From Ignavibacteria bacterium (lineage in GTDB: Bacteria; Bacteroidota; Ignavibacteria; Kapaibacteriales; Kapaibacteriaceae), in contig CP054181.1 in the NCBI GenBank assembly GCA_015709655.1, positions 981,262 through 1,045,261 on the forward strand: DNA of 64,000 bases. The letters run 5' to 3'. A model generated the notes under the pieces. That model saw only the letters and a list, made by a program, of their open reading frames with translations, did not search any database and was not told where the DNA came from. A program made the position numbers and the translations under genes. Below, piece by piece: positions 1 to 64,000 of this stretch (the first letter of the stretch is position 1; every line of letters starts with the position of its first letter).

Positions 1-562
1 GATTACCGATATCACGGTGAGCTCAGTGTCCGATGATAAACTACACATAACACAGGCCATCCAAAATGCACTGGGTATCTCTGATATCGTACTTGTTACC
101 GGTGGCGTGTCGGTTGGCGATTATGATTTTGTTGGACCTGCAATGGCGGATATCGGCGTTGAGACCATTTTCTACAAGGTAAGGCAGAAGCCGGGCAAGC
201 CTTTATTCTATGGACGCCACAATACGACTGCTGTTTTTGGATTACCCGGTAATCCTGCAGCGGTCTTAAGCTGTTTTTACGAATACGTGTATCCTGCAAT
301 TCAGTTAATGCAGGGCCGACAGGAGCCATTTCTCCCGTCAGTCCGGTTGCCAATTGCACAGTCGTATCGGAAAAGCAACTCACTCGCTCTCTTCCTTAAG
401 GGAAGAGCCGGGAACGGCAGTGTTAAACCGTTGGGCGGACAGGAGTCATACATCCTGAAATCGTTTGCCGAGGGCAACTGCCTGATCTACTTACCCGAGG
501 CAGTTGAAACTATTGCCGCCGGTGATCCTGTAGAAGTACACATGTTGCCCGGCGTTTACTAA
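1..562 (+). CDS. moeA: Molybdopterin molybdenumtransferase MoeA, C-terminal part (5' end outside window)
   Basis: The reading frame is open from base 2, so the gene starts upstream of the window. MoeA inserts molybdate into adenylylated molybdopterin in the cytoplasm. Visible family signatures are VTGGVSVGDYDFV (the MoCF/MogA-like domain), the KPGKPLFYG segment, and GLPGNPAAVLSCFYEYV. The last ~70 residues form the C-terminal MoeA domain IV. It is followed by a TSUP permease and then mobA, moaD, moeB, moaE and moaCB on the same strand, which supports a Mo-cofactor role. The 5' part, including the N-terminal domains, cannot be judged here. Confidence 0.93.
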   Translation, partial: ITDITVSSVSDDKLHITQAIQNALGISDIVLVTGGVSVGDYDFVGPAMADIGVETIFYKVRQKPGKPLFYGRHNTTAVFGLPGNPAAVLSCFYEYVYPAIQLMQGRQEPFLPSVRLPIAQSYRKSNSLALFLKGRAGNGSVKPLGGQESYILKSFAEGNCLIYLPEAVETIAAGDPVEVHMLPGVY

Positions 563-601
563 CCATGAGCAGCATCATTGATTTTCGACCAATTTTCGTG
601 A

Positions 602-1363
602 ATGGTAGCGCAGGACAAACACATGCCTGAAATTGACATCTCGTTGTTGTTTATTCCGCTTCTTTTTACTGTAGCGTTTTTGTATGCATCGGTAGGTCAC
701 GGTGGGGCGAGCGGTTACCTTGCACTGATGGCACTGTTCAGCTTTCAGCCCTACACCATGCGTCCGTCCGCCCTGATACTAAATATATTTGTTTCGCTGA
801 TTGCCTTTTATCAGTACTGGAAGGGCGGACATTTTAAACCCAGGCTGTTTTTCCCATTTATCATCACCTCGATACCGGCATCATTTCTTGGCGCGTACAT
901 TTCCATAGATGCCATGGTGTACAAAAAGATTCTGGGCATCCTTCTGATCTTCCCGATCCTCAGGCTGCTGGGTGCGTTTGGGAAGGAACATGACAAGCAG
1001 ACCGATGTCAACCTTCCGCTGGCATTGCTGGCCGGTGCCATTATCGGCCTTTTTTCCGGCATGATCGGTATTGGAGGCGGTATTATCCTCAGTCCGATCA
1101 TTCTGTTAATGCACTGGGGCAACATGAAGGAAACCGCTGCAGTCTCGGCACTGTTCATAGCGGTGAACTCAGTGTCAGGCTTAATCGGACTCTACATTAA
1201 CGGTCTGACAATTACGCCTGATATTTACCTGTGGATAGCCATTGCCATCGCCGGCGGTACGGCAGGCTCGTACCTGGCGCGGACGCGATTTAACAACAGA
1301 ATTCTTAAAACTCTCCTTGCTGTTGTTCTTCTTATGGCAAGTATCAAGCTGATGTTAACCTAA
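602..1363 (+). CDS. TSUP-family (TauE/SafE) membrane transporter
   Basis: A hydrophobic protein of 253 residues with about eight membrane segments and the two TauE/SafE glycine-rich signatures, ASVGHGGASGYLALMAL near the N-terminus and GMIGIGGGIILSPIILL in the second half. The family exports or imports sulfite, sulfoacetate or related sulfur compounds across the inner membrane. Its position between moeA and mobA suggests a sulfur or oxyanion link to molybdenum-enzyme metabolism, but the substrate cannot be read from the sequence. An alternative start at 623 (MPEIDISLL) would remove seven residues and is equally plausible. Confidence 0.85.
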   Translation: MVAQDKHMPEIDISLLFIPLLFTVAFLYASVGHGGASGYLALMALFSFQPYTMRPSALILNIFVSLIAFYQYWKGGHFKPRLFFPFIITSIPASFLGAYISIDAMVYKKILGILLIFPILRLLGAFGKEHDKQTDVNLPLALLAGAIIGLFSGMIGIGGGIILSPIILLMHWGNMKETAAVSALFIAVNSVSGLIGLYINGLTITPDIYLWIAIAIAGGTAGSYLARTRFNNRILKTLLAVVLLMASIKLMLT

Positions 1364-1365
1364 CC

Positions 1366-1968
1366 ATGAACCCTCTGCCATTGGTTACCGGTGTGGTGCT
1401 TGCCGGCGGGGCGAGTTCCAGAATGGGCACCAGCAAAGCCCGTGTGCTATTAAACGGGAAGCCCATGATCGGCTATGTTACCGATGTTCTCTCGGCTGTT
1501 ACTGACACGATCATGGTGATTTCCAATTCGGACGATTTGGCCGATCTGCCGTATCCCGTGTACCCCGACGTGTTCCGCGGCTGCGGTCCGCTGGGCGGTA
1601 TTCACTCAGCCCTGACTCACACCACCACGGAAATCAACGTCGTTGTAAGTTGCGACATGCCGTTTGTAACATCGCACATCATTCGGGTACTGCTTGATGC
1701 TCAAGCGTCTGCAATGGTCACGGTACCTGTTCACAATGGGAATACCGAACCCCTGTGCGGAGTTTATTCCCGGCGTGCAGCAACAACTATTGAAAAACTT
1801 TTGCAACGGCAGCAGTGGAAGATGATGGATGCACTAAAGATTCTTACCACAACCTACGTAGATGTTTCTTCGATGGGTATTGCCGACCACTGCTTCACCA
1901 ACATCAATACCCCCGGTGAATTGCAGAAGTATGATCGTCCGTCAACACATTTTCAGGGAGAAGACTGA
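1366..1968 (+). CDS. mobA: Molybdenum cofactor guanylyltransferase MobA
   Basis: A protein of 200 residues with the nucleotidyltransferase signature LAGGASSRMGTSKARVLLNGKPMI at residues 12-35 and the metal-binding CDMPFV motif near residue 97. MobA transfers GMP from GTP to Mo-molybdopterin, making the bis-MGD cofactor of DMSO-reductase-family enzymes. The gene begins two bases after the TSUP stop and ends two bases before moaD, so it sits inside a tight operon. Some of these proteins use other nucleotides, but GTP is the family default. Confidence 0.9.
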   Translation: MNPLPLVTGVVLAGGASSRMGTSKARVLLNGKPMIGYVTDVLSAVTDTIMVISNSDDLADLPYPVYPDVFRGCGPLGGIHSALTHTTTEINVVVSCDMPFVTSHIIRVLLDAQASAMVTVPVHNGNTEPLCGVYSRRAATTIEKLLQRQQWKMMDALKILTTTYVDVSSMGIADHCFTNINTPGELQKYDRPSTHFQGED

Positions 1969-1970
1969 TT

Positions 1971-2198
1971 ATGCATATTCGTTTTTTTGGACAGGTGGCT
2001 GACCTCACCGGCGTAACCGATTTAACGGTTGACCATGTCCCCAATACCGAAAAACTGCTGGAGAACATCCTGAAACAGTTTCCGGTGCTTGAACACTGTA
2101 CCTTCAAGCTTGCCGTTAACCGGCAGATTATCGATCGTGAGTGCAACCTTACGCCTACCTGCGAAGTTGCTTTTCTTCCACCCTTTGCCGGAGGCTGA
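1971..2198 (+). CDS. moaD: Molybdopterin synthase sulfur carrier subunit MoaD
   Basis: A small ubiquitin-fold protein of 75 residues ending in the required Gly-Gly tail (PPFAGG). The C-terminal glycine is adenylylated by MoeB and then thiocarboxylated; with MoaE it supplies sulfur to precursor Z. The genes for both partners follow directly: moeB begins at the base after the moaD stop, and moaE comes next. A Shine-Dalgarno-like GGAGG inside the last moaD codons serves the downstream TTG start. Confidence 0.93.
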   Translation: MHIRFFGQVADLTGVTDLTVDHVPNTEKLLENILKQFPVLEHCTFKLAVNRQIIDRECNLTPTCEVAFLPPFAGG

Positions 2199-3335
2199 TT
2201 GCTCACTGCTGAGGAATACATACGGTACGGCCGACAGCTGTTGCTGCCCGAACTGGGTGTGAGCGGACAGGAGAATCTCCACAACTCCCGCGTGCTGGTT
2301 ATCGGCGCCGGTGGGCTTGGATGTCCGGCAATGCTGTATCTGAATGCCGCGGGTGTTGGTACAATCGGCATTGTTGATTTTGATGTTGTCGATATAACCA
2401 ATCTGCACCGTCAGGTACTGTACAACACGTCGCACGTTGGCATGGCCAAAGCCCGGGTTGCAGCAGACCTCATGACTCAACAGAACCCTTCCACCACCAT
2501 CAATATTCACGACTGCAAGCTAACAACCGATAATGCCATTGATATTGTTTCGGGCTACGACGTTGTTGTTGACGGTACCGATAATTTTTCCACCCGGTAC
2601 ATGATTAACGATGTCTGCGCAATCCTTGGCATTCCCCTGGTTTACGGCTCAATCCATCGCTTTCAAGGATCGGTTTCTGTTTTCCATCATGGAACCCCTG
2701 CCGGCAGTGTTGATGCCGGATACCGACGACTCTTTCCCAAGCCCCCTGACAGCGGAAGTCTGCTTAGCTGCTCAGAGATTGGCGTTCTGGGTGTACTCCC
2801 CGGAATCGTTGGGACGCTGCAAGCATGCGAAGCCATTAAAATCATAACCGGTTTTGGTTCCGTTCTCAGCAATACGGTGCTGATGATTAACACCCGCACC
2901 ATGGAGTTCGACACACTTCTGTTGCCTGCAGACAGCATGCCGCAGCCGGCTCAGCCACAAACTGCTGACGACTTCAGGAGAACCAATTACGAAGAATTTT
3001 GCGGTAACCAAACCATTGCCCCCAACATACGCTCTATTACCGCAAACGAGTTGAGTGAATGGCTTCTAAAAGACGATACCATCTGCTTCCTGGATGTACG
3101 CGAGCCTTTCGAGTTACCAAACCCTGAACAGCTTACCGGTATCAAAATTCCACTTGACGATGTTGCCGGACGGGCCGACACCCTGCCTCGGTCACAGCCG
3201 CTGGTTGTGTACTGTCAGAAAGGAATTCGCAGTAAGATTGCAATTCGCATACTGCAAACCAACCACGGTTTTACAAATCTTTATAATCTTGAAGGAGGCG
3301 TAGCCGCTTGGATGCAGGCTACGGAAGCACAATGA
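2199..3335 (+). CDS. moeB: MoeB/ThiF-type adenylyltransferase fused to a rhodanese domain
   Basis: A protein of 378 residues starting at TTG, preceded by GGAGG five bases upstream. Residues ~1-245 form a ThiF/E1-like fold with the nucleotide loop VIGAGGLGCPAMLYLNAAGVG and the segment DGTDNFSTRYMIND. Residues ~275-375 form a rhodanese domain with active-site cysteine in VVYCQKGIRS. It activates the MoaD C-terminus by adenylylation, and the rhodanese part probably delivers the sulfur. Odd point: in E. coli MoeB a zinc CxxC pair precedes LFPEPP, but here that stretch reads AGYRRLFPKPP and the second CxxC is also missing. The conserved SCSEIGV cysteine is kept. This looks like a zinc-free variant. 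Confidence 0.9.
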   Translation: MLTAEEYIRYGRQLLLPELGVSGQENLHNSRVLVIGAGGLGCPAMLYLNAAGVGTIGIVDFDVVDITNLHRQVLYNTSHVGMAKARVAADLMTQQNPSTTINIHDCKLTTDNAIDIVSGYDVVVDGTDNFSTRYMINDVCAILGIPLVYGSIHRFQGSVSVFHHGTPAGSVDAGYRRLFPKPPDSGSLLSCSEIGVLGVLPGIVGTLQACEAIKIITGFGSVLSNTVLMINTRTMEFDTLLLPADSMPQPAQPQTADDFRRTNYEEFCGNQTIAPNIRSITANELSEWLLKDDTICFLDVREPFELPNPEQLTGIKIPLDDVAGRADTLPRSQPLVVYCQKGIRSKIAIRILQTNHGFTNLYNLEGGVAAWMQATEAQ

Positions 3336-3790
3336 GCAGTTCACGTAAATCTAACGTTTTTGTGGAAGGGGCTATCACTCCGGAGTTTGTTGCCGACTCT
3401 ATCCGGGCCCACAGCCGTAAAACACATATCGGTGCACATGATATCTTTTTAGGACAGGTTCGTGCCGATGTGATTGATGACAAAACCGTGCAGGGTATCG
3501 AATATTCGGCATACACCCCAATGGCAGAAGAAGCCTTTCACTCGATCCGTGAGGATGCATTTCACACCTTTAACCTGAGCTGTCTGCACATTCACCACAG
3601 CGTGGGATTTGTCCCCACAGGCGGCATCAGCCTGTTTGTATTTGTTTCGGCACCACACCGGACCGATGTTTTTAAAGCCACACAGTGGATTGTGGAAGCA
3701 ATAAAGAAACTCGTTCCTATCTGGGGGAAGGAAGTTCTCAGTGATGGAACGTATTACTGGAAATCAAACAATCCGGAAACAGAAGTATGA
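3332..3790 (+). CDS. moaE: Molybdopterin synthase catalytic subunit MoaE
   Basis: A protein of about 152 residues when started at the ATG that overlaps the moeB stop (ATGA), which I prefer over an in-frame ATG at 3308 buried in moeB. MoaE motifs include GAHDIFLGQVRAD, an IEYSAYTPMAEEAF segment, HHSVGFVPTGGISLFVFVSAPHR, and a C-terminal lysine-rich VPIWGKEVLSDGTYYW. It is the large subunit of molybdopterin synthase and binds MoaD through the Gly-Gly tail. Confidence 0.93.
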   Translation: MSSSRKSNVFVEGAITPEFVADSIRAHSRKTHIGAHDIFLGQVRADVIDDKTVQGIEYSAYTPMAEEAFHSIREDAFHTFNLSCLHIHHSVGFVPTGGISLFVFVSAPHRTDVFKATQWIVEAIKKLVPIWGKEVLSDGTYYWKSNNPETEV

Positions 3791-4695
3791 CAGATATTAC
3801 GGCAAAGGTACACACGCTCCGTGAGGCAGTTGCTGGCGCGGTAGTCACCGTTGGCGATTCAAAAACCATACAGGCAATTGAGCAAAACACCGTCCCTAAA
3901 GGGAACGTGTTCGAAATGGCAAAAGCCGCTGCGCTCCTTGCCGTTAAACAAACATGTCACCTCATCCCTGACTGTCACCCTATCCCGATTGAATATGCCA
4001 AGCTGGATTTTACGGTGAACGGATTGGACATTTGCATTACGATCACAGTTAAAACAATTTATAAAACCGGTGTTGAGGTCGAAGCCATGCATGGAGCCTC
4101 GGTAGCAGCTCTTACCATGTACGACATGCTGAAGCCGATTGACAAGAACATTGAAATCCGCTCCATCAAACTTCAGGAGAAAAGCGGAGGCAAGACCGAT
4201 TTCAGGAAGGACTCTGCTGACGGATTGCGGGTAGCCGTTGTGGTTTGTTCAGACAGCATCGCCAGGGGTGACAAGGAGGATTCTGCCGGTAAGGCCATCA
4301 TCTCTAAACTTAGCAGCCTTGATATTGCCGTTGAAGAATACACGATCATCCCGGATGAACCCGACGTGATCCGCGGCACCGTCAGCAGTCTTGCAAAAAC
4401 CATGAACATGGTTATTCTTACCGGCGGCACCGGCTTGTCACCCCGCGACTCAACACCCGAAGCTATAAAACCGTTGTTTGACACGGAAATCCCCGGAATC
4501 ATGGAAGCAGCCCGCGCATACGGTCAGCAGCGTACACCGTTCTCGATGCTCTCCCGTGGCGTTGCAGGCATCATCGGTACTACCCTGGTGCTGGCCCTGC
4601 CAGGTTCCACCAAAGGCGCATCAGAATCGGTTGACGCCCTCTTCCCTTACATTCTTCATAGCTTTAGGGTAATGCGTGGCAGACGGCACGACTAA
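3787..4695 (+). CDS. moaCB: MoaC-MoaB fusion: cyclic pyranopterin synthase plus molybdopterin adenylyltransferase
   Basis: A protein of 302 residues with two domains. Residues 1-~140 are MoaC, with CHLIPDCHPIPI and GVEVEAMHGASVAALTMYDML, which converts the 8-cyclo-dihydro-GTP made by MoaA to cyclic pyranopterin monophosphate. Residues ~147-300 are MoaB/MogA, with VILTGGTGLSPRDSTPEA, which adenylylates molybdopterin. Its ATG overlaps the moaE stop. Fused MoaCB proteins are known in other bacteria; here the fusion places an early and a late pathway step on one chain. No moaA is visible, so it must lie elsewhere. Confidence 0.92.
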   Translation: MTDITAKVHTLREAVAGAVVTVGDSKTIQAIEQNTVPKGNVFEMAKAAALLAVKQTCHLIPDCHPIPIEYAKLDFTVNGLDICITITVKTIYKTGVEVEAMHGASVAALTMYDMLKPIDKNIEIRSIKLQEKSGGKTDFRKDSADGLRVAVVVCSDSIARGDKEDSAGKAIISKLSSLDIAVEEYTIIPDEPDVIRGTVSSLAKTMNMVILTGGTGLSPRDSTPEAIKPLFDTEIPGIMEAARAYGQQRTPFSMLSRGVAGIIGTTLVLALPGSTKGASESVDALFPYILHSFRVMRGRRHD

Positions 4696-4749
4696 AGCTG
4701 AGGTCCACTTACTGAACATATCACTTCCTCTTGCAATTTTGCAGCATAC

Positions 4750-5211
4750 GTGGCAGACAGATCACCCATAAAGAAAAACCTTCGGTTCTACCGGCTCGTT
4801 GTAGCGGCAGTGGTTTTACTGTACGTGTGGATTCAGTACGAAGTGAGCTCCGGTAACTGGAGCTACTCCAACGGACAGCCCCGCATTTATGGTCAGCGCA
4901 TTAACGGTAAGGACGAAGGAGTGTGGACCTGGTACTACCAGAATGGAACCAAACAGATGGAAGGCACCTTTGTGGGCGGCAGGCGAAACGGACGCTGGAC
5001 GATCTGGGATTCCTCCGGAAACAGGTTAAGCGAAACTACCTATCATAACGACAAACTGGAAGGTAGCTTTACCAGGTGGTACCCACAAGGCCAGATAGAA
5101 AGTAAAGGAATTTATAAGAATGATATTTTGCAATCTATTACCAGATATTCGCCTGATGGGAAAGAATTGCCGGACAACGTATCTGTAAACCGTAGTTCCG
5201 GCACCCCGTGA
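4750..5211 (+). CDS. Membrane-anchored MORN-variant repeat protein
   Basis: A protein of 153 residues with a GTG start. It has one hydrophobic segment at residues ~14-30 followed by an extracytoplasmic part with at least three toxin-antitoxin/MORN-like repeats of the form G-x-W-x-x-Y/W-x-x-x-G (GVWTWYYQNGT, GRWTIWDSSGN, GSFTRWYPQGQ). Such MORN-variant (YwqK-like) proteins are common in Bacteroidota, but their function is mostly unknown. A CAATTTTG box lies about 10 bases upstream of the start. Confidence 0.6.
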   Translation: MADRSPIKKNLRFYRLVVAAVVLLYVWIQYEVSSGNWSYSNGQPRIYGQRINGKDEGVWTWYYQNGTKQMEGTFVGGRRNGRWTIWDSSGNRLSETTYHNDKLEGSFTRWYPQGQIESKGIYKNDILQSITRYSPDGKELPDNVSVNRSSGTP

Positions 5212-5336
5212 ATACTCCTCAGTAAACAATCCGTTTATGAATAGCTCGAAACCAAAGCCCCCTACAAACCCCCAAATATCAGCACAACACACTTACTAAC
5301 TAAAATGAACAGTTTTTATTATACCGTAATACCCTC

Positions 5337-5873
5337 ATGCGCAAACTGTTAACCGCCCTGTATTGTTCATCACTATGCATCTGGCTTGGCACCTCCGTTG
5401 CCCGCATGGTTGTTGGCTACGACGTGTTTGTCCCCGGCACTGTTACCCTGAAGAGCTGGTACACGCCTGACCGGATGTATCACGCCGAATGGCTGTATGC
5501 ACAACTTGGCGGATGGACGGGCTGGAGCTTTGGCATTATGGCCGTAGCAGGACTTACCCTGAGTGCGACAAATTTCCGGAAGTGGAAACAGCACGGATGG
5601 CTCCTGATGACCCTGATTTTTATCGTACTGTTACTTCCGGCACAAACCTTTCAGATACTGGCGGATGTGCGTCTGTGGGATTTGTTTAATGACCAGGCCG
5701 GAACTGCCAACATCACAAACATTACTCCCGTATTTTTGGAACGTCTTACCGGTGTTGAGCACAGCATGGTAAGCGGACTTAGCATCCTTATGGGACTGAC
5801 ATTAGCCATAACTCTTGCAACTCAACCATTAACCAGTTACAACCCATCGGCAGAACATATTGAAAGCAGATAA
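5337..5873 (+). CDS. Integral membrane protein of unknown function
   Basis: A protein of 178 residues with about four predicted membrane segments (near residues 3-25, 63-78, 88-110 and 148-165) and a conserved-looking extracellular loop between the first two. I do not recognise the family with certainty; the layout resembles DUF4149-like small membrane proteins. The downstream gene overlaps its 3' end by 14 bases, so the two are probably co-translated. Confidence 0.5.
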   Translation: MRKLLTALYCSSLCIWLGTSVARMVVGYDVFVPGTVTLKSWYTPDRMYHAEWLYAQLGGWTGWSFGIMAVAGLTLSATNFRKWKQHGWLLMTLIFIVLLLPAQTFQILADVRLWDLFNDQAGTANITNITPVFLERLTGVEHSMVSGLSILMGLTLAITLATQPLTSYNPSAEHIESR

Positions 5874-6150
5874 ATTACTTGAAGAACTCATTCAGCTTGC
5901 TACCACCATGAACTATACCGTTCGGCGAGAGAGCGGAACCTTTCGTGGAGGAGCCTGCATTGTTAAGGAAGACCGACTGATTCTGATCAATCGCAGCATG
6001 CCACACGAGGCATCGTGTGTGATCCTTGCGCGGACACTGGCCCGACTTGGCGCAAGCGATACGTACGCAAAACCTGCTGTCCGCGATATTCTGGAACGCG
6101 AACGCCTCTGGGTTGAACAGCATCCCGAAGTAACCTTTGGTGTTGCATGA
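5860..6150 (+). CDS. Small conserved-looking hypothetical protein upstream of era
   Basis: An ORF of 96 codons starting at TTG inside the end of the previous gene and ending in an ATGA overlap with era. The tight coupling on both sides supports it being real. The protein is soluble with an alternating charged/hydrophobic pattern; residues ~25-60 (FRGGACIVKEDRLILINRS) look like a small beta-rich unit followed by helices. I do not recognise a family and assign no function. Confidence 0.5.
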   Translation: MKADKLLEELIQLATTMNYTVRRESGTFRGGACIVKEDRLILINRSMPHEASCVILARTLARLGASDTYAKPAVRDILERERLWVEQHPEVTFGVA

Positions 6151-7049
6151 GCAAGTTTGCCCAGATTGCATTGATCGGACGTCCGAATGCCGGCAAGAGT
6201 ACACTCATGAATGCCATCATCGGTGAACACCTAAGCATTGTAACGGCAAAGCCGCAAACCACGCGAAGGACGGTGCTGGGGATTCATACCGATAACGATA
6301 CGCAGTTGGTATTCATCGACACACCCGGCATCCTGCGTCCACAATACCAGCTACAGTCATCCATGATGCAGTACGTCCGCGAAAGCCTTGCCGCATGCCA
6401 CATCCTGTGTGTTATTGTTGACGTTGTAAAAGCCGTGGAGCACGGTACGGTGCTGGACCCGATGACGCAGAAACTGTTAAAGCCCGTCGCTGCCGATGGG
6501 CACGTTCCAATTGTCCTGGTTCTCAATAAAATGGATGCCCTCCCACAGTCAAAGCAGGCTCTCCCGTTAATCGAACAGGCACGGGAAAGCGGCCTGTTTA
6601 CCAGGAGTGTAGCGGTTTCGGCTTTACAGGGTCGGGAAGTTAGTGCTCTTGTGGAGATTCTTCAGGGAATGGCACCCGAAGGGGACTTTCAGTACGCGCC
6701 CGACGAGCTTAGCACCATGCCGCAACGCTTCTTTGCTGCCGAATTCATCAGGGAAGCAATCTTTACGCACTTCCGCGAAGAAATTCCATATTCAACCGAC
6801 GTACAAGTAATCAGGTTTGACGAAACCGACCCCAACAGGTGGCTGATCAGTGCCGACATTACCGTGGAACGTGAATCCCAGAAAGGCATTTTGATTGGGA
6901 AAGGGGGCTTGGCATTAAAAACCATCGGTTCCGAAGCCCGCGAATCAATCGAGAAGTTCCTTGACCGTCACGTACACCTTGAGCTCTTCGTTAAGGTTCG
7001 CACAGACTGGCGCAACAACCGTACGCAGCTCTCAAATCTTGGCTATTAA
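6147..7049 (+). CDS. era: GTPase Era, ribosome small-subunit maturation factor
   Basis: A protein of 300 residues, usual for Era. G1 is GRPNAGKST at residues 11-19, G3 is DTPG, G4 is NKMD, and the C-terminal KH domain carries GKGGLALKTIGSEAR. Era binds 16S rRNA near its 3' end and helps assemble the 30S subunit. The ATG overlaps the stop of the preceding small ORF. The KH region contains one copy of the host 9-mer AGGGGGCTT. Confidence 0.96.
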   Translation: MSKFAQIALIGRPNAGKSTLMNAIIGEHLSIVTAKPQTTRRTVLGIHTDNDTQLVFIDTPGILRPQYQLQSSMMQYVRESLAACHILCVIVDVVKAVEHGTVLDPMTQKLLKPVAADGHVPIVLVLNKMDALPQSKQALPLIEQARESGLFTRSVAVSALQGREVSALVEILQGMAPEGDFQYAPDELSTMPQRFFAAEFIREAIFTHFREEIPYSTDVQVIRFDETDPNRWLISADITVERESQKGILIGKGGLALKTIGSEARESIEKFLDRHVHLELFVKVRTDWRNNRTQLSNLGY

Positions 7050-7056
7050 TCTCACC

Positions 7057-7078
7057 ACCCATCAATTGGGTAATTTTG
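7057..7078 (+). promoter_or_regulatory. Small hairpin and TAATTTTG box between era and bamD
   Basis: ACCCA-TCAAT-TGGGT can form a 5-bp hairpin at 7057-7071, followed by AATTTT, which is a weak terminator-like shape. The bases TAATTTTG at 7071-7078 fit the Bacteroidota -7 consensus TAnnTTTG and lie seven bases before the bamD ATG. No convincing -33 TTTG is seen at the right distance. Confidence 0.35.
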
Positions 7079-7084
7079 TGGCTT

Positions 7085-7846
7085 ATGCGCTGCCATTTTC
7101 ATTTTAACGCACCTGCGGTTTTTATCATCGGGGCTGTTGCCTTGCTTGCCGGCTGTGCCTCGCAACAAACTACGCAGCAACACAGAACCGTTGACGAGAT
7201 TTACCGTGAAGCTTATACGTTGTTTACCAATGGCGACTACGTAGAGGCGCTGGCTGAATTCGATATCATCAGACTGCAGTACCCGGCCAGCAGCCATGCC
7301 GATGATGCACAGTATTACATCGGTGAAATCAACTATGAACGCGGTGACTACGTTATGGCAGCCTACAACTACAACGTTGTGCGCCGCTCCTTTCCGTCGA
7401 GTAACCATGCCAAACCATCTGCATTTAAGGTTGGTCTATGCTACGAGGAGCTTAGCCTGCCTGCCGATCGTGATCAGGAATACACCCGCAAGGCTATTCA
7501 GGCATTTAATGAATTCCAACAGCTCTATCCAACGGATTCGTTATCCTTCAGTGCGCTTGAACACATACGCAGCCTCCGCGATAAGCTTGCTGAACGATAC
7601 ATGCTCATTGCGGAGCACTATGTTAAAACTGAAAGCCGGCGGGCTGCCATTACCTACTACTCCGCCGTGACAGAAGAATATCCCGATTCGAAGTATTACG
7701 AACAGGCACTCGTGCTAACAATTCAGCTTCAGTCAGACCTTGCAAAAACCGATGAGTGCAGAGCCTCGATTGCTCAGTACCGGAACACTGTTCAAAACCC
7801 AACCATGGAACATATCGTTAACGAAATTGAGAAAGAACTGCCATGA
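7085..7846 (+). CDS. bamD: Outer-membrane assembly lipoprotein BamD
   Basis: A lipoprotein of about 253 residues with lipobox LLAGC near residue 20 of the ATG-started form. The mature part holds TPR-like helices of the BamD/YfiO type, such as EAYTLFTNGDYVEALAEFD and YPASSHADDAQYYIGEI. BamD is a partner of BamA in outer-membrane protein insertion. I chose ATG 7085 because it gives a compact signal peptide; a TTG three codons earlier is less likely. The next gene overlaps its stop by four bases. Confidence 0.85.
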   Translation: MRCHFHFNAPAVFIIGAVALLAGCASQQTTQQHRTVDEIYREAYTLFTNGDYVEALAEFDIIRLQYPASSHADDAQYYIGEINYERGDYVMAAYNYNVVRRSFPSSNHAKPSAFKVGLCYEELSLPADRDQEYTRKAIQAFNEFQQLYPTDSLSFSALEHIRSLRDKLAERYMLIAEHYVKTESRRAAITYYSAVTEEYPDSKYYEQALVLTIQLQSDLAKTDECRASIAQYRNTVQNPTMEHIVNEIEKELP

Positions 7847-8331
7847 CTCCTCGTCCGGCACAACGAAGCGAAATCATCATGACCGAACTGGTGCTGCCTA
7901 ACGACACCAACCAGTTAGGAAATCTGCTGGGCGGACGGTTGCTGCACTGGATTGACGTCTCGGCAGCTCTTTCCGCTCAAAAGCATAGCGGGTTTGTTTG
8001 CGTTACCGCCTCGGTTGACGAAGTATCGTTTTTAGAACCTATCAAGCTGGGACACGTGGTATATATCCGCGCCATCGTTACCCGTGCCTTCCGCACCTCG
8101 ATGGAAGTTGAGGTGATGGTGGAGCGCGAAGACCCGCTGCATGATTCCCGCGCCCATACCGCTGTTGCCTATCTCACCTTTGTTTGCATAGACCAGTACG
8201 GCAAACCCATCCCTGCACCACCGGTACTGCCCGAAACCCCCGAACAGCACCGGCGTTATCTTGAAGCCGAACAACGCCGCGACGCACGTTTGCAAGCCCG
8301 GCGCAGCAAACAGGATACAAACTGCTCGTGA
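7843..8331 (+). CDS. Acyl-CoA thioesterase, hotdog fold (YciA/BFIT type)
   Basis: A protein of 162 residues. The motif LPNDTNQLGNLLGGRLLHWI followed by DVSAALSAQKHS is the classical acyl-CoA hydrolase hotdog signature, and VTASVDEVSFLEPIKLG forms the second half of the fold. It should hydrolyse acyl-CoA esters in the cytoplasm; chain-length preference cannot be read. It overlaps both neighbours by four bases. Confidence 0.85.
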   Translation: MTPRPAQRSEIIMTELVLPNDTNQLGNLLGGRLLHWIDVSAALSAQKHSGFVCVTASVDEVSFLEPIKLGHVVYIRAIVTRAFRTSMEVEVMVEREDPLHDSRAHTAVAYLTFVCIDQYGKPIPAPPVLPETPEQHRRYLEAEQRRDARLQARRSKQDTNCS

Positions 8332-9623
8332 TCCGGATTACGTCAGCCCTGGTTATGATGATTACCGCAACAGCGATATCACTTGGTTTTGCTGAAGGCA
8401 GTGAGGGTGTTGTACTCAGGTTTATCAGGGCATACGGACAAGACAACGAGCGATTCCCACCGGTTATCCTGCTCTCTCCCAAGTCAGGTTCGCACATGCC
8501 GGGCTGGGAATATGCTACGGTAGAGTTTGACATCCAAAGCTCCACCATCCCCAACACCTACGTTAAACTTGTACACTGTAATGCGGATTGGACGGAAGAC
8601 TCGAACGGCTTTCTCAACGATGCCATGAACAGGTCCAGTCTTGCCGACTGGTCAGTTGCCCCGCTGCGAAGTACCTACTACTCATACCGTGGTACGGTTA
8701 CCATACCCAACCCACAGCTTCAGCTACGGTTTGCCGGGAACTGGAAGGTTGTTGTGTATGATATGGATTCCGACGTACCCCTGGGCGAAACCAGGATTTT
8801 TGTTGTTGACCCGCAGGCACAGGCCGAAATAAACTTCATGACTGATTTTTACGAGCCTTCGCACAAGGTCAGCTCCATTGCTCTTACCCTTGAAGCCGTT
8901 GTGCGTGCAGACCATTCCCAGGTGATTGACCCCAACGTCCATACCACCGTGTTCTATCGGAATCACCGGTGGTACGAACCGTTTATTTGTTCAACAAAAC
9001 GCTTCGATACTAAATATCCATACCATGTTGCAACACATGTTGTAGGTGTATTCCCGGGCGGAAAAGCCTTTCGCATTGGCCCACTGCCGGCCGAGAATGA
9101 ACACCGGATCCTTGACCTGACCAACCTGGCCCAGTATCCGTCCACCGGTCAGCCTGTGCGGATGCCGCTGAGCGACCTTCCGCGCAACGGCATGTTTATT
9201 GAACGAAGCAATGACGGTGCCCTGGTAACGACAACGGTAAGCCAGTCAGACGATGAGTACGTTCCCGTAGAAATCCTTCTGGATCCCAGCCCGGGGCCGC
9301 CCAGCACCAGCGATGTATTTCTTGCAGGCTCGTTCAACAACTGGAAGCCCGATAAAAACTGGCAGATGTACTATGACGAGCAGTTTAATCTGTACAGGCT
9401 CCGCCAGTGGTTCCGGCGTGGCGTTCACGACTACCTGTATGCCACCGGAACACTGAATATCGACACCGATGAGGTAACTAACTGTAGTTTTGAAGAGTTT
9501 GAAGGAAACACTGCATCAAACAGCAACTCATTCGTTGCTTTTACGTACGCCAGAATGATGGATTACGGCGGCTACGATGCCATAATCGCAGTTACATCGT
9601 CCAACATTTACCAGAACCGATAA
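8328..9623 (+). CDS. Type IX secretion plug protein-like exported protein (DUF5103 family)
   Basis: A protein of 431 residues with a GTG start and an N-terminal signal peptide. The first domain matches the DUF5103/T9SS plug pattern in layout: PPVILLSPKSGS, then KLVHCNADWTED, a YYSYRGTVTIPN strand, and a FAGNWKVVVYD strand leading to FVVDPQ. A second Ig/CBM48-like domain begins near residue 305 with DVFLAGSFNNWKPD. In T9SS, the plug gates the SprA channel. The assignment supports an FCB-group host; it rests on pattern memory rather than a profile search. Confidence 0.7.
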   Translation: MIRITSALVMMITATAISLGFAEGSEGVVLRFIRAYGQDNERFPPVILLSPKSGSHMPGWEYATVEFDIQSSTIPNTYVKLVHCNADWTEDSNGFLNDAMNRSSLADWSVAPLRSTYYSYRGTVTIPNPQLQLRFAGNWKVVVYDMDSDVPLGETRIFVVDPQAQAEINFMTDFYEPSHKVSSIALTLEAVVRADHSQVIDPNVHTTVFYRNHRWYEPFICSTKRFDTKYPYHVATHVVGVFPGGKAFRIGPLPAENEHRILDLTNLAQYPSTGQPVRMPLSDLPRNGMFIERSNDGALVTTTVSQSDDEYVPVEILLDPSPGPPSTSDVFLAGSFNNWKPDKNWQMYYDEQFNLYRLRQWFRRGVHDYLYATGTLNIDTDEVTNCSFEEFEGNTASNSNSFVAFTYARMMDYGGYDAIIAVTSSNIYQNR

Positions 9624-9626
9624 CAC

Positions 9627-10664
9627 GTGGTAAAAAGATCCGACAATATCCGACCCGAAAAGCTTACCGATGATGCGGATGCCGCGCTGCGTCCGCCAAC
9701 GTTTAACGAATTCACCGGTCAGCCCAAAATCGTTGAGAACCTCCAGGTGTTTATTTCCGCCGCCCGAATGCGCAACGAGCCCCTGGACCACGTTCTCCTT
9801 ACCGGTCCGCCCGGTCTTGGCAAAACCACGCTCTCGCACATTATTGCCCGCGAGATGAACGCTAAAATCGTCCTTACCAGCGGACCCGTTCTGGAAAAAG
9901 CAGGTGACCTTGCAGGTATCCTTACCGGCATGAGCGAGGGTGACGTGTTGTTTATTGACGAGATTCACCGCCTTACTGCCGTGATCGAAGAATACCTGTA
10001 CTCGGCGATGGAAGACTACCGTTTGGACATTATGATTGACTCGGGTCCTGCCGCCCGCTCAGTACAACTTTCACTGCCGCGCTTCACCCTTGTTGGTGCA
10101 ACCACACGGCAGGGTCTGCTTTCAGCCCCCTTACGATCACGCTTCGGCATTGCCAACAGACTGGACTATTACAGCACAACAGATCTTGCCCACGTCATCA
10201 CCCGCTCCGCCGCAATCCTTGGGATACACATCGACGGAGAGGGGGCTTTGGAAATCGCGAGACGGTCACGGGGTACTCCGCGTATCGCCAACAGGCTGCT
10301 GCGCCGGACTCGTGACTTTGCCGAAGTAAAAGGCACCGGCATTGTTGACAAGAAGATTGCACTCACTGCACTTCGGGCCCTTGATGTAGATGAGTTTGGT
10401 CTGGATGAGATTGACGCCCGGATCATGCTAACCATACTTGAGAAGTTTGGCGGGGGTCCGGTGGGTATTACAACGATTGCCGTGAGCATCGGCGAAGATG
10501 CGGGCACCCTTGAAGAAGTGTACGAGCCGTACCTTATTCAGCAGGGGTTCCTGCAACGCACACCTCGTGGACGTGTTGCTACCGCCCTTGCCTACCGTCA
10601 CTTCTCGGTTACTCCACCCGAGGCTTCCTCGCAAGGTTCCATGTTTAGCGAAGGAGATTCATGA
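9627..10664 (+). CDS. ruvB: Holliday junction branch-migration helicase RuvB
   Basis: A protein of 345 residues with a GTG start. Walker A is GPPGLGKTT, Walker B is DEIHRL, sensor 1 lies in [20 protein letters not shown], and the arginine-rich [20 protein letters not shown] precedes the winged-helix domain. RuvB is the hexameric AAA+ motor that drives RuvA-bound Holliday junctions. It carries a copy of the host 9-mer at 10240. Its stop overlaps the next ATG. Confidence 0.97.
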
Positions 10665-11473
10665 AACTGCTATATCGTTCAATGGCTTTATTACTTGCCT
10701 TTTTTATTACCGCTTCCACGCTGGCCGCTAATGAAAACCCGGTGCGGCTTAGCTCATTGCTACAGAACTCCACCAGAGTGGTGCTATCGTGTAAGAATGT
10801 TGTTGCGAGTATGGCATGGTGGACGCGGCTTGGCTTTACGCCAACGGCTGACGGTATGAAGCGCCCCGACAGCGCCATCACCCTGACCGACAATCAGATT
10901 CTGCTTACACTGGTGAAAGACTCACAACCCTCACCGGTACTGATGTTTGGCGTTTCCAATATCCGGACTGTAAAGGACTCACTGGACTCACTGCGGGTTC
11001 CGCTTAAATTCGATGTGGAGGGACCCACCCTTGGCGAAATCCGGCTGCAGTCACCTGCAGGTATTTTCCTTGCCATCCGTCCGTCTGCCCAGGAACCTAT
11101 CATACCAGTTACCGGCGATTCCAATTCCGTCTGTGGAAGGCTCACAGAATTCTCGGTATCAACACCCTCACTGCAGCAGGAACTTAAGTTCTGGGACAAG
11201 CTTAGCTTCACGCCCGTCCGGTCATCAATGCAGCCATATCCGTTTTCCTTGGTTTCTGACGGACACTTTACCATTGGCATCCATGAAAGCCGCGACATAC
11301 CTTCCGTTGCACTCACGTTTTTTGCTGCCGACATGGCCGACAGAATTGAGCGATTAAAGAAACAGGGCATTACATGTTCGGAAGAGTTAAAGTCAGACGC
11401 CGGCATAACTGAACATGCCTTCCTAACCTCGCCCGATGGCCAGTTTGTCCTACTCTTTACCGGCAATCAATAA
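10661..11473 (+). CDS. Exported VOC (glyoxalase-like) two-module protein
   Basis: A protein of 270 residues with a signal peptide ending near ALAANENP. Two vicinal-oxygen-chelate modules are visible, around residues 35-145 ([19 protein letters not shown]) and 165-270 ([19 protein letters not shown]). The metal-binding His/Glu pattern of true glyoxalases is incomplete, so I would not name a reaction. Its export is unusual for the VOC family. Confidence 0.6.
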
Positions 11474-11508
11474 ACTTTTTTACCGCACGTACCTTGATTA
11501 TCACTCAC

Positions 11509-12975
11509 ATGAGTAAAACAATTACGCCCCGAAACGAAGACTACTCACAATGGTATATCGACATTGTCCGTAAAGCCGGCCTTGCCGACTATTCAGCAGT
11601 AAAAGGCTGCATGGTTATCAAGCCCCTTGGCTTTGGGATTTGGGAAAACATGCGCGACCAGCTTGACCGGATGTTTAAAGAAACCGGTCACGTGAATGCA
11701 TACTTCCCGCTCTTCATCCCAAAGAGCTTCCTCAGTAAAGAAGCTGCCCACGTAGAAGGATTTGCCAAGGAGTGTGCCGTTGTAACCCACTACCGCTTAA
11801 AGAATGCCGATGACGGAAGCGGTGTAGTTGTGGACCCGGATGCTAAACTTGAAGAAGAACTTATCGTTCGTCCCACAAGCGAAACGATAATCTGGAACAC
11901 CTACAAAGACTGGATACAGAGCTATCGCGACCTGCCGCTGCTCATCAATCAATGGGCAAACGTTGTGCGCTGGGAGATGCGGACACGTTTATTTCTGCGG
12001 ACTGCTGAATTTCTGTGGCAGGAAGGTCACACAGCCCACGAAACCCGCGAAGAGGCTATTCAGGAAGCTGAACAAATGCTCGACGTATATGCGAAATTCG
12101 CTGAAGAGTATATGGCAATGCCAGTGGTGCGTGGACGCAAAACAGCGAATGAACGGTTCGCCGGTGCTGAAGACACGTATTGCATTGAAGCTCTTATGCA
12201 GGACGGCTGGGCGCTTCAGGCCGGTACCAGCCACTTCCTTGGACAGAACTTTGCCAAGGCGTTCGACGTACAGTTCAGCACCCGCAACAACACATTAGAA
12301 TACGTATGGGCAACCTCATGGGGCGTCAGCACGCGCCTGATGGGCGCACTGGTCATGGTCCACAGCGACGACCAGGGCCTCGTAATCCCGCCGCGCCTAG
12401 CGCCTACGCAAGTCGTTATTGTCCCCATACCAAAGCCCCTTCCCGAACTCACCGAAAAAGCCAACCAGATAGCCGCCGAACTACGCAGCCAGGGTATTCG
12501 TATAAAAATTGACGATGATGAGCAGAACCGGCCCGGCTTCAAGTTTGCGGAATACGAAAAGGTCGGCGTTCCCGTCCGCCTAGGCTTAGGTGCCCGGGAC
12601 CTTGCCAACGGCACCATCGAAGTAGCGCGGCGCGACACCGGCGAAAAGTCAAACGTCCCGATAGACACCCTTGGCACCCACATACCCGCCCTTTTGGAGG
12701 AGATCCAGAGCAACCTGTACAACCGTGCATTAGAGTACCGTGAAAGTCACACCACCATCGTAAACACCTGGGACGAATTCACCCACGTACTCGAAACCAA
12801 GGGCGGCTTCATCAGCGCGCACTGGGACGGCACCACCGAAACCGAACTCAAGATCAAGGAACTAACAAAAGCAACCATCCGCTGCATCCCTCTGGACGGG
12901 GATACCAAGCCGGGCACCTGCATCCTTACCGGCAAGCCAAGTGAGCGTCGGGTATTATTCGCCAGAGCGTATTAG
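11509..12975 (+). CDS. proS: Prolyl-tRNA synthetase, archaeal/eukaryote-like type
   Basis: A protein of about 488 residues using ATG 11509 ([12 protein letters not shown]). Class II signatures are [29 protein letters not shown], and motif 3 [15 protein letters not shown]. The length and lack of an editing insertion between motifs 2 and 3 mark it as the archaeal-type ProRS, which occurs in many Bacteroidota and related phyla. It ends just before the first copy of the IS-rich region. Confidence 0.95.
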
Positions 12976-13196
12976 TGGGAAGGGGGCTTGGGAATCGCAG
13001 CGGCACATTTAGTGAAGCCGACCAGTTCACAACCGGGAACGTACTGTTGCGCAACTGTCAATCCTCTTCCCTGATCGTCTTCAACTAACCTTGTGACGTC
13101 AAATGGCACACTTAATGCAGCACTCCCTTGTATTAGCCCCTTAAAAGACTGGACAGAAATCACGAACCAGATTTGTACCAGTTAACTTAGGGAACC

Positions 13197-13508
13197 ATGT
13201 CAAGAACAAAGCGAACATTTACACCGGAAGACCGGCTGAGTCTTCTGCAGGAAGCGGAGCGGGAGGGATATTTGGCTACCTGTCGCAAGTACAATTTATC
13301 CCCATCTTTATTGGCAAAGTGGAAGCAACGGTATCTATGCAAGGGTGTCGCAGGGCTGAACCCCTCGTATAGGCGGATAGATCCGGCCGTACGAGCGTTA
13401 GAAGAAGAGAATGAGCGATTGAAACGTATCATCGCCCGACAAGCATTAGAGCTTGAGGTCAAAGGAGAGTTGCTAAAAAAAACACCTATCCAACCAAGGA
13501 GAAAGTGA
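13197..13508 (+). CDS. IS3-family transposase OrfA
   Basis: A protein of 103 residues with an N-terminal helix-turn-helix (ATCRKYNLSPSLLAKWKQRY) and a C-terminal leucine-zipper-like helix (ALEEENERLKRIIARQALEL). This is the DNA-binding subunit of an IS3-type transposase. A run of eight A residues near 13475-13482 could be the slippery site for the usual -1 frameshift into orfB, whose frame overlaps the orfA end. Confidence 0.85.
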   Translation: MSRTKRTFTPEDRLSLLQEAEREGYLATCRKYNLSPSLLAKWKQRYLCKGVAGLNPSYRRIDPAVRALEEENERLKRIIARQALELEVKGELLKKTPIQPRRK

Positions 13509-14553
13509 TGATCGTCCAGCATTACTCCGATCGAGCCGCCGTTACGGTTCTTTCGCAGTGGCTAGGATTGCCACGGAGTACGTTATACTATACGCCTCGC
13601 CCGGGAAAACGTGGTAAAAAACCCAGCACACATACGCTGTATCACGGCTCGATGGTCCCTAATGAAGAGGTTGTTGACAAGATAAAGGAACTTATCAGTG
13701 GTCCGTACAATGCTTATGGGTACCAATCTGTTCATGATGATTTACGCCAATTAGGGTGATTAATCACAAGAAGACGTATCGCCTCATGGATGAGCAGAAA
13801 CTTCTTCTTGGGAAAGTTATCCGTAGCCGTGGGAAACGCACGTGGGTGCAGTATAGGCAGATATCGGCTCATCAGCCGATGGAGTACTTATGTCTTGATA
13901 TTAAGTATGTCTGGGTACACGGAGAAGGTCGGTGGTATTACCTACTCTCGATCATGGATGTGTTCAGCCGCAAGATTATCCAGTGGATCTTCCAGAGGAG
14001 TGTCCGCAAGCATGACGTGATCGTGATGTTTCGCAGGTTGCATACACAGTACAACCTCAAGGGAGTACTCATCAGAAATGATAACGGCTCCCAGTTTCTG
14101 GCCAATCAGGTGAGAAGCTATCTCGCTGAACTTGAAGCCAAGCAGGAATTTACCCATGTGGCTACACCCGAAGAAAATGCCTACATCGAAGCATTCCACA
14201 GCATTCTTCAACGGGAGCTGGTTGAACGATTTGAGTTTAGCAGCTTCTACGAAGCTAACCAGCATCTTCAACACTACATGCAGTGGTATAACTATGAGCG
14301 CAAACACAGAAAACTCGGCCCAATAACTCCACAGCAGAAATGGGAAACTGGTCTGCTCACTACGTCCACTCCGGAGTTCGCTCATGTGTCGGAACGAGCC
14401 AGGCTCGGTTCGAAGGAGTTCACAGAACATCAAACACAATTTCAGTTGTCAGGCATCACCGACCCAACAACTGATGCTGTTACTCGCCGCTGCTCAAACA
14501 AGAAGGAGAATAATCGGCACGTACTACATATCTTTGACAACAATTCTGTCTAA
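13505..14553 (+). pseudogene. IS3-family transposase OrfB, frameshifted
   Basis: The first part (13505-13759, 84 codons) ends with a stop after VHDDLRQLG. The rest continues in another frame from 13756 with INHKKTYRLM, then an rve integrase domain whose three acidic residues are intact (LDIKYV, RNDNGSQF, EENAYIEAF). The two parts are what an unbroken OrfB would contain (HTH_21 region, then the DDE core), so a small deletion near 13755 has probably split the gene. A programmed event at this position would be unusual. Confidence 0.75.
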
Positions 14554-14572
14554 TCTATTGGGGGTTGATACA

Positions 14573-15587
14573 AAAGGCTCGCTATATTTCAGAAGCTACT
14601 TTCAAAAGGTTGCGTTGCACCGAAATTTTTGAAGGAGACTGTTTAGTTTCACGTTTGCCTGACCCAGTTGGAAGAGCTTGTATATTGCCTGATACAGGCG
14701 AAAAAATGATTACAGCGGTTGACTGCACAATTATTCGATTTGACAACAAGCAAATTATACCAAATTGGTTTTTATACTATTCGCTTTCCAATGAATATCA
14801 AAACGAAATTCAAAAACAGGTAACGGGTGCGACAAGACAAAGGATTAGTAGAAAGAATTTGGGATTAGTTTCTGTGCCAGTTGCTCCTCTCCCCGAACAA
14901 CAACGCATTGTTTCCATTTTAGACAAGGTTTTTTCGGTTATTGAGCGCAGTCGAAATAATGCCGAACAAAACCTCAAAAACGCCAAAAAACTTTTTGAAA
15001 GCTATTTGCAGGGGGTGTTTGAAAAAAAGGGTGATGGTTGGGAAGAACAACTTTTGGAAGATTGTTTCAAAATGAAAAGTGGAGATAATTTAACTGCAAA
15101 AAATATGTCCGAAGGGGAATATCCCGTGTTCGGTGGAAATGGAATTGCAGGTTATCACAATGAATTTAATTTATCGGGCAGTAATGTAATTATCGGTAGA
15201 GTTGGTGCATTGTGTGGAAATGTAAGACACATTACTGAAAACATTTGGTTGACTGATAATGCTTTTAAAGTAGTTGATTTCAAATTTGATTTTGACCATT
15301 CATTTTTGACATACTTACTCAATCATAAAGATTTGAGAAGTTATGCAAGACAGGCAGCACAGCCAGTTATTTCAAATTCATCATTGAAAGATGTTGTTTT
15401 AATTTTCCCAAAATCAAAAAAAGAACAACAAACCATCGTCCGTCAATTAGATGCCCTACGAGCAGAAACACAAAAATTGGAAGCGGTATATCAAAAGAAA
15501 ATGGATGATTTGGTAGAAATGAAAAAATCCATCTTGCAAAAAGCATTTGCGGGGGAATTGAAAACTGAAAAAGCGGCAATGATATGA
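14573..15587 (+). pseudogene. hsdS: Type I restriction specificity subunit HsdS, 5'-truncated
   Basis: About 338 codons remain. The N-terminal remnant of target-recognition domain 1 begins right at the IS end (KARYISEATFKRL). TRD1 ends with VPVAPLPEQQRIVSILDKVF and a coiled-coil spacer, TRD2 runs from WEEQLLEDCFKMKSG to SKKEQQTIVRQLDALRAETQ, and a second coiled coil closes the protein. HsdS sets the DNA sequence recognised by HsdM and HsdR. The start and upstream hsdM are missing, presumably lost with IS copy 1. Its base composition is much more AT-rich than proS. Confidence 0.85.
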
Positions 15588-16459
15588 ACCAAAAAATATC
15601 CATACGATTTTTTGAAGACCGTGAAGTGCGTGCCGTTTGGGATGACGAAAATGCCAAATGGTGGTTTTCCGTATTGGATATTGTAGCCGTGCTTACCGAC
15701 CAAAACGACTACACCAAAACTCGCAACTACTGGAAATACCTAAAAGCAAAATTAAAAAAAGAAAACAGTCAAGTGGTTAGTGTCACTACCCAGTTGAAAT
15801 TGCTTGCACCTGATGGCAAAAGGCGTTTAGCCGATATGCTCGACTATAATGGGATTATTGCCCTTGGCAAAACATTTCCGGGAACAAAAGCCAACCGCTT
15901 TATTGAATGGTTTACCTACAGTGATGAAACTATTGACGGGAAAAGTAAAACCAAAGCGTATGCCTTATTCGATAGTTCTTTTATCAACAGTATAGAAGTA
16001 GGCACAACTAAAGGCTTGCAGCAAATTCACGGGTATTTATTTGGCGGTTTGTATGACTTTGCAGGGCAAATAAGGCAGAAAAATATTTCAAAAGGTGGTT
16101 TTCAATTTGCCGTTTCACGCTTTCTTGGGGAAACATTAAAACAAGTAGATGAAATGCCTGAAAACACATTTGATGAAATTGTAGCCAAATATGTAGAGAT
16201 GAATGTAGCCCATCCTTTTATGGAAGGCAATGGCAGAAGCACCCGAATTTGGTTGGATTTGATATTTAAAAAACGCCTAAAAAAGTGTGTGAATTGGAGC
16301 AAAATAGGGAAAACTGAATATATGAATGCAATGGTAAAAAGTCCTGTAAACAGTAGTGCTTTGAAAAAACTACTCAAAAACGCCTTAACTACCGAAATAG
16401 ATAGCAGAGAAATGTTTATGAAAGGAATTGATTATTCTTATTACTACGAAGAAAATTAA
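15584..16459 (+). CDS. BroN-like plus Fic domain protein inside a type I R-M locus
   Basis: A protein of 291 residues whose ATG overlaps the hsdS stop. Residues ~8-125 resemble the BRO N-terminal DNA-binding domain ([18 protein letters not shown]). The C-terminal part is a Fic fold with the motif [16 protein letters not shown], which keeps the catalytic His, the acidic residue and the GNGR anion hole. Fic enzymes usually transfer AMP or another nucleotide to a protein hydroxyl. Such proteins occur between hsdS and hsdR in other type I loci, where their role is unsettled. No inhibitory helix motif is obvious. Confidence 0.8.
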
Positions 16460-16464
16460 AAGAA

Positions 16465-16608
16465 ATGAACGAAGCAGAAACAAGAGCGGAACTTATTGAC
16501 CCAAAGCTAAAGGCTTGTGGTTGGGGCGTGGTGGAAGGCTCTAAAGTCCTTCGTGAATACCACATTACGCAAGGGAAAATACAAACAGGCGGTGGGCGTG
16601 GTGAGTAG
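16465..16608 (+). pseudogene. hsdR: Type I restriction endonuclease HsdR, N-terminal fragment cut by an IS
   Basis: A start codon six bases after the Fic gene begins 47 codons matching the N-terminus of HsdR proteins: NEAETRAELIDPKLKACGW, followed by REYHITQGKIQTGGGRG. In intact proteins this leads to the PD-(D/E)xK nuclease domain. Here a TAG follows at the border of IS copy 2, and nothing of the remaining ~700-900 residues is seen on the far side of the IS. Restriction activity is therefore lost. Confidence 0.8.
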
Positions 16609-16647
16609 GGTGGATTTATCGGTCCAGTCACAGGTTATAAAAATGTG

Positions 16648-17472
16648 TTAGGCTGCATGGTTGTTGAATGCAGTGATTGGGGGTCGATAATTGTGCCTGC
16701 TGTGAGGTCGCTCGTTGTTGTACATGTGCAGCCACATGTTTGAGATCGTTTGCCCCTCGGCTAGTGACATGAAGATTTCTGCATTTAGCACCTCACGTCG
16801 GTAGGTTCCGACGAAGCTCTCTGCAAAGCCGTTCTGCCATGGCTTCCCGGGCTGAATGTATGCCAGCGTAACTTTGCGCCGTTGAGCCCATTGCTGCACC
16901 ACATACGCAATGAATTGTCCTCCGTTGTCGGAACGAATGTACTTCGGCATTCCATACCGAGCTACCTGCTCGTCAAGAACAGCCTCAACATCAGCGCCTT
17001 TGAATGACCGCCGCACGGTTATGCTGAGGCCATACGACGTGGCTTCGTCCTTGATCAGCAGTGCCATCATCTTCCGACCGGTCATCAAACGATCCTCAGC
17101 AAAGTCCATGCACCATACCTCGTGTGGCTGTATCGCCGTCGGATTGATCCGTACGCTGCGCCGGATCTTGCGTGAACGCTTACGCCACTGAGCCGCATGG
17201 CCACTTTGCCGGTAAACGCGGTGAACAGTGCACTCTGAGTAGTCATGCCCCTGCTCCCGCATCCAGCCGAACACCAATCGCTTGCCCCAGGCCGGGTGTT
17301 TCGCCACAACGTCATTGATGATCTTCTGTACTGGAGCATCCTTGGCTGGCTGGCGAGGCTTATACGTTACCATTGAACGTGAAACACCCATTAGAACACA
17401 CGCGCGGCGTTGATCCAGGCCTCGTCGACTGGCGTACTCCACTGCCTGAAGTTTCTGTGGGACGCCTACCAT
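16648..17472 (-). CDS. IS3-family transposase OrfB (DDE)
   Basis: A protein of 274 residues overlapping orfA by seven bases. It has an HTH_21 region near residues 45-100 (HPAWGKRLVFGWMREQGHDY) and an rve core with all three acidic residues (MDFAED, RSDNGGQF, NGFAESFVG). The gene looks intact. Group features resemble the IS407-type branch of IS3. Confidence 0.9.
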   Translation of the reverse strand: MVGVPQKLQAVEYASRRGLDQRRACVLMGVSRSMVTYKPRQPAKDAPVQKIINDVVAKHPAWGKRLVFGWMREQGHDYSECTVHRVYRQSGHAAQWRKRSRKIRRSVRINPTAIQPHEVWCMDFAEDRLMTGRKMMALLIKDEATSYGLSITVRRSFKGADVEAVLDEQVARYGMPKYIRSDNGGQFIAYVVQQWAQRRKVTLAYIQPGKPWQNGFAESFVGTYRREVLNAEIFMSLAEGQTISNMWLHMYNNERPHSRHNYRPPITAFNNHAA

Positions 17473-17729
17473 TTTTTTGCCGCAATCTCTTTCATCACTT
17501 CGATCTCAAGATCACGCTCGGCGACCAGCTTCTTCAGCCGGGCGTTCTCCTGCGTGATCCGCTTGAGCTCGGAGACCTGGCTCGGCTCCATGCTCCCGTA
17601 CTTCTTGCGCCATATGTAGATCGTGTGTGACGACACCTTGTACTTCTTCGATGTCGTTGATACGCCATGGGCGTGTGATGCGCGAACGATGCTAACGATC
17701 TGCTCCTCGCTATAATGGCTCTTCCTCAT
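17466..17729 (-). CDS. IS3-family transposase OrfA
   Basis: A protein of 87 residues with a helix-turn-helix (STTSKKYKVSSHTIYIWRKK) and a leucine-rich helix (LKRITQENARLKKLVAERDL). It acts with OrfB in cut-and-paste or copy-out transposition. Frame and overlap suggest the usual -1 frameshift to make an OrfAB fusion. Confidence 0.88.
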   Translation of the reverse strand: MRKSHYSEEQIVSIVRASHAHGVSTTSKKYKVSSHTIYIWRKKYGSMEPSQVSELKRITQENARLKKLVAERDLEIEVMKEIAAKKW

Positions 17730-17778
17730 CAGTCCTCCTTTGAGAATTCCGTCTCAACTTAGGACTGGTCCGATTTTT

Positions 17779-17991
17779 TCACACCACTCCAGAACAATGC
17801 CCATATCTCAATAGAACTATCCTTTCACATTGTTTAACAATGTTTTGATAATCAGCTTCATTGCAATAATTGTTGCTGATATAAACTTCGTTTCCGTTGT
17901 CCCAAAAGAAGTCTGCAATGTCGTAAAGACATTCATCAGCTTCTTGTTCTTTATTTTCGATTACTAAATATTTCATTTTCAAATCATTCAT
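17779..17991 (-). pseudogene. Hypothetical cassette gene truncated by IS copy 2
   Basis: An ORF of 70 codons overlapping the stop of the DUF4405 gene (ATGA), so it was translated with that operon. Its last codon and stop (GTG TGA) come from the IS terminus, so the true C-terminus is lost. The remaining part is acidic with several cysteines (DECLYDIADFFWDNGNEVYI, KQCERIVLLRYGHCSG). I do not recognise a family. Confidence 0.6.
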
Positions 17992-18464
17992 TCCATAATC
18001 AAATCAATTACTTCCTCTGGGTCGCTATTATTGTTCAACCATATTTCTTTAATGGTTGTTGCTTTTTCAATCAAAATCCCTTTCTCTTTTAGTTTGGCAG
18101 ATGCCTTATCGTAATTGATGTCCAAGGCTCTGAAAGCATCGCCAACAGGAGCTTTTACAATTCTTTCCATCATTTGTAAATCAACGGGCGGATACATCCT
18201 TTCAGATACAATAAGTATTGCAGAAACAGTCACTACCCCGAATAAAGCAGGTAAAAAGACACCTTTTTTGAAATGGATTTTAAGGGCTTTCCAATTGAGA
18301 ATAATGTGAAAAATGGCGCACACAACAAAGAACAAACCGAGTATTTCGTGAACTACTTCTGTATAGCCGTCGAACAAATGGAAGAACATCAGCAGGCCCG
18401 AAATGGCGACCACAAGGAACACCAATGATATAAATGGGGTAACATATTTTCTATTCGGTTTCAT
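17988..18464 (-). CDS. DUF4405-like membrane protein
   Basis: A protein of about 158 residues (start at the second ATG of the frame, MKPNRKYVTPF). It has two N-terminal membrane segments with histidines in HEILGLFFVVCAIFHIILNW, a pattern of DUF4405 proteins related to cytochrome-b-like membrane subunits, then a third segment and a soluble C-terminal domain with repeated acidic residues. It follows a flavodoxin-fold oxidoreductase by ten bases, suggesting a small redox operon. Confidence 0.6.
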   Translation of the reverse strand: MKPNRKYVTPFISLVFLVVAISGLLMFFHLFDGYTEVVHEILGLFFVVCAIFHIILNWKALKIHFKKGVFLPALFGVVTVSAILIVSERMYPPVDLQMMERIVKAPVGDAFRALDINYDKASAKLKEKGILIEKATTIKEIWLNNNSDPEEVIDLIME

Positions 18465-18479
18465 AATCAAATAATTTAA

Positions 18480-19070
18480 TTAGTTGAAGTTTGATAATCT
18501 GTTTTCGAGATTAGTCAGCCATTTTACCCGCTTTTCGTGGCTTACTCTTTTTACTGATGTAAAACTTATCCAACTGACATTTTTATACCCCATTGTTTTA
18601 AATACACTCCGTATCATCACTTTGCGGATTAAGTTTCCAATCAACAGTGAATACATTATTGCGGGTTTGTTCATTGTAGTGATAACGGTTACGCTTTTCA
18701 AATTCTTTAATAGGGGCAACAGACCAAAACCTCTCGGATGATGGTCATATGCCAACCCCGGTGATAAAACTCTATCGATAAAACCTTTGGTTGTTGCGGG
18801 CATTATGTCCCACCAAATAGGGAAAATAAAAATCAGATGGTCTGCTTTTTTCAGCCGTTCGTGATATTCCATAACTTGTGGGTCAACAGCACGGTGTTCT
18901 ACAAATGCTTTAAGGTCAGCGGCAGACATTGCGGGATTGAAGCTGTCTCTGTCAAGATGTATCAAGTCCACTTCGTGTTTTGCTTTTTGAAGTCCTTTGG
19001 TTACTGCGTCTAAAAGAGCGTTGCAGTAGCTTCCTTCGTAAGGATGATTGAATACAATTACTGTTCTCAT
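18480..19070 (-). CDS. NAD(P)H-dependent oxidoreductase, flavodoxin-like fold
   Basis: A protein of about 196 residues using the ATG at 19070 (MRTVIVFNHPYEGSYCNALL). This beta-strand and loop with HPYEGS, the FPIWWDIMPATTKGFIDRV segment, and GLAYD mark the NQO1/MdaB-like flavoprotein family that reduces quinones or similar electrophiles with FMN or FAD. A longer frame to 19130 exists, but it lacks a good start context. It is downstream of a Crp/Fnr regulator on the same strand. Confidence 0.82.
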   Translation of the reverse strand: MRTVIVFNHPYEGSYCNALLDAVTKGLQKAKHEVDLIHLDRDSFNPAMSAADLKAFVEHRAVDPQVMEYHERLKKADHLIFIFPIWWDIMPATTKGFIDRVLSPGLAYDHHPRGFGLLPLLKNLKSVTVITTMNKPAIMYSLLIGNLIRKVMIRSVFKTMGYKNVSWISFTSVKRVSHEKRVKWLTNLENRLSNFN

Positions 19071-19143
19071 TTTTTTACTGTTTAATACAGCACAAAATTG
19101 AGAAGTTAGCGAGGAGTCGTACGATAACAATTGTTAATAAATA

Positions 19144-19665
19144 CTATCGCCTATTTCTAATCCTGCTAAGCGAAACAGAGGTAATGCCGAGATAAGAAGC
19201 AATATAATGTTGTGGTACACGCTGAACGATATGCGGGAATTGTTCAATCAATTCTTCGTATCGTTTTTGAGGATTGTTTTTAAGGTAGGAAAAAGCAAGT
19301 TGCTGTGTTTGGAAAAGCCGTCTGAATAAATGTTCTTCAAAGTCCTTTTTTAATTCCGGAGAATTTTCAATTACCTGTTGAAAATCCTTTTGGGAAATAG
19401 TCTGTAATATGCAGGACTCTATACTTTCGATACTGTAAAGACTCGGTTGTTTGGTTCTGAAACTTTCTATGGAAGAAACGCTGTCGCCCTCAAAGAAGAA
19501 TTGTGTAGTGGTTTCTTTCCCGTCATTATTTACCCAAGTACGCAAACAGTCTTTTTCGATGAAGAACATCGTTCTTGAAATCTTACCCTCTTCCAGCAAT
19601 ATTGTCTTGGCAGGAATTTCCTGTCGTTTAAAATATTGGCTGAATTTGTTCCATTTGCTTTTCAT
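19144..19665 (-). CDS. Crp/Fnr-family transcriptional regulator
   Basis: A protein of 173 residues with an N-terminal cyclic-nucleotide-binding-like beta roll (TILLEEGKISRTMFFIEKDC, FFFEGDSVSSIESF) and a C-terminal HTH (VPQHYIASYLGITSVSLSRI). It belongs to the Bacteroidota type that often controls a neighbouring oxidoreductase. It opens the last, truncated cassette and probably regulates the flavoprotein and DUF4405 genes. No Fe-S cysteine motif is present. Confidence 0.83.
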   Translation of the reverse strand: MKSKWNKFSQYFKRQEIPAKTILLEEGKISRTMFFIEKDCLRTWVNNDGKETTTQFFFEGDSVSSIESFRTKQPSLYSIESIESCILQTISQKDFQQVIENSPELKKDFEEHLFRRLFQTQQLAFSYLKNNPQKRYEELIEQFPHIVQRVPQHYIASYLGITSVSLSRIRNRR

Positions 19666-19710
19666 TTTTTAGTCGTCTGTTTGTTTTATGCACGGTCGTC
19701 ATAGGGTTGC

Positions 19711-19842
19711 CACCAACGGTTTCGGGCTTTGCGTTCGGGCGGGTTTCGGAGCACAAAACTGTCAATACACCACAAAAGTTGATGCGAGGTAGAATGTTCA
19801 ATTAACCACGTCACCCGCCATTGAGCCAAACGCCTGTTACCA
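19711..19842 (-). other. attC-like site of cassette 7 (SRPBCC)
   Basis: An imperfect palindrome of 132 bp between 7-mer cores. The gene-proximal core, read on plus, is GTTACCACCA at 19836; it repeats the upstream junction of the same cassette (minus-strand GTTACCACCA at 20818). The outer core is GTTGGTG on the minus strand at 19717. The inner stem pairs GGCGGGT with ACCCGCC. Confidence 0.8.
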
Positions 19843-19846
19843 CCAG

Positions 19847-20800
19847 TTATTCTTTCGTTTCGCATCTGTTTTCAATTACGTTTAGGAGTCTGTCTTGAAA
19901 GTCTATTAGGATTATATCGCCCCAAAATTTACCATAAAAATTGATTGTTGAAGTCAACTGATAACTTGAAGAAAGTGTCAATTTTACTTGTCCGTTTTTT
20001 AGTTCGGTAAGTTCGTATGTTGCGTCAACAAAATTGAAATAGTTTCCATTCAAAACGTGTTGGTCGAATACTTTTTGTCTAACCGTTGAAGGGTCAATTT
20101 TTATGTCGAAGGAAGCCTTCTTGTTCTCTTCGTATTCCGTTATTGTTTCAATGAACATTAAACCACCTTCAAAATTTCCTATTCTTTGTCCACCAATTTC
20201 TTTCTTGTCGACAGTTGCACTTATTGGTCGGGGAATTCCGATTGAATTGAAAAATCCTGAATTGTATTCTTTCAGGTCAATTGTCTGAACTTCTACAATA
20301 TTATTCCAAATTTTTTCTGGTGTTGCGTCTATAATAACTTCACTTTTTACATTGTAAATGTCAGAAGGGCTTTTTATGTATTCTTCGATTGGTGCAAAGA
20401 GAAAAGGTAGTAAAACCAATGTCAGAAGTTTCCCTTTACTTTTTTGTCTGTTAATCTGAACAATTCTATAAATCAACGCTCCAATTGTTCCTAAAATAAA
20501 AAATGGTGCTGCAAGAACCAATAAGCAAATGAAGTCTTCAATACCAAATAAGAACATTGTCAAAAAGAAAGTCAAGACTGTCAGCCAAGGAATAAAAATA
20601 ATGTTCTTGTAAGATTTGAGTTTGTCATTGTCAGCAAACATTAAGGGAATAATACCCAAGATTGTCGGAATGATAAATAAATATGTTACCGAAGCCAAAG
20701 TTGCTTTTTGTCCGAATACCAACCTTGTCACAAGTCCGTATGCGATACCAAGTGCAATCCCGATAATTAGTAGTCCGTATTTTTGTTTTAGTCGTGTCAT
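19847..20800 (-). CDS. Cassette 7: membrane protein with C-terminal SRPBCC (START-like) domain
   Basis: A protein of 317 residues. Four hydrophobic segments fill residues ~9-140, followed by a soluble domain that begins VKSEVIIDATPEKIWNNIVE and continues through IETITEYEENKKASFDIKID, typical of SRPBCC/polyketide-cyclase-like lipid-binding folds. The ATG lies 17 bases inside the cassette and the stop ends five bases from the attC-like core, so almost all the cassette is coding. The biological role is unknown; a lipid or small hydrophobic ligand is likely from the fold. Confidence 0.7.
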   Translation of the reverse strand: MTRLKQKYGLLIIGIALGIAYGLVTRLVFGQKATLASVTYLFIIPTILGIIPLMFADNDKLKSYKNIIFIPWLTVLTFFLTMFLFGIEDFICLLVLAAPFFILGTIGALIYRIVQINRQKSKGKLLTLVLLPFLFAPIEEYIKSPSDIYNVKSEVIIDATPEKIWNNIVEVQTIDLKEYNSGFFNSIGIPRPISATVDKKEIGGQRIGNFEGGLMFIETITEYEENKKASFDIKIDPSTVRQKVFDQHVLNGNYFNFVDATYELTELKNGQVKLTLSSSYQLTSTINFYGKFWGDIILIDFQDRLLNVIENRCETKE

Positions 20801-20811
20801 TCTATAATTGG

Positions 20812-20943
20812 TGGTAACGTTCCGCAGCTACCCGAAGGTGGCGATTTCGGAGCACTTCACTGTCAACCAAGCAGAAACTTTGATTGGAACACAAAGCTTG
20901 ATTTAACCACTGAACCGCCACTTTTGGGTAGCTGCTGTTACCG
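20812..20943 (-). other. attC-like site of cassette 6 (AlbA_2)
   Basis: A site of 132 bp between cores. The outer arms pair CGCAGCTACCC (plus, 20821) with GGGTAGCTGC (20926), then GGTGGCG with CGCCAC. Internal mismatches sit where one arm has GAAG and the other, in reverse complement, AAAA. The gene-side core GTTACCGGCA at 20937 matches the start of cassette 6 at 22359 on the minus strand. Confidence 0.85.
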
Positions 20944-20948
20944 GCAGT

Positions 20949-22331
20949 TTATTTTTTTCTCCATGTGGTTCCACGACCTTGTGTTCCGGGTGTTTGCTCT
21001 ATTAGTCCTTTGTCTCTGAGTGCGTAAAATATTTGTTTCATAGCGTTTTCTGATCCAACATTTGCCAATCCACGAGCTGTCCTGTTGTTAATGGTTGCAT
21101 TTGTATTCAGGTAGGTCATGATAACTTCTTCAGGTGAGGCCAATGATTCGTGCTTTATTAAAACCATTACTGAGTTTTCTCTCTCGATAATTTCTGGTTC
21201 CTTTAGTTTCATTTTTTTCATAGCATCGAAAGCTGTATTGAGACCTTCGCCAACGTCCTGATTTGGTGGGTTCGGAAATTTATTAATCAATCTAACCAAA
21301 GACCCATTACGCGCAAACTGCTCTTTTAAAATGTTACCTGTAGTAACGTGTCCAGGCAATTTGCCAGGACTTTCAATTTCCACCCTATTGTCGAATATCC
21401 GTATATGTATGTCAGAGGCTAAACTATAGTCACGATGCAGCACAGCATTAGTAATGATCTCGTGCAATGTTTCGTTTGGATAGTGCATTGTTGTCTCTTC
21501 ACCATCAGCTGAATAAATCTTTATTGCTTGAATTATTTCAGTAACTTTTGAAACCGCTTCATAAATTTGTTTATATGCACATCCCTCAATTGAAATCGGT
21601 GTAAATGCTAATGTTTCTCGTGTTCCCTCTGCATCTTTCGTTGTATATCGGTAGATCTTTATTCCACTTTGTTTCGGTAAAGCAGCCTGGGGGTTGTCAG
21701 CAAATAAGAGTACTGAGGCAACTGTCGGAAGATTATTAGAAATTAGAAGTTGCTTTTTTAACCACGGAATAGGTTCCGTTGTTGGTATTACTTCTATCAT
21801 GAACTCATAGATCACAAGTGAATCTGCTACAAATTCAATAGGTACATTTAATGTATTGCTTTCAAATGATGAAACTCCTTTGTCAAGCTGAAGCCGTTTT
21901 AATTTTTCATCATCGTCTACTGGTAAACTTTGAGCACCTCTTCTGATATATGGGACACCATCTGAAGCTTTTACAATTTGTTTGGTTTTTAGAATTGAGA
22001 TTTGCAAAACAAGACCGAGTTCTTCATCCATTTGCAAAAAGGTATAATTGAAGTCTGTGCCAAGAGGGAAAAGTTGTTCAAATATTTGAAGATGACCGTT
22101 AGCAGCTTCAACATCTGGAAATCCTCTCCACTGTCTTTGCTTCACACCTAAAACTTCAGTCTCATCAATTCCAATATAGATTTCTCCACCTACCGTATTT
22201 GCAAATGCTGAAATAGTTTTTGTCAGCTTTGCGGGCTTAATGTCAATTGCCTTTAAGTCTCTAAAGTGATCCTCTTCAATATCAAGAATGATATTTTTCT
22301 GATTTTCTGTTATTGATTTGGTTTCTATCAT
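20949..22331 (-). CDS. Cassette 6: AlbA_2/Schlafen-type DNA-binding ATPase-like protein
   Basis: A protein of 460 residues. The N-terminal AlbA_2 (AAA_4) domain shows KTISAFANTVGGEIYIGIDE and the strand ending in YIRRGAQSLP. The middle has the conserved ETLHEIITNAVLHRDYS motif of the RecG-like C-terminal ATPase/HATPase_c_4 part, followed by LPGHVTTGNILKEQFARNGS. The C-terminus is a winged helix. These proteins are frequent in bacterial accessory regions and are sometimes linked to phage defence or regulation; the exact action is unknown. Confidence 0.78.
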   Translation of the reverse strand: MIETKSITENQKNIILDIEEDHFRDLKAIDIKPAKLTKTISAFANTVGGEIYIGIDETEVLGVKQRQWRGFPDVEAANGHLQIFEQLFPLGTDFNYTFLQMDEELGLVLQISILKTKQIVKASDGVPYIRRGAQSLPVDDDEKLKRLQLDKGVSSFESNTLNVPIEFVADSLVIYEFMIEVIPTTEPIPWLKKQLLISNNLPTVASVLLFADNPQAALPKQSGIKIYRYTTKDAEGTRETLAFTPISIEGCAYKQIYEAVSKVTEIIQAIKIYSADGEETTMHYPNETLHEIITNAVLHRDYSLASDIHIRIFDNRVEIESPGKLPGHVTTGNILKEQFARNGSLVRLINKFPNPPNQDVGEGLNTAFDAMKKMKLKEPEIIERENSVMVLIKHESLASPEEVIMTYLNTNATINNRTARGLANVGSENAMKQIFYALRDKGLIEQTPGTQGRGTTWRKK

Positions 22332-22352
22332 AATTGTCAGTCTTTAAATTGC

Positions 22353-22484
22353 CGGTAACGGTTCGCGGCTTGGCGAAGGGCGGGATTTTTACCACCAAGT
22401 TTCATACGAAGCACAAATGCTGAACCTTGCACAAATATTTCCACGAAGCACGTCAGCCCGCCTTTTGCCAAACCGCTGTTAGTG
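22353..22484 (-). other. attC-like site of cassette 5 (HNH)
   Basis: A site of 132 bp between cores. Plus arms GCGGCTTGGCGAAGGGCGGG (22365) and CCCGCCTTTTGCCAAACCGC (22457) pair with G-T wobbles at the GAAG/TTTT step and a C-A mismatch. The gene-side core GTTAGTGGC at 22478 repeats the upstream junction of this cassette at 23225 (minus). Confidence 0.85.
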
Positions 22485-22505
22485 GCTGCCGTTCTTTCTT
22501 TCGCA

Positions 22506-23195
22506 TCAACTTTGTTTGTTGTCATACTCTAAATTACCCTTTGCAAGATTATGTGTTTCACAAAGCACTTGAAGATTTTCTAAAACTGTCTCGCCACCTT
22601 TTGACCAAGGATGAACGTGGTCAAAGTGAATGTTGTCTCCTGTCACAGTAACACCACAAAGTCGGCATTTATTTCCGTCACGCATTAATACCTGAACTTT
22701 GAGCCGTTCACTTGGAAATCTTTTTGTCTTATGTTTGAAAACAATTTCAGTTTGAGTAAAGGGTTCTTCAACTTCAATAGTCATTTCGTCCTCGTGATTG
22801 TCGGAATTGATGAATTGAACAAATGCTTCAAGTGCTTTTCTCCAGGTACCAAATTTTGCTGTGTATTGGTGCGTAGAATATTTGGAAACGGAACCTTTCA
22901 GGTCTCTAAACACAGGTTGTCGTCCAATGCTTAACCATACTTGCTCCATATTCTCAAATAACTCCTTCTCAGAAACATCTCGCTGTAAAACTAAATTTAA
23001 TCCAGCTTTTTCGATTGCCTTATTCCAACTTCCGAATCGGACGCCAATTGTGCCAGAAGTAAATTTGCCACCATTGCTGTCGTACTGTCTTGACGAAATT
23101 TTATTTAGTCCCAGTTTTTCAGCTACTCGCTTGACGTCCTCAAGTAACTCGTTGTCTGGGATATTTCTGTTAAATTCTTTAAGTTTATACTTCAT
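22506..23195 (-). CDS. Cassette 5: HNH endonuclease with two HNH-associated repeats
   Basis: A protein of about 229 residues. I use ATG 23195 because the in-frame extension to 23234 runs across the cassette junction. Two helical repeats of the type found with homing nucleases are present (TSGTIGVRFGSWNKAIEKAG and THQYTAKFGTWRKALEAF). The C-terminal HNH domain has CRLCG, FDHVHPWSKGG and LQVLCETHNLAKGN, with zinc-type cysteines and the catalytic His. It should cut DNA; whether for defence or mobility is open. Confidence 0.85.
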   Translation of the reverse strand: MKYKLKEFNRNIPDNELLEDVKRVAEKLGLNKISSRQYDSNGGKFTSGTIGVRFGSWNKAIEKAGLNLVLQRDVSEKELFENMEQVWLSIGRQPVFRDLKGSVSKYSTHQYTAKFGTWRKALEAFVQFINSDNHEDEMTIEVEEPFTQTEIVFKHKTKRFPSERLKVQVLMRDGNKCRLCGVTVTGDNIHFDHVHPWSKGGETVLENLQVLCETHNLAKGNLEYDNKQS

Positions 23196-23218
23196 ATTCT
23201 GTTGTCTGTCACGGTTGC

Positions 23219-23350
23219 CACTAACGGTTGGCAAATTGGCGATGGAGCCGCTTTTAGCACAAATGTTGAATAGAATTACTACTCTTTAACCTTGCACAAA
23301 AGCTCAATAGAAGCACTTCACCGGCTCTATTGCCAATTTGTTTGTTGTGG
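23219..23350 (-). other. attC-like site of cassette 4 (DUF262 pseudogene)
   Basis: A site of 132 bp between cores. Arms: CAAATTGGCGATGGAGCCG (plus, 23232) and CGGCTCTATTGCCAATTTG (23322), almost perfectly complementary. The gene-side core GTTGTGGGAT at 23344 equals the upstream junction of this cassette at 25159 on the minus strand. Confidence 0.82.
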
Positions 23351-23359
23351 GATGTGGAG

Positions 23360-25096
23360 TTATTTAATCAGTTCATTTTCATTTAGATATTCTATAAAAC
23401 TCGTTATAATATTATTTTTTCTGTATTCAATGTTTTTTTCTGAAAAATCAGGTTCAACTGTTAATTCTAAAAGTTCAGCTATTACTGTTCCGTGTTTTTC
23501 TTGCCCTTTATCATTGACAAAACCTTTCTTATATTTTACTTTGTCAATAAATCGGTAATCTGAAGCACGAATGTTTATTTTATCTTCTAATAATGATTTA
23601 TTTCCAATGGATTCCAAGTTTTTGATATTTTCTAAAGTCCTATCGTTTTCTTGCCGTTTCTTTGGAAAGATGTGTTCAATTTGAAAAGACATATTCAACT
23701 CGGGCAAAGTTTGTTCTCTTTTATAAAATGCCCACCAAGCCAACATAGATTTGGTAATAGGTCTTCCGTTTTTGAATTCAAAGTTTTGAATTGCTGTTTT
23801 GAGTGTGTTTTCCTCAAATTTAAAATCTGAAAAATGTATTTCTCTATCATTTACCACATTAATCATTTCAGCATAAACAGGAGTTCTCAAAGCATTTACG
23901 CCAGGGTTTGTAAAAGAATAAGCCCAATTAAATGCAGTTATTTTAGTAAGAAAAACTTCTAAATTTGTTTGATTTAATTGACAATTTTCGTCTTTGTTCT
24001 GGAGAAAATATACAGACAAAAAGTAATTCCACATACCATTCGGAGCATAGTTTAAGACAAATAATTTTTTCAAATTTATTTCTGAAAATCTTTCATTGTT
24101 TTGTTCATAAATGTCAGCCCAAAAGTTGGCGAGTATTTTTAAATTTGGAAGTGTCTCATCTTTTTTGAGTATTGCATATTTTCCTCTTTCATAAAATTTT
24201 CTCAAAGCCTCTGTTGTACTTGATTTTATTCCTTGTTTAGCGCGGATGAAGTACATATATCTTGTAAATAACTCATCCATTGGAGTTCCATTTATTGGAT
24301 TGAAAATTTTATTACAAATATCTTCTAGTTCTTTCCATTCATCAATAAATGACTCTTTTTCATTTTTACTGCTATAATGCTTATAGAATTGGGCTTTGAA
24401 AATATCTGCGTCAGATAGAGGCTACCCTCTGTCATTTAATGTAGAGAAAATTCTAAGAGCTGTATCTTGCGATTCTGCTTCAATTGGCAATAAAATACAG
24501 TTTCCTAATATTCTAGCTGGCAAATACGCAAAGTAGGAGGGAAATTCACTTAGGAATCCATCAATTTTATCTTGAAAAAAACGATAATTTTTTGCATAGT
24601 TACTTTTCTGTTCTTTGCTAACAACCCCAGTTTTTAAAATGTTTAGAAATTCATCCTTGTCATTGTCCGTCGCTACTTCGGAATCAATTTTTAGAACATT
24701 TAGGTCAGCTTCTCCAAACTCATTTGTTTTCCATAGACATTGAGAAATTCTTTTTCTCGTGCTTTTGGAATTATCATCTTGCATCTTACCGAACTTTTCA
24801 TAAAATGCACGTAATAATAGCATTAAAGTCGTTAATCTTTGTTGTCCATCAATAACTTCTTTCTTATGGTTTTCATTTTCAAAAGTAACGATTGAACCCA
24901 AAAAGTATTCCTCATTACTATCAAAATTATCGCAGTTATTATCAGGGAACGCAAAAGAAAAAATATCATCCCATAATGTTTGACATTGTGGTTCTTCCCA
25001 AGCATAAGGTCTTTGATAATCAGGAATTAAAAAATCCGATTTTTTGTCGGAAAAAAGTAACATTATTGTTTTTTGGTCAACATTCAGTTTAGACAT
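23360..25096 (-). pseudogene. Cassette 4: DUF262/DUF1524 (GmrSD-like) gene with an in-frame TAG
   Basis: The frame reads through 224 codons to NDRG, meets TAG at 24422-24424, and resumes in the same frame with PLSDADIFKAQFYKHY. The intact homologue in cassette 2 has Leu at this position. The N-terminal DUF262 part shows FLIPDYQRPYAWEE and DGQQRLTTLMLLLRAFY; the C-terminal DUF1524 His-Me finger nuclease shows IEHIFPKKRQEND and GNKSLLEDKIN. GmrSD-like enzymes cut modified phage DNA. A single substitution explains the break; readthrough cannot be excluded but no evidence supports it. Confidence 0.82.
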
Positions 25097-25152
25097 ACTT
25101 TTCTAAATTATTAATTTGGTTTTTTAATCTGTGGTAGTTTCGTTTCCATATC

Positions 25153-25245
25153 CCACAACGGGCCGGCGATAAAACAAGTTGCCGAAGGCAATTTGCCCGA
25201 AGGGCGTAGTGACCGAAGGGAACGAAGTTTTATTGCCTGTTGGGC
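25153..25245 (-). other. attC-like site of cassette 3 (Sul-like), short form
   Basis: A site of 93 bp between cores, the shortest of the array. Plus arms GGCGATAAAAC (25164) and GTTTTATTGCC (25227) pair. An extra small hairpin GTTGCCGAAGGCAA lies in the loop. The gene-side core GTTGGGCGC at 25239 repeats the cassette 3 junction at 26458 (minus), and the match extends to 24 positions with two mismatches. Confidence 0.78.
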
Positions 25246-25480
25246 GCTGTTAAATGGCGCGTAACCACAGCGTTTCTTTTCCCGGCCGATTCTCTTCTCT
25301 ATTTGCATTGAGCGGCACTCATTAAGGGGAGTTGGTTGATTCTCTTTATTTTCAATTACCCCAATCTATTCCATCAAAACCAAGAGACCTTATTTTTCGC
25401 CTTTAAGAACTTAGTACTCCCAAGTTATAGATCAGCATAATAAAACCGTAATCCATCTTGAAATGGTTGTCAATTACAAA
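25246..25480. other. Non-coding 3' tail of the Sul-like cassette
   Basis: Unlike the other cassettes, whose genes end within about 30 bases of the attC-like core, this one has ~235 bp between the stop and the site. The sequence is AT-rich. I see no open frame, RNA motif or clear terminator in it. Confidence 0.5.
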
Positions 25481-26299
25481 TTAGCAATTTAACATCCCAA
25501 GCACTTTTAATGCGTCACTTAAAGCTCTTACATCATGCGTACGGATGTAATCCACACCCATATAGCTTATATAAATTTCAGCAGCCAGGGTCGCTGGCGT
25601 TCGCTCGTTGACTCCTCGCCCAACAATAGTTCCTAAAAAAGATTTCCGAGAAACCGAAACAAGAATTGGTAATTTAAAGTATTCTTTTACTCGAAAAATA
25701 TTTTTCAAAACATATATTGACGTTTCTGGGTTAGAGCCTAAGAAGAAACCCATCCCTGGGTCTAAAATAATTCTTTCGGATGAAACGCCTGAATTTTGAA
25801 GTGAATTTATTCGTTGCGAAAAGAAATCAATTATTCCATCAAATATATTTTCGGGAACAGTTTCGATTACTTGGGCTTTCCCAAGCCGCTGTATGGAATG
25901 CATAACAATGAGTTTGCAATTAGATTCTGCCAATTCAGGATATAATTCTGCATATGGAAACCCTTGAATGTCATTTAAATAGTGGACATTCTTTTTTAAA
26001 AAATATTTTTGAACTTCGGGTTTGAATGAATCAACAGAAACTGAAATATTTTGAGAATGCAATTTGTCGATGACATCATTTAAACGGATTATTTCCTCAT
26101 GAGGCTTTACTTCTTTTGATTCAGGATTACTGGAAGCGGCTCCTACATCAATTATGTCAGCGCCATCCTTAACAAGTAGAAGTGATTTCTCTATAGCTTT
26201 ATCATAATTTAAATAAAGGCCGCCATCTGAAAAGCTGTCTTCAGTAATGTTTACTACACCTAGTATTGTAGGCTTTTTTAATTTCATATGTTTTTTCAC
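25481..26299 (-). CDS. Cassette 3: Sul-type dihydropteroate synthase
   Basis: A protein of 272 residues (or 268 from the second ATG, MKLKKP). DHPS signatures: ILGVVNITEDSFSDGG, DIIDVGAASSNPES, VSVDSFKPEVQ, LILDPGMG-type loop and VSRKSFLG. Several blocks match plasmid Sul1/Sul2 rather than ordinary FolP as I recall them: LNDIQGFP followed by LYPELAES, LIVMHSIQR, and DPGMGFFLG followed by PETS; E. coli FolP has DPGFGFGKN at the last site. Sul enzymes make dihydropteroate while discriminating against sulfonamides. Position in a mobile cassette fits a resistance-type role, but insensitivity is inferred, not shown. Confidence 0.85.
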   Translation of the reverse strand: MKKHMKLKKPTILGVVNITEDSFSDGGLYLNYDKAIEKSLLLVKDGADIIDVGAASSNPESKEVKPHEEIIRLNDVIDKLHSQNISVSVDSFKPEVQKYFLKKNVHYLNDIQGFPYAELYPELAESNCKLIVMHSIQRLGKAQVIETVPENIFDGIIDFFSQRINSLQNSGVSSERIILDPGMGFFLGSNPETSIYVLKNIFRVKEYFKLPILVSVSRKSFLGTIVGRGVNERTPATLAAEIYISYMGVDYIRTHDVRALSDALKVLGMLNC

Positions 26300-26451
26300 T
26301 TTAATTGCCTTTTCTATTCTGCTCTGTCTGTGGTTTTATTTCATATCTTTTTAATTTAATTCGCGGATTATTGTTTCCCTAAACTGTGCCGCTCGTCTTT
26401 TGTTTTTATATTTCTCGGCCGGGCTATTTATTTAACGCGCCATTTAATTGC

Positions 26452-26583
26452 GCCCAACGGTTTGCGGCTTGGCGAAGGTGGCGATTTTTACCACAAATGT
26501 TGATGCGGAGAACCAAACTTTGATTAACCACAAATGTGTCTGCGGAGCACTGAACCGCCACTTTTGCCAAACCGCTGTTAGCG
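26452..26583 (-). other. attC-like site of cassette 2 (DUF262)
   Basis: A site of 132 bp between cores. Plus arms GCGGCTTGGCGAAGGTGGCG (26464) and CGCCACTTTTGCCAAACCGC (26556) are complementary apart from G-T and C-A steps. The gene-side core GTTAGCGGC at 26577 repeats the cassette 2 junction at 28405 (minus). The outer core GTTGGGC fits the classical integron consensus GTTRRRY. Confidence 0.87.
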
Positions 26584-26593
26584 GCTGTGGTTA

Positions 26594-28336
26594 TTATTGC
26601 TTTAATAAGTTTTTCTGTTTTAAAAAGTCAATAAATTCATTCACTATTTTTTCACTTCTGTCAATTATGTCTTGCTCGTTAAAGTCTGTTTTGGTGTCTG
26701 CCAAATTCACTAATTCAGAAATAATTGAACCTGCTTTATGTTGTCCTTTGTCGTTAGTGAAACCTTTGTAATACTTGGTTTTATCACTAAACCTGTAATC
26801 AGATGCTCTTATGTTTATTTTGTCTTCTAGTAAAGATTTGTTACCAAGAACTTCTAAGTTTTTTGTGTTGGAAAGCGACTTGTCATTTTCTTGTCTTTTT
26901 CGTGCAAAAATATGTTCAATGTCAAAATTCGTAGTGAGTGTTGGGATTTCTTGATTGTCAACTTTAAATGCCCACCAAGTTAACATTGACCTTGTAATTG
27001 GTCTTCCATTTTTAAACTCAAAATTATTGATTGCTGTTCGCAATGTGTTTTCGTCAAATTTATGTTCTTCAAAGTTGACTGTTTTGTCTGTTACAATATT
27101 TATCATCTCTGCATAAACAGGCGTTCTTAAAGCGTTAACACCAGGATTAGTGAATGCATAAGCCCAAACAAATGCGACTGTTTTATTTAAAAACTCGTCT
27201 AATTTTTGTTCCTCTAATTGTTCGTTACCGTTTTTGTTTTGTAGAAAATATACGGACAAAAAATACGTCCACATACCATTTGGTGCGGAATTAAGGATAA
27301 ATAATTTTCTTAGAATATTAGCCGAAAATCTGTCTGTATTTTGATTGTAAACGTCATTCCAAAAATCAACAAGTATTTTGAGATTTGATAAAGTCTCATC
27401 TTGTTTGAGAATCGAGTATTTGCCTTTTTCGTAAAACTTGCGTAAGGCTTCTGTTGTGCTTGATTTTATACCTTGTTTTGCACGGACAAAATACATATAT
27501 CTTGTAAAAAGTTCGTCCATTGGTGTTCCATTCAATGGTTTGAAAATTCTAGCAGTAATTTCTTCAAGCTCTTTCCATTGCTCAATGAATTTGTCTTTTT
27601 GGTTTTTTGTAGTGTAATGCTTGTAAAATTGTGCTTTAAAAATGTCGGCATCTGACAATGGTAGCCCTCTATCGTTCAATGTTGAAAATATTCTTAATGC
27701 TGTGTCCTGAGACTCTGCGTCAATTGGTAATAGAATACAGTTACCTAAAATTCTTGCAGGCAAGTATGCAAAGTATGAAGGGTATTCGCTTAAAAAGTTG
27801 TCTATTTTTTCTTGGAAAAAGCGATAGTTCTTGGCATAGTTGCTTTTTTGGTCTTTATTTACAATACCAGTTTTAAGTATTTCCAAAAACTCATCTTTGT
27901 CATTGTCAGTTGCTACCTCAGAGTCAATTTTGAGTATGTTTAGATTTGGTTGTCCAAATTCATTTGTTTTCCATAAACATTGAGCAATTCTTTCCCGAGT
28001 GCTTTTTGAGTTCTCGTCTTGCATATTGCCAAACTTTGCATAGAAAGCTCGTAATAACAACATTAAAGTGGTTAACCGTTGCTGTCCGTCAATTACTTCC
28101 TTTTTATTGTTGTCATTTTCAAAAGTTACTATTGAACCCAAAAAGTATTCTTCATTGCTGTCAAATTTGTCGCTGTTGTTGTCTGGAAATGCGAAAGTAA
28201 AAATGTCGTCCCAAAGGGTTTGGCATTGTCCTTCTTCCCAAGCGTAAGGTCTTTGATAGTCTGGGATAAGAAAGTCAGATTTTTTATCTGAGAAAAGTAA
28301 CATTATTGTTTTCTGGTCAACATTTAGTTTTGACAT
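26594..28336 (-). CDS. Cassette 2: DUF262/DUF1524 protein, GmrSD-like defence nuclease
   Basis: A protein of 580 residues, intact. DUF262 (residues ~10-240) has FLIPDYQRPYAWEE, the nucleotide-linked DGQQRLTTLM motif, and LGNCILLPI. The C-terminal DUF1524 domain (from ~residue 450) has DIEHIFARKRQEND and LEVLGNKSLLEDKINIRASD, the His-Me finger pattern. Related GmrSD/BrxU systems use NTP to restrict phage DNA carrying modified cytosines. It is about 88% identical to the cassette 4 product over the first 224 residues and less so afterwards. Stop and attC-like core are ~11 bases apart. Confidence 0.88.
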   Translation of the reverse strand: MSKLNVDQKTIMLLFSDKKSDFLIPDYQRPYAWEEGQCQTLWDDIFTFAFPDNNSDKFDSNEEYFLGSIVTFENDNNKKEVIDGQQRLTTLMLLLRAFYAKFGNMQDENSKSTRERIAQCLWKTNEFGQPNLNILKIDSEVATDNDKDEFLEILKTGIVNKDQKSNYAKNYRFFQEKIDNFLSEYPSYFAYLPARILGNCILLPIDAESQDTALRIFSTLNDRGLPLSDADIFKAQFYKHYTTKNQKDKFIEQWKELEEITARIFKPLNGTPMDELFTRYMYFVRAKQGIKSSTTEALRKFYEKGKYSILKQDETLSNLKILVDFWNDVYNQNTDRFSANILRKLFILNSAPNGMWTYFLSVYFLQNKNGNEQLEEQKLDEFLNKTVAFVWAYAFTNPGVNALRTPVYAEMINIVTDKTVNFEEHKFDENTLRTAINNFEFKNGRPITRSMLTWWAFKVDNQEIPTLTTNFDIEHIFARKRQENDKSLSNTKNLEVLGNKSLLEDKINIRASDYRFSDKTKYYKGFTNDKGQHKAGSIISELVNLADTKTDFNEQDIIDRSEKIVNEFIDFLKQKNLLKQ

Positions 28337-28398
28337 ATTGATGTTTATTTTTTTTGTTAATCGTTCTTTTGTCGGTGGTGCGGTCGTCCTACCATTGC

Positions 28399-28595
28399 CG
28401 CTAACGTTTTGGGTATTGCCGAAGGCGGGGAAATCGAAGCTTTAAGTTTCGATTTTGCACCGAGGCGAGCCAAAACGAATTTTTATGAGTTAAATTTAAA
28501 AATAAAAAACGAATAAAATTCGTTTTTGGCGGAATAGTAGGGTAGAACTTTAAATTTAGCACTTTAGCCCCGCTTTTGGCAATACCTTGTTAGCG
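28399..28595 (-). other. attC-like site of cassette 1 (lnu-like), long form
   Basis: A site of 197 bp between cores. Plus arms GGGTATTGCCGAAGGCGGGG (28411) and CCCCGCTTTTGGCAATACC (28568) pair. An inner AT-rich extension contains a second inverted repeat, AAAACGAATTTTTATGAGTT against AATAAAATTCGTTTTTGGC. The gene-side core GTTAGCGGTA at 28589 repeats the attI-like junction at 29527 (minus). Confidence 0.82.
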
Positions 28596-29372
28596 GTAGT
28601 TTTTTCTTATTTCGTGTAGGATTTCGTTCAGTTTTGTTTCAATATTTAGTTCGTCAAATAGTTTCTCCGATAAATTTAATGAGTTTTCAAAAGCTAAAAT
28701 TATGTTTTTAGGATTTAAATCCGATGTTATTGTTTTATACGCAGAATACCAAGTCATATCAATATCCTTTTCAAGACTTTTAGTCGGACTTTCCCAATGT
28801 TGGGTTTTGTTTATTCTTGCTCTAATAAGCCAGAGCAAATATTTCTGAACGTTTGATAAACTATGATGAGCGTGAGCAAATTCCTCTCTCTTAATTAAGT
28901 TACTTGTTGTCAGTACAACATTCAGTAATGATTGACTTAACCACAAGATGTTTTCATTTGTTATTCTTTCGGGCGATTTCGTTTTGATTTGATTAAGCGT
29001 TTTCGTTAAATGTCCGTCTTTGTCGATTAGGTTCATTTGGTCAAAATCGCTAAATGTAACTATTCCGTCCCAAGATTTGATAATTTCAATTTCCTCTGTT
29101 TTTAAAAAATGAAATTCTCCTCTGACCAAATTCTCAAAAATAGCAACTTCGGTTCCATATTCATTTATAAAATATAAAGCCACAGGATGAATTTGATTTA
29201 CCCATTTTTCTGCTGAGAAATTTTCTTTATTTTTTACAAAGATGTAAAATTCGATGTCAGAATATTTGTCTCCTTCGTTTTTGGTAAATGAACCATACAT
29301 AAAAACAGCGGAAATATTTTCGTCTTGTTGAGCTATAGATTTTGTTTTGTTAATCATTTGTAACTGTGTCAT
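28590..29372 (-). CDS. Cassette 1: Lnu(F)-like lincosamide nucleotidyltransferase family protein
   Basis: A protein of 260 residues. The N-terminal nucleotidyltransferase motif is MYGSFTKNEGDKYSDIEFYI, with GS followed by D-x-E, as in Pol-beta-fold antibiotic nucleotidyltransferases. The following ALYFINEYGTEVAIFENLVR and GEFHFL closely follow the pattern I recall for Lnu(F)/Lnu(G), which add a nucleotide to lincomycin and clindamycin. A helical C-terminal domain completes it (HWESPTKSLEKDID). The known lnu(F) also travels as a class 1 integron cassette. It is the first cassette after the recombinase, and its stop codon lies inside the attC-like core. Confidence 0.8.
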   Translation of the reverse strand: MTQLQMINKTKSIAQQDENISAVFMYGSFTKNEGDKYSDIEFYIFVKNKENFSAEKWVNQIHPVALYFINEYGTEVAIFENLVRGEFHFLKTEEIEIIKSWDGIVTFSDFDQMNLIDKDGHLTKTLNQIKTKSPERITNENILWLSQSLLNVVLTTSNLIKREEFAHAHHSLSNVQKYLLWLIRARINKTQHWESPTKSLEKDIDMTWYSAYKTITSDLNPKNIILAFENSLNLSEKLFDELNIETKLNEILHEIRKNYR

Positions 29373-29520
29373 TTTTTCTAATTTTTAAAAGTTAATAATA
29401 GAAAATTCCATTACTTTTTGAAAGCAATGAAAAGGTTTAAGTTTATATATTTTGGACAGTTACTTATAGCTTCATCGGATTATATTTTTTTATGTTCAAC
29501 ATTCTGTTTGGTAAAATTAC

Positions 29521-29565
29521 CGCTAACTCACTTATATATGCAATAATACTGCATAAATATACCTT
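29521..29565 (-). other. attI-like primary recombination site
   Basis: On the minus strand this reads an inverted repeat (TATATTTATGCA, 7-bp spacer, TGCATATATAAG; 29561-29531) followed by GAGTTAGCGG, where GTTAGCGG (29527) is the start of cassette 1. The arms match at nine of twelve positions, the size and spacing usual for a tyrosine recombinase core. There is no attC-like palindrome here, so this is where a recombinase-proximal attI is expected. Confidence 0.6.
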
Positions 29566-29593
29566 TTTTTGTTGGCTTGGCGTAGTTTGGTTG

Positions 29594-30628
29594 TTACAAA
29601 TCATCAAAGGGACTTTTTATATTTTGCAAGTTTCTAGTACTTACGTGGGTGTAAATTTCAGTGGTTTTACTGCTGCTATGGCCTAGCAATTCTTGAATGT
29701 AACGCATGTCAGTGCCATTTTCCAGTAAGTGCGTGGCGTAGCTGTGTCGCAGCCAATGTAAACTTACCGGTTTTGTAATTTTTGCTTTTTGCAATGCCTG
29801 TTTCAATACGCTTTGCAGGCTTTCGGCAGTGTATTGTTTGCCTTTTTGTTGCCCTTCAAACAACCAAACCGTTGGTTTATACGCTTTGTAATATTGACGC
29901 AATAATGCGACTACTTTTTCAGAAATTGGAACTATACGGTCTTTCCTGCCTTTGGCTTGCTTTATTAGCAATATCCCTCGTTTGCTGTCAATGTCTGCTG
30001 GTTTTAAATTCAATAATTCGCTTCTTCGCAAACCACAGGCGTACGTCAAACTCAACATTACTCTATGTTTTATGTTCCCATGTGCTTCTAATATGGCTCT
30101 AATTTCTTCCTTGCTTAAAACATTGGGTAATATCTTGGGTTTCTTCGGACGGTGTATTTGTTCAATTTTCAACCTTCGGTCTTGCACAGTTAGGAAAAAT
30201 AATTTTACGGCATTAACCATTTGATTTTGGTACGAAGCCGAAAGTTGTTTTTTCAAAATATACTCGTTGTTGAACATAATAATATCTTCGTTTCCAATTT
30301 CGCTCAAAGCTTTTTTAGAATAGAATCGCAGGAAAACCCGTATTGCCTCGGAATATGTTTTTATCGTGTTTTCACTGTATCTCTTGCTACGCAACCATTT
30401 CACGAATTTTGCAATTTGGTGTTGTACTTCGACAGACAGATATTTCTCGGGATTCATTTTGAATTTTCGGCGATACGCTTCTGTATCAGGCAAATGCCAT
30501 GTTTTTAGCGTTGCACTCCACTGAGCACCATCCAATTTCTTGAAGCGCTCAATCAATTCCGCTTTCTTTTCAAATGAAACGGCGATGCGTTTTTGCCCTT
30601 TGTGTATGATAAATTTGGTTGTGACCAT
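29594..30628 (-). CDS. Tyrosine recombinase at the head of the cassette array (non-IntI)
   Basis: A protein of 344 residues from ATG 30628; a longer frame to 30769 lacks support. Residues ~1-60 form an extra N-terminal domain (SFEKKAELIERFKKLDGAQW, LKTWHLPD) with a HARP-like look. Next is a SAM-like core-binding domain (WLRSKRYSENTIKTYSEAIR) and a catalytic domain with R in CGLRRSELLNL, K in KGRKDR, HWLRHS, LGHSS and the tyrosine in IYTHV. The C-terminus IKSPFDDL recalls the SPLDAL end of IntI. The stretch between PISEKVVALL and LHWLRH is ~40 residues shorter than in IntI1 and lacks the IntI-specific insertion. It is transcribed toward the cassettes. Confidence 0.88.
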   Translation of the reverse strand: MVTTKFIIHKGQKRIAVSFEKKAELIERFKKLDGAQWSATLKTWHLPDTEAYRRKFKMNPEKYLSVEVQHQIAKFVKWLRSKRYSENTIKTYSEAIRVFLRFYSKKALSEIGNEDIIMFNNEYILKKQLSASYQNQMVNAVKLFFLTVQDRRLKIEQIHRPKKPKILPNVLSKEEIRAILEAHGNIKHRVMLSLTYACGLRRSELLNLKPADIDSKRGILLIKQAKGRKDRIVPISEKVVALLRQYYKAYKPTVWLFEGQQKGKQYTAESLQSVLKQALQKAKITKPVSLHWLRHSYATHLLENGTDMRYIQELLGHSSSKTTEIYTHVSTRNLQNIKSPFDDL

Positions 30629-30640
30629 AGTAAATCTCAG

Positions 30641-30682
30641 GCAAACGGTTTGTGACATTGCGAGGGACTGACCTGTTAGCAC
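30641..30682 (-). other. Short attC-like remnant at the host boundary
   Basis: On the minus strand, GTGCTAACAGG (30682) and AAACCGTTTGCC (30651) have the same outer shapes as the array cores (CTAACAG and AACCGTT) but are only 42 bp apart with no clear stem. It lies directly upstream of the recombinase, where AT-rich DNA gives way to host-like DNA. It may be a decayed site or chance. Confidence 0.3.
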
Positions 30683-31551
30683 TATTCCTAAGTCAAAACA
30701 TGAGTAAATACGTGACACAGTATTTCGAAACATTTTGTCCGCTCTGCTGCCACCCACACTCCTGATCACGGTATAAGCTATTACATTCCCGCAATTGGCG
30801 TGGTTGGCCCTGCGTCAGCTGACAAATCGACAAGAGGGGGAAAGTAGTATAATCTGTTGTGGAGTGGATACGCTAAGTACGGTTTCCGGACGTGTATTTC
30901 TGAAGGCAGTTGCGCAGTAGCGGATTGTCCAGCAGCTGATATAAGTATATGGTCCGGAAAGAATTCAAGACATCCGGTCACAATAGGAGATCTGTTTAGC
31001 CCGGTAGTTGCCAGGCCGGTGAATGTGCGCTCGAGCAGTTTCCTCGGGTCTGGTCGGTCATGGGCTTCCATGCCCTTGAATCCCGACCTCCCAAAATAGG
31101 AGACGTTCCCTGCCTTTAAATGCCCAGAGGGATATCTGCACGAATACCGGTACGTACAACACCATAAGAAACTGCAACTTAGGAAGGTGGCAGCTCACCA
31201 GGATAGTGGGTCGGCTTCCGGAACACCTAATGTGCAGTAGTATTATTTACCTGCCTATTACTGCATGAATCTGGTGCGCTATACAGAACCGGAGTTTCTC
31301 TGGTAGCTGAGCGCTGGCCGTTGGTATCTGATACGAGCGCGAGTTCTACTCAATACCGTGTGACAACAGCCGTTTTTGCACGACCAACCATTAGACGATG
31401 CCGTACACCACCGTCTGTACAATAGCCGAACGTTTATTACAAACACTATCGTACCACAATAAATGCAACGGCATGTGCAGAGTTGTTGGTTCCTGTACGT
31501 CCACTTTTTCTGCAAACTGGGTAAACAAGACGCAGGTATTGGGTACCGCTG
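30683..31551. other. Gene-free stretch between the array and the metallo-beta-lactamase
   Basis: About 870 bp of host-like composition. Open frames of up to ~95 codons exist on both strands, but none has a recognisable motif or translation context. I see no RNA gene. It may contain decayed gene pieces left by insertion events. Confidence 0.5.
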
Positions 31552-32325
31552 TCAGTGTTCGCTGCCTGAGAACAGCTCAATAGTGTAGTTGAGGAGTGCC
31601 GTGTCTCCGTATGCACCGTGTCCGGGTACTACAAGTTTGATGTCCGGAAACTCTTTTGTAATCTGTTTAACTGTTGCAGGCCATGCCCCAACATTGGCAT
31701 CCTCAAGATTCCCCTTTCCGGCACCTACCTCTTTAATTAAGCAGCCACCAAACAGAATATTCTCTGCGGGGAAGTAGCCTACAACATTGTCGGAGGTGTG
31801 TCCCTCACCAATCAACTGTGCAATAACGTGCTGCGAGCCAACTACAAACCGGTGTGCGTTCCCGAAGCCATGCTGCGGCACCGTTTTGTTGTGTTCCCTG
31901 GCACGACCAATCGTAGTGGTGTGCGCAAACGATGGTATCCCTGCTGCATGAAATGCAGCAAGCCCCCCAAGACAGTCATCATGAAAATGGGTGGGAATTA
32001 CTGCCCTGGTTACACAGCGCATCGAATCTGAAATCCACGTGATCAGCTCTTGTGCACTTGCATCATCAGCAGGTGTGTCAAAAACGATGACTTCGTTTTT
32101 ATCTCTAACCACAAGGCCGTTGCACGGAACCGTACCAAAATCATCAGTACGCAGATACGATGTGTGGATATACGAATGATCCGATATCCGGGTTATTACT
32201 AAATTTCGTGATTTATAAACCGAAGCTGCATCAGGGGTCATCCTGTACCTGCCTGCACAGCCCGTGAGTAGTAAAACCAGCAACAGCAGTGATCTGCCAT
32301 AGTGCATTGTACCGATGATGTGCAT
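31552..32325 (-). CDS. Subclass B1-like metallo-beta-lactamase lipoprotein
   Basis: A protein of 257 residues with a lipobox LLLTGC, so it is predicted to be membrane-anchored (an inner ATG at 32307 gives a shorter signal peptide). The zinc ligands follow the B1 pattern: HFHDDCLGG (HxHxD), the histidine of GEGHTSDNVVGYFP, the cysteine of ILFGGCLIKEV, and the histidine of VVPGHGAYG. The FGGCLIK box is typical of B1 enzymes such as IND and BlaB. These hydrolyse most beta-lactams including carbapenems. Composition is host-like and no attC-like site is present, so it appears resident. Activity is inferred. Confidence 0.85.
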   Translation of the reverse strand: MHIIGTMHYGRSLLLLVLLLTGCAGRYRMTPDAASVYKSRNLVITRISDHSYIHTSYLRTDDFGTVPCNGLVVRDKNEVIVFDTPADDASAQELITWISDSMRCVTRAVIPTHFHDDCLGGLAAFHAAGIPSFAHTTTIGRAREHNKTVPQHGFGNAHRFVVGSQHVIAQLIGEGHTSDNVVGYFPAENILFGGCLIKEVGAGKGNLEDANVGAWPATVKQITKEFPDIKLVVPGHGAYGDTALLNYTIELFSGSEH

Positions 32326-32986
32326 CCAACCTCTCCGTATTTCAACTCATCAGAATTCAACTCGAACAAGTGTGTCGGTACTTGTCCCGAAGCAAAAATG
32401 CAACATGATCGACGCCTTACCTGATCAACGTTGTTTCAGAAATCGTTCATGACATAGCCCCTTACAAAAAAAACGACGCAATACCCGGTCTGTCGGGAGG
32501 TCATGTAGCTGTCTACGAACGGTCACTGAAATCAGCACCGTTGGCACACGTCCACGTAGGCTACATTACGGTTGCACATCCACCAGCCAATACATTAATG
32601 CCTGCGGGAAGAAGACCAACCGCATCAGATAAGCAGTGATGATAACCACCGTTGACATGACGGTTGTAAAGCTATTGGAGGTCTGCATACCGTCAGAGCC
32701 GCTACCTTCAATGACGATAGGAAGGGGCTGGAGCAACAATCGTATACTAAACAACCGGTCGGGTGACTGCAAGCCCCGGAGCTGAGGCCGTCAAGACACC
32801 ATGGACGCTGCCACCGGACAGACGGAGGTCATGGACAACATCCTGTACCCACTGACGGTGGACAGACAAGCCTCCAATCCTACCATGGAGCGCCCGGCCA
32901 AGCCCCCTACCATCACAGGAAAACAGCGAGGCACCGCCATTTAAGTATTTTTGTGGTTTGCACGTTCGAAAGCTACCACACACTTT
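32326..32986. other. Gene-free stretch upstream of lepA
   Basis: About 660 bp without a convincing gene. It contains one copy of the host 9-mer at 32900 (as AAGCCCCCT) and, close to lepA, the box TATTTTTG at 32946. Short frames on either strand have no recognisable motif. Confidence 0.5.
32946..32953 (+). promoter_or_regulatory. TAnnTTTG-type -7 box upstream of lepA
   Basis: TATTTTTG fits the Bacteroidota -7 consensus TAnnTTTG and lies 33 bases before the lepA ATG. It is followed by TGG, as is the box before bamD. No clear -33 element is seen. Confidence 0.35.
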
Positions 32987-34786
32987 ATGCAGCACTTCCG
33001 AAACTTTTGCATCATCGCTCATATTGACCATGGCAAGAGTACCCTGGCCGACCGTTTACTTGAACGTACAGGAAGGGTTACGGCCAGGGAAATGACGTAT
33101 AACCAGATTCTGGATAATAATCCGCTCGAGCAGGAACGTGGCATTACGATTAAACTCCACGCTATCCAGATGGACTACACGGCGGCAGACGGACAAACCT
33201 ATAAGCTAAATCTGATTGATACTCCCGGTCACGTGGACTTCTCATACGAAGTGTCACGATCACTCAGTGCATGTGAGGGGGCTTTGCTCGTCGTGGATGC
33301 AACGCAGGGTGTAGAAGCTCAAACAATTTCGAACCTGTTCATGGCTATCGACCAGGGACTCGAGATTATCCCGGTTATTAACAAAATTGACCTTCCGGCT
33401 GCTGCAACAACAACCGAGAAAGTAAAGCAGCAGGTAATGGACCTTATTGGGTGTAAGGAAGAAGACATGATTCTGGCATCGGCCAAGGCCGGAATCGGTA
33501 TTGATGAAATCCTTGAAGCCGTAATTCAGAAGATTCCACCGCCATCGGGCGACCCTAACAAGCCGCTGCGCGCTCTGATCTACGATTCCATCTTTGATGC
33601 CTACCGCGGCGTTGTTGTTAATGTTCGGGTGTTCGATGGCGTAATGCGCGAGAAAGACACAATCCGCTTCATGAACACGCGACTGGAATACGAGCTGGAT
33701 GAAGTAGGCGTGATGTTCATGCAGCGAGAACGCACAAAGGTACTTGAAGCCGGTAACGTAGGTTACTTTACGGCGGCGATCCGACGTTTGCAGGATACCA
33801 AGGTTGGCGATACCGTTACCCACGCAGCCAATCCGTGCAGTTCAGCTATCGAAGGATTCCGTGAAGTTAAACCAATGGTGTTCAGCGGTATTTATCCGGC
33901 GGACAGCGACGATTTTGAAGATCTTCGCGAAGCACTGGGCAAGCTCACGCTCAACGATGCTGCAATTACATTTGAACCCGAAACATCAAACGCTCTGGGC
34001 TTTGGCTTCAGGTGCGGCTTCCTTGGATTACTTCACATGGAAATCGTGCAGGAACGTTTGGAGCGGGAGTTTAACCAAACAATCGTTACTACCGTTCCCA
34101 ACGTACGCTACCGTGTAGTAACTACCAAGGGCGATGAACTGTGGGTGGATAACCCGTCACAACTTCCCAATCCTACCATCATTGCCGACATCCAGGAGCC
34201 GTTTATCAAGGCCCAAATCATTACCCCGGGTGAGTATATCGGTGCAATCATGAAGCTGTGTATCGAGCGCCGTGGGACCATGCTGGGTCAGTCATACCTT
34301 AGTGCCGACAGAGTGGACCTAACCTTTGAGCTGCCGCTGGCAGAAGTTGTTTTTGATTTTTACGATAAGCTCAAGAGTAATACAAGGGGCTATGCTTCAC
34401 TTGATTACGAATACAGCGATTATAAGTCGGGTGAGCTTGTTCGCATGGATATCCTTCTTAATGGCGAGCCCGTTGATGCGCTGTCGAGTATCGTTCACCG
34501 ACAAAAGGCGTACGACTGGGGAAAGAAGCTCTGCTCCAAGCTGAAAGAGCTGATTCCACGACAGATGTTCGAAGTTGCCATCCAGGCTGCTATCGGAAGC
34601 AAGATTATTGCGCGAGAAACAATCAGTGCGATGAAGAAGAATGTTATCGCTAAATGCTATGGCGGTGATATTTCCCGTAAACGCAAACTTCTTGAAAAGC
34701 AAAAAGAAGGTAAGAAACGTATGAAACAGGTAGGCAAAATTGAAGTGCCGCAGGAAGCCTTTCTTGCTGTTTTGTCTATTGATTAG
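32987..34786 (+). CDS. lepA: Elongation factor 4 (LepA)
   Basis: A protein of about 599 residues from ATG 32987 ([19 protein letters not shown]). GTPase motifs: [29 protein letters not shown]. The C-terminal LepA-specific domain shows [20 protein letters not shown] and [20 protein letters not shown]. LepA binds the 70S ribosome and affects initiation or back-translocation. An upstream in-frame ATG at 32951 would add 12 residues not seen in the family. Confidence 0.97.
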
Positions 34787-34807
34787 TGATTAGTGATTAG
34801 TGATTAG
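34780..34807 (+). repeat. Four tandem copies of TGATTAG at the lepA stop
   Basis: The heptamer TGATTAG is repeated four times without interruption; the lepA TAG stop lies in the first copy. Because the unit is seven bases, stops occur in all three frames across the repeat. Replication slippage is the simplest origin. Confidence 0.85.
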
Positions 34808-34861
34808 CAAAACAATGGACCTAACATTGGGTGCTCTCGTGCCACATCATCAGGAAGCAAT

Positions 34862-35839
34862 ATGAATCTACAACAGTGGTATTTACAGTACAAACATCGT
34901 AAGGCAAACGCAAAAAAGCCCGAAACGATTGGCGAACACCTGATTGCATGGGTTAAAACAATCGTGTGGGCTTTAACTGTGGTGACCATCGTGAACGGTC
35001 TGGCGTTGGCGTCGTTTACCGTACCAACAGGTTCGATGGAACGGACTGTAATGGCAGGCGATTACCTCTTTGTGAACAAGGCCATCTTTGGCCCAAGTAC
35101 TCCGCAGATAATACCGTTTCTTAATATTCCACTACCCTACTTTAAACTCCCTGCTATCGTTGACCCTAAACAGGGCGACGTGATTGTATTTGTGTTCCCC
35201 GGTAACAGAGATCAGGTCAAGGCCGACAATTTTGAGTATTACTTAAAACGGTGCGTTGCCGTGGCCGGAGATACACTGCAACTGATTAATCAGAAAGTTT
35301 ATGTTAATGGTAAGGAATTTGCCATGCCGGAACATGCTCAGTTTTTAACGGCATCACCGGCTCAGCGACTGCGGGAAGCCGAAGAGTCACGGTATCAGAC
35401 GTTCCCACCCGGACGCCAGTTCACGCGCGACAACTGGGGACCAATGCGTATTCCCGCAAAGGGTGATGTGATTAAACTTGACCAAAGCAACATCCTGGAG
35501 TGGAGCACATTTATCCGTCGCGAAGGCCATAATGTAGATATTGGCAGATTGTTAATCGACGGACAACCGGCTACATCGTACACCGTGGAGCGTGACTATG
35601 TTTTTGGCATGGGTGATAACCGAGATAATTCGCTTGACTCACGGTTCTGGGGCTTCATTCCAAAAGAATCCGTGGTGGGCACGCCAATGATGGTGTACTG
35701 GTCATGGCCTGTTGAGTCACGGAAAACCGTTACCGTCCGCCGTCCCGACGGGATGTACGAGATTCACTCAGTTCCTACATCCTTCAGTGAGAAGCTTGCC
35801 GGCATCCGCTGGAACCGCCTGTTTACCATCATTCATTAA
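34862..35839 (+). CDS. lepB: Signal peptidase I, long form
   Basis: A protein of 325 residues with one membrane segment near residues 30-52. The catalytic serine lies in FTVPTGSMERTVMAGDYLFV, the general-base lysine in YYLKRCVAVAGDTL, and box E is MGDNRDNSLDSRFWGFIP. A ~75-residue insertion between boxes D and E makes it longer than the neighbour, as is usual for one of the paired Bacteroidota enzymes. It cleaves Sec signal peptides at the periplasmic face of the inner membrane. Confidence 0.93.
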   Translation: MNLQQWYLQYKHRKANAKKPETIGEHLIAWVKTIVWALTVVTIVNGLALASFTVPTGSMERTVMAGDYLFVNKAIFGPSTPQIIPFLNIPLPYFKLPAIVDPKQGDVIVFVFPGNRDQVKADNFEYYLKRCVAVAGDTLQLINQKVYVNGKEFAMPEHAQFLTASPAQRLREAEESRYQTFPPGRQFTRDNWGPMRIPAKGDVIKLDQSNILEWSTFIRREGHNVDIGRLLIDGQPATSYTVERDYVFGMGDNRDNSLDSRFWGFIPKESVVGTPMMVYWSWPVESRKTVTVRRPDGMYEIHSVPTSFSEKLAGIRWNRLFTIIH

Positions 35840-35847
35840 GTTTCCGG

Positions 35848-36435
35848 ATGAGTAAGGGGCTTGCCGATATCCGGGTTCGAGATCTCCTTCCGGCAGCTCT
35901 GGCAGCTATTGTGCTTGCACTGCTACTGCGATGGCTTGTGGTGGGTACCTACACTATTCCCTCGCATAGTATGGAGAACACATTGCTGCCTGGCGACAAC
36001 ATCGTTGTTAGTAAGCTTGTTGGTTTAACAGGAAACATTGAACGTGGTGATATCATTCTGTTCTCGCTGCCGGAGGATGCCGACAGGCATAGTTCAGGCG
36101 ACCTTTTCGTAAAACGGATTATTGGTTTACCCGGCGATAGTCTGGTGATTTCAGCCGACGGAATTTCGGCTAATAACAGAATGCTCCCAAATCCTCCCGA
36201 AAGCAATCACACACAGCCAACCATGGGTCCGGTGCAGGTAACGGTTGTACCGGAAGGACATGTTTTTGTTATGGGAGACAACCGGAAGAACAGTTGGGAT
36301 TCACGCTACTGGGGGCCACTTCCGGTACAGAACATCATCGGTAAACCGTTGTTTATTTACTGGTCCCGAGGCTCATCATCGTCCGATTCTACAGTGCGCA
36401 TACGGTGGAACCGCTTCTTTAAACGCATCCTGTAG
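35848..36435 (+). CDS. lepB: Signal peptidase I, short form
   Basis: A protein of 195 residues eight bases downstream of the long form. Catalytic serine in TYTIPSHSMENTLLPGD, lysine in LFVKRIIGLPGDSL, box E in VMGDNRKNSWDSRYWGPLP. It lacks the long insertion of its neighbour, so the two may divide substrates. It is followed by hemW three bases later, so all three are likely co-transcribed. Confidence 0.92.
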   Translation: MSKGLADIRVRDLLPAALAAIVLALLLRWLVVGTYTIPSHSMENTLLPGDNIVVSKLVGLTGNIERGDIILFSLPEDADRHSSGDLFVKRIIGLPGDSLVISADGISANNRMLPNPPESNHTQPTMGPVQVTVVPEGHVFVMGDNRKNSWDSRYWGPLPVQNIIGKPLFIYWSRGSSSSDSTVRIRWNRFFKRIL

Positions 36436-36438
36436 CCA

Positions 36439-37578
36439 ATGAAACCAATCTCGGTGTATATCCACGTTCCGTTCTGCGAAAAGAAATGTACTTACTGTGA
36501 TTTCTACAGCATTGAGCGTCTGGAACATCGGAGCACGTTTGTTGATACTGTAATTCGCGAATTACGGCTAAGGCAACCTGCGATACCAGCTACCCGGGCA
36601 GCTACGGTGTTTTTTGGGGGCGGCACACCCACGCTTCTCACCCGGGAGCAAATTGCGCGTATCATGGACGAAGTACCCGAGCCCCTTTCCAATGCAGAAA
36701 TCACCATGGAAGCCAACCCGGGAACCGTTACGCGTGAATCTCTTGCAGGCTACCGTGCTACCGGCATAAACAGGCTGAGTGTTGGTGTTCAGAGCATGCA
36801 GCCTGATGAGCTGCAATTCCTTACAAGGATTCATTCGCCCGAGCAAGCCAGGCAGGCCGTCCGCAACGCACAGGATGTTGGCTTTAAGAATATCAACATG
36901 GATATCATGTTTGCCGTACCGGGGCAGACGCTGCTTAGTCTGGAATCAACTCTCCGCCAGGTGCTTGACCTGCAGCCCACACATATCAGCGCGTACTCCC
37001 TGATTTACGAACAGGGAACACCGCTATACCGGCAGCTACACAGTGGTGCGATCAGTGCCGTTCCCGATTCTGCCGATGCCGAGATGTATCAGCTTGTATG
37101 CACGATGTTAACGGATTGCGGCTACGAGCAGTACGAGGTAAGCAACTTTGCCCTTCCGGGGTTCCGTTGCAAACACAACCTTGCCTACTGGCATGCCTGT
37201 AACTACCTCAGCGTTGGTCCGTCGGCACATGGTCTGCTTGACGGTATGCGGTATTGGAATCACCGCAGCCTGACATCGTGGACGCAGCTGGTGAAGAGCG
37301 GACAGCTCCCCCAGGCAAATACCGAAACACTAAGCCGGGAGCAACAGGTTGACGAAATGCTGTTTTTAACGCTTCGTGCCGATGGTATTCCACTGCACGA
37401 TATTAATAACACTTACAATATAAATTTGCGAGATTCTGTTCCTACCGATTTCGTTTCGGATTTGATCTCCGACGGATTTCTAATAGATTCCGGTGATGTA
37501 TGGCGACTTACACCCAGGGGGTACGCCGTGTGCGACGAAATCACTGTACGTCTGTTAAACTTTGTTAGTCAGTCCTGA
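36439..37578 (+). CDS. hemW: Radical SAM heme chaperone HemW
   Basis: A protein of 379 residues. The radical SAM cysteines are in VPFCEKKCTYCDFYS, followed by FFGGGTPTLL and SVGVQSMQPDELQFLTR. The C-terminal HemN_C domain has the YEVSNFALPGFRCKHN segment. HemW-type proteins bind heme and hand it to respiratory enzymes; they lack the residues of true coproporphyrinogen dehydrogenase HemN. The 3' end overlaps the convergent permease by 14 bases. Confidence 0.9.
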   Translation: MKPISVYIHVPFCEKKCTYCDFYSIERLEHRSTFVDTVIRELRLRQPAIPATRAATVFFGGGTPTLLTREQIARIMDEVPEPLSNAEITMEANPGTVTRESLAGYRATGINRLSVGVQSMQPDELQFLTRIHSPEQARQAVRNAQDVGFKNINMDIMFAVPGQTLLSLESTLRQVLDLQPTHISAYSLIYEQGTPLYRQLHSGAISAVPDSADAEMYQLVCTMLTDCGYEQYEVSNFALPGFRCKHNLAYWHACNYLSVGPSAHGLLDGMRYWNHRSLTSWTQLVKSGQLPQANTETLSREQQVDEMLFLTLRADGIPLHDINNTYNINLRDSVPTDFVSDLISDGFLIDSGDVWRLTPRGYAVCDEITVRLLNFVSQS

Positions 37579-38824
37579 GTGCTTCCGCAACAACGGTTCG
37601 GGATGCACGATGAGCAGGATACCACGAGGCCAACGTTGCAAGCAGCAAGCCAACACCCGAAACCCATAGAACATCGGCCGTCTGGAGCGTCATTGGCAAT
37701 GCGGGAACCAGATACCCCTCGTTCACATTGAACGCAATCCACTGAAAATGGATTTGTCCAAGTGTAATCAGCACACCGGAAACGACCCCCGTGGCCACGC
37801 TTACAATGCCCATGATAAGGCCTTGTGCCAGATACAGATTGCGTACATTTTCGGGAGTGAAGCCCATTGACAAGAGGATGGCAATATCACGGCGCTTCTC
37901 GATTACGCCAAGAGTAAGCGAAACAACAACGCTAAAGGAGGCCACTAAAACAATCAGTGACAACACAACAAAGGATCCCATCCGCTCTAGCTGCATTGTT
38001 GAAACCAGATTCCGATTTGCATCTTGCCACGTACGCACAGTCAGCCGCTGCTTGTTCTGTATTGCGTTTATTGTTGCTTCAATTTTGTCACGCGCATCCT
38101 GGACAAGTGCCGGGTTCTGAACCAGTGCATCAACGGACGTGGGTAAAACCATCCCTGTTTCCTGTTTAAGAAGTCCTGCATTCATATAGACAGAACCTAC
38201 ATCGGCATCCCGAACAACATTGGACTGAAAGATTCCCCTAACTACCACCGGCAGGCCTGTTGGCATCGTCATTGACAACACAGCGCGCTCTACCGCAGAA
38301 GGTGAATAAATCCTGAGTGTATCACCAATTCGGATCTGCAATTGCTCTGCGAGCCCGGCCGCAACCACCACCCCTGACTGTGGAGGCGAGAACACAAAAC
38401 GTCCCATGATAACGCTGGCCGCAACGCCACGTAACACGCTGCACGTATCGGCAGAATATCCATGTGCAATGGCAACACCCGTACGACGCCCTGCCGACAG
38501 AATAATCTTACTCGTCCACACCGGTGATACCGCCTTTGTCGGGTTGACATTATCACAGGCACGTAGCAGAGCACGCTCAGTAAGCGCGAGATCCATGATC
38601 TGACTACCTGATTCCGGGACGACCTGAACATGCGGACCGAAGCCAATCATCAGTGAATGAGCTACATCGCGGAAACCGTTAAAGAGCGACATTACAATCA
38701 CCAGTGCCGCTGTACCAATGATAATACCCGCCATGCTAATAATTCCGATTATCCCGATTGTAGTGAGACGTCGGGGTCGGATATACCGGAAGGCAACCCG
38801 TAGCCAAGCAGGAATAGTAAACAT
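37565..38824 (-). CDS. ABC transporter permease, LolC/LolE (FtsX-like) type
   Basis: A protein of 419 residues with one N-terminal membrane helix (GIIGIISMAGIIIGTAALVIV), a ~200-residue periplasmic MacB-like domain, and three C-terminal helices. The pattern ALVIVMSLFNGFRD and EKRRDIAILLSMGFTPENVR is typical of LolC/E, which extract lipoproteins from the inner membrane with LolD. No ATPase gene is adjacent. Confidence 0.85.
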   Translation of the reverse strand: MFTIPAWLRVAFRYIRPRRLTTIGIIGIISMAGIIIGTAALVIVMSLFNGFRDVAHSLMIGFGPHVQVVPESGSQIMDLALTERALLRACDNVNPTKAVSPVWTSKIILSAGRRTGVAIAHGYSADTCSVLRGVAASVIMGRFVFSPPQSGVVVAAGLAEQLQIRIGDTLRIYSPSAVERAVLSMTMPTGLPVVVRGIFQSNVVRDADVGSVYMNAGLLKQETGMVLPTSVDALVQNPALVQDARDKIEATINAIQNKQRLTVRTWQDANRNLVSTMQLERMGSFVVLSLIVLVASFSVVVSLTLGVIEKRRDIAILLSMGFTPENVRNLYLAQGLIMGIVSVATGVVSGVLITLGQIHFQWIAFNVNEGYLVPALPMTLQTADVLWVSGVGLLLATLASWYPAHRASRTVVAEALRTD

Positions 38825-38826
38825 AA

Positions 38827-40983
38827 TTACGTCCTTCGAACGCGTCGTAACAGCGCCATTTGAACCCGGTAAGCATCCTCGCGCGTGTACTGGGGTGGGC
38901 GAACGTATGTGCCATTGGACTGCAGCAGACGGGCATGCGACTTAGCCGACAAATACATCTGGAGTATCTCAAACAAACGGGCTTTGATTTTGGCATCGAA
39001 CACCGGAAACAACACTTCCACGCGTCGGTCAAAATTGCGCCCCATCCAGTCCGTACTGCCAATGAATACCCGTGGATCACCTCCGTTTCGGAACCAGAAT
39101 ATCCGACTGTGCTCCAGAAAGCGGTCCAGAATACTCCGTACACTGATATTCTCGCTGATACCGGGGACTCCCGGACGCAACGAGCAGATTCCACGCACGA
39201 TAAGCTGAATCTCGACACCGGCCATACTTGCACGATAGAGCGCCCGAATAATCTTGGGGTCAATTAACGAATTCATCTTTGCAATGATTTGTCCTTTACC
39301 ACCTGACTCCGATATCTCGCGCTCCCTGTAAATTAAGTCCAGAAAATCATTTCGCATGGTAACAGGCGAAACACTCAGGTACTCCCACTGCGATAACCGA
39401 CTGTAGCCGGTTAATAAATTAAACAGATGGATAAAGTCTGTTTCGAACCTTTGATTTCCGGTGAAAATGCCAATGTCTGTGTACTGCTTCGACGTTGTAG
39501 AATTATAATTGCCGGTACCTACGTGCACATAGGTTAATACTTTCCGTCCCTCCTTACGTATCACCAGGCAGAACTTACAATGCACTTTAAGTCCGCGGAC
39601 ACCATACACAACGTGGACCCCACTCTGTTCCAGCTCGCGTGCCCAGTTAATATTTGCTTCTTCATCGAATCGTGCTTTCAGCTCAACCAGGGCGGTAACG
39701 TTTTTCCCGGAGTGTGCTGCATGTTTCAGAGCTTCAACAATAGGACTTTTACCACCCGTGCGGTAGAGTGTGATTTTAATTGCAAGAACATGCGGATCAG
39801 AAGCCGCCTCGGTAATAAATTTTACTACTGAATTAGCATACGAATCAAAAGGATGATGTACCATTACATCATCATTCTTTAACACATCAAAAATATTCAA
39901 CGCTTCATTTGCAAATTCAGGGGGAACATTTCCGGTAAACTGGGAATACTTAAGCCTACGTTTCTCGAGCTTTAAAAGTTCACGGTAATCCTGCAGATTG
40001 AGTGGGACCTCCAGGTAATATACATCGTTAGCATCAAGGTTAAGTGATGCCAACAGTACACCCAGCAGGAAGGTTGGCATATCATGTCCCACCTCGATCC
40101 GTACCGCATCGGTACCCCACCTGCGTTGTCTGATCCCTTCTGCAACCGCCGTAATCAGGTCATTTGCCTCATCTGCTGCGATTTCTACATCGGCATCCCT
40201 GGTCACCCTAAAAGTGTGACTTTCGCGGAGTCGCAGTCCGGGAAACAGACTTGCTGCCTGTGCGCGTATTATTTCTTCCAGGGGGATAAAGAAGTTGCCG
40301 CCACTCCGTTCGATACGCACCAAACGCGGAAGGGTTGACGGCATGCGGAGCACTGCAATCCGCATTTCAGCATCGGTTTCAGCATCATCAAATAAAACAA
40401 AGGCAATGTTAAGGGACGTGTTGATCAGCCGAGGAAACGGATGCCCGGTGTCTAATGCCAGAGGCGTAAGCAGCGGCATGAGATTATCCAAAAAGTCAGC
40501 CTTAAAAAACCGGCGTTCCTCGGCCGTAAGTTGTTCATACTTCAGCACGAAAATGTTTTCTGCCTGTAAAGCTGGCATCACGTCATCGTTAAATATCGCA
40601 GCCTGCCAGCGTAGAAGCGGCAGCAGACGGCTGCGGATTTCTTCCAGCTGTTCGGTAGCCGACATCCCGTCGGCCGATAATTCAGTAACGCCCAGCGCAC
40701 GCTGCTCCATGAGTCCGGCAACCCGTATCATGAAGAACTCGTCAAGATTACTCGAAAAGATTGTGAGAAACTTTAGTCGTTCCAGAAGCGGATGGTTCTT
40801 GTCATTTGCCTCTTCAAGCACCCGGCGATTAAAATCCAGCCAGCTAAGCTCACGATTCAGGTACAGCGATTCGTCATGCAGGTTTGGTTCACCCGCAGTG
40901 TTTGAAGGGGGCTTTGGCTTGCCCTTCGTTGCTGCCTGCTGTGAGCGCGATGGTGTGTTTTGGAGACTCTGCTTCTTTGGCAT
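38827..40983 (-). CDS. ppk1: Polyphosphate kinase Ppk1
   Basis: A protein of 718 residues with all four Ppk1 domains. The N-terminal SLYLNRELSWLDFNRRVLEE is a family signature, and the catalytic histidine lies in YVHVGTGNYNSTTSKQYTD. The second conserved histidine is in FLEHSRIFWFRNGGDPRVFI. It makes and degrades polyphosphate with ATP/ADP. The N-terminal ~35 residues are low-complexity (KKQSLQNTPSRSQQAATKGK). The start is three bases upstream of the permease, so the pair is probably one transcript. Confidence 0.95.
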   Translation of the reverse strand: MPKKQSLQNTPSRSQQAATKGKPKPPSNTAGEPNLHDESLYLNRELSWLDFNRRVLEEANDKNHPLLERLKFLTIFSSNLDEFFMIRVAGLMEQRALGVTELSADGMSATEQLEEIRSRLLPLLRWQAAIFNDDVMPALQAENIFVLKYEQLTAEERRFFKADFLDNLMPLLTPLALDTGHPFPRLINTSLNIAFVLFDDAETDAEMRIAVLRMPSTLPRLVRIERSGGNFFIPLEEIIRAQAASLFPGLRLRESHTFRVTRDADVEIAADEANDLITAVAEGIRQRRWGTDAVRIEVGHDMPTFLLGVLLASLNLDANDVYYLEVPLNLQDYRELLKLEKRRLKYSQFTGNVPPEFANEALNIFDVLKNDDVMVHHPFDSYANSVVKFITEAASDPHVLAIKITLYRTGGKSPIVEALKHAAHSGKNVTALVELKARFDEEANINWARELEQSGVHVVYGVRGLKVHCKFCLVIRKEGRKVLTYVHVGTGNYNSTTSKQYTDIGIFTGNQRFETDFIHLFNLLTGYSRLSQWEYLSVSPVTMRNDFLDLIYREREISESGGKGQIIAKMNSLIDPKIIRALYRASMAGVEIQLIVRGICSLRPGVPGISENISVRSILDRFLEHSRIFWFRNGGDPRVFIGSTDWMGRNFDRRVEVLFPVFDAKIKARLFEILQMYLSAKSHARLLQSNGTYVRPPQYTREDAYRVQMALLRRVRRT

Positions 40984-41030
40984 AATGTTCGAAGCTAAAC
41001 AGAAGTTTACAAGCTACAAAGTGTGGGGTG

Positions 41031-44869
<3,839 letters not shown>

Positions 44870-44965
44870 CGCAAGATTTGGATTATGGCAGTTCGGTACC
44901 TAAGCCCGTCGAAGGGTAAAACCCTAAACCACCTGTGCATCCTGGAGATTCTATCACTCCGTGAG

Positions 44966-45352
44966 TCAGGAAAGGATGTTCAGGACTAACGCCATAGCAC
45001 TCACTGAGTACTCTCGTACTGCCGTCTTCGATGCCACACTCAAGCTCTTCCAACAGCACACGGCAAGCCCGTCGCTTCGCTCCGGACTGCCCTCCCCCGC
45101 CACCACCACCAAGAATGAAGTCCCGGTTGCACACCTCTTCCGTTTCAGTCGGCCAAGCCACCGACCAGCTCTAGTGGCAAATACTTGGACTCCACCTTCA
45201 AAAAAGGCTTTCTTCCATTGGCTGAATTGACCAGGATCGATTCCATACTGCTCGCACAGCTCCGATATCGGTCGCTTCTTTTCTAAATGTTCACGGAGGA
45301 TCTTGACCTTCTCCTCCGCACTCATGTGTCGCCGTTGTCGTTTCTCTGACAT
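44966..45352 (-). pseudogene. Transposase OrfA remnant
   Basis: The first ~60 codons look like an HTH_Tnp_1 transposase subunit (MSAEEKVKILREHLEKKRP, YGIDPGQFSQWKKAFFEGG). After about ATRAG the frame loses resemblance to the family and becomes unrelated sequence, so the gene is decayed or truncated. No second ORF or terminal repeats are visible. Confidence 0.6.
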
Positions 45353-45861
45353 TGCTGCTCCTTATGATGTGAAAACAGCGCCAATCTATTGCTTAGAACT
45401 TTTTCTTGCATGACCAGTTTTGTGTCAAACAGTTCAGAGTCTTCTACCGACGGCTGTTTGGTTGACTACTCCTTTGTATAGGAACGGTTTTGTGTCGGGT
45501 ACACAAGCACGGTCCTTGAATCCTTCAATTCAGACAGGTTCCATATGTGCCAACGCAAACGCCAACGCTATCTCTAGCCCCTTGACTCCAACAGTTGACG
45601 TATTATCCAGATTTGAATATTTGAAGATATAAACCCGGATACGGTATGATTCTTTCTCGATAGCGCATCACAGTGTTCACAACGATGTTACCAATTATTG
45701 GAGCTAAAGATGTAGCAGATAGGGTAAGACCCAATGTATATGCAGTACCTTAACCCAGTTGAAAAAAACCTAGCCAATCAAAGTCCAAGGCGCAGTACAG
45801 CACAGTGGGCTTCTTGTAGAACGAACAATAACATCGCTATTTCCGGAGTATCGCTTGGTTA
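45353..45861. other. Gene-free stretch beside the IS remnant
   Basis: About 500 bp with only short frames and no recognisable motif; it may be decayed mobile DNA linked to the transposase remnant. No tRNA or terminator was seen. Confidence 0.45.
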
Positions 45862-48111
45862 CTATCGAATTACAAGTACGGCAGTTGCTCCTACATGCTT
45901 GATTGTCACAATGTAAACACCATCTGTTAATCGCATCTGTGGGGTAATAGCAGCTCCGTTGGCTATGACCGGGATTATACGTCCGACGATATCTGTTACA
46001 ATAACACCCTCTGTTTGAGGATGAATTCCGTTTGTAATAAAAGCATCATTCTGCCACTTTACACTCCACGTATGCTTCGCTTGCGGCTGCTCAGTTATAC
46101 CCGTTGTGGTAATAGGTGTACGATATAATCCTCTGGTGGTAACGATATATCGGTAGCCTGCATATTCAATCATGGAATACACCTCACCGCCGTCAGGAGT
46201 CCATGGTCCGGTAAACTCATACCAGCCAAAACCACGGTTTGAGCTATAGTAGCATCCGTAATCCTTGGTAAATGCGTAAACAACTCCATCATTTGAGACA
46301 AACAACCCAGGTTCCATTCTTTTTATACTTACAGGAATCATGCTTCTGTCTCCCCATGATCTGCCCTGATCTGTAGAAACAATTATAGTTGCAGGCTCAT
46401 ATAAAGGAGGGATAGCACCAATTATATTCGTAACGGCTGCATATACTGTATCAGCACAGGCCGCCAACGAAAAGCATATACTTTTTGGAGGCATTCCAGT
46501 TGTTGATCTTATCCATGTTTTTCCACCATCAGTGGTTGCGACAATCGCGGCCAGTACACTGTCATCCTGCATGAGTATCTCAGACATATCTCCAAGTGAC
46601 TTGGCTCCGGCAAGCACTCTTGGCGGATTACCGTCGAATGACACTACAGCTAATGCCCATCCTAACATAATAAGAGGTGTATTGTCATCTTGATATTTCC
46701 AGTTAGACGCCATCTTTTTAATGACTCGCTTCTCTGTGTCAAGGCTATACAAACGACTTGGATAAAGTATCCCGACAGCACTATCATCTATTTGGAATCC
46801 GATTGTAGGACCTGTCAAATCTTCTGTGTGGGGTATTGTATCGCCTTTATCATTAACTTCATAGACAATATGAATTTCCATATTGTCCCTGTCCAGGATG
46901 GCTAACAAGGTATCTTTCCGGAGGAGAATAGCATTACCAATGAACTTGAGGTAAAGACTATTTAATTCAGTACCATCGGCAGTTGTATAGGAAATCCACT
47001 CCAATGTTCTTGTATTCAAAAATCTCGGTAAATAGTTGTACGAAAACGCGATCACAGAATCAGAAAACACGTTGGCTCTGCCGATATACGTTGGTACAAA
47101 CTCATGAGTGGAATACGGCAGACGTGACCAGATCATCTCCGTACTCAACGCATACATTGAATCGCCAAAGAAGACCAACGTACCATTCTGCAACTCTGCT
47201 ACTGATTGGAAGCTGAAATCAATTGCTGAGAGGAATGCATCGCGTTGCAGCGTATCACCGCCATGGGTATAACGCCAGGCCTCCAGCTTACCGGCAGAGT
47301 TTTTCGTAAAAATAATCGACTGCCCGCTACTATACAGCGGAACAAGCGCTGTTGGTGAGGCTGGAAGAGGAACTTTATGAACTACAGAATCTTTGCAAGT
47401 TTTGGTAGAATATACCGTATTCCCCCGAACCCAAAACAGTGATTCACCAAGATCGGTCCACATACTACCGCCTATACGCCGGCTATCAGGAATCCACGAT
47501 AACGAATCCATGTCCAAGGTAAAGAACGAGGTATCACGTATAGAAGTATATTCATTTCTATAATGAATCACTGCTAAACAAGTTGTATTACAGTGGGTGC
47601 TATGCAATGAATACATTTGGGGATCTTTATATAATAAGAGCGGCTTAAGATACTTTGATTCGCCCTCAGAATTTACCAACGTACCCCGAATTTCATCAGT
47701 AAGAATTATAAACCCAACTAGCAAAACCCCCTGTTCTCCCAAATCTACGATTTTAGTAATTGAATGTCCTGTATTAGCAGGATACGTCTGAACAATTCCA
47801 TCGTGACCAAACCGATTCAGCTCCAGATCGCCATTGCCGATATCTACCAGTATCAAGATCGTGCCTTGCTTTCCTTGTGCAGCCTTAACGAACTTATACG
47901 ATACAGGGTACTTTCCAATCGAAACTAAGTATAGCGAATCATCATGCCGCACACTGTAAACTTCATTATCTGTATAATCTATACCGTAAATTTCCCCTTC
48001 CGAGCTGTACATAACAAGGCGCGAAGCAACCCTCTCTAACGGGATCCGCTGGTACTGTTGGGCGGTGATTGAGCTCGTCAGAGCGATAAGAATAAGTAAG
48101 TACCGGTACAT
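45862..48111 (-). CDS. Large secreted protein with BNR/Asp-box repeats and a T9SS-like C-terminal domain
   Basis: A protein of 749 residues with a signal peptide (LLILIALTSSITAQ). Asp-box motifs occur in the second half: TTDGGKTWIRST, STDQGRSWGDRS and SSNRGFGWYEF, as in sialidase-like beta-propellers. The last ~80 residues look like a sorting domain (VIVTDIVGRIIPVI, MRLTDGVYIVTIKH). It would be exported to the surface or medium. Function is unknown. Repeats at the start also suggest propeller blades. Confidence 0.75.
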   Translation of the reverse strand: MYRYLLILIALTSSITAQQYQRIPLERVASRLVMYSSEGEIYGIDYTDNEVYSVRHDDSLYLVSIGKYPVSYKFVKAAQGKQGTILILVDIGNGDLELNRFGHDGIVQTYPANTGHSITKIVDLGEQGVLLVGFIILTDEIRGTLVNSEGESKYLKPLLLYKDPQMYSLHSTHCNTTCLAVIHYRNEYTSIRDTSFFTLDMDSLSWIPDSRRIGGSMWTDLGESLFWVRGNTVYSTKTCKDSVVHKVPLPASPTALVPLYSSGQSIIFTKNSAGKLEAWRYTHGGDTLQRDAFLSAIDFSFQSVAELQNGTLVFFGDSMYALSTEMIWSRLPYSTHEFVPTYIGRANVFSDSVIAFSYNYLPRFLNTRTLEWISYTTADGTELNSLYLKFIGNAILLRKDTLLAILDRDNMEIHIVYEVNDKGDTIPHTEDLTGPTIGFQIDDSAVGILYPSRLYSLDTEKRVIKKMASNWKYQDDNTPLIMLGWALAVVSFDGNPPRVLAGAKSLGDMSEILMQDDSVLAAIVATTDGGKTWIRSTTGMPPKSICFSLAACADTVYAAVTNIIGAIPPLYEPATIIVSTDQGRSWGDRSMIPVSIKRMEPGLFVSNDGVVYAFTKDYGCYYSSNRGFGWYEFTGPWTPDGGEVYSMIEYAGYRYIVTTRGLYRTPITTTGITEQPQAKHTWSVKWQNDAFITNGIHPQTEGVIVTDIVGRIIPVIANGAAITPQMRLTDGVYIVTIKHVGATAVLVIR

Positions 48112-48137
48112 CCGAACAGCTTCCTTTCAACTGTACA

Positions 48138-48896
48138 TTAATATCCACAGAGAGTGCAACCTTGCGTTGGTAGGCAGTCGATTGCATCCTTGTTTAATGA
48201 ACCAGAAATATATTCCAAATTCATACTGCCATCACATGGAGTAGGGCATGGATATCCTTCTGTTGATTCGCATGGTCCTTCTTCTGGTTGGATACATTTC
48301 CAGACCTTATACCACTTATAGCACGATTGATCGCTACACTGCTCGGTAACGATACACCCTGTTCCTGGTTGAATTGAGCATTGGAAGCATGCAGGAAAAC
48401 TCAGTTTCCACGCTGTTGAGAGCCCGCCATTTATCTGATTCACGGTCGGTATAAAATGATTGTGCGGGTTCTTTTCTGCCAACGCAATTGTGATTAATTG
48501 CCATACTTCATTGCCCCCCCGTTGTTCTTCAGGATTGTAAGCTCCTATGAACGGCCCACACAGAATCCCGCAACTATCCGGGATACAAATTTTACTTATG
48601 CGATATTCACAGGAAACGCCAAATGTATCTTTCTGACAATTAGTAGTTGTTAAATTTCTGCTACAAAAATATACTCTAATTTTACATTCTGTACCATTTT
48701 CAGTAGAATATATTATGTCCTCAATGCCTGGATGCCATGAAACATCAATCCCCGGGACTGTCGTTTGACAGTCGGTGCCAGGCGGACACTCTAGTGGCAC
48801 GTGTGGGCAGTCGCAATTTTGTGCAAGAGTGGTGGCTGCGTGACAGAAAACCACAAACAGAATCAGGATTCCATTGTGTATAAGACTCTTACTCAT
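48138..48896 (-). CDS. Secreted cysteine-rich protein of unknown function
   Basis: A protein of 252 residues with a signal peptide ending at TLAQ and about 28 cysteines, many in pairs or short spacings (NCDCPHVPLECPPGTDC, GYPCPTPCDG, PTQGCTLCGY). I recognise no family. It lies 26 bases upstream of the propeller protein on the same strand, so both are probably exported together. Disulfide-rich surface or adhesin-like roles are possible but unproven. Confidence 0.65.
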   Translation of the reverse strand: MSKSLIHNGILILFVVFCHAATTLAQNCDCPHVPLECPPGTDCQTTVPGIDVSWHPGIEDIIYSTENGTECKIRVYFCSRNLTTTNCQKDTFGVSCEYRISKICIPDSCGILCGPFIGAYNPEEQRGGNEVWQLITIALAEKNPHNHFIPTVNQINGGLSTAWKLSFPACFQCSIQPGTGCIVTEQCSDQSCYKWYKVWKCIQPEEGPCESTEGYPCPTPCDGSMNLEYISGSLNKDAIDCLPTQGCTLCGY

Positions 48897-48949
48897 AAAA
48901 CATCTCTTTAATTATAATGATTATTTCTTTTATGGACTACGTCCGTTTC

Positions 48950-50224
48950 CTAGTTGAAAATCGAGAGACTATAGCTTTGGTTTGATTGTTTTTGGATTCT
49001 GTTGTTTACTTCGTTTACGATCGCTCGGTGCAACATAAGCAATCTTTTATAGTTATGTACTCGTCGCCATGATTGTTCTGCGTCGAAGAGAGCGAGAGCT
49101 GACCACCGTAGCCGCTGATCATCTGTGGACCATCGCGTAACGTGCCTCGTACGACGTGCTATGGCAGAGTTCGCCGATTCGATCACGTTCGTTGTACCGA
49201 ATGAGCATCCGAAGACAGATCGCATGCCGAGTCGTGTTAGGGTCAGTACGTCTTCGATGCCCTCATTGAGTGATGCAGCAGCGGCGGGATTGATCTTCTG
49301 CAATCGTGCTATGAGTTCATCAGCCATAGCGCGTGCGTGTTTGTAGTCATCGCAGGAAAACAATTGCTTCAGAAGTTTGCGCCATTCTGGACGTGCGTTC
49401 TCCGGCAAGTGGTCAAGCACATTGCGCAACTTGTGCACTTGGCAGCGCTGAATGACGGCATATTCGCCAAAGACCTCTTCGATCGCCTTTCGAAGGCCTA
49501 GCCCGCCATCGATCACAAACAACAGGCCGTCATCGAAGCAGAAACCACGGCTGATCATCTCGCGAAACATCGTAGTGATCACACCGGCGTTCTCTGTCGT
49601 ACATTGGGTTAGCCCCAGCGATACTTCTCCCCGACTTCAGTTACGCCAATAACCGAGACGATGTTCTGACCCTGTATGCACTTTCCGTCGATGAAGACCG
49701 CCACATAGGTTGACTCGTCAAGGCGACGCTGAAGAAACTCTTCCAAGATCGCAGTGCTATGTTCAACGAAGAGCTCAGAAACCCGACTCTTTGAGAGTCC
49801 AAATGAATCCATCAATGCTTCGGTAACCAGCTCCAGATTGCGGCTGCCAAGACCTCGAAACAACGCCACAATACCATACGTCGGTGGCTCAGCGGCCTGG
49901 TGTAAGTCATGGTAGATCTGTGGCAGAAAACGTCTTCCCTGTTTCTGCATCATACACTCTGGGTGCTGCCACCGACAGCGTCTGTCCGCCTACAGCAAGA
50001 CTGCCAGGATTACGTCCCCAGCGACTGTAGGGACCCTGGTGAGGCTTGTCATGACTATGACGCTCCCCGGCTAGGTGCGTCACCTCCCGTTCCATCAACT
50101 GAACGCCAACATGTCTGCTCAGCTCCAGATGATGTAACACAAGCGCCGCGACTTCGTCACCTGCCAACTCCGCTAGTGTTTCAATTGCCGCAATACGTTC
50201 AGGGTGCGTATGTTTGAACCGCAT
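48950..50224 (-). pseudogene. IS256-family (Mutator) transposase broken by two frameshifts
   Basis: Three pieces: 49907-50224 (N-terminal), 49609-49953 (middle, with FIDGKCIQGQNIVSVIGVTE holding the first acidic residue), and 48950-49582 (C-terminal, with LLFVIDGGLGLRKAIEEVFG and FGTTNVIESANSAIARRTRH). The first and third share a frame and the middle is shifted, so two compensating indels have occurred. Together they cover a full transposase, which is now inactive. Terminal repeats were not identified. Confidence 0.85.
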
Positions 50225-50451
50225 GGGGCTCCTTTGTTTGGTGTTTGGTTGTTTAGTTTCTCCAAATTACCATCGGCAAAGCGAGCCTCTTTATTGTCAA
50301 CTAACTTCCGGACATCGTCTAGCATTGGCTTGCTCCTGGGCACATCACGTCCGTCTCGCCAGCGATTCGACTGGTGATGCAACGCACAACTCGAGTGTGG
50401 GATGTTTACGATCGTAGTTGCCCGGCATGCTTAAACATCCGGGCAACGTAT

Positions 50452-51405
50452 TTAGAAATTCGCTGTCTCGTATCTAAATTCAATTACTAATTGATTGCGG
50501 AGCTGAGTTGCCGGACCAACTGTTCCGTTATCTCGTGTAACGGGAACTTTGTGATCATAAAAAATATCGGTAAGAAGGCCGACCGACAAGAAGTCATTTA
50601 CCTTCATTAAGAAAACATTTTCGTCGGTTACTACCCAGTAGTTGATGTTGCTATATCTGGCAAACATATTCAGCCGGTTCCGCCATGTTACATTCTTCAT
50701 AATCTCCCAATCAAGTGTAGCATTCACCAGAGCACCAATATCATTTTTAAAACTGTCACCCGGATCTACTCCAAAGGCACCCTGGGCCGAGAGGTCATCA
50801 TCCAGAACAAAGATGGAACGTGAGGCAATCGGAGCTACCAGGAGTTTAAATTCATTACGCGGCGTAAACTCAACACCTAGCGATGCGGTAAGGTAACCCG
50901 GAGCCATGAGATTTGAGATTTTCTTGAATCCACTGGACGATGTTGTGTCAGGAACGTCATAATTACTACCAATGTAGAATTGGGTTCTGAAATCAATAAA
51001 GGCAGTATATCGCACCCAGTCATTCTGTTTGACCGAGGCCTTGCTCCCAAGAATAATTCTGTCATCGGCCTTACGGAAATCTGCACCGCCGAGTTTTGTA
51101 AGTGAATACCCTAAGTCAAGGGTGTTTTCCCACGACAACGAATTTGCTGCATAGGTGGCACTGCCAAGAATCAGACCCCGAATGGTTGTTGAGTTTAGTC
51201 CACCACCCATCCAGTTTGACAGCTGGGTAGCGTTTAATCCGGCACCAAAAACACCTTTTAGCTTCCACGGGATACTGTCGGCACTCAGGTGACGGATTTT
51301 GTTTGATAGTGAATCAGTTGCAACCGCAGCGTCAAGCTGAGCAGATGCCACAGCCGGTACAAGCAAGGCAACAAGTATGGCAAGATGTAGATTACGGAAT
51401 GTCAT
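50452..51405 (-). CDS. DUF3078 exported beta-barrel-like protein
   Basis: A protein of 317 residues with a signal peptide (VALLVPAVASAQ). The pattern GVFGAGLNATQLSNWMGGG and MAPGYLTASLGVEFTPRNEF fits DUF3078, found mostly in Bacteroidota outer membranes. Alternating hydrophobic strands and the terminal LRNQLVIEFRYETANF suggest a beta barrel. Function is unknown. It is divergent from the subtilase gene. Confidence 0.75.
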   Translation of the reverse strand: MTFRNLHLAILVALLVPAVASAQLDAAVATDSLSNKIRHLSADSIPWKLKGVFGAGLNATQLSNWMGGGLNSTTIRGLILGSATYAANSLSWENTLDLGYSLTKLGGADFRKADDRIILGSKASVKQNDWVRYTAFIDFRTQFYIGSNYDVPDTTSSSGFKKISNLMAPGYLTASLGVEFTPRNEFKLLVAPIASRSIFVLDDDLSAQGAFGVDPGDSFKNDIGALVNATLDWEIMKNVTWRNRLNMFARYSNINYWVVTDENVFLMKVNDFLSVGLLTDIFYDHKVPVTRDNGTVGPATQLRNQLVIEFRYETANF

Positions 51406-51509
51406 GTGTGTCCTTTTTAAAAATCAGTGAAGTGCAAATTTATCGGCTTTCTTCCTACACGTCGTCCGGTATCTGCCGGAGCAGCCCCCACGATACCCCT
51501 TTCTGTCTC

Positions 51510-51517
51510 TAATTTTG
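51510..51517 (+). promoter_or_regulatory. TAATTTTG box just upstream of the subtilase start
   Basis: TAATTTTG matches the TAnnTTTG -7 consensus and sits only eight bases before ATG 51526. This supports the shorter start for the subtilase and suggests a very short leader. Confidence 0.35.
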
Positions 51518-51525
51518 CAGTATCT

Positions 51526-52677
51526 ATGGCCCGTCCGCTCTCTGTTAAACCCGCCCTGCCATTACCGGTACGGATGAAAGCAAATGTCAGCGCTACTGGT
51601 CGTGGCGTGTGTATCGCTATGGTTGATAGCGATTTTATGGCCCACCCCGACCTTACATTGCCGAACAACAGAATTGTTGGGTATGCGGATGCCGTTCACA
51701 ATACAGTACACATAGAGGTTCCTGAAGTTCCAGTGACAGCACGCCACTGGCATGGTACGATGACGGCATGTACAGCGGCGGGCAATGGCTACTTATCGGG
51801 CGGAATGTACTCGTCGCTGGCTCCTGAAAGCACTGTGCTCCTGGTTCGTACCATGAACGAGAAGAATCGGGTAACAACTGATTCAATCGTATGCGCCCTC
51901 GAAATCATTGGTCGGCTGGCTGCAGAACACAACATCCGGGTGGTTAACATCAGTGTGTACGCCGATGAAATCGAACATACACTTGCCCATCCTGTGAACC
52001 GGGCAGTAACCAACCTTGTTGAACAGGGAATTTGCGTTGTTTCGGCTACCGGCAACAATCCGCGTGCGCCAATCAGACCTCCGGCTGCAGCTCCTCTGGG
52101 AATTGCCGTGGGTGGTCTTGACGACAAGAATACACTTCTTGAATCTGATAAAGAAATGTACCATAGCACGTTTGGCATCACGGAGCTGGGGGTTCAAAAA
52201 CCGGATGTAATTGCACCGGCAATCTACCTGCCGGGTCCGATACTGCCGGGAACAACGGAACAAGAAGAAGCGGCAGCTCTCAGCGCACTTGATGCACTAA
52301 CCGATTCAATGCTCCTGGAGACGGCACCTCGGCTTCTCCCGTATACCGGAATTCCTCTGAGCGTATGGACCTCTCGGGATATTGCCGAACTCAGAAACGC
52401 TATCGACAACAGAATTAACCTCGAACAGATTATTGCCCCGTATTACAAAATGGTCGATGGTACATCGTTCGCAGCACCTATAGTGGCAAGCATTGTTGCA
52501 CAGATGGTGGCGCTGAAACCGGATCTTACACCAGAGCAGATAAAAACCATACTCACCCATACCGCCAAACCCCTGCCGGACGTTCCCCGCCTGATTCAGG
52601 GCGCCGGAGTCGTTGATCAGCATGCGGCCCTTGCTTATTGCTCGGCACTGGCAAAGGTTGAACACCAGGCAGCCTAA
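51526..52677 (+). CDS. Subtilisin-like (S8) serine peptidase without a clear signal peptide
   Basis: About 383 residues from ATG 51526; the frame is open to 51427 but that extension covers the promoter-like region. Catalytic triad: Asp in IAMVDSDFMAHPDL (DSD instead of the usual DTG), His in RHWHGTMTACTAAGNG, Ser in DGTSFAAPIVASIVAQM, with oxyanion Asn in SATGNN. No signal peptide is evident from this start, so it may be cytoplasmic. A ~60-residue insertion precedes the Ser motif. Confidence 0.85.
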   Translation: MARPLSVKPALPLPVRMKANVSATGRGVCIAMVDSDFMAHPDLTLPNNRIVGYADAVHNTVHIEVPEVPVTARHWHGTMTACTAAGNGYLSGGMYSSLAPESTVLLVRTMNEKNRVTTDSIVCALEIIGRLAAEHNIRVVNISVYADEIEHTLAHPVNRAVTNLVEQGICVVSATGNNPRAPIRPPAAAPLGIAVGGLDDKNTLLESDKEMYHSTFGITELGVQKPDVIAPAIYLPGPILPGTTEQEEAAALSALDALTDSMLLETAPRLLPYTGIPLSVWTSRDIAELRNAIDNRINLEQIIAPYYKMVDGTSFAAPIVASIVAQMVALKPDLTPEQIKTILTHTAKPLPDVPRLIQGAGVVDQHAALAYCSALAKVEHQAA

Positions 52678-52691
52678 TACTCACTTTTTTT

Positions 52692-55600
52692 ATGTTACGA
52701 TTCCTTCTTGCCATCCTCGTTGCCTCCGTCGCATCAGCCCAGATTCCTACTGCTCCGGTTCTGGATTTACACTCTCCGGTTAAGCGGCTGATTGCCTATG
52801 TAAACTGCACTGCCGTTCCAGAACCGGGAAGAATTATCTCTAATGCCGTTGTGATTGTCCGCAATTCACAAATTCTTGCCGTTGGTGAGAAACTGCAAAT
52901 CCCTCAGGGTGCCGATGTGCGTGATTTGAAAGGGGCTTGGGTTTATCCAGGCTTTATTGATGCATTCGTAAACGTTAAGGCCCTGCAGGATGGGAAAGGA
53001 GCCGCTGATGCTGGTAGTGATGACGAGGGACCGGTCACGCCCCCAACTGTGGGAGCACGGCACTGGAATCAGGCAGTCAGACCGGAAGGCATGATCCTTG
53101 ATCGGCTGCAACTCTCCAACGATAATATTAAAGGTTTTTATAATGCCGGTTTTACAACTGCAAGCGTTAGTTCTCACGATGGTATTTTTTCCGGATATGC
53201 ATCGGTCATCAGTTTACACCCGGGCCCAGTAACTCCATATATCATTGAACCCCGAGCGGCACAGACTCTTGGATTTGAAAAAGGAACGTCGAAGACGCCA
53301 TACCCTACGTCGCTCATGGGTTCAATCGCCCTTCTCAGGCAAACCTTTTTCGATGCAGTCTGGTACGCAGAGAGCATGAAGAAAAAGGGAACACCCACAG
53401 CCGACATACCTGAAATCAACGTATCACTCGAAGCTTTAGCCTCAGCAGTACACCAGGATATGCCGTTTGTTGCCGCAGCCCAGACTGAGCACGATGTGGC
53501 CCGGTGGCTTGCGATTGCAGAGGAGGCGGGTATTCAGATCATCGTCAGAGGTAGCGGGAAGGAGTACCGCAGGTTGGCAGACATAGCCGCACTGAAGCCT
53601 GCTCTGATCCTGCCACTCAACCTGCCGGCTGTCCCCGATGTACGCGATCCCATTGCTGCTCGTGATGTCCCGCTGACAGATCTGATACACTGGTACTGGG
53701 CTCCCGATAATCCCAGACTGCTGGATAGTGCGGGCTGCACCTTCGCCTTTACGTCGAACGGCTGCAAGGATCCGTCCGAGGCTCTTGCCAACCTACAGTC
53801 AATGGTCAAACTCGGTCTTGATTCAGTCACAGCACTCGCCGCGCTGACAACCGTCCCTGCCCGGATGCTGCGTGCGGACAACACCATTGGTACAATTGCT
53901 CCGGGAAAACTTGCCAATCTTACTATCTTCAGCAAACCGTGCTTTACAACAGGGACCCAGGTGCACGGTGTTGTGGTTAACGGTGAATACATTACTGTAA
54001 ATCCCGTTCCGGCAGTAAATACACGGGGGACGTGGACGCTGTCAACTGCTGCCCTTCTAAAACCGCTTACCATCACCATTGGTGGCAGCTCTGCTAAACC
54101 GTCAGTTACCGTGGTTGGGGATTCGGGTACAACAATACCGTCTGCCGAGATCCTGAATAACAGGCTTACGTTTACCATTCAAACCTCAACGCTGGGTCTG
54201 CCAGGTACGGCACGGGTGACCGCAACGCTTGATAGCATTATGATGCGCGGTACGTTTTACAGCCCTAACGGTACCTGGGCCGAATGTATGCTGCAGCGCA
54301 GAGGTCCCGATACCACCAAACAGGTTCAGGCTGAGACCTCGCGTAAACGCCTTCCCCTGCCTCCTACCATTCCCCTTGGGCCCTTCGGCTATGACCAACA
54401 ACCAAAACAACTGAACATTGTACTAAAAAATGCAACTGTGTGGACGTGTGACAGTGTAGGCATTTTGTACAATACCGATGTTGCAATATCAGGCGGCAAG
54501 ATTGTCGGAATTGGCAAGGGGCTTTCCGGTGCATCTACTATTGACTGCTCTGGTAAACACATCACACCGGGGATAATCGACGAGCATTCACATATCGCGA
54601 TTTCACGCGGTGTGAACGAAGGTGCACATGCCGTTACCTCTGAAGTCAGAATTGGCGACGTTCTTAATCCCGACGATATTAACATCTACCGTCAGCTTGC
54701 TGGCGGCGTTACATTCAGCCACGCTCTGCACGGATCGGCAAACCCTATCGGCGGACAAACCCAACCCATTCGGATGCGCTGGGGAGCTAACGCAGAGGGG
54801 TTAAAGCAGGATAACGCTACGCCGACAATCAAGTTCGCTCTTGGCGAAAATGTTAAACAAAGCAACTGGGGCGACGATTATGTAATTCGGTACCCGCAGT
54901 CCCGGATGGGTGTTGAAGAAATAATGCGTGATGCATTTGCTGCCGCCCGAGAGTACGAACAACGGTGCACAAAAGCCTCGGTCGGCGGGTTGCCCGTGCG
55001 CCGTGATCTGCAGCTTGATGCTCTTGTCGAGGTACTCAACGGCAAACGTAATGTGCATTGTCACAGCTATAAGCAGAGTGAAATTTTAATGCTGATTCGT
55101 TTAGCTGAAGAATTTGGCTTTACAGTCTCCACCTTCACCCATATTCTTGAAGGTTATAAAGTTGCGTCGGAACTCAAACAGCACGGAGCTCACGTGAATA
55201 CGTTTTCTGACTGGTGGGCATATAAATTTGAAGTGTATGATGCAATTCCTCAGAACGCCGCCATTATGCACGAGCAAGGCCTGCTTGTTGGAATCAATAG
55301 TGATGACGCTGAAATGGGCCGGCGGTTAAATCAGGAAGCCGGTAAAAGCGTGAGCTACGGAGGTGTTGCCGAAGCCGATGCATTAAAATTTGTTACTGTC
55401 AACCCTGCCGTACAAATGAATGTGAACTCCTTTGTTGGCACACTGAAAAACGGAATGGATGCCGATGTCGTTGTCTGGTCAGCCAATCCACTCTCGAATA
55501 TGGCAAAAGTCGAACACACCTTTGTAGAGGGTCGTGAGCTTTTTTCAATCGATGCCGATGCCATCCTCAGAGCCAGAGATGCTGCACTCCGTTCAACCTT

Positions 55601-55718
55601 GGAGCAGGAAGCCCTAACAGCCATCGCTCGCGGGGGGACGCCTGCTGCCACACACAGCCAGGAGGATGAGGAATACCATTGTGACACCATCACCGACGAG
55701 ATGCGTGGCGGTGAATAG
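52692..55718 (+). CDS. Exported tandem amidohydrolase, first domain degenerate
   Basis: A protein of 1008 residues with a signal peptide (LLAILVASVASAQ) and two amidohydrolase domains. Domain 2 (from ~residue 575) keeps the metal motif in GIIDEHSHIAISRG, and VHCHSY, FTHILEGY and GINSDD. In domain 1 the equivalent spot reads PGFIDAFVN, so both metal-binding histidines are absent and catalysis there is unlikely. Related exported proteins occur throughout FCB genomes; the substrate is unknown. Confidence 0.85.
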   Translation: MLRFLLAILVASVASAQIPTAPVLDLHSPVKRLIAYVNCTAVPEPGRIISNAVVIVRNSQILAVGEKLQIPQGADVRDLKGAWVYPGFIDAFVNVKALQDGKGAADAGSDDEGPVTPPTVGARHWNQAVRPEGMILDRLQLSNDNIKGFYNAGFTTASVSSHDGIFSGYASVISLHPGPVTPYIIEPRAAQTLGFEKGTSKTPYPTSLMGSIALLRQTFFDAVWYAESMKKKGTPTADIPEINVSLEALASAVHQDMPFVAAAQTEHDVARWLAIAEEAGIQIIVRGSGKEYRRLADIAALKPALILPLNLPAVPDVRDPIAARDVPLTDLIHWYWAPDNPRLLDSAGCTFAFTSNGCKDPSEALANLQSMVKLGLDSVTALAALTTVPARMLRADNTIGTIAPGKLANLTIFSKPCFTTGTQVHGVVVNGEYITVNPVPAVNTRGTWTLSTAALLKPLTITIGGSSAKPSVTVVGDSGTTIPSAEILNNRLTFTIQTSTLGLPGTARVTATLDSIMMRGTFYSPNGTWAECMLQRRGPDTTKQVQAETSRKRLPLPPTIPLGPFGYDQQPKQLNIVLKNATVWTCDSVGILYNTDVAISGGKIVGIGKGLSGASTIDCSGKHITPGIIDEHSHIAISRGVNEGAHAVTSEVRIGDVLNPDDINIYRQLAGGVTFSHALHGSANPIGGQTQPIRMRWGANAEGLKQDNATPTIKFALGENVKQSNWGDDYVIRYPQSRMGVEEIMRDAFAAAREYEQRCTKASVGGLPVRRDLQLDALVEVLNGKRNVHCHSYKQSEILMLIRLAEEFGFTVSTFTHILEGYKVASELKQHGAHVNTFSDWWAYKFEVYDAIPQNAAIMHEQGLLVGINSDDAEMGRRLNQEAGKSVSYGGVAEADALKFVTVNPAVQMNVNSFVGTLKNGMDADVVVWSANPLSNMAKVEHTFVEGRELFSIDADAILRARDAALRSTLEQEALTAIARGGTPAATHSQEDEEYHCDTITDEMRGGE

Positions 55719-55731
55719 AACCATCCGGGGA

Positions 55732-57282
55732 ATGAGCACTTGGGTTCGAGCCCTATCGTGTGATACGTTCTTCTGGCTGTTGCTGGCTTCGGCCGTGATT
55801 CTGCTCCTGCCTACCCTGGCGATGCCATTAGGAGCAGACCAGGCAACGTTTTACCGTGGCGGCAGGACTCTTCTTGAGGGTGGCTCGTTGTACCACGACT
55901 TTATCGATGTAAAGCCCCCACTCGTTTATCTGTTCTATGGAATCGGAGGATCACTGTTTGGTGGCACACCCACCGCCATCCGCCTATTCGATGTGTTGTG
56001 GCAGGTGCTAACCGTAGCCACCTTATTGCTCTTCCTACGTCACATTGGTACATCGCGTTTAACACAGGCAGGCACCGTAATTTTTTATACGATTGCCTAC
56101 ACGTCGTTGGGTCATACTGGCACTGCTCAGGCTGAGTCCGTTTTTAGCTTTTTTGCAGTCTGCACCTTGTATGCAGTTACCCTTCGACCCGGAGCTGCGC
56201 GCGACACCCTTATTGGTATATGCTGTGCCATTGCCTTCCTGCTGAAGTATCCATTAGCCATCATTGGTCCCGCTGCAATCCTTGTTTTTATTTTACGAGG
56301 GGTTGCACTCGGTTCTGCCTTCATAACCGTTGCACGTGTAGCCGGTGTGGCCATTGTCACGCTGGCTGTTGCGGTATGGCCATTTGCCATTGACGATGAT
56401 ACGCGGAACGGCTTTATTCAGATTGTGGACTATCTCAGGGTGTACGCAGGCAGCAGCGGATCATTTGTTAGTCAGGCAACTGTTGGGCTCAAGCTAACGT
56501 CAAAATTCTTTGGCGATGCATTATCGTTGCTTGGCTGCTATGTTGCCATCACCGGTGTACTTCGTAGTCGCACTCCACTGGTTCGGAGCGTTGTTGTTTT
56601 TGGCATCATGCTAGTGGCAACTGTGATGTTGGAAGGCAAATACCAGATGTATCATTTTTCCAGACTGCTGTTACCGTTTGCCATTGTATTTGGTGCCGGT
56701 TTACCTGTCGTGCTGGCCGATGTCCGACAATACCTTGGTATCACCGGTGCAATGGCAAGGCTAACGATTGTTTCCGCAATTCTTGCAGGACTCATCCTCT
56801 CGCCATTACCCCGCTGGTTCAATATCGCGCGGCTGGCAGGTGCCACTGTATCCAACCCATTGGCGTTTGATGCATACCTCACCCGTGGCGAAGGTGATGA
56901 CAGACACTACCTGGAGTTCCGGCAACTTGAACAATACCTGAACACAAACCTTACTGAAACCAGCAGAGTTTTGGTTGTATCGGAACTGGCCACACCGATA
57001 ATTCCGTTCCTGCCTACAAAGCACGTTGGTCCGTTTGCCGATGCACACTTCTATCTTGGCGTTGGTGCGGGACAGAGCTGGATTAACCGGGCCGGAGAGA
57101 TTATCAGCGGTGCGGATATGGTAGTTGTTGACACGAACGATGTTGCCGAAGGCGTAACACTCCACACATTAACATCATGGCAGGCAATACATCAGCACCC
57201 CGCACTGCTTAGCCCCCTAACATCCTCATTTACCTGTACCGACACCATAGCATCCTTTTTTATCTTTCAAAGAGTGAAATGA
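55732..57282 (+). CDS. Multi-pass glycosyltransferase-like membrane protein (GT39/PMT-type)
   Basis: About 516 residues from ATG 55732; an earlier ATG at 55666 lies within the previous gene. About ten membrane helices and the N-terminal loop MPLGADQATFYRGGRTLLEGG with YHDFIDVKPPLVYLFYGIGG resemble polyprenyl-phosphate-sugar-dependent transferases (PMT_2/ArnT type). It probably moves a sugar onto an envelope acceptor at the periplasmic face. Its stop overlaps bshC. Confidence 0.75.
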   Translation: MSTWVRALSCDTFFWLLLASAVILLLPTLAMPLGADQATFYRGGRTLLEGGSLYHDFIDVKPPLVYLFYGIGGSLFGGTPTAIRLFDVLWQVLTVATLLLFLRHIGTSRLTQAGTVIFYTIAYTSLGHTGTAQAESVFSFFAVCTLYAVTLRPGAARDTLIGICCAIAFLLKYPLAIIGPAAILVFILRGVALGSAFITVARVAGVAIVTLAVAVWPFAIDDDTRNGFIQIVDYLRVYAGSSGSFVSQATVGLKLTSKFFGDALSLLGCYVAITGVLRSRTPLVRSVVVFGIMLVATVMLEGKYQMYHFSRLLLPFAIVFGAGLPVVLADVRQYLGITGAMARLTIVSAILAGLILSPLPRWFNIARLAGATVSNPLAFDAYLTRGEGDDRHYLEFRQLEQYLNTNLTETSRVLVVSELATPIIPFLPTKHVGPFADAHFYLGVGAGQSWINRAGEIISGADMVVVDTNDVAEGVTLHTLTSWQAIHQHPALLSPLTSSFTCTDTIASFFIFQRVK

Positions 57283-58751
57283 CTTCATATCCGCTCTCTG
57301 TTATCAAACCTGCACCCCAGATTGCCGACTACCTTGCTACCGTTGGTAGTTCACAAACACGGTGGACCATTGCTGACGGACGTTTCCCCTGCGTTGTCAC
57401 CGGCCAGCAGGTTGGTTTGTTTGGCGGCCCACTATACACTCTTCTAAAAATCTGTTCTGCAGCCTCGTTGTCGGCCGAAATCAGCGCCGCTACCGGCAAA
57501 CCCTCGCGAACCGTTTTCTGGCTTGAAGATGTTGATCATGACGCCGCTGAAGCTGGTAGTGCCTTTGTTCCATCGGAGTCGTTATTATTACAAAAACGTA
57601 CAATCAGCGCTTCGGCTGACCGGCTGCCGGTGTATAACAGAACCATCTCGGAACAGAACGTTGCCGAAATCACCCAGGCGATTGCAGGGTTCGACGGACG
57701 TAACGCAGATGCTGTACGGGAAAACCTGCTGCGGGTGTACACCGTAGGCAGATCATGGGCAGACTGTTTTTTGGACATACTGCAACCGTATCTGGATGCC
57801 TGGAACATAGAAGTCGTCCGCGCTTCCAGCGTGTTGCGCAGCGGCATCCACCTGCCTCTTGTGTTGCGTGACCTGGAGCAGTCTGACCTTGCCGATGCAA
57901 TCAGAGAGCGATCCACAGAGATCGCTGCCCAGGGATACAGCTTGCAGGCACAGGCGCCTGAAACCCTGTTCTTTGTGCACCTGAATGGCCAGCGGACCAG
58001 GCTGCACCGAACCGGCTCCGGTTTTAGTACACCCGAAGGACGGCGGTTCACGCCCACAGAGCTGAAAAGTATTGCCGAAGCACAACCAGAATGCTTCTCG
58101 CCAAACGTGATGGGACGTCCGCTGGTTCAGGACCTATACCTGAACACCACTGCAACAGTCTTAGGCATGGCTGAATGGCGATATCAACAGCAGCTGGCCT
58201 ATGCCTACCCCCTCGTTAACCTTACTCAGCCGGAACTGGTGCTGCGTCATCATACCTGTTTGCTCGACGCAAAAGCAGAGCGCTCCCTGGGGAAAACCAC
58301 CATCGACGTACCCGCCTTTTTTGTACCCTGGGAAGAACTTGAGCGTTCAGAAGTTACCGCACTTGCCGAGAACCTCGTACCCGACCTTCCGGCAGCCACG
58401 GTAGAGAAGCTCATCGCCCCCTATCTGAACGCCGCCGGAAGGATTGATGTTACACTGGAGAAAACGGTTGGTGCTGCACAGGCAGCGATAACCACGGCTC
58501 TTGAAAATCTGTCGGCACGACTTCGGGCCGGACTTAAAAAGAAGAATGCCGAATCGGTGGACAGGCTGCACCAGCTATGGTGGAGGATCTATCCGGGCGG
58601 ACATTTAAACGAACGCATTTTTCCTCTCGCTCTCTGGCAGGCTAGAATTGGCAACAACGAAATGCGTAGTTTTGCTGAACATATTTGTCAACATTCCCGT
58701 CACCAGTTTCATATTGTCGCAGTTTCGGATCTGCCCGGCCTTCAACCATGA
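57279..58751 (+). CDS. bshC: Bacillithiol biosynthesis cysteine-adding enzyme BshC
   Basis: A protein of 490 residues. Signatures: VVTGQQVGLFGGPLYTLLKI, VFWLEDVDHDAAEAGSAFVP and, later, LVLRDLEQSDLADAIRERS. The C-terminal third is a long coiled coil with a conserved end (RIYPGGHLNERIFPLALW). BshC joins cysteine to glucosaminyl-malate in the last step of bacillithiol synthesis. It overlaps its neighbours on both sides. No bshA or bshB is visible here. Confidence 0.93.
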   Translation: MTSYPLSVIKPAPQIADYLATVGSSQTRWTIADGRFPCVVTGQQVGLFGGPLYTLLKICSAASLSAEISAATGKPSRTVFWLEDVDHDAAEAGSAFVPSESLLLQKRTISASADRLPVYNRTISEQNVAEITQAIAGFDGRNADAVRENLLRVYTVGRSWADCFLDILQPYLDAWNIEVVRASSVLRSGIHLPLVLRDLEQSDLADAIRERSTEIAAQGYSLQAQAPETLFFVHLNGQRTRLHRTGSGFSTPEGRRFTPTELKSIAEAQPECFSPNVMGRPLVQDLYLNTTATVLGMAEWRYQQQLAYAYPLVNLTQPELVLRHHTCLLDAKAERSLGKTTIDVPAFFVPWEELERSEVTALAENLVPDLPAATVEKLIAPYLNAAGRIDVTLEKTVGAAQAAITTALENLSARLRAGLKKKNAESVDRLHQLWWRIYPGGHLNERIFPLALWQARIGNNEMRSFAEHICQHSRHQFHIVAVSDLPGLQP

Positions 58752-59233
58752 GTGTAAGTCAGCCACATATTCTTATCGTTGATGATAACAGAATCACCAC
58801 CAAGCTCCTGCGCAGGTATATGGAAGCAACTGGTTTTGTTACAACCGAGGCATTTGATGGTGTTGAGTGCCTGGAAGTGCTAAAAACCATAACCCCCGAT
58901 GCTGTGATTATGGACGTCATGATGCCAAAACTCAATGGCTTCGAAACCACGAAGGCCATTAAGTCAAACCCTGCCACCGCCTCGATACCTGTAATTCTGG
59001 TTACCGCTCTTAACGATGTTAGCACACTGGAAGAAGCCGTCGAAGCCGGTGTTGACGACTTCCTCACAAAACCGATCGACGAGAAGCTGCTCACAACAAA
59101 AGTTCGGCTGTACGTGGAAGTAACACAGTCCCGTCAGCGAATCAATAACCTCCGCTCCATTGTTAAAGCCTATAAACACGGTGAGCCGATTTCAGACAGT
59201 ATCCGGGAACTCATCAACGCCGAGGGACTGTAG
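58748..59233 (+). CDS. Single-domain response regulator with helical C-terminal tail
   Basis: A protein of 161 residues from the ATG overlapping the bshC stop. Receiver domain residues: acidic pair in LIVDDNR, phospho-acceptor Asp in VIMDVMMPKLNGF, threonine in ILVTALND, lysine in FLTKPID. A ~35-residue tail (RQRINNLRSIVKAYKHGEP) follows with no output domain, so it likely works through protein contacts or as a phosphate relay. No kinase is adjacent. Confidence 0.88.
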   Translation: MSVSQPHILIVDDNRITTKLLRRYMEATGFVTTEAFDGVECLEVLKTITPDAVIMDVMMPKLNGFETTKAIKSNPATASIPVILVTALNDVSTLEEAVEAGVDDFLTKPIDEKLLTTKVRLYVEVTQSRQRINNLRSIVKAYKHGEPISDSIRELINAEGL

Positions 59234-59310
59234 CCGGCACGCCCCTCACGTATGTAACTGCTGTTTGAGCCAGACAACAACGACTATTAACAACACTAAC
59301 CATTTCTACT

Positions 59311-59931
59311 ATGCGATTCTACTCGATTTTACTGACTGCCTCGTTCCTTCTCCTGGCGTCATGCGCCAGCATCCGCGATATCACCAACAGCCTTGCTTCG
59401 ATGCAGAAGATGCAGTTCAAAATCGCAGGTCTTACCAATATGAAACTTGCCGGAGTTGACATATCAAAAATCAGTGACCCCAAGAAACTAGGCGTCAGTG
59501 ACGCACTATCACTGGCGGCTGCATTCAGCAAGGGTAGCCTTCCCGCAACATTCACTCTGAATGTTGATGCCCGGAATCCCAACAACGGTCAGGCCGGCAG
59601 CCGCTCTACACCCCTGACTCTTAACGGCTTTAATTGGAACCTGCTGATCGACGGCGTTAAAACCATCAGCGGCGATCTGGAACGCCCAATCGAAATTCCC
59701 GGCACTTCAGCAGCCACAACCATCCCCCTGGCCGTTTCGATGGACCTGATGCAGTTTTATAAAGACCGTGGCTACGACGGTATCATTAACCTTGCACTCG
59801 CACTGGGGGGCGCCAATGGCTCTACCAGTACCGTAAAACTGGATGCACAGCCAACAGTTGGAACGCCCTTCGGACCATTAGTGTATCCCGGACGAATTAC
59901 AATTGTTGACCACGAATTCCGAAGTAATTAA
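59311..59931 (+). CDS. Lipoprotein with LEA-2/WHy-like fold
   Basis: A protein of 206 residues with lipobox LLLASC. The mature part carries a strand-rich domain with FTLNVDARNPNNGQAG and PLTLNGFNWNLLIDG, typical of late-embryogenesis-abundant type 2/water-stress-hypersensitivity domains, then ERPIEIPGTSAATTIPLAVS. The role in bacteria is unclear. It overlaps the next gene by one base. Confidence 0.7.
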   Translation: MRFYSILLTASFLLLASCASIRDITNSLASMQKMQFKIAGLTNMKLAGVDISKISDPKKLGVSDALSLAAAFSKGSLPATFTLNVDARNPNNGQAGSRSTPLTLNGFNWNLLIDGVKTISGDLERPIEIPGTSAATTIPLAVSMDLMQFYKDRGYDGIINLALALGGANGSTSTVKLDAQPTVGTPFGPLVYPGRITIVDHEFRSN

Positions 59932-60980
59932 TGGCCTCGCTTCTCCTTATTCTGGGTATCATACTCAGTGCTCTGTGCGAGTACCTTGCAGCGTCACTCA
60001 GAAACCTGCGGCAAAGCGTAATCAGCGTCATGGCCGATGAAGGCTCGGCTGTTGCTCAGAGAATTTGTGCCGCGTACGATGACATTGATGAAACCACGTT
60101 ATCGGTAAGCCTTGTTGATATTGTAGCTGTTACTACTGCGGCTATCGCATTAACAACGATGGCAGACGGCAGCATGCTGCTGATTCTGCTGCAAATGCTT
60201 GGCTTGATAATTATTCTTACCATCGCAAAAGTTGTAGCCTCCACGGCGGGTGTACGTTATGCAGAACATACACTGAGCTTCACCGGCTATCTCCTGGCAA
60301 CCGTTCGGATTGTTTCGCTTCCCGTTCGCTTCTTTTACCGAATCCTGATGCGCCTTACCAAGCATCAGTCCGACGAAGAGGAAGCACGCGAAGAGCTGGA
60401 AGCTCTGGTTGAAACGGCACGTGAGGAAGGGGCTCTGGATCCGGGTGAATACCGCATTATGTCGAACATCATGCAACTCAGCAGCATTGCGGTTCAGGAT
60501 GTGATGACTCCTCGTACCGTAGTTTTTGGGTTGCCCGAAACAACCACCGTCGAAGATGCCTTAAAGAAGCCGGAACTGCAGATGTATTCGCGCTTTCCTG
60601 TGTACGAAGGCAACAACCCCGACAGCGTTATTGGCTATGTGTTCGCAAAAGACGTCCTCCGGGCTGCTCTGGCCGGACGCAAGACCGCCGAACTGGGCAA
60701 GCTTAAACGCCAGGTGCACTTCATGCCTGAAAATATAACCCTGGAACGTGCTCTGGAACAATTCCTCCAGCAAAAACAACACATGTTTATGGTTGTGGAC
60801 GAGCATGGTGGAGTGGAAGGTATGGTAACAATGGAAGACGTGCTTGAAACCATGCTGGGGGCTGAAATTGTTGACGAAGCTGACCACGTTGTTGACCTGC
60901 GCCAGCTTGCAAAACAACGGCGCGACGCACGTATAGCCCAGCGCGAATCACTAAAGCAGCCAGTGGGAGCTGGACAATAA
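59931..60980 (+). CDS. CNNM/CorC-type membrane protein with CBS pair
   Basis: A protein of 349 residues. Membrane segments fill residues ~3-140 (DUF21/CNNM-like), then EELEALVETAREEGALDPGE and the family motif VQDVMTPRTVVFGLPETTTV open a CBS pair ending at MEDVLETMLGAEIVDEAD. The C-terminal transporter-associated CorC domain seems absent or very short. Family members transport Mg2+ or Co2+ or act as hemolysin-like proteins. It precedes the ABC-F gene by seven bases. Confidence 0.82.
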   Translation: MASLLLILGIILSALCEYLAASLRNLRQSVISVMADEGSAVAQRICAAYDDIDETTLSVSLVDIVAVTTAAIALTTMADGSMLLILLQMLGLIIILTIAKVVASTAGVRYAEHTLSFTGYLLATVRIVSLPVRFFYRILMRLTKHQSDEEEAREELEALVETAREEGALDPGEYRIMSNIMQLSSIAVQDVMTPRTVVFGLPETTTVEDALKKPELQMYSRFPVYEGNNPDSVIGYVFAKDVLRAALAGRKTAELGKLKRQVHFMPENITLERALEQFLQQKQHMFMVVDEHGGVEGMVTMEDVLETMLGAEIVDEADHVVDLRQLAKQRRDARIAQRESLKQPVGAGQ

Positions 60981-60987
60981 TTACACC

Positions 60988-62802
60988 GTGCTGTTTAGCT
61001 GTAGTTCCATATCAAAAACATATTTCGAAAAAACCCTCTTCACCAACCTTTCGTTTGGAATGGAAGACGGTGAGCATATCGGCATTATCGGTCGGAACGG
61101 CGCTGGCAAAAGCTCACTGCTACGCATTATTGCCGGACTTGAAGAGCCCGATTCCGGCAGTATTGCACGACGGCGTGATACTAAATTTGAATACTTAAAT
61201 CAAAACCCTGTTTTTGCTGACGGCCATACTGTACTGCAGGCAGTTCTGCACCATTCCACAACCGGCGATACTACTGTGGTAAAGCAGACCGACGCGTACT
61301 GGCAGCGTGAAACAACAGCACGCATTTTATTGGGTAAGCTCGGCATGAATAACACCGAAGCAGATGTGCACACGCTGTCGGGCGGACAGCGTAAGCGCGT
61401 AGCTCTTGCACGTGCCATGCTCTCCGATGCAGACCTTCTGCTGTTAGATGAACCAACAAACCATCTTGACGCTGACACCACGCAATGGCTGCAGGACGAG
61501 CTGGTTGCCTTGCGCAAGGGTATTCTGGTTGTAACGCACGACCGCTACTTTCTTGATGCCGCCTGCACACGAATTGCCGAACTTGATCAGCAGCGGATTC
61601 TGCTGTACGACGGCGGGTACGAAAAGTATCTTGAACGCAAGGAAAGCCTGCTGCAAATTCAGGAGGCTACGTCGGCCCATGCGCGCAACACCCTCCGCCG
61701 AGAACTGGCATGGCTGGCCAAGGGAGCACGCGCACAACGCAAAAAACAAAAAAGCAGAATCGACTGGATAAAGCAGCTTGAACCAGAGCCCCCTTCATCA
61801 TCATTCCGCGATATCGAAATCGAACTGGGGCATCGGTTTCTTGGCGGTAAGATTATTGATGCCGAAAATGTTGGTGTTAAGGGGCTCTTCCACTCGTTCC
61901 GGTGGCGCGCACAGCCCGGAAACCGAATCGGTATCATCGGCAGAAACGGTGCAGGCAAGAGTACGCTGTTACGCATACTGAGCGGCAAACAGATGCCAGA
62001 TGAAGGATGGATTAATATTGGCGAAACTGTTAATCTTGGTTACTTTGCACAGGAAGTGGAACCACTACCGTCAACAGCAACAGTCCTAAGCTCCGTTCGG
62101 GAAATTGCGGAATACATCGACGTAGGCGTTGGCCGTGAACGCTATATCAGTGCACGGGAACTCTGCAACAGGTTTGGCTTTTCTGCCAAACAGCAAAACG
62201 CATACGTGCAAACATTATCGGGTGGTGAACGCCGGCGTCTGGCACTGCTTCGGGTGCTGATGAGCAACCCCAATGTATTGTTCCTGGACGAACCAACAAA
62301 TGATTTTGACATCGTTACCCTGAATGCCCTTGAAGACTATTTGCAGTACTTTAAAGGCGTACTGCTTATTGTAAGCCACGATCGCGCGTTTCTGGATAAA
62401 ACAGTCACTACGATCTGGAGCTTCGAAGCAAACCAGCGCATCAGAGAATTTCCCGGCAATTACTCCGACTATCTTGAGAAAACTGAAATCAGGAATGGCA
62501 ACAAGTCCGAGCCCAGAGCTGCACAGGAACAGGATAGGAAACCACGCGCTACCGGTACCAGCACTGACTCATCCTACCCTGCCGGGAAACGGAAAAGAAC
62601 ACCCTGGGATGAGAAAAAAATGCTCGAACTCGAAGAAAAAATCACCATCCTGGAAACCGAGAAAGCCGAACTCGAGCAGCAACTGGCAAGCCCCCTTACA
62701 CATTACACCCTGGCCGAACACCTTGCCGGTCAGCTCGCTGCTCTCAGCGGGCAAATCGAACGTCTGACCGAGCAGTGGCTTGCCCTGAGTGATAGTGAAT
62801 AG
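60988..62802 (+). CDS. ABC-F ATPase, Uup type
   Basis: A protein of 604 residues with GTG start. Two ABC domains: Walker A IGRNGAGKSSLLR and IGRNGAGKSTLLR; signatures LSGGQRKRVALARAML and LSGGERRRLALLRVL; Walker B LLLLDEPTNHLD and VLFLDEPTNDFD. The linker has RRELAWLAKGARAQRKKQ, as in Uup, and the C-terminus a coiled coil (LELEEKITILETEKAELEQQ). Uup-type proteins act on ribosomes or at branched DNA; drug-resistance ABC-F proteins are possible relatives. Confidence 0.9.
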   Translation: MLFSCSSISKTYFEKTLFTNLSFGMEDGEHIGIIGRNGAGKSSLLRIIAGLEEPDSGSIARRRDTKFEYLNQNPVFADGHTVLQAVLHHSTTGDTTVVKQTDAYWQRETTARILLGKLGMNNTEADVHTLSGGQRKRVALARAMLSDADLLLLDEPTNHLDADTTQWLQDELVALRKGILVVTHDRYFLDAACTRIAELDQQRILLYDGGYEKYLERKESLLQIQEATSAHARNTLRRELAWLAKGARAQRKKQKSRIDWIKQLEPEPPSSSFRDIEIELGHRFLGGKIIDAENVGVKGLFHSFRWRAQPGNRIGIIGRNGAGKSTLLRILSGKQMPDEGWINIGETVNLGYFAQEVEPLPSTATVLSSVREIAEYIDVGVGRERYISARELCNRFGFSAKQQNAYVQTLSGGERRRLALLRVLMSNPNVLFLDEPTNDFDIVTLNALEDYLQYFKGVLLIVSHDRAFLDKTVTTIWSFEANQRIREFPGNYSDYLEKTEIRNGNKSEPRAAQEQDRKPRATGTSTDSSYPAGKRKRTPWDEKKMLELEEKITILETEKAELEQQLASPLTHYTLAEHLAGQLAALSGQIERLTEQWLALSDSE

Positions 62803-62990
62803 CTGCCCTTTCAGGCCTTGGTTGCAGACCCCCATCGTTATTCGGGAAACCATTCTCACAGTCGGTGTCTTTTTGTGCTAAACCGTGGCAAGCCAAGGAA
62901 TTGAGTTTGTGAAACCAATGGTAAGTCATTGATTTCTCTTTGTTTCCACAAAAAACAAGTTTATATTCGTCACAATTGTTTATTTCGAAT

Positions 62991-64000
62991 ATGAGTAAAA
63001 ACATGGCTAAAACCTCAGCCTCAAACCTTGATTCCTCGAAGATGGCGGACGTGCTGTACGGCTTTCCCGACCAAATAAGGCAAGCAATCAGTATCGGTGA
63101 ATCGGGCCCCATTTGGCGGCAAACTGCGGTATCAAACCGCTACGCCCTATTTGGTCTTGGCGGATCGGCAATTGGCGGCGACCTTCTACGCAGCTACCTT
63201 GCCGCTACCGATGGAAGTACGCACCTTGACTTTTCCGTTCACCGCAGTTACGAAACACCACACTGGCTTGACAGTGATACCAATGTTATCTGCAGTTCGT
63301 ATTCCGGTGAAACCGAGGAAACGCTCTCCGCTTTCGATCAGGCCAGGAAACGCACAATGCGTATCGTTTGCATCACAACGGGCGGAACCCTTGGTCAGCG
63401 TGCCGTAACGTTTGGAACACCCGTCATCAATATCCCGCCCGGTTTCCAGCCCAGATGTGCCCTGGCCTACAGCTTCTTTCCCTTGCTTACCATCCTGGGC
63501 AGGTACGGTGCCATCGAGTCACGGTCAATGCGCACCCTTACCCGCTCGATAAACGAAACCGTTCGGAACCTTGAAGCGCTCCGTGACGAATACGCGTCGA
63601 AAAATGCCAAAAATCCGGCCTACAGCCTGGCCAAAAAGCTGGTTGACAGTGTGCCTGTTTTCTACTCAGCCAATGATCGCCTTGATGCCGTTAACCTGCG
63701 CTGGCGCGGACAAATCCAGGAAAATGCAAAGCAAACCGCCTTTGGAAACGTGCTGCCCGAAATGAACCATAACGAGATCAACGGTTGGCAGTTCCCGCCT
63801 AACCTCGTGAAGAACTTCCAGATCGTCCTGCTCCGCGATCCGGATGACCACACCCGCGTGAAAGCTCGCTTCGATGTTATGAGGGATATCCTGAAATCAT
63901 CGGTGGGTGGAATTACCGAACTTCAGGGCGTTGGTAAGTCTCTTCTGTCACGAATGTTTACGCTAACCTACCTTGCCGACTGGACCAGCTATCACCTGGC
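62991..64000 (+). CDS. Bifunctional phosphoglucose/phosphomannose isomerase, 3' end outside window
   Basis: The frame opens with ATG 62991 (MSKNMAKTSASNLDSSK) and stays open to the window end, about 336 codons. Sugar-isomerase (SIS) motifs are visible: LFGLGGSAIGGDLLRSY, ICSSYSGETEETLSAFDQA, and the C-terminal PGI/PMI segment LPEMNHNEINGW with the catalytic Glu-His region. The enzyme interconverts glucose-6-P and fructose-6-P, and mannose-6-P and fructose-6-P. The upstream 188 bp shows no further gene. Confidence 0.92.
   Translation, partial: MSKNMAKTSASNLDSSKMADVLYGFPDQIRQAISIGESGPIWRQTAVSNRYALFGLGGSAIGGDLLRSYLAATDGSTHLDFSVHRSYETPHWLDSDTNVICSSYSGETEETLSAFDQARKRTMRIVCITTGGTLGQRAVTFGTPVINIPPGFQPRCALAYSFFPLLTILGRYGAIESRSMRTLTRSINETVRNLEALRDEYASKNAKNPAYSLAKKLVDSVPVFYSANDRLDAVNLRWRGQIQENAKQTAFGNVLPEMNHNEINGWQFPPNLVKNFQIVLLRDPDDHTRVKARFDVMRDILKSSVGGITELQGVGKSLLSRMFTLTYLADWTSYHL

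What the first reader, a model, noticed from the sequence alone, without database searches (positions are those of the whole stretch)
17784..30628. Integron-like array of eight gene cassettes driven by a non-IntI tyrosine recombinase
Eight head-to-tail units (seven complete) share the same plan: short leader, one gene, then an attC-like palindrome; the truncated last unit carries several genes. All are in the same direction, and a tyrosine recombinase lies at the upstream end. The inverted match between the first bases of each cassette and its own palindrome, rather than its neighbour's, is what integron theory predicts for elements inserted as circles. The recombinase has no visible IntI insertion. 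To my knowledge such an array served by a Xer-like enzyme is not described, though I cannot search.
Basis: partly seen in the sequence, partly recalled or inferred. Interest (0 to 1): 0.95.

Follow-up and report, generated by a model that had tools for sequence, protein, structure and literature searches.

The report
Integron without an integron integrase
Eight gene units, the first a predicted lincosamide-resistance gene, lie head to tail beside a recombinase that lacks the hallmark insert of integron integrases, and the same layout recurs across Bacteroidota with ever-changing genes, tet(X) among them, so it likely works as a separate kind of integron that shuffles genes between bacteria.

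Summary
Seven complete single-gene units and one truncated unit lie head to tail behind a tyrosine recombinase. Each starts after G|TT and ends in a hairpin; its first bases pair with its own hairpin, not its neighbour's (46/56 bases; 1 of 5040 pairings does as well). The hairpins covary. A model of six of them gives 196 hits in 80 related loci, nearly all Bacteroidota: 194 lie downstream of the recombinase, 193 of these on its strand. An attI-like site lies behind nearly every recombinase. Cassette content is highly diverse (147 clusters in 167 proteins), and homology between copies starts exactly at the TT. The recombinase scores as XerA, not IntI, and lacks the IntI insert; the core is GTTRRRY in 7 of 181. 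lnu(H), tet(X), aadS, OXA-347-like, erm(F), aph(3')-IVb and a Sul-like DHPS occur as such units. The 'xerD' beside tet(X3) in Acinetobacter belongs to this family. Published Riemerella transformants took up a unit of the predicted length. The closest described system is rAID in Bacteroidales. Recombination by this enzyme is inferred, not shown.

The parts
29594..30628 (-). tyrosine recombinase, 344 aa, XerA-like, no IntI insert, own N-terminal domain of about 60 aa
   Evidence: NF040815 227.7 bits (cut-off 220), TIGR02249 208.9 (below 265) (on a 391-aa frame that includes 47 upstream codons); IntI1 alignment; AlphaFold N-terminal strand-strand-helix-strand-strand-helix
29525..29590 (-). attI-like site: inverted repeat ending TATAAGTGAG|TT, G at 29527
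   Evidence: a loose rule finds such a site behind the recombinase in the window and 77 of 79 loci, consensus TATAaacaAG|TT; some picks are wrong
28405..29526 (-). cassette 1, lnu(H) (ORF 28590-29372)
   Evidence: NF040958 567.2 bits, cut-off 540; same 5' boundary in three Empedobacter plasmids
28403..28591 (-). attC-like hairpin S1 (189 nt)
   Evidence: interior also in Myroides plasmid behind another gene
26458..28404 (-). cassette 2, GmrSD/DUF262-type nuclease (ORF 26594-28336)
   Evidence: PF03235, PF07510
26456..26579 (-). attC-like hairpin S2 (124 nt)
25159..26457 (-). cassette 3, Sul-like dihydropteroate synthase (ORF 25481-26299)
   Evidence: NF000296 Sul3 351.5 bits, below cut-off 475; 98.9% over 1332 nt in Paenimyroides array L006
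25157..25241 (-). attC-like hairpin S3 (85 nt, divergent)
   Evidence: not found by model R1
23225..25158 (-). cassette 4, second GmrSD-type gene broken by an in-frame TAG near 24422 (ORFs 24422-25096 and 23360-24280)
23223..23346 (-). attC-like hairpin S4 (124 nt)
22359..23224 (-). cassette 5, HNH nuclease with homing-endonuclease repeats (ORF about 22506-23195)
   Evidence: PF18780, PF01844
22357..22480 (-). attC-like hairpin S5 (124 nt)
20818..22358 (-). cassette 6, AlbA_2/HATPase protein (ORF 20949-22331)
   Evidence: PF04326, PF13749
20816..20939 (-). attC-like hairpin S6 (124 nt)
19717..20817 (-). cassette 7, 317-aa protein without Pfam match (ORF 19847-20800)
19715..19838 (-). attC-like hairpin S7 (124 nt)
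17784..19716 (-). truncated last unit: Crp-like regulator 19144-19665, flavodoxin-fold oxidoreductase 18480-19130, 160-aa ORF 17988-18470, cut by a transposase-like region 16648-17729 (identity recalled from its sequence, not scanned)

Best explanation
This is the cassette array of an integron-like system of Bacteroidota in which a XerA-like tyrosine recombinase without the IntI insert likely captures, excises and reorders single-gene cassettes at a G|TT core. Each cassette starts just after G|TT and ends in a hairpin site (attC-like) whose first arm (ending ...AAC) is complementary to the cassette's own first bases, so the full palindrome would exist only in the excised circle (layout shown; circle inferred). 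New cassettes are predicted to enter at the attI-like G|TT directly behind the recombinase gene, and the folded strand is likely the substrate, probably the bottom one as in integrons, because the hairpins covary and the bottom strand folds slightly better. The units carry resistance genes, defence-like genes and many unknowns, and occur in different genera and on plasmids with precise ends (shown by comparison).
For: Layout and own-palindrome rule in the window and in 144 of 181 cassettes against 16 of 185 for the neighbour. Covariation: 12 of 20 pairs. Of 196 model hits at E<=0.01, 194 lie downstream of the recombinase in 369 kb against 2 in 705 kb upstream; 193 of 194 on its strand; 4 more on the recombinase strand behind a Chryseobacterium plasmid recombinase; 0 hits in 1.59 Mb of an alphaproteobacterial megaplasmid. 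All 19 genomes with the recombinase (E<=1e-90) have sites, 83 of the other 179 do. attI-like site in the window and 77 of 79 loci by a loose rule; two groups of relatives (six loci), 95-99% identical over 300 nt, lose homology 2-22 nt after the attI G|TT. lnu(H) in 4 contexts and tet(X) in 6 contexts share a 5' end exactly at the TT. Compensatory change between start and end of one lnu(H) cassette (TTGGCGGT with ACCGCCAAC against TTAGCGGT with ACCGCTAAC). Cassettes: median 887 nt, longest ORF in the array direction in 150 of 174, 147 clusters in 167 proteins. Published R. anatipestifer transformants gained 27+140 nt of flank around aph(3')-IVb; my predicted cassette has 28+139, the same 167 nt. 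Array in probable R. anatipestifer: 27 of 28 cassettes tested obey the rule.
Against: No reaction by this enzyme has been shown; circles were not sought. 83 of 179 genomes without a close recombinase still have sites, and the probable Riemerella array has no adjacent recombinase (its homologue, 43% identical, lies about 0.5 Mb away), so another Xer-type enzyme could act. 37 of 181 cassettes fail the own-palindrome test (many probably span a missed site). Two loci with over 2 kb downstream (L032, L056) have no site. Around four plasmid recombinases of 42-49% identity the model finds no downstream site; its one strong hit there (L111) lies upstream on the other strand. lnu(H) in one plasmid (L094) follows sequence that is no hairpin site. 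lnu(H) and the S1 hairpin show that a hairpin interior can be exchanged between genes, which ordinary G|TT exchange does not explain. The recombinase tree is unresolved.
Confidence: 0.9

Rival explanations
1. The units are cassettes, but they are moved by host XerC/XerD or by a more distant tyrosine recombinase acting in trans; the neighbouring XerA-like enzyme is a passenger or only inserts at its own attI-like site.
For: 83 of 179 genomes have sites without a close recombinase; the probable Riemerella array has no adjacent recombinase, yet the species took up such a unit in published transformations.
Against: The recombinase is followed by the attI-like site in the window and 77 of 79 loci and by same-strand sites in 52 of 80 loci, most of the others having little DNA downstream; every one of 19 genomes with it has sites.
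Confidence: 0.15
2. A true integron of the IntI family that has diverged and secondarily lost the IntI insert.
For: TIGR02249 matches with 208.9 bits; same site topology and G|TT core; end of the protein (SPxD) resembles IntI.
Against: Below the family cut-off 265 and above that of NF040815; 30% identity to IntI1, the same as to the genome's own Xer protein; insert absent in all 9 aligned; core not GTTRRRY in 174 of 181; recombinase and array point the same way. The tree does not decide.
Confidence: 0.12
3. The hairpins are mobile repeats or transcription terminators spread among ordinary genes, and the array is an operon-like island moved by homologous recombination between hairpins.
For: Hairpins have a near-constant length of 124 nt (IQR 123-125) and the interior of one is shared between unrelated genes.
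Against: The cassette-specific match between a unit's start and its own hairpin, mostly absent for its neighbour, homology ending at G|TT, and the published homology-independent uptake are not explained.
Confidence: 0.04

Closest known systems
rAID (recombinase-associated acquired interbacterial defence) of Bacteroidales
   Same: [quoted passage not shown] In a Parabacteroides plasmid locus that I take to be rAID-like from its annotated immunity genes the start of a unit pairs with its own intergenic hairpin in 5 of 6 units, read by eye.
   Different: rAID is described for orphan immunity genes in Bacteroidales; its hairpins there are short (about 45 nt) and not found by my model; the window's genes are of other kinds and the recombinase is 45% identical.
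Integrons with IntI (class 1, Vibrio superintegrons)
   Same: Head-to-tail single-gene cassettes, G|TT crossover, imperfect palindromic recombination site with an unpaired spacer next to the core, attI-like site beside the recombinase, long arrays.
   Different: No IntI insert; core is not GTTRRRY; recombinase gene points the same way as the cassettes and the attI-like site lies behind its 3' end; own-cassette arms of 6-9 nt are variable.
XerA / NF040815 tyrosine recombinases
   Same: Sequence family above cut-off; nearest solved structures are XerA (4a8e, 5hxy).
   Different: Linked to cassette arrays; extra N-terminal domain of about 60 aa; not a chromosome-dimer resolvase as far as context shows.
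ISCR2-xerD-tet(X3)-res module of Acinetobacter plasmids
   Same: Its 'xerD' is 51% identical to the window enzyme over 226 aa and tet(X3) begins at the same G|TTATGTGCC boundary.
   Different: Described in the literature as moved by ISCR2 (passages); the hairpin after tet(X3) is truncated there and the model finds no full site.

Membership tests
Integron (IntI-defined) | IntI integrase with the IntI-specific additional domain | tested here: not met
   TIGR02249 208.9 < 265 and split in two stretches; insert of IntI1 absent in the window enzyme and 8 homologues; 63 residues of IntI4 (183-245) face 21 here (236-256 of the query)
Integron (IntI-defined) | attC core RYYYAAC...GTTRRRY | tested here: not met
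   GTTRRRY in 7 of 181
Integron (IntI-defined) | Foldable imperfect palindrome ending each cassette | tested here: met
Integron (IntI-defined) | Array of head-to-tail, mostly single-gene cassettes of variable content | tested here: met
Integron (IntI-defined) | attI beside the integrase gene | tested here: met
   attI-like site in the window and 77 of 79 loci by a loose rule, but behind the 3' end of a co-directional recombinase gene; that it is used is untested
Integron (IntI-defined) | Cassettes mobile as units cut at G|TT | tested here: met
   by comparison only; published uptake of one unit
Integron (IntI-defined) | Recombination of the folded bottom strand; circular intermediates | not testable with these tools
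   only a folding bias: bottom more stable in 112, top in 62 of 185
rAID | Tyrosine recombinase followed by co-oriented genes with intergenic motifs | tested here: met
rAID | Genes encode orphan T6SS immunity proteins | tested here: not met
   window genes: Lnu(H), GmrSD, DHPS, HNH, AlbA_2; one 317-aa protein without match
XerA (NF040815) | Curated model score | tested here: met
   227.7 bits against 220
XerA (NF040815) | Acts on a dif site for chromosome dimers | not tested
   -
pdif modules | 28-bp XerC/XerD sites bounding modules | not tested
   not searched; the sites here are long hairpins with a G|TT core

The most novel reading that the evidence does not exclude
Bacteroidota carry their own, undescribed class of integron, built on a XerA-like integrase that reads G|TT hairpins without the IntI clamp. 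It is the native cassette system from which tet(X), erm(F), aadS, OXA-347-like, lnu(H), aph(3')-IVb and perhaps blaVEB entered mobile elements; the 'xerD' next to tet(X3) is its integrase, rAID is its immunity-gene branch, and Riemerella keeps a super-array. Hairpin interiors can be exchanged independently of the gene, which would be a route by which plain genes become cassettes.
Probability: 0.65. Interest if true: 0.97.

Novelty: new variant of a known kind. Interest (0 to 1): 0.94.

Why it matters
Integron finders look for IntI and IntI-type attC sites; one survey of which I read a passage names Salinibacter ruber as its complete integron in Bacteroidetes proper, besides Chlorobi and Ignavibacteriae. 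A second cassette system with sites in about half of the sampled genomes of this phylum (102 of 198) would be a large unseen gene pool. It offers a direct, testable answer to how tet(X) and other Bacteroidota resistance genes became mobile, to the unexplained homology-independent uptake reported in Riemerella, and to how a tyrosine recombinase can use hairpins without the IntI insert.

Tried and rejected
Considered and set aside: ordinary IntI integron (insert absent, core not GTTRRRY); terminators or random repeats (own-palindrome rule); an isolated curiosity (80 related loci). The recombinase tree had one starred branch of 22 and long branches, so I draw nothing from it. The AlphaFold model (mean pLDDT 83.3, pTM 0.51) was used only for the N-terminal domain outline. 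In one search one intended Xer row (L003) came out empty and was not compared. The PADLOC scan lists many models for single proteins, so no defence count is given. A whole-E. coli control for the model failed because the record was not held; the 1.59-Mb pSymA record is the control. Searches showed rAID as precedent and lowered the novelty.

What I saw of papers: PMC13148043 passages and section 11; PMC9024848, PMC7530245, PMC12247911, PMC11194056, PMC7722449, PMC3518468 and PMC5331189 passages only; all others in listings. Ross et al. 2019 (Nature) was not held. That no paper describing this array class was found rests on searches, listings of at most 20 papers each, in open-licence PMC only.
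Full report
1. The observation. On the - strand, behind a 344-aa tyrosine recombinase (29594-30628), seven complete units and one truncated unit follow head to tail. G|TT cores lie at 29527, 28405, 26458, 25159, 23225, 22359, 20818 and 19717, and each complete unit ends in a hairpin that begins with AAC and ends with the next GTT. The hairpin is 124 nt in five of seven. The first eight bases of each unit match the bases before its own AAC in inverted form (46 of 56), the next unit's do so in 26 of 56, and no other of the 5040 pairings is as good. On six sites (S3 left out) the helix has 94.2% paired cells and 12 of 20 pairs with changes on both sides; no shuffle of 500 reaches this.

2. The enzyme. 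It scores above the cut-off of NF040815 (XerA/'integron integrase', 227.7 against 220) and below that of the IntI model TIGR02249 (208.9 against 265), the latter in two stretches. Alignment with IntI1 shows the IntI insert missing in the window enzyme and eight homologues, with the catalytic R, K, HxxR, H and Y in place (residue roles recalled). IntI4 of Vibrio cholerae likewise matches in two pieces. The nearest solved folds are XerA, then IntI4. A domain of about 60 residues at the N-terminus is typical of close relatives; in more distant genomes 10 of 20 matches begin at residue 34 or later, so it is not universal.

3. Related loci. One scan gave the best 80 loci, with 59-83% identical recombinases. 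Most are titled Bacteroidota or its genera, L014 Ignavibacteria; L019 and L021 carry other names (MAGs, probably mis-binned). The model R1, built from six window sites, gave 209 hits at E<=1; of the 196 at E<=0.01, 194 lie downstream of the recombinase (369 kb) and 2 upstream (705 kb), and 193 of the 194 are on its strand. 53 of 80 loci have a downstream site, 52 on the recombinase strand; of the 27 without, 25 have under 2 kb of downstream DNA, the exceptions being L032 and L056. Sequence ends within 2 kb downstream in 37 of 80 loci and upstream in 5 of 80, as repeats would cause. In 198 genomes of the window genome's phylum, 19 have the recombinase at E<=1e-90 and 102 have sites at E<=1e-4; all 19 are among the 102. 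Single whole genomes have 45, 53 and 28 hits. R1 found nothing in 1.59 Mb of Sinorhizobium pSymA or in a class 1 integron piece, and no downstream site near four plasmid recombinases of 42-49% identity; in two of these, short hairpins of another length are visible.

4. The own-palindrome rule. Of 181 cassettes from 52 loci and the window, 144 match their own hairpin in at least 6 of 7 bases (mean 5.78; mean of 1000 shuffles 2.87, highest 3.15). The base of the hairpin as it stands in the genome matches the following cassette in only 16 of 185. One minus-strand and two upstream sites were left out, and of 199 sites 193 had AAC and 189 had GTT at the expected place. In the probable Riemerella chromosome 27 of 28 tested obey. 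This is what insertion of circles closed at G|TT predicts. The core is GTTRRRY in only 7 of 181.

5. attI-like site. In the window and 77 of the 79 loci with enough sequence a loose rule finds a site behind the recombinase; 43 of the 78 have 100-103 nt from stop to G, the window 66, and the consensus is TATAaacaAG|TT after an inverted repeat. Some of the 78 are wrong picks by the rule (for example L028, distance 63). A stricter rule used earlier found it in 44 of 53 sources. Two groups of loci (L028, L031, L038, L054; L073, L084) that are 95-99% identical over 300 nt of recombinase end and attI-like site lose homology 2 to 22 nt after the G.

6. Cassette content and movement. 174 cassettes of 250-4000 nt have a median of 887 nt; the longest ORF points with the array in 150, against it in 17, and 7 have none of 60 aa; 167 proteins fall into 147 clusters, 135 of them singletons (a few copies from plasmids included). 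Of these 139 were scanned and 90 Pfam families were hit. The lnu(H) cassette occurs behind the attI-like site in the window, behind foreign hairpins in two Empedobacter plasmids and behind unrelated sequence in a third; identity is 91-96% in the first 300 nt for three of the copies (the fourth, L098, is about 64% by an ungapped count that an indel spoils, but aligns at 87-92% with gaps), and 17-53% in the 60 nt before it. In one copy both the start and its own distant arm changed together. The tet(X) cassette starts with the same 24 bases in six contexts with different flanks, and downstream of its hairpin four different sequences begin at TT. In one of the six (L006) the base before the core is A, not G. 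The window's DHPS cassette is 98.9% identical over 1332 nt in Paenimyroides aquimaris, where it shares an array with Tet(X), AadS and Erm(F) units that score above their NCBIfam cut-offs; the erm(F) gene is inverted there.

7. The host genome. G000 (2.84 Mb, one contig) has further arrays at 547-576 kb without a recombinase nearby, and at 802-820 kb beside a recombinase remnant. The latter runs tet(X), an OXA-347-like gene, aadS and a type I restriction system (these names recalled from the sequences except that the tet(X) and aadS kin scored).

8. Links to published puzzles. The paper on aph(3')-IVb of R. anatipestifer reports that 27 and 140 nt of flank were taken up with the gene without homology, notes an attC-like fold, parallels with lnu(H) and blaRATA, and leaves the mechanism open. 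In plasmid pRCAD0416RA-1, from a strain named there, an APH(3') gene of the same length (262 aa) that I take to be it lies in an array of seven site-bounded units with lnu(I), relE/HTH, blaOXA, tet(X), estT and a phosphotransferase, and its predicted cassette has 28+139 nt of flank, the same total. A genome that carries the relE/HTH pair at 100% identity, probably R. anatipestifer, has 50 R1 hits, 48 of them in one same-strand array across the contig ends (the first 10 kb seem to be repeated at the end, so some count twice), and a 43% identical recombinase far away. In Acinetobacter the gene called xerD or tpnF in front of tet(X3) is 51% identical to the window enzyme and tet(X3) starts at the same core. 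A 49% identical recombinase precedes blaVEB-3 in a Klebsiella plasmid, with the start G|TTAGCGGTAATTT; the veb1 site is reported to work poorly with IntI1 (passages), which would fit a foreign origin.

9. What is not explained. lnu(H) copies keep their own ends but have different hairpin interiors, and the S1 interior sits behind a DUF262 gene in Myroides. Exchange at the AAC side as well as at G|TT would explain this; it is inference. Sites in genomes without a close recombinase need a more distant enzyme or past loss.

10. Verdict. It works like an integron and fails two tests that define IntI integrons, so it is filed as a new variant. rAID is the nearest described relative.

Noticed in passing
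window 25481-26299; L006 15604-16422: Cassette-borne dihydropteroate synthase closest to Sul3 (351.5 bits, below cut-off 475), nearly identical in two genera: a possible unrecognised mobile Sul-like gene. Function untested.
   Followed up: partly
G000 C1:801500-821499 (L101): Second array beside a recombinase remnant: tet(X), OXA-347-like, aadS, type I restriction system, heavy-metal-type genes (names partly recalled).
   Followed up: partly
G000 C1:545500-580000 (L102, L103): Third array of site-bounded units without a recombinase nearby.
   Followed up: no
window 28403-28591; L096 4001-4190; L094, L095: Hairpin interior exchanged between genes, with breaks at AAC and GTT.
   Followed up: partly
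window 30640-30685: A half-site like a cassette end (CAATGTCACAAACCG|TTTGCC) lies directly before the recombinase ATG, at the edge of the low-GC region.
   Followed up: no
window 26594-28336 and 23360-25096: Two GmrSD-type genes (74% identical over a 300-nt stretch), one broken by a stop, in cassettes with different ends.
   Followed up: no
L113 6001-7763: Recombinase of this family in front of blaVEB-3, whose first bases are nearly those of the lnu(H) cassette.
   Followed up: partly
L112 8960-14600: rAID-like Parabacteroides array whose short intergenic hairpins follow the same own-start rule in 5 of 6 units by eye.
   Followed up: partly
all sites: Hairpin length is nearly constant (median 124, IQR 123-125 nt), unlike the variable IntI attC (recalled); the model itself favours this length.
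   Followed up: no
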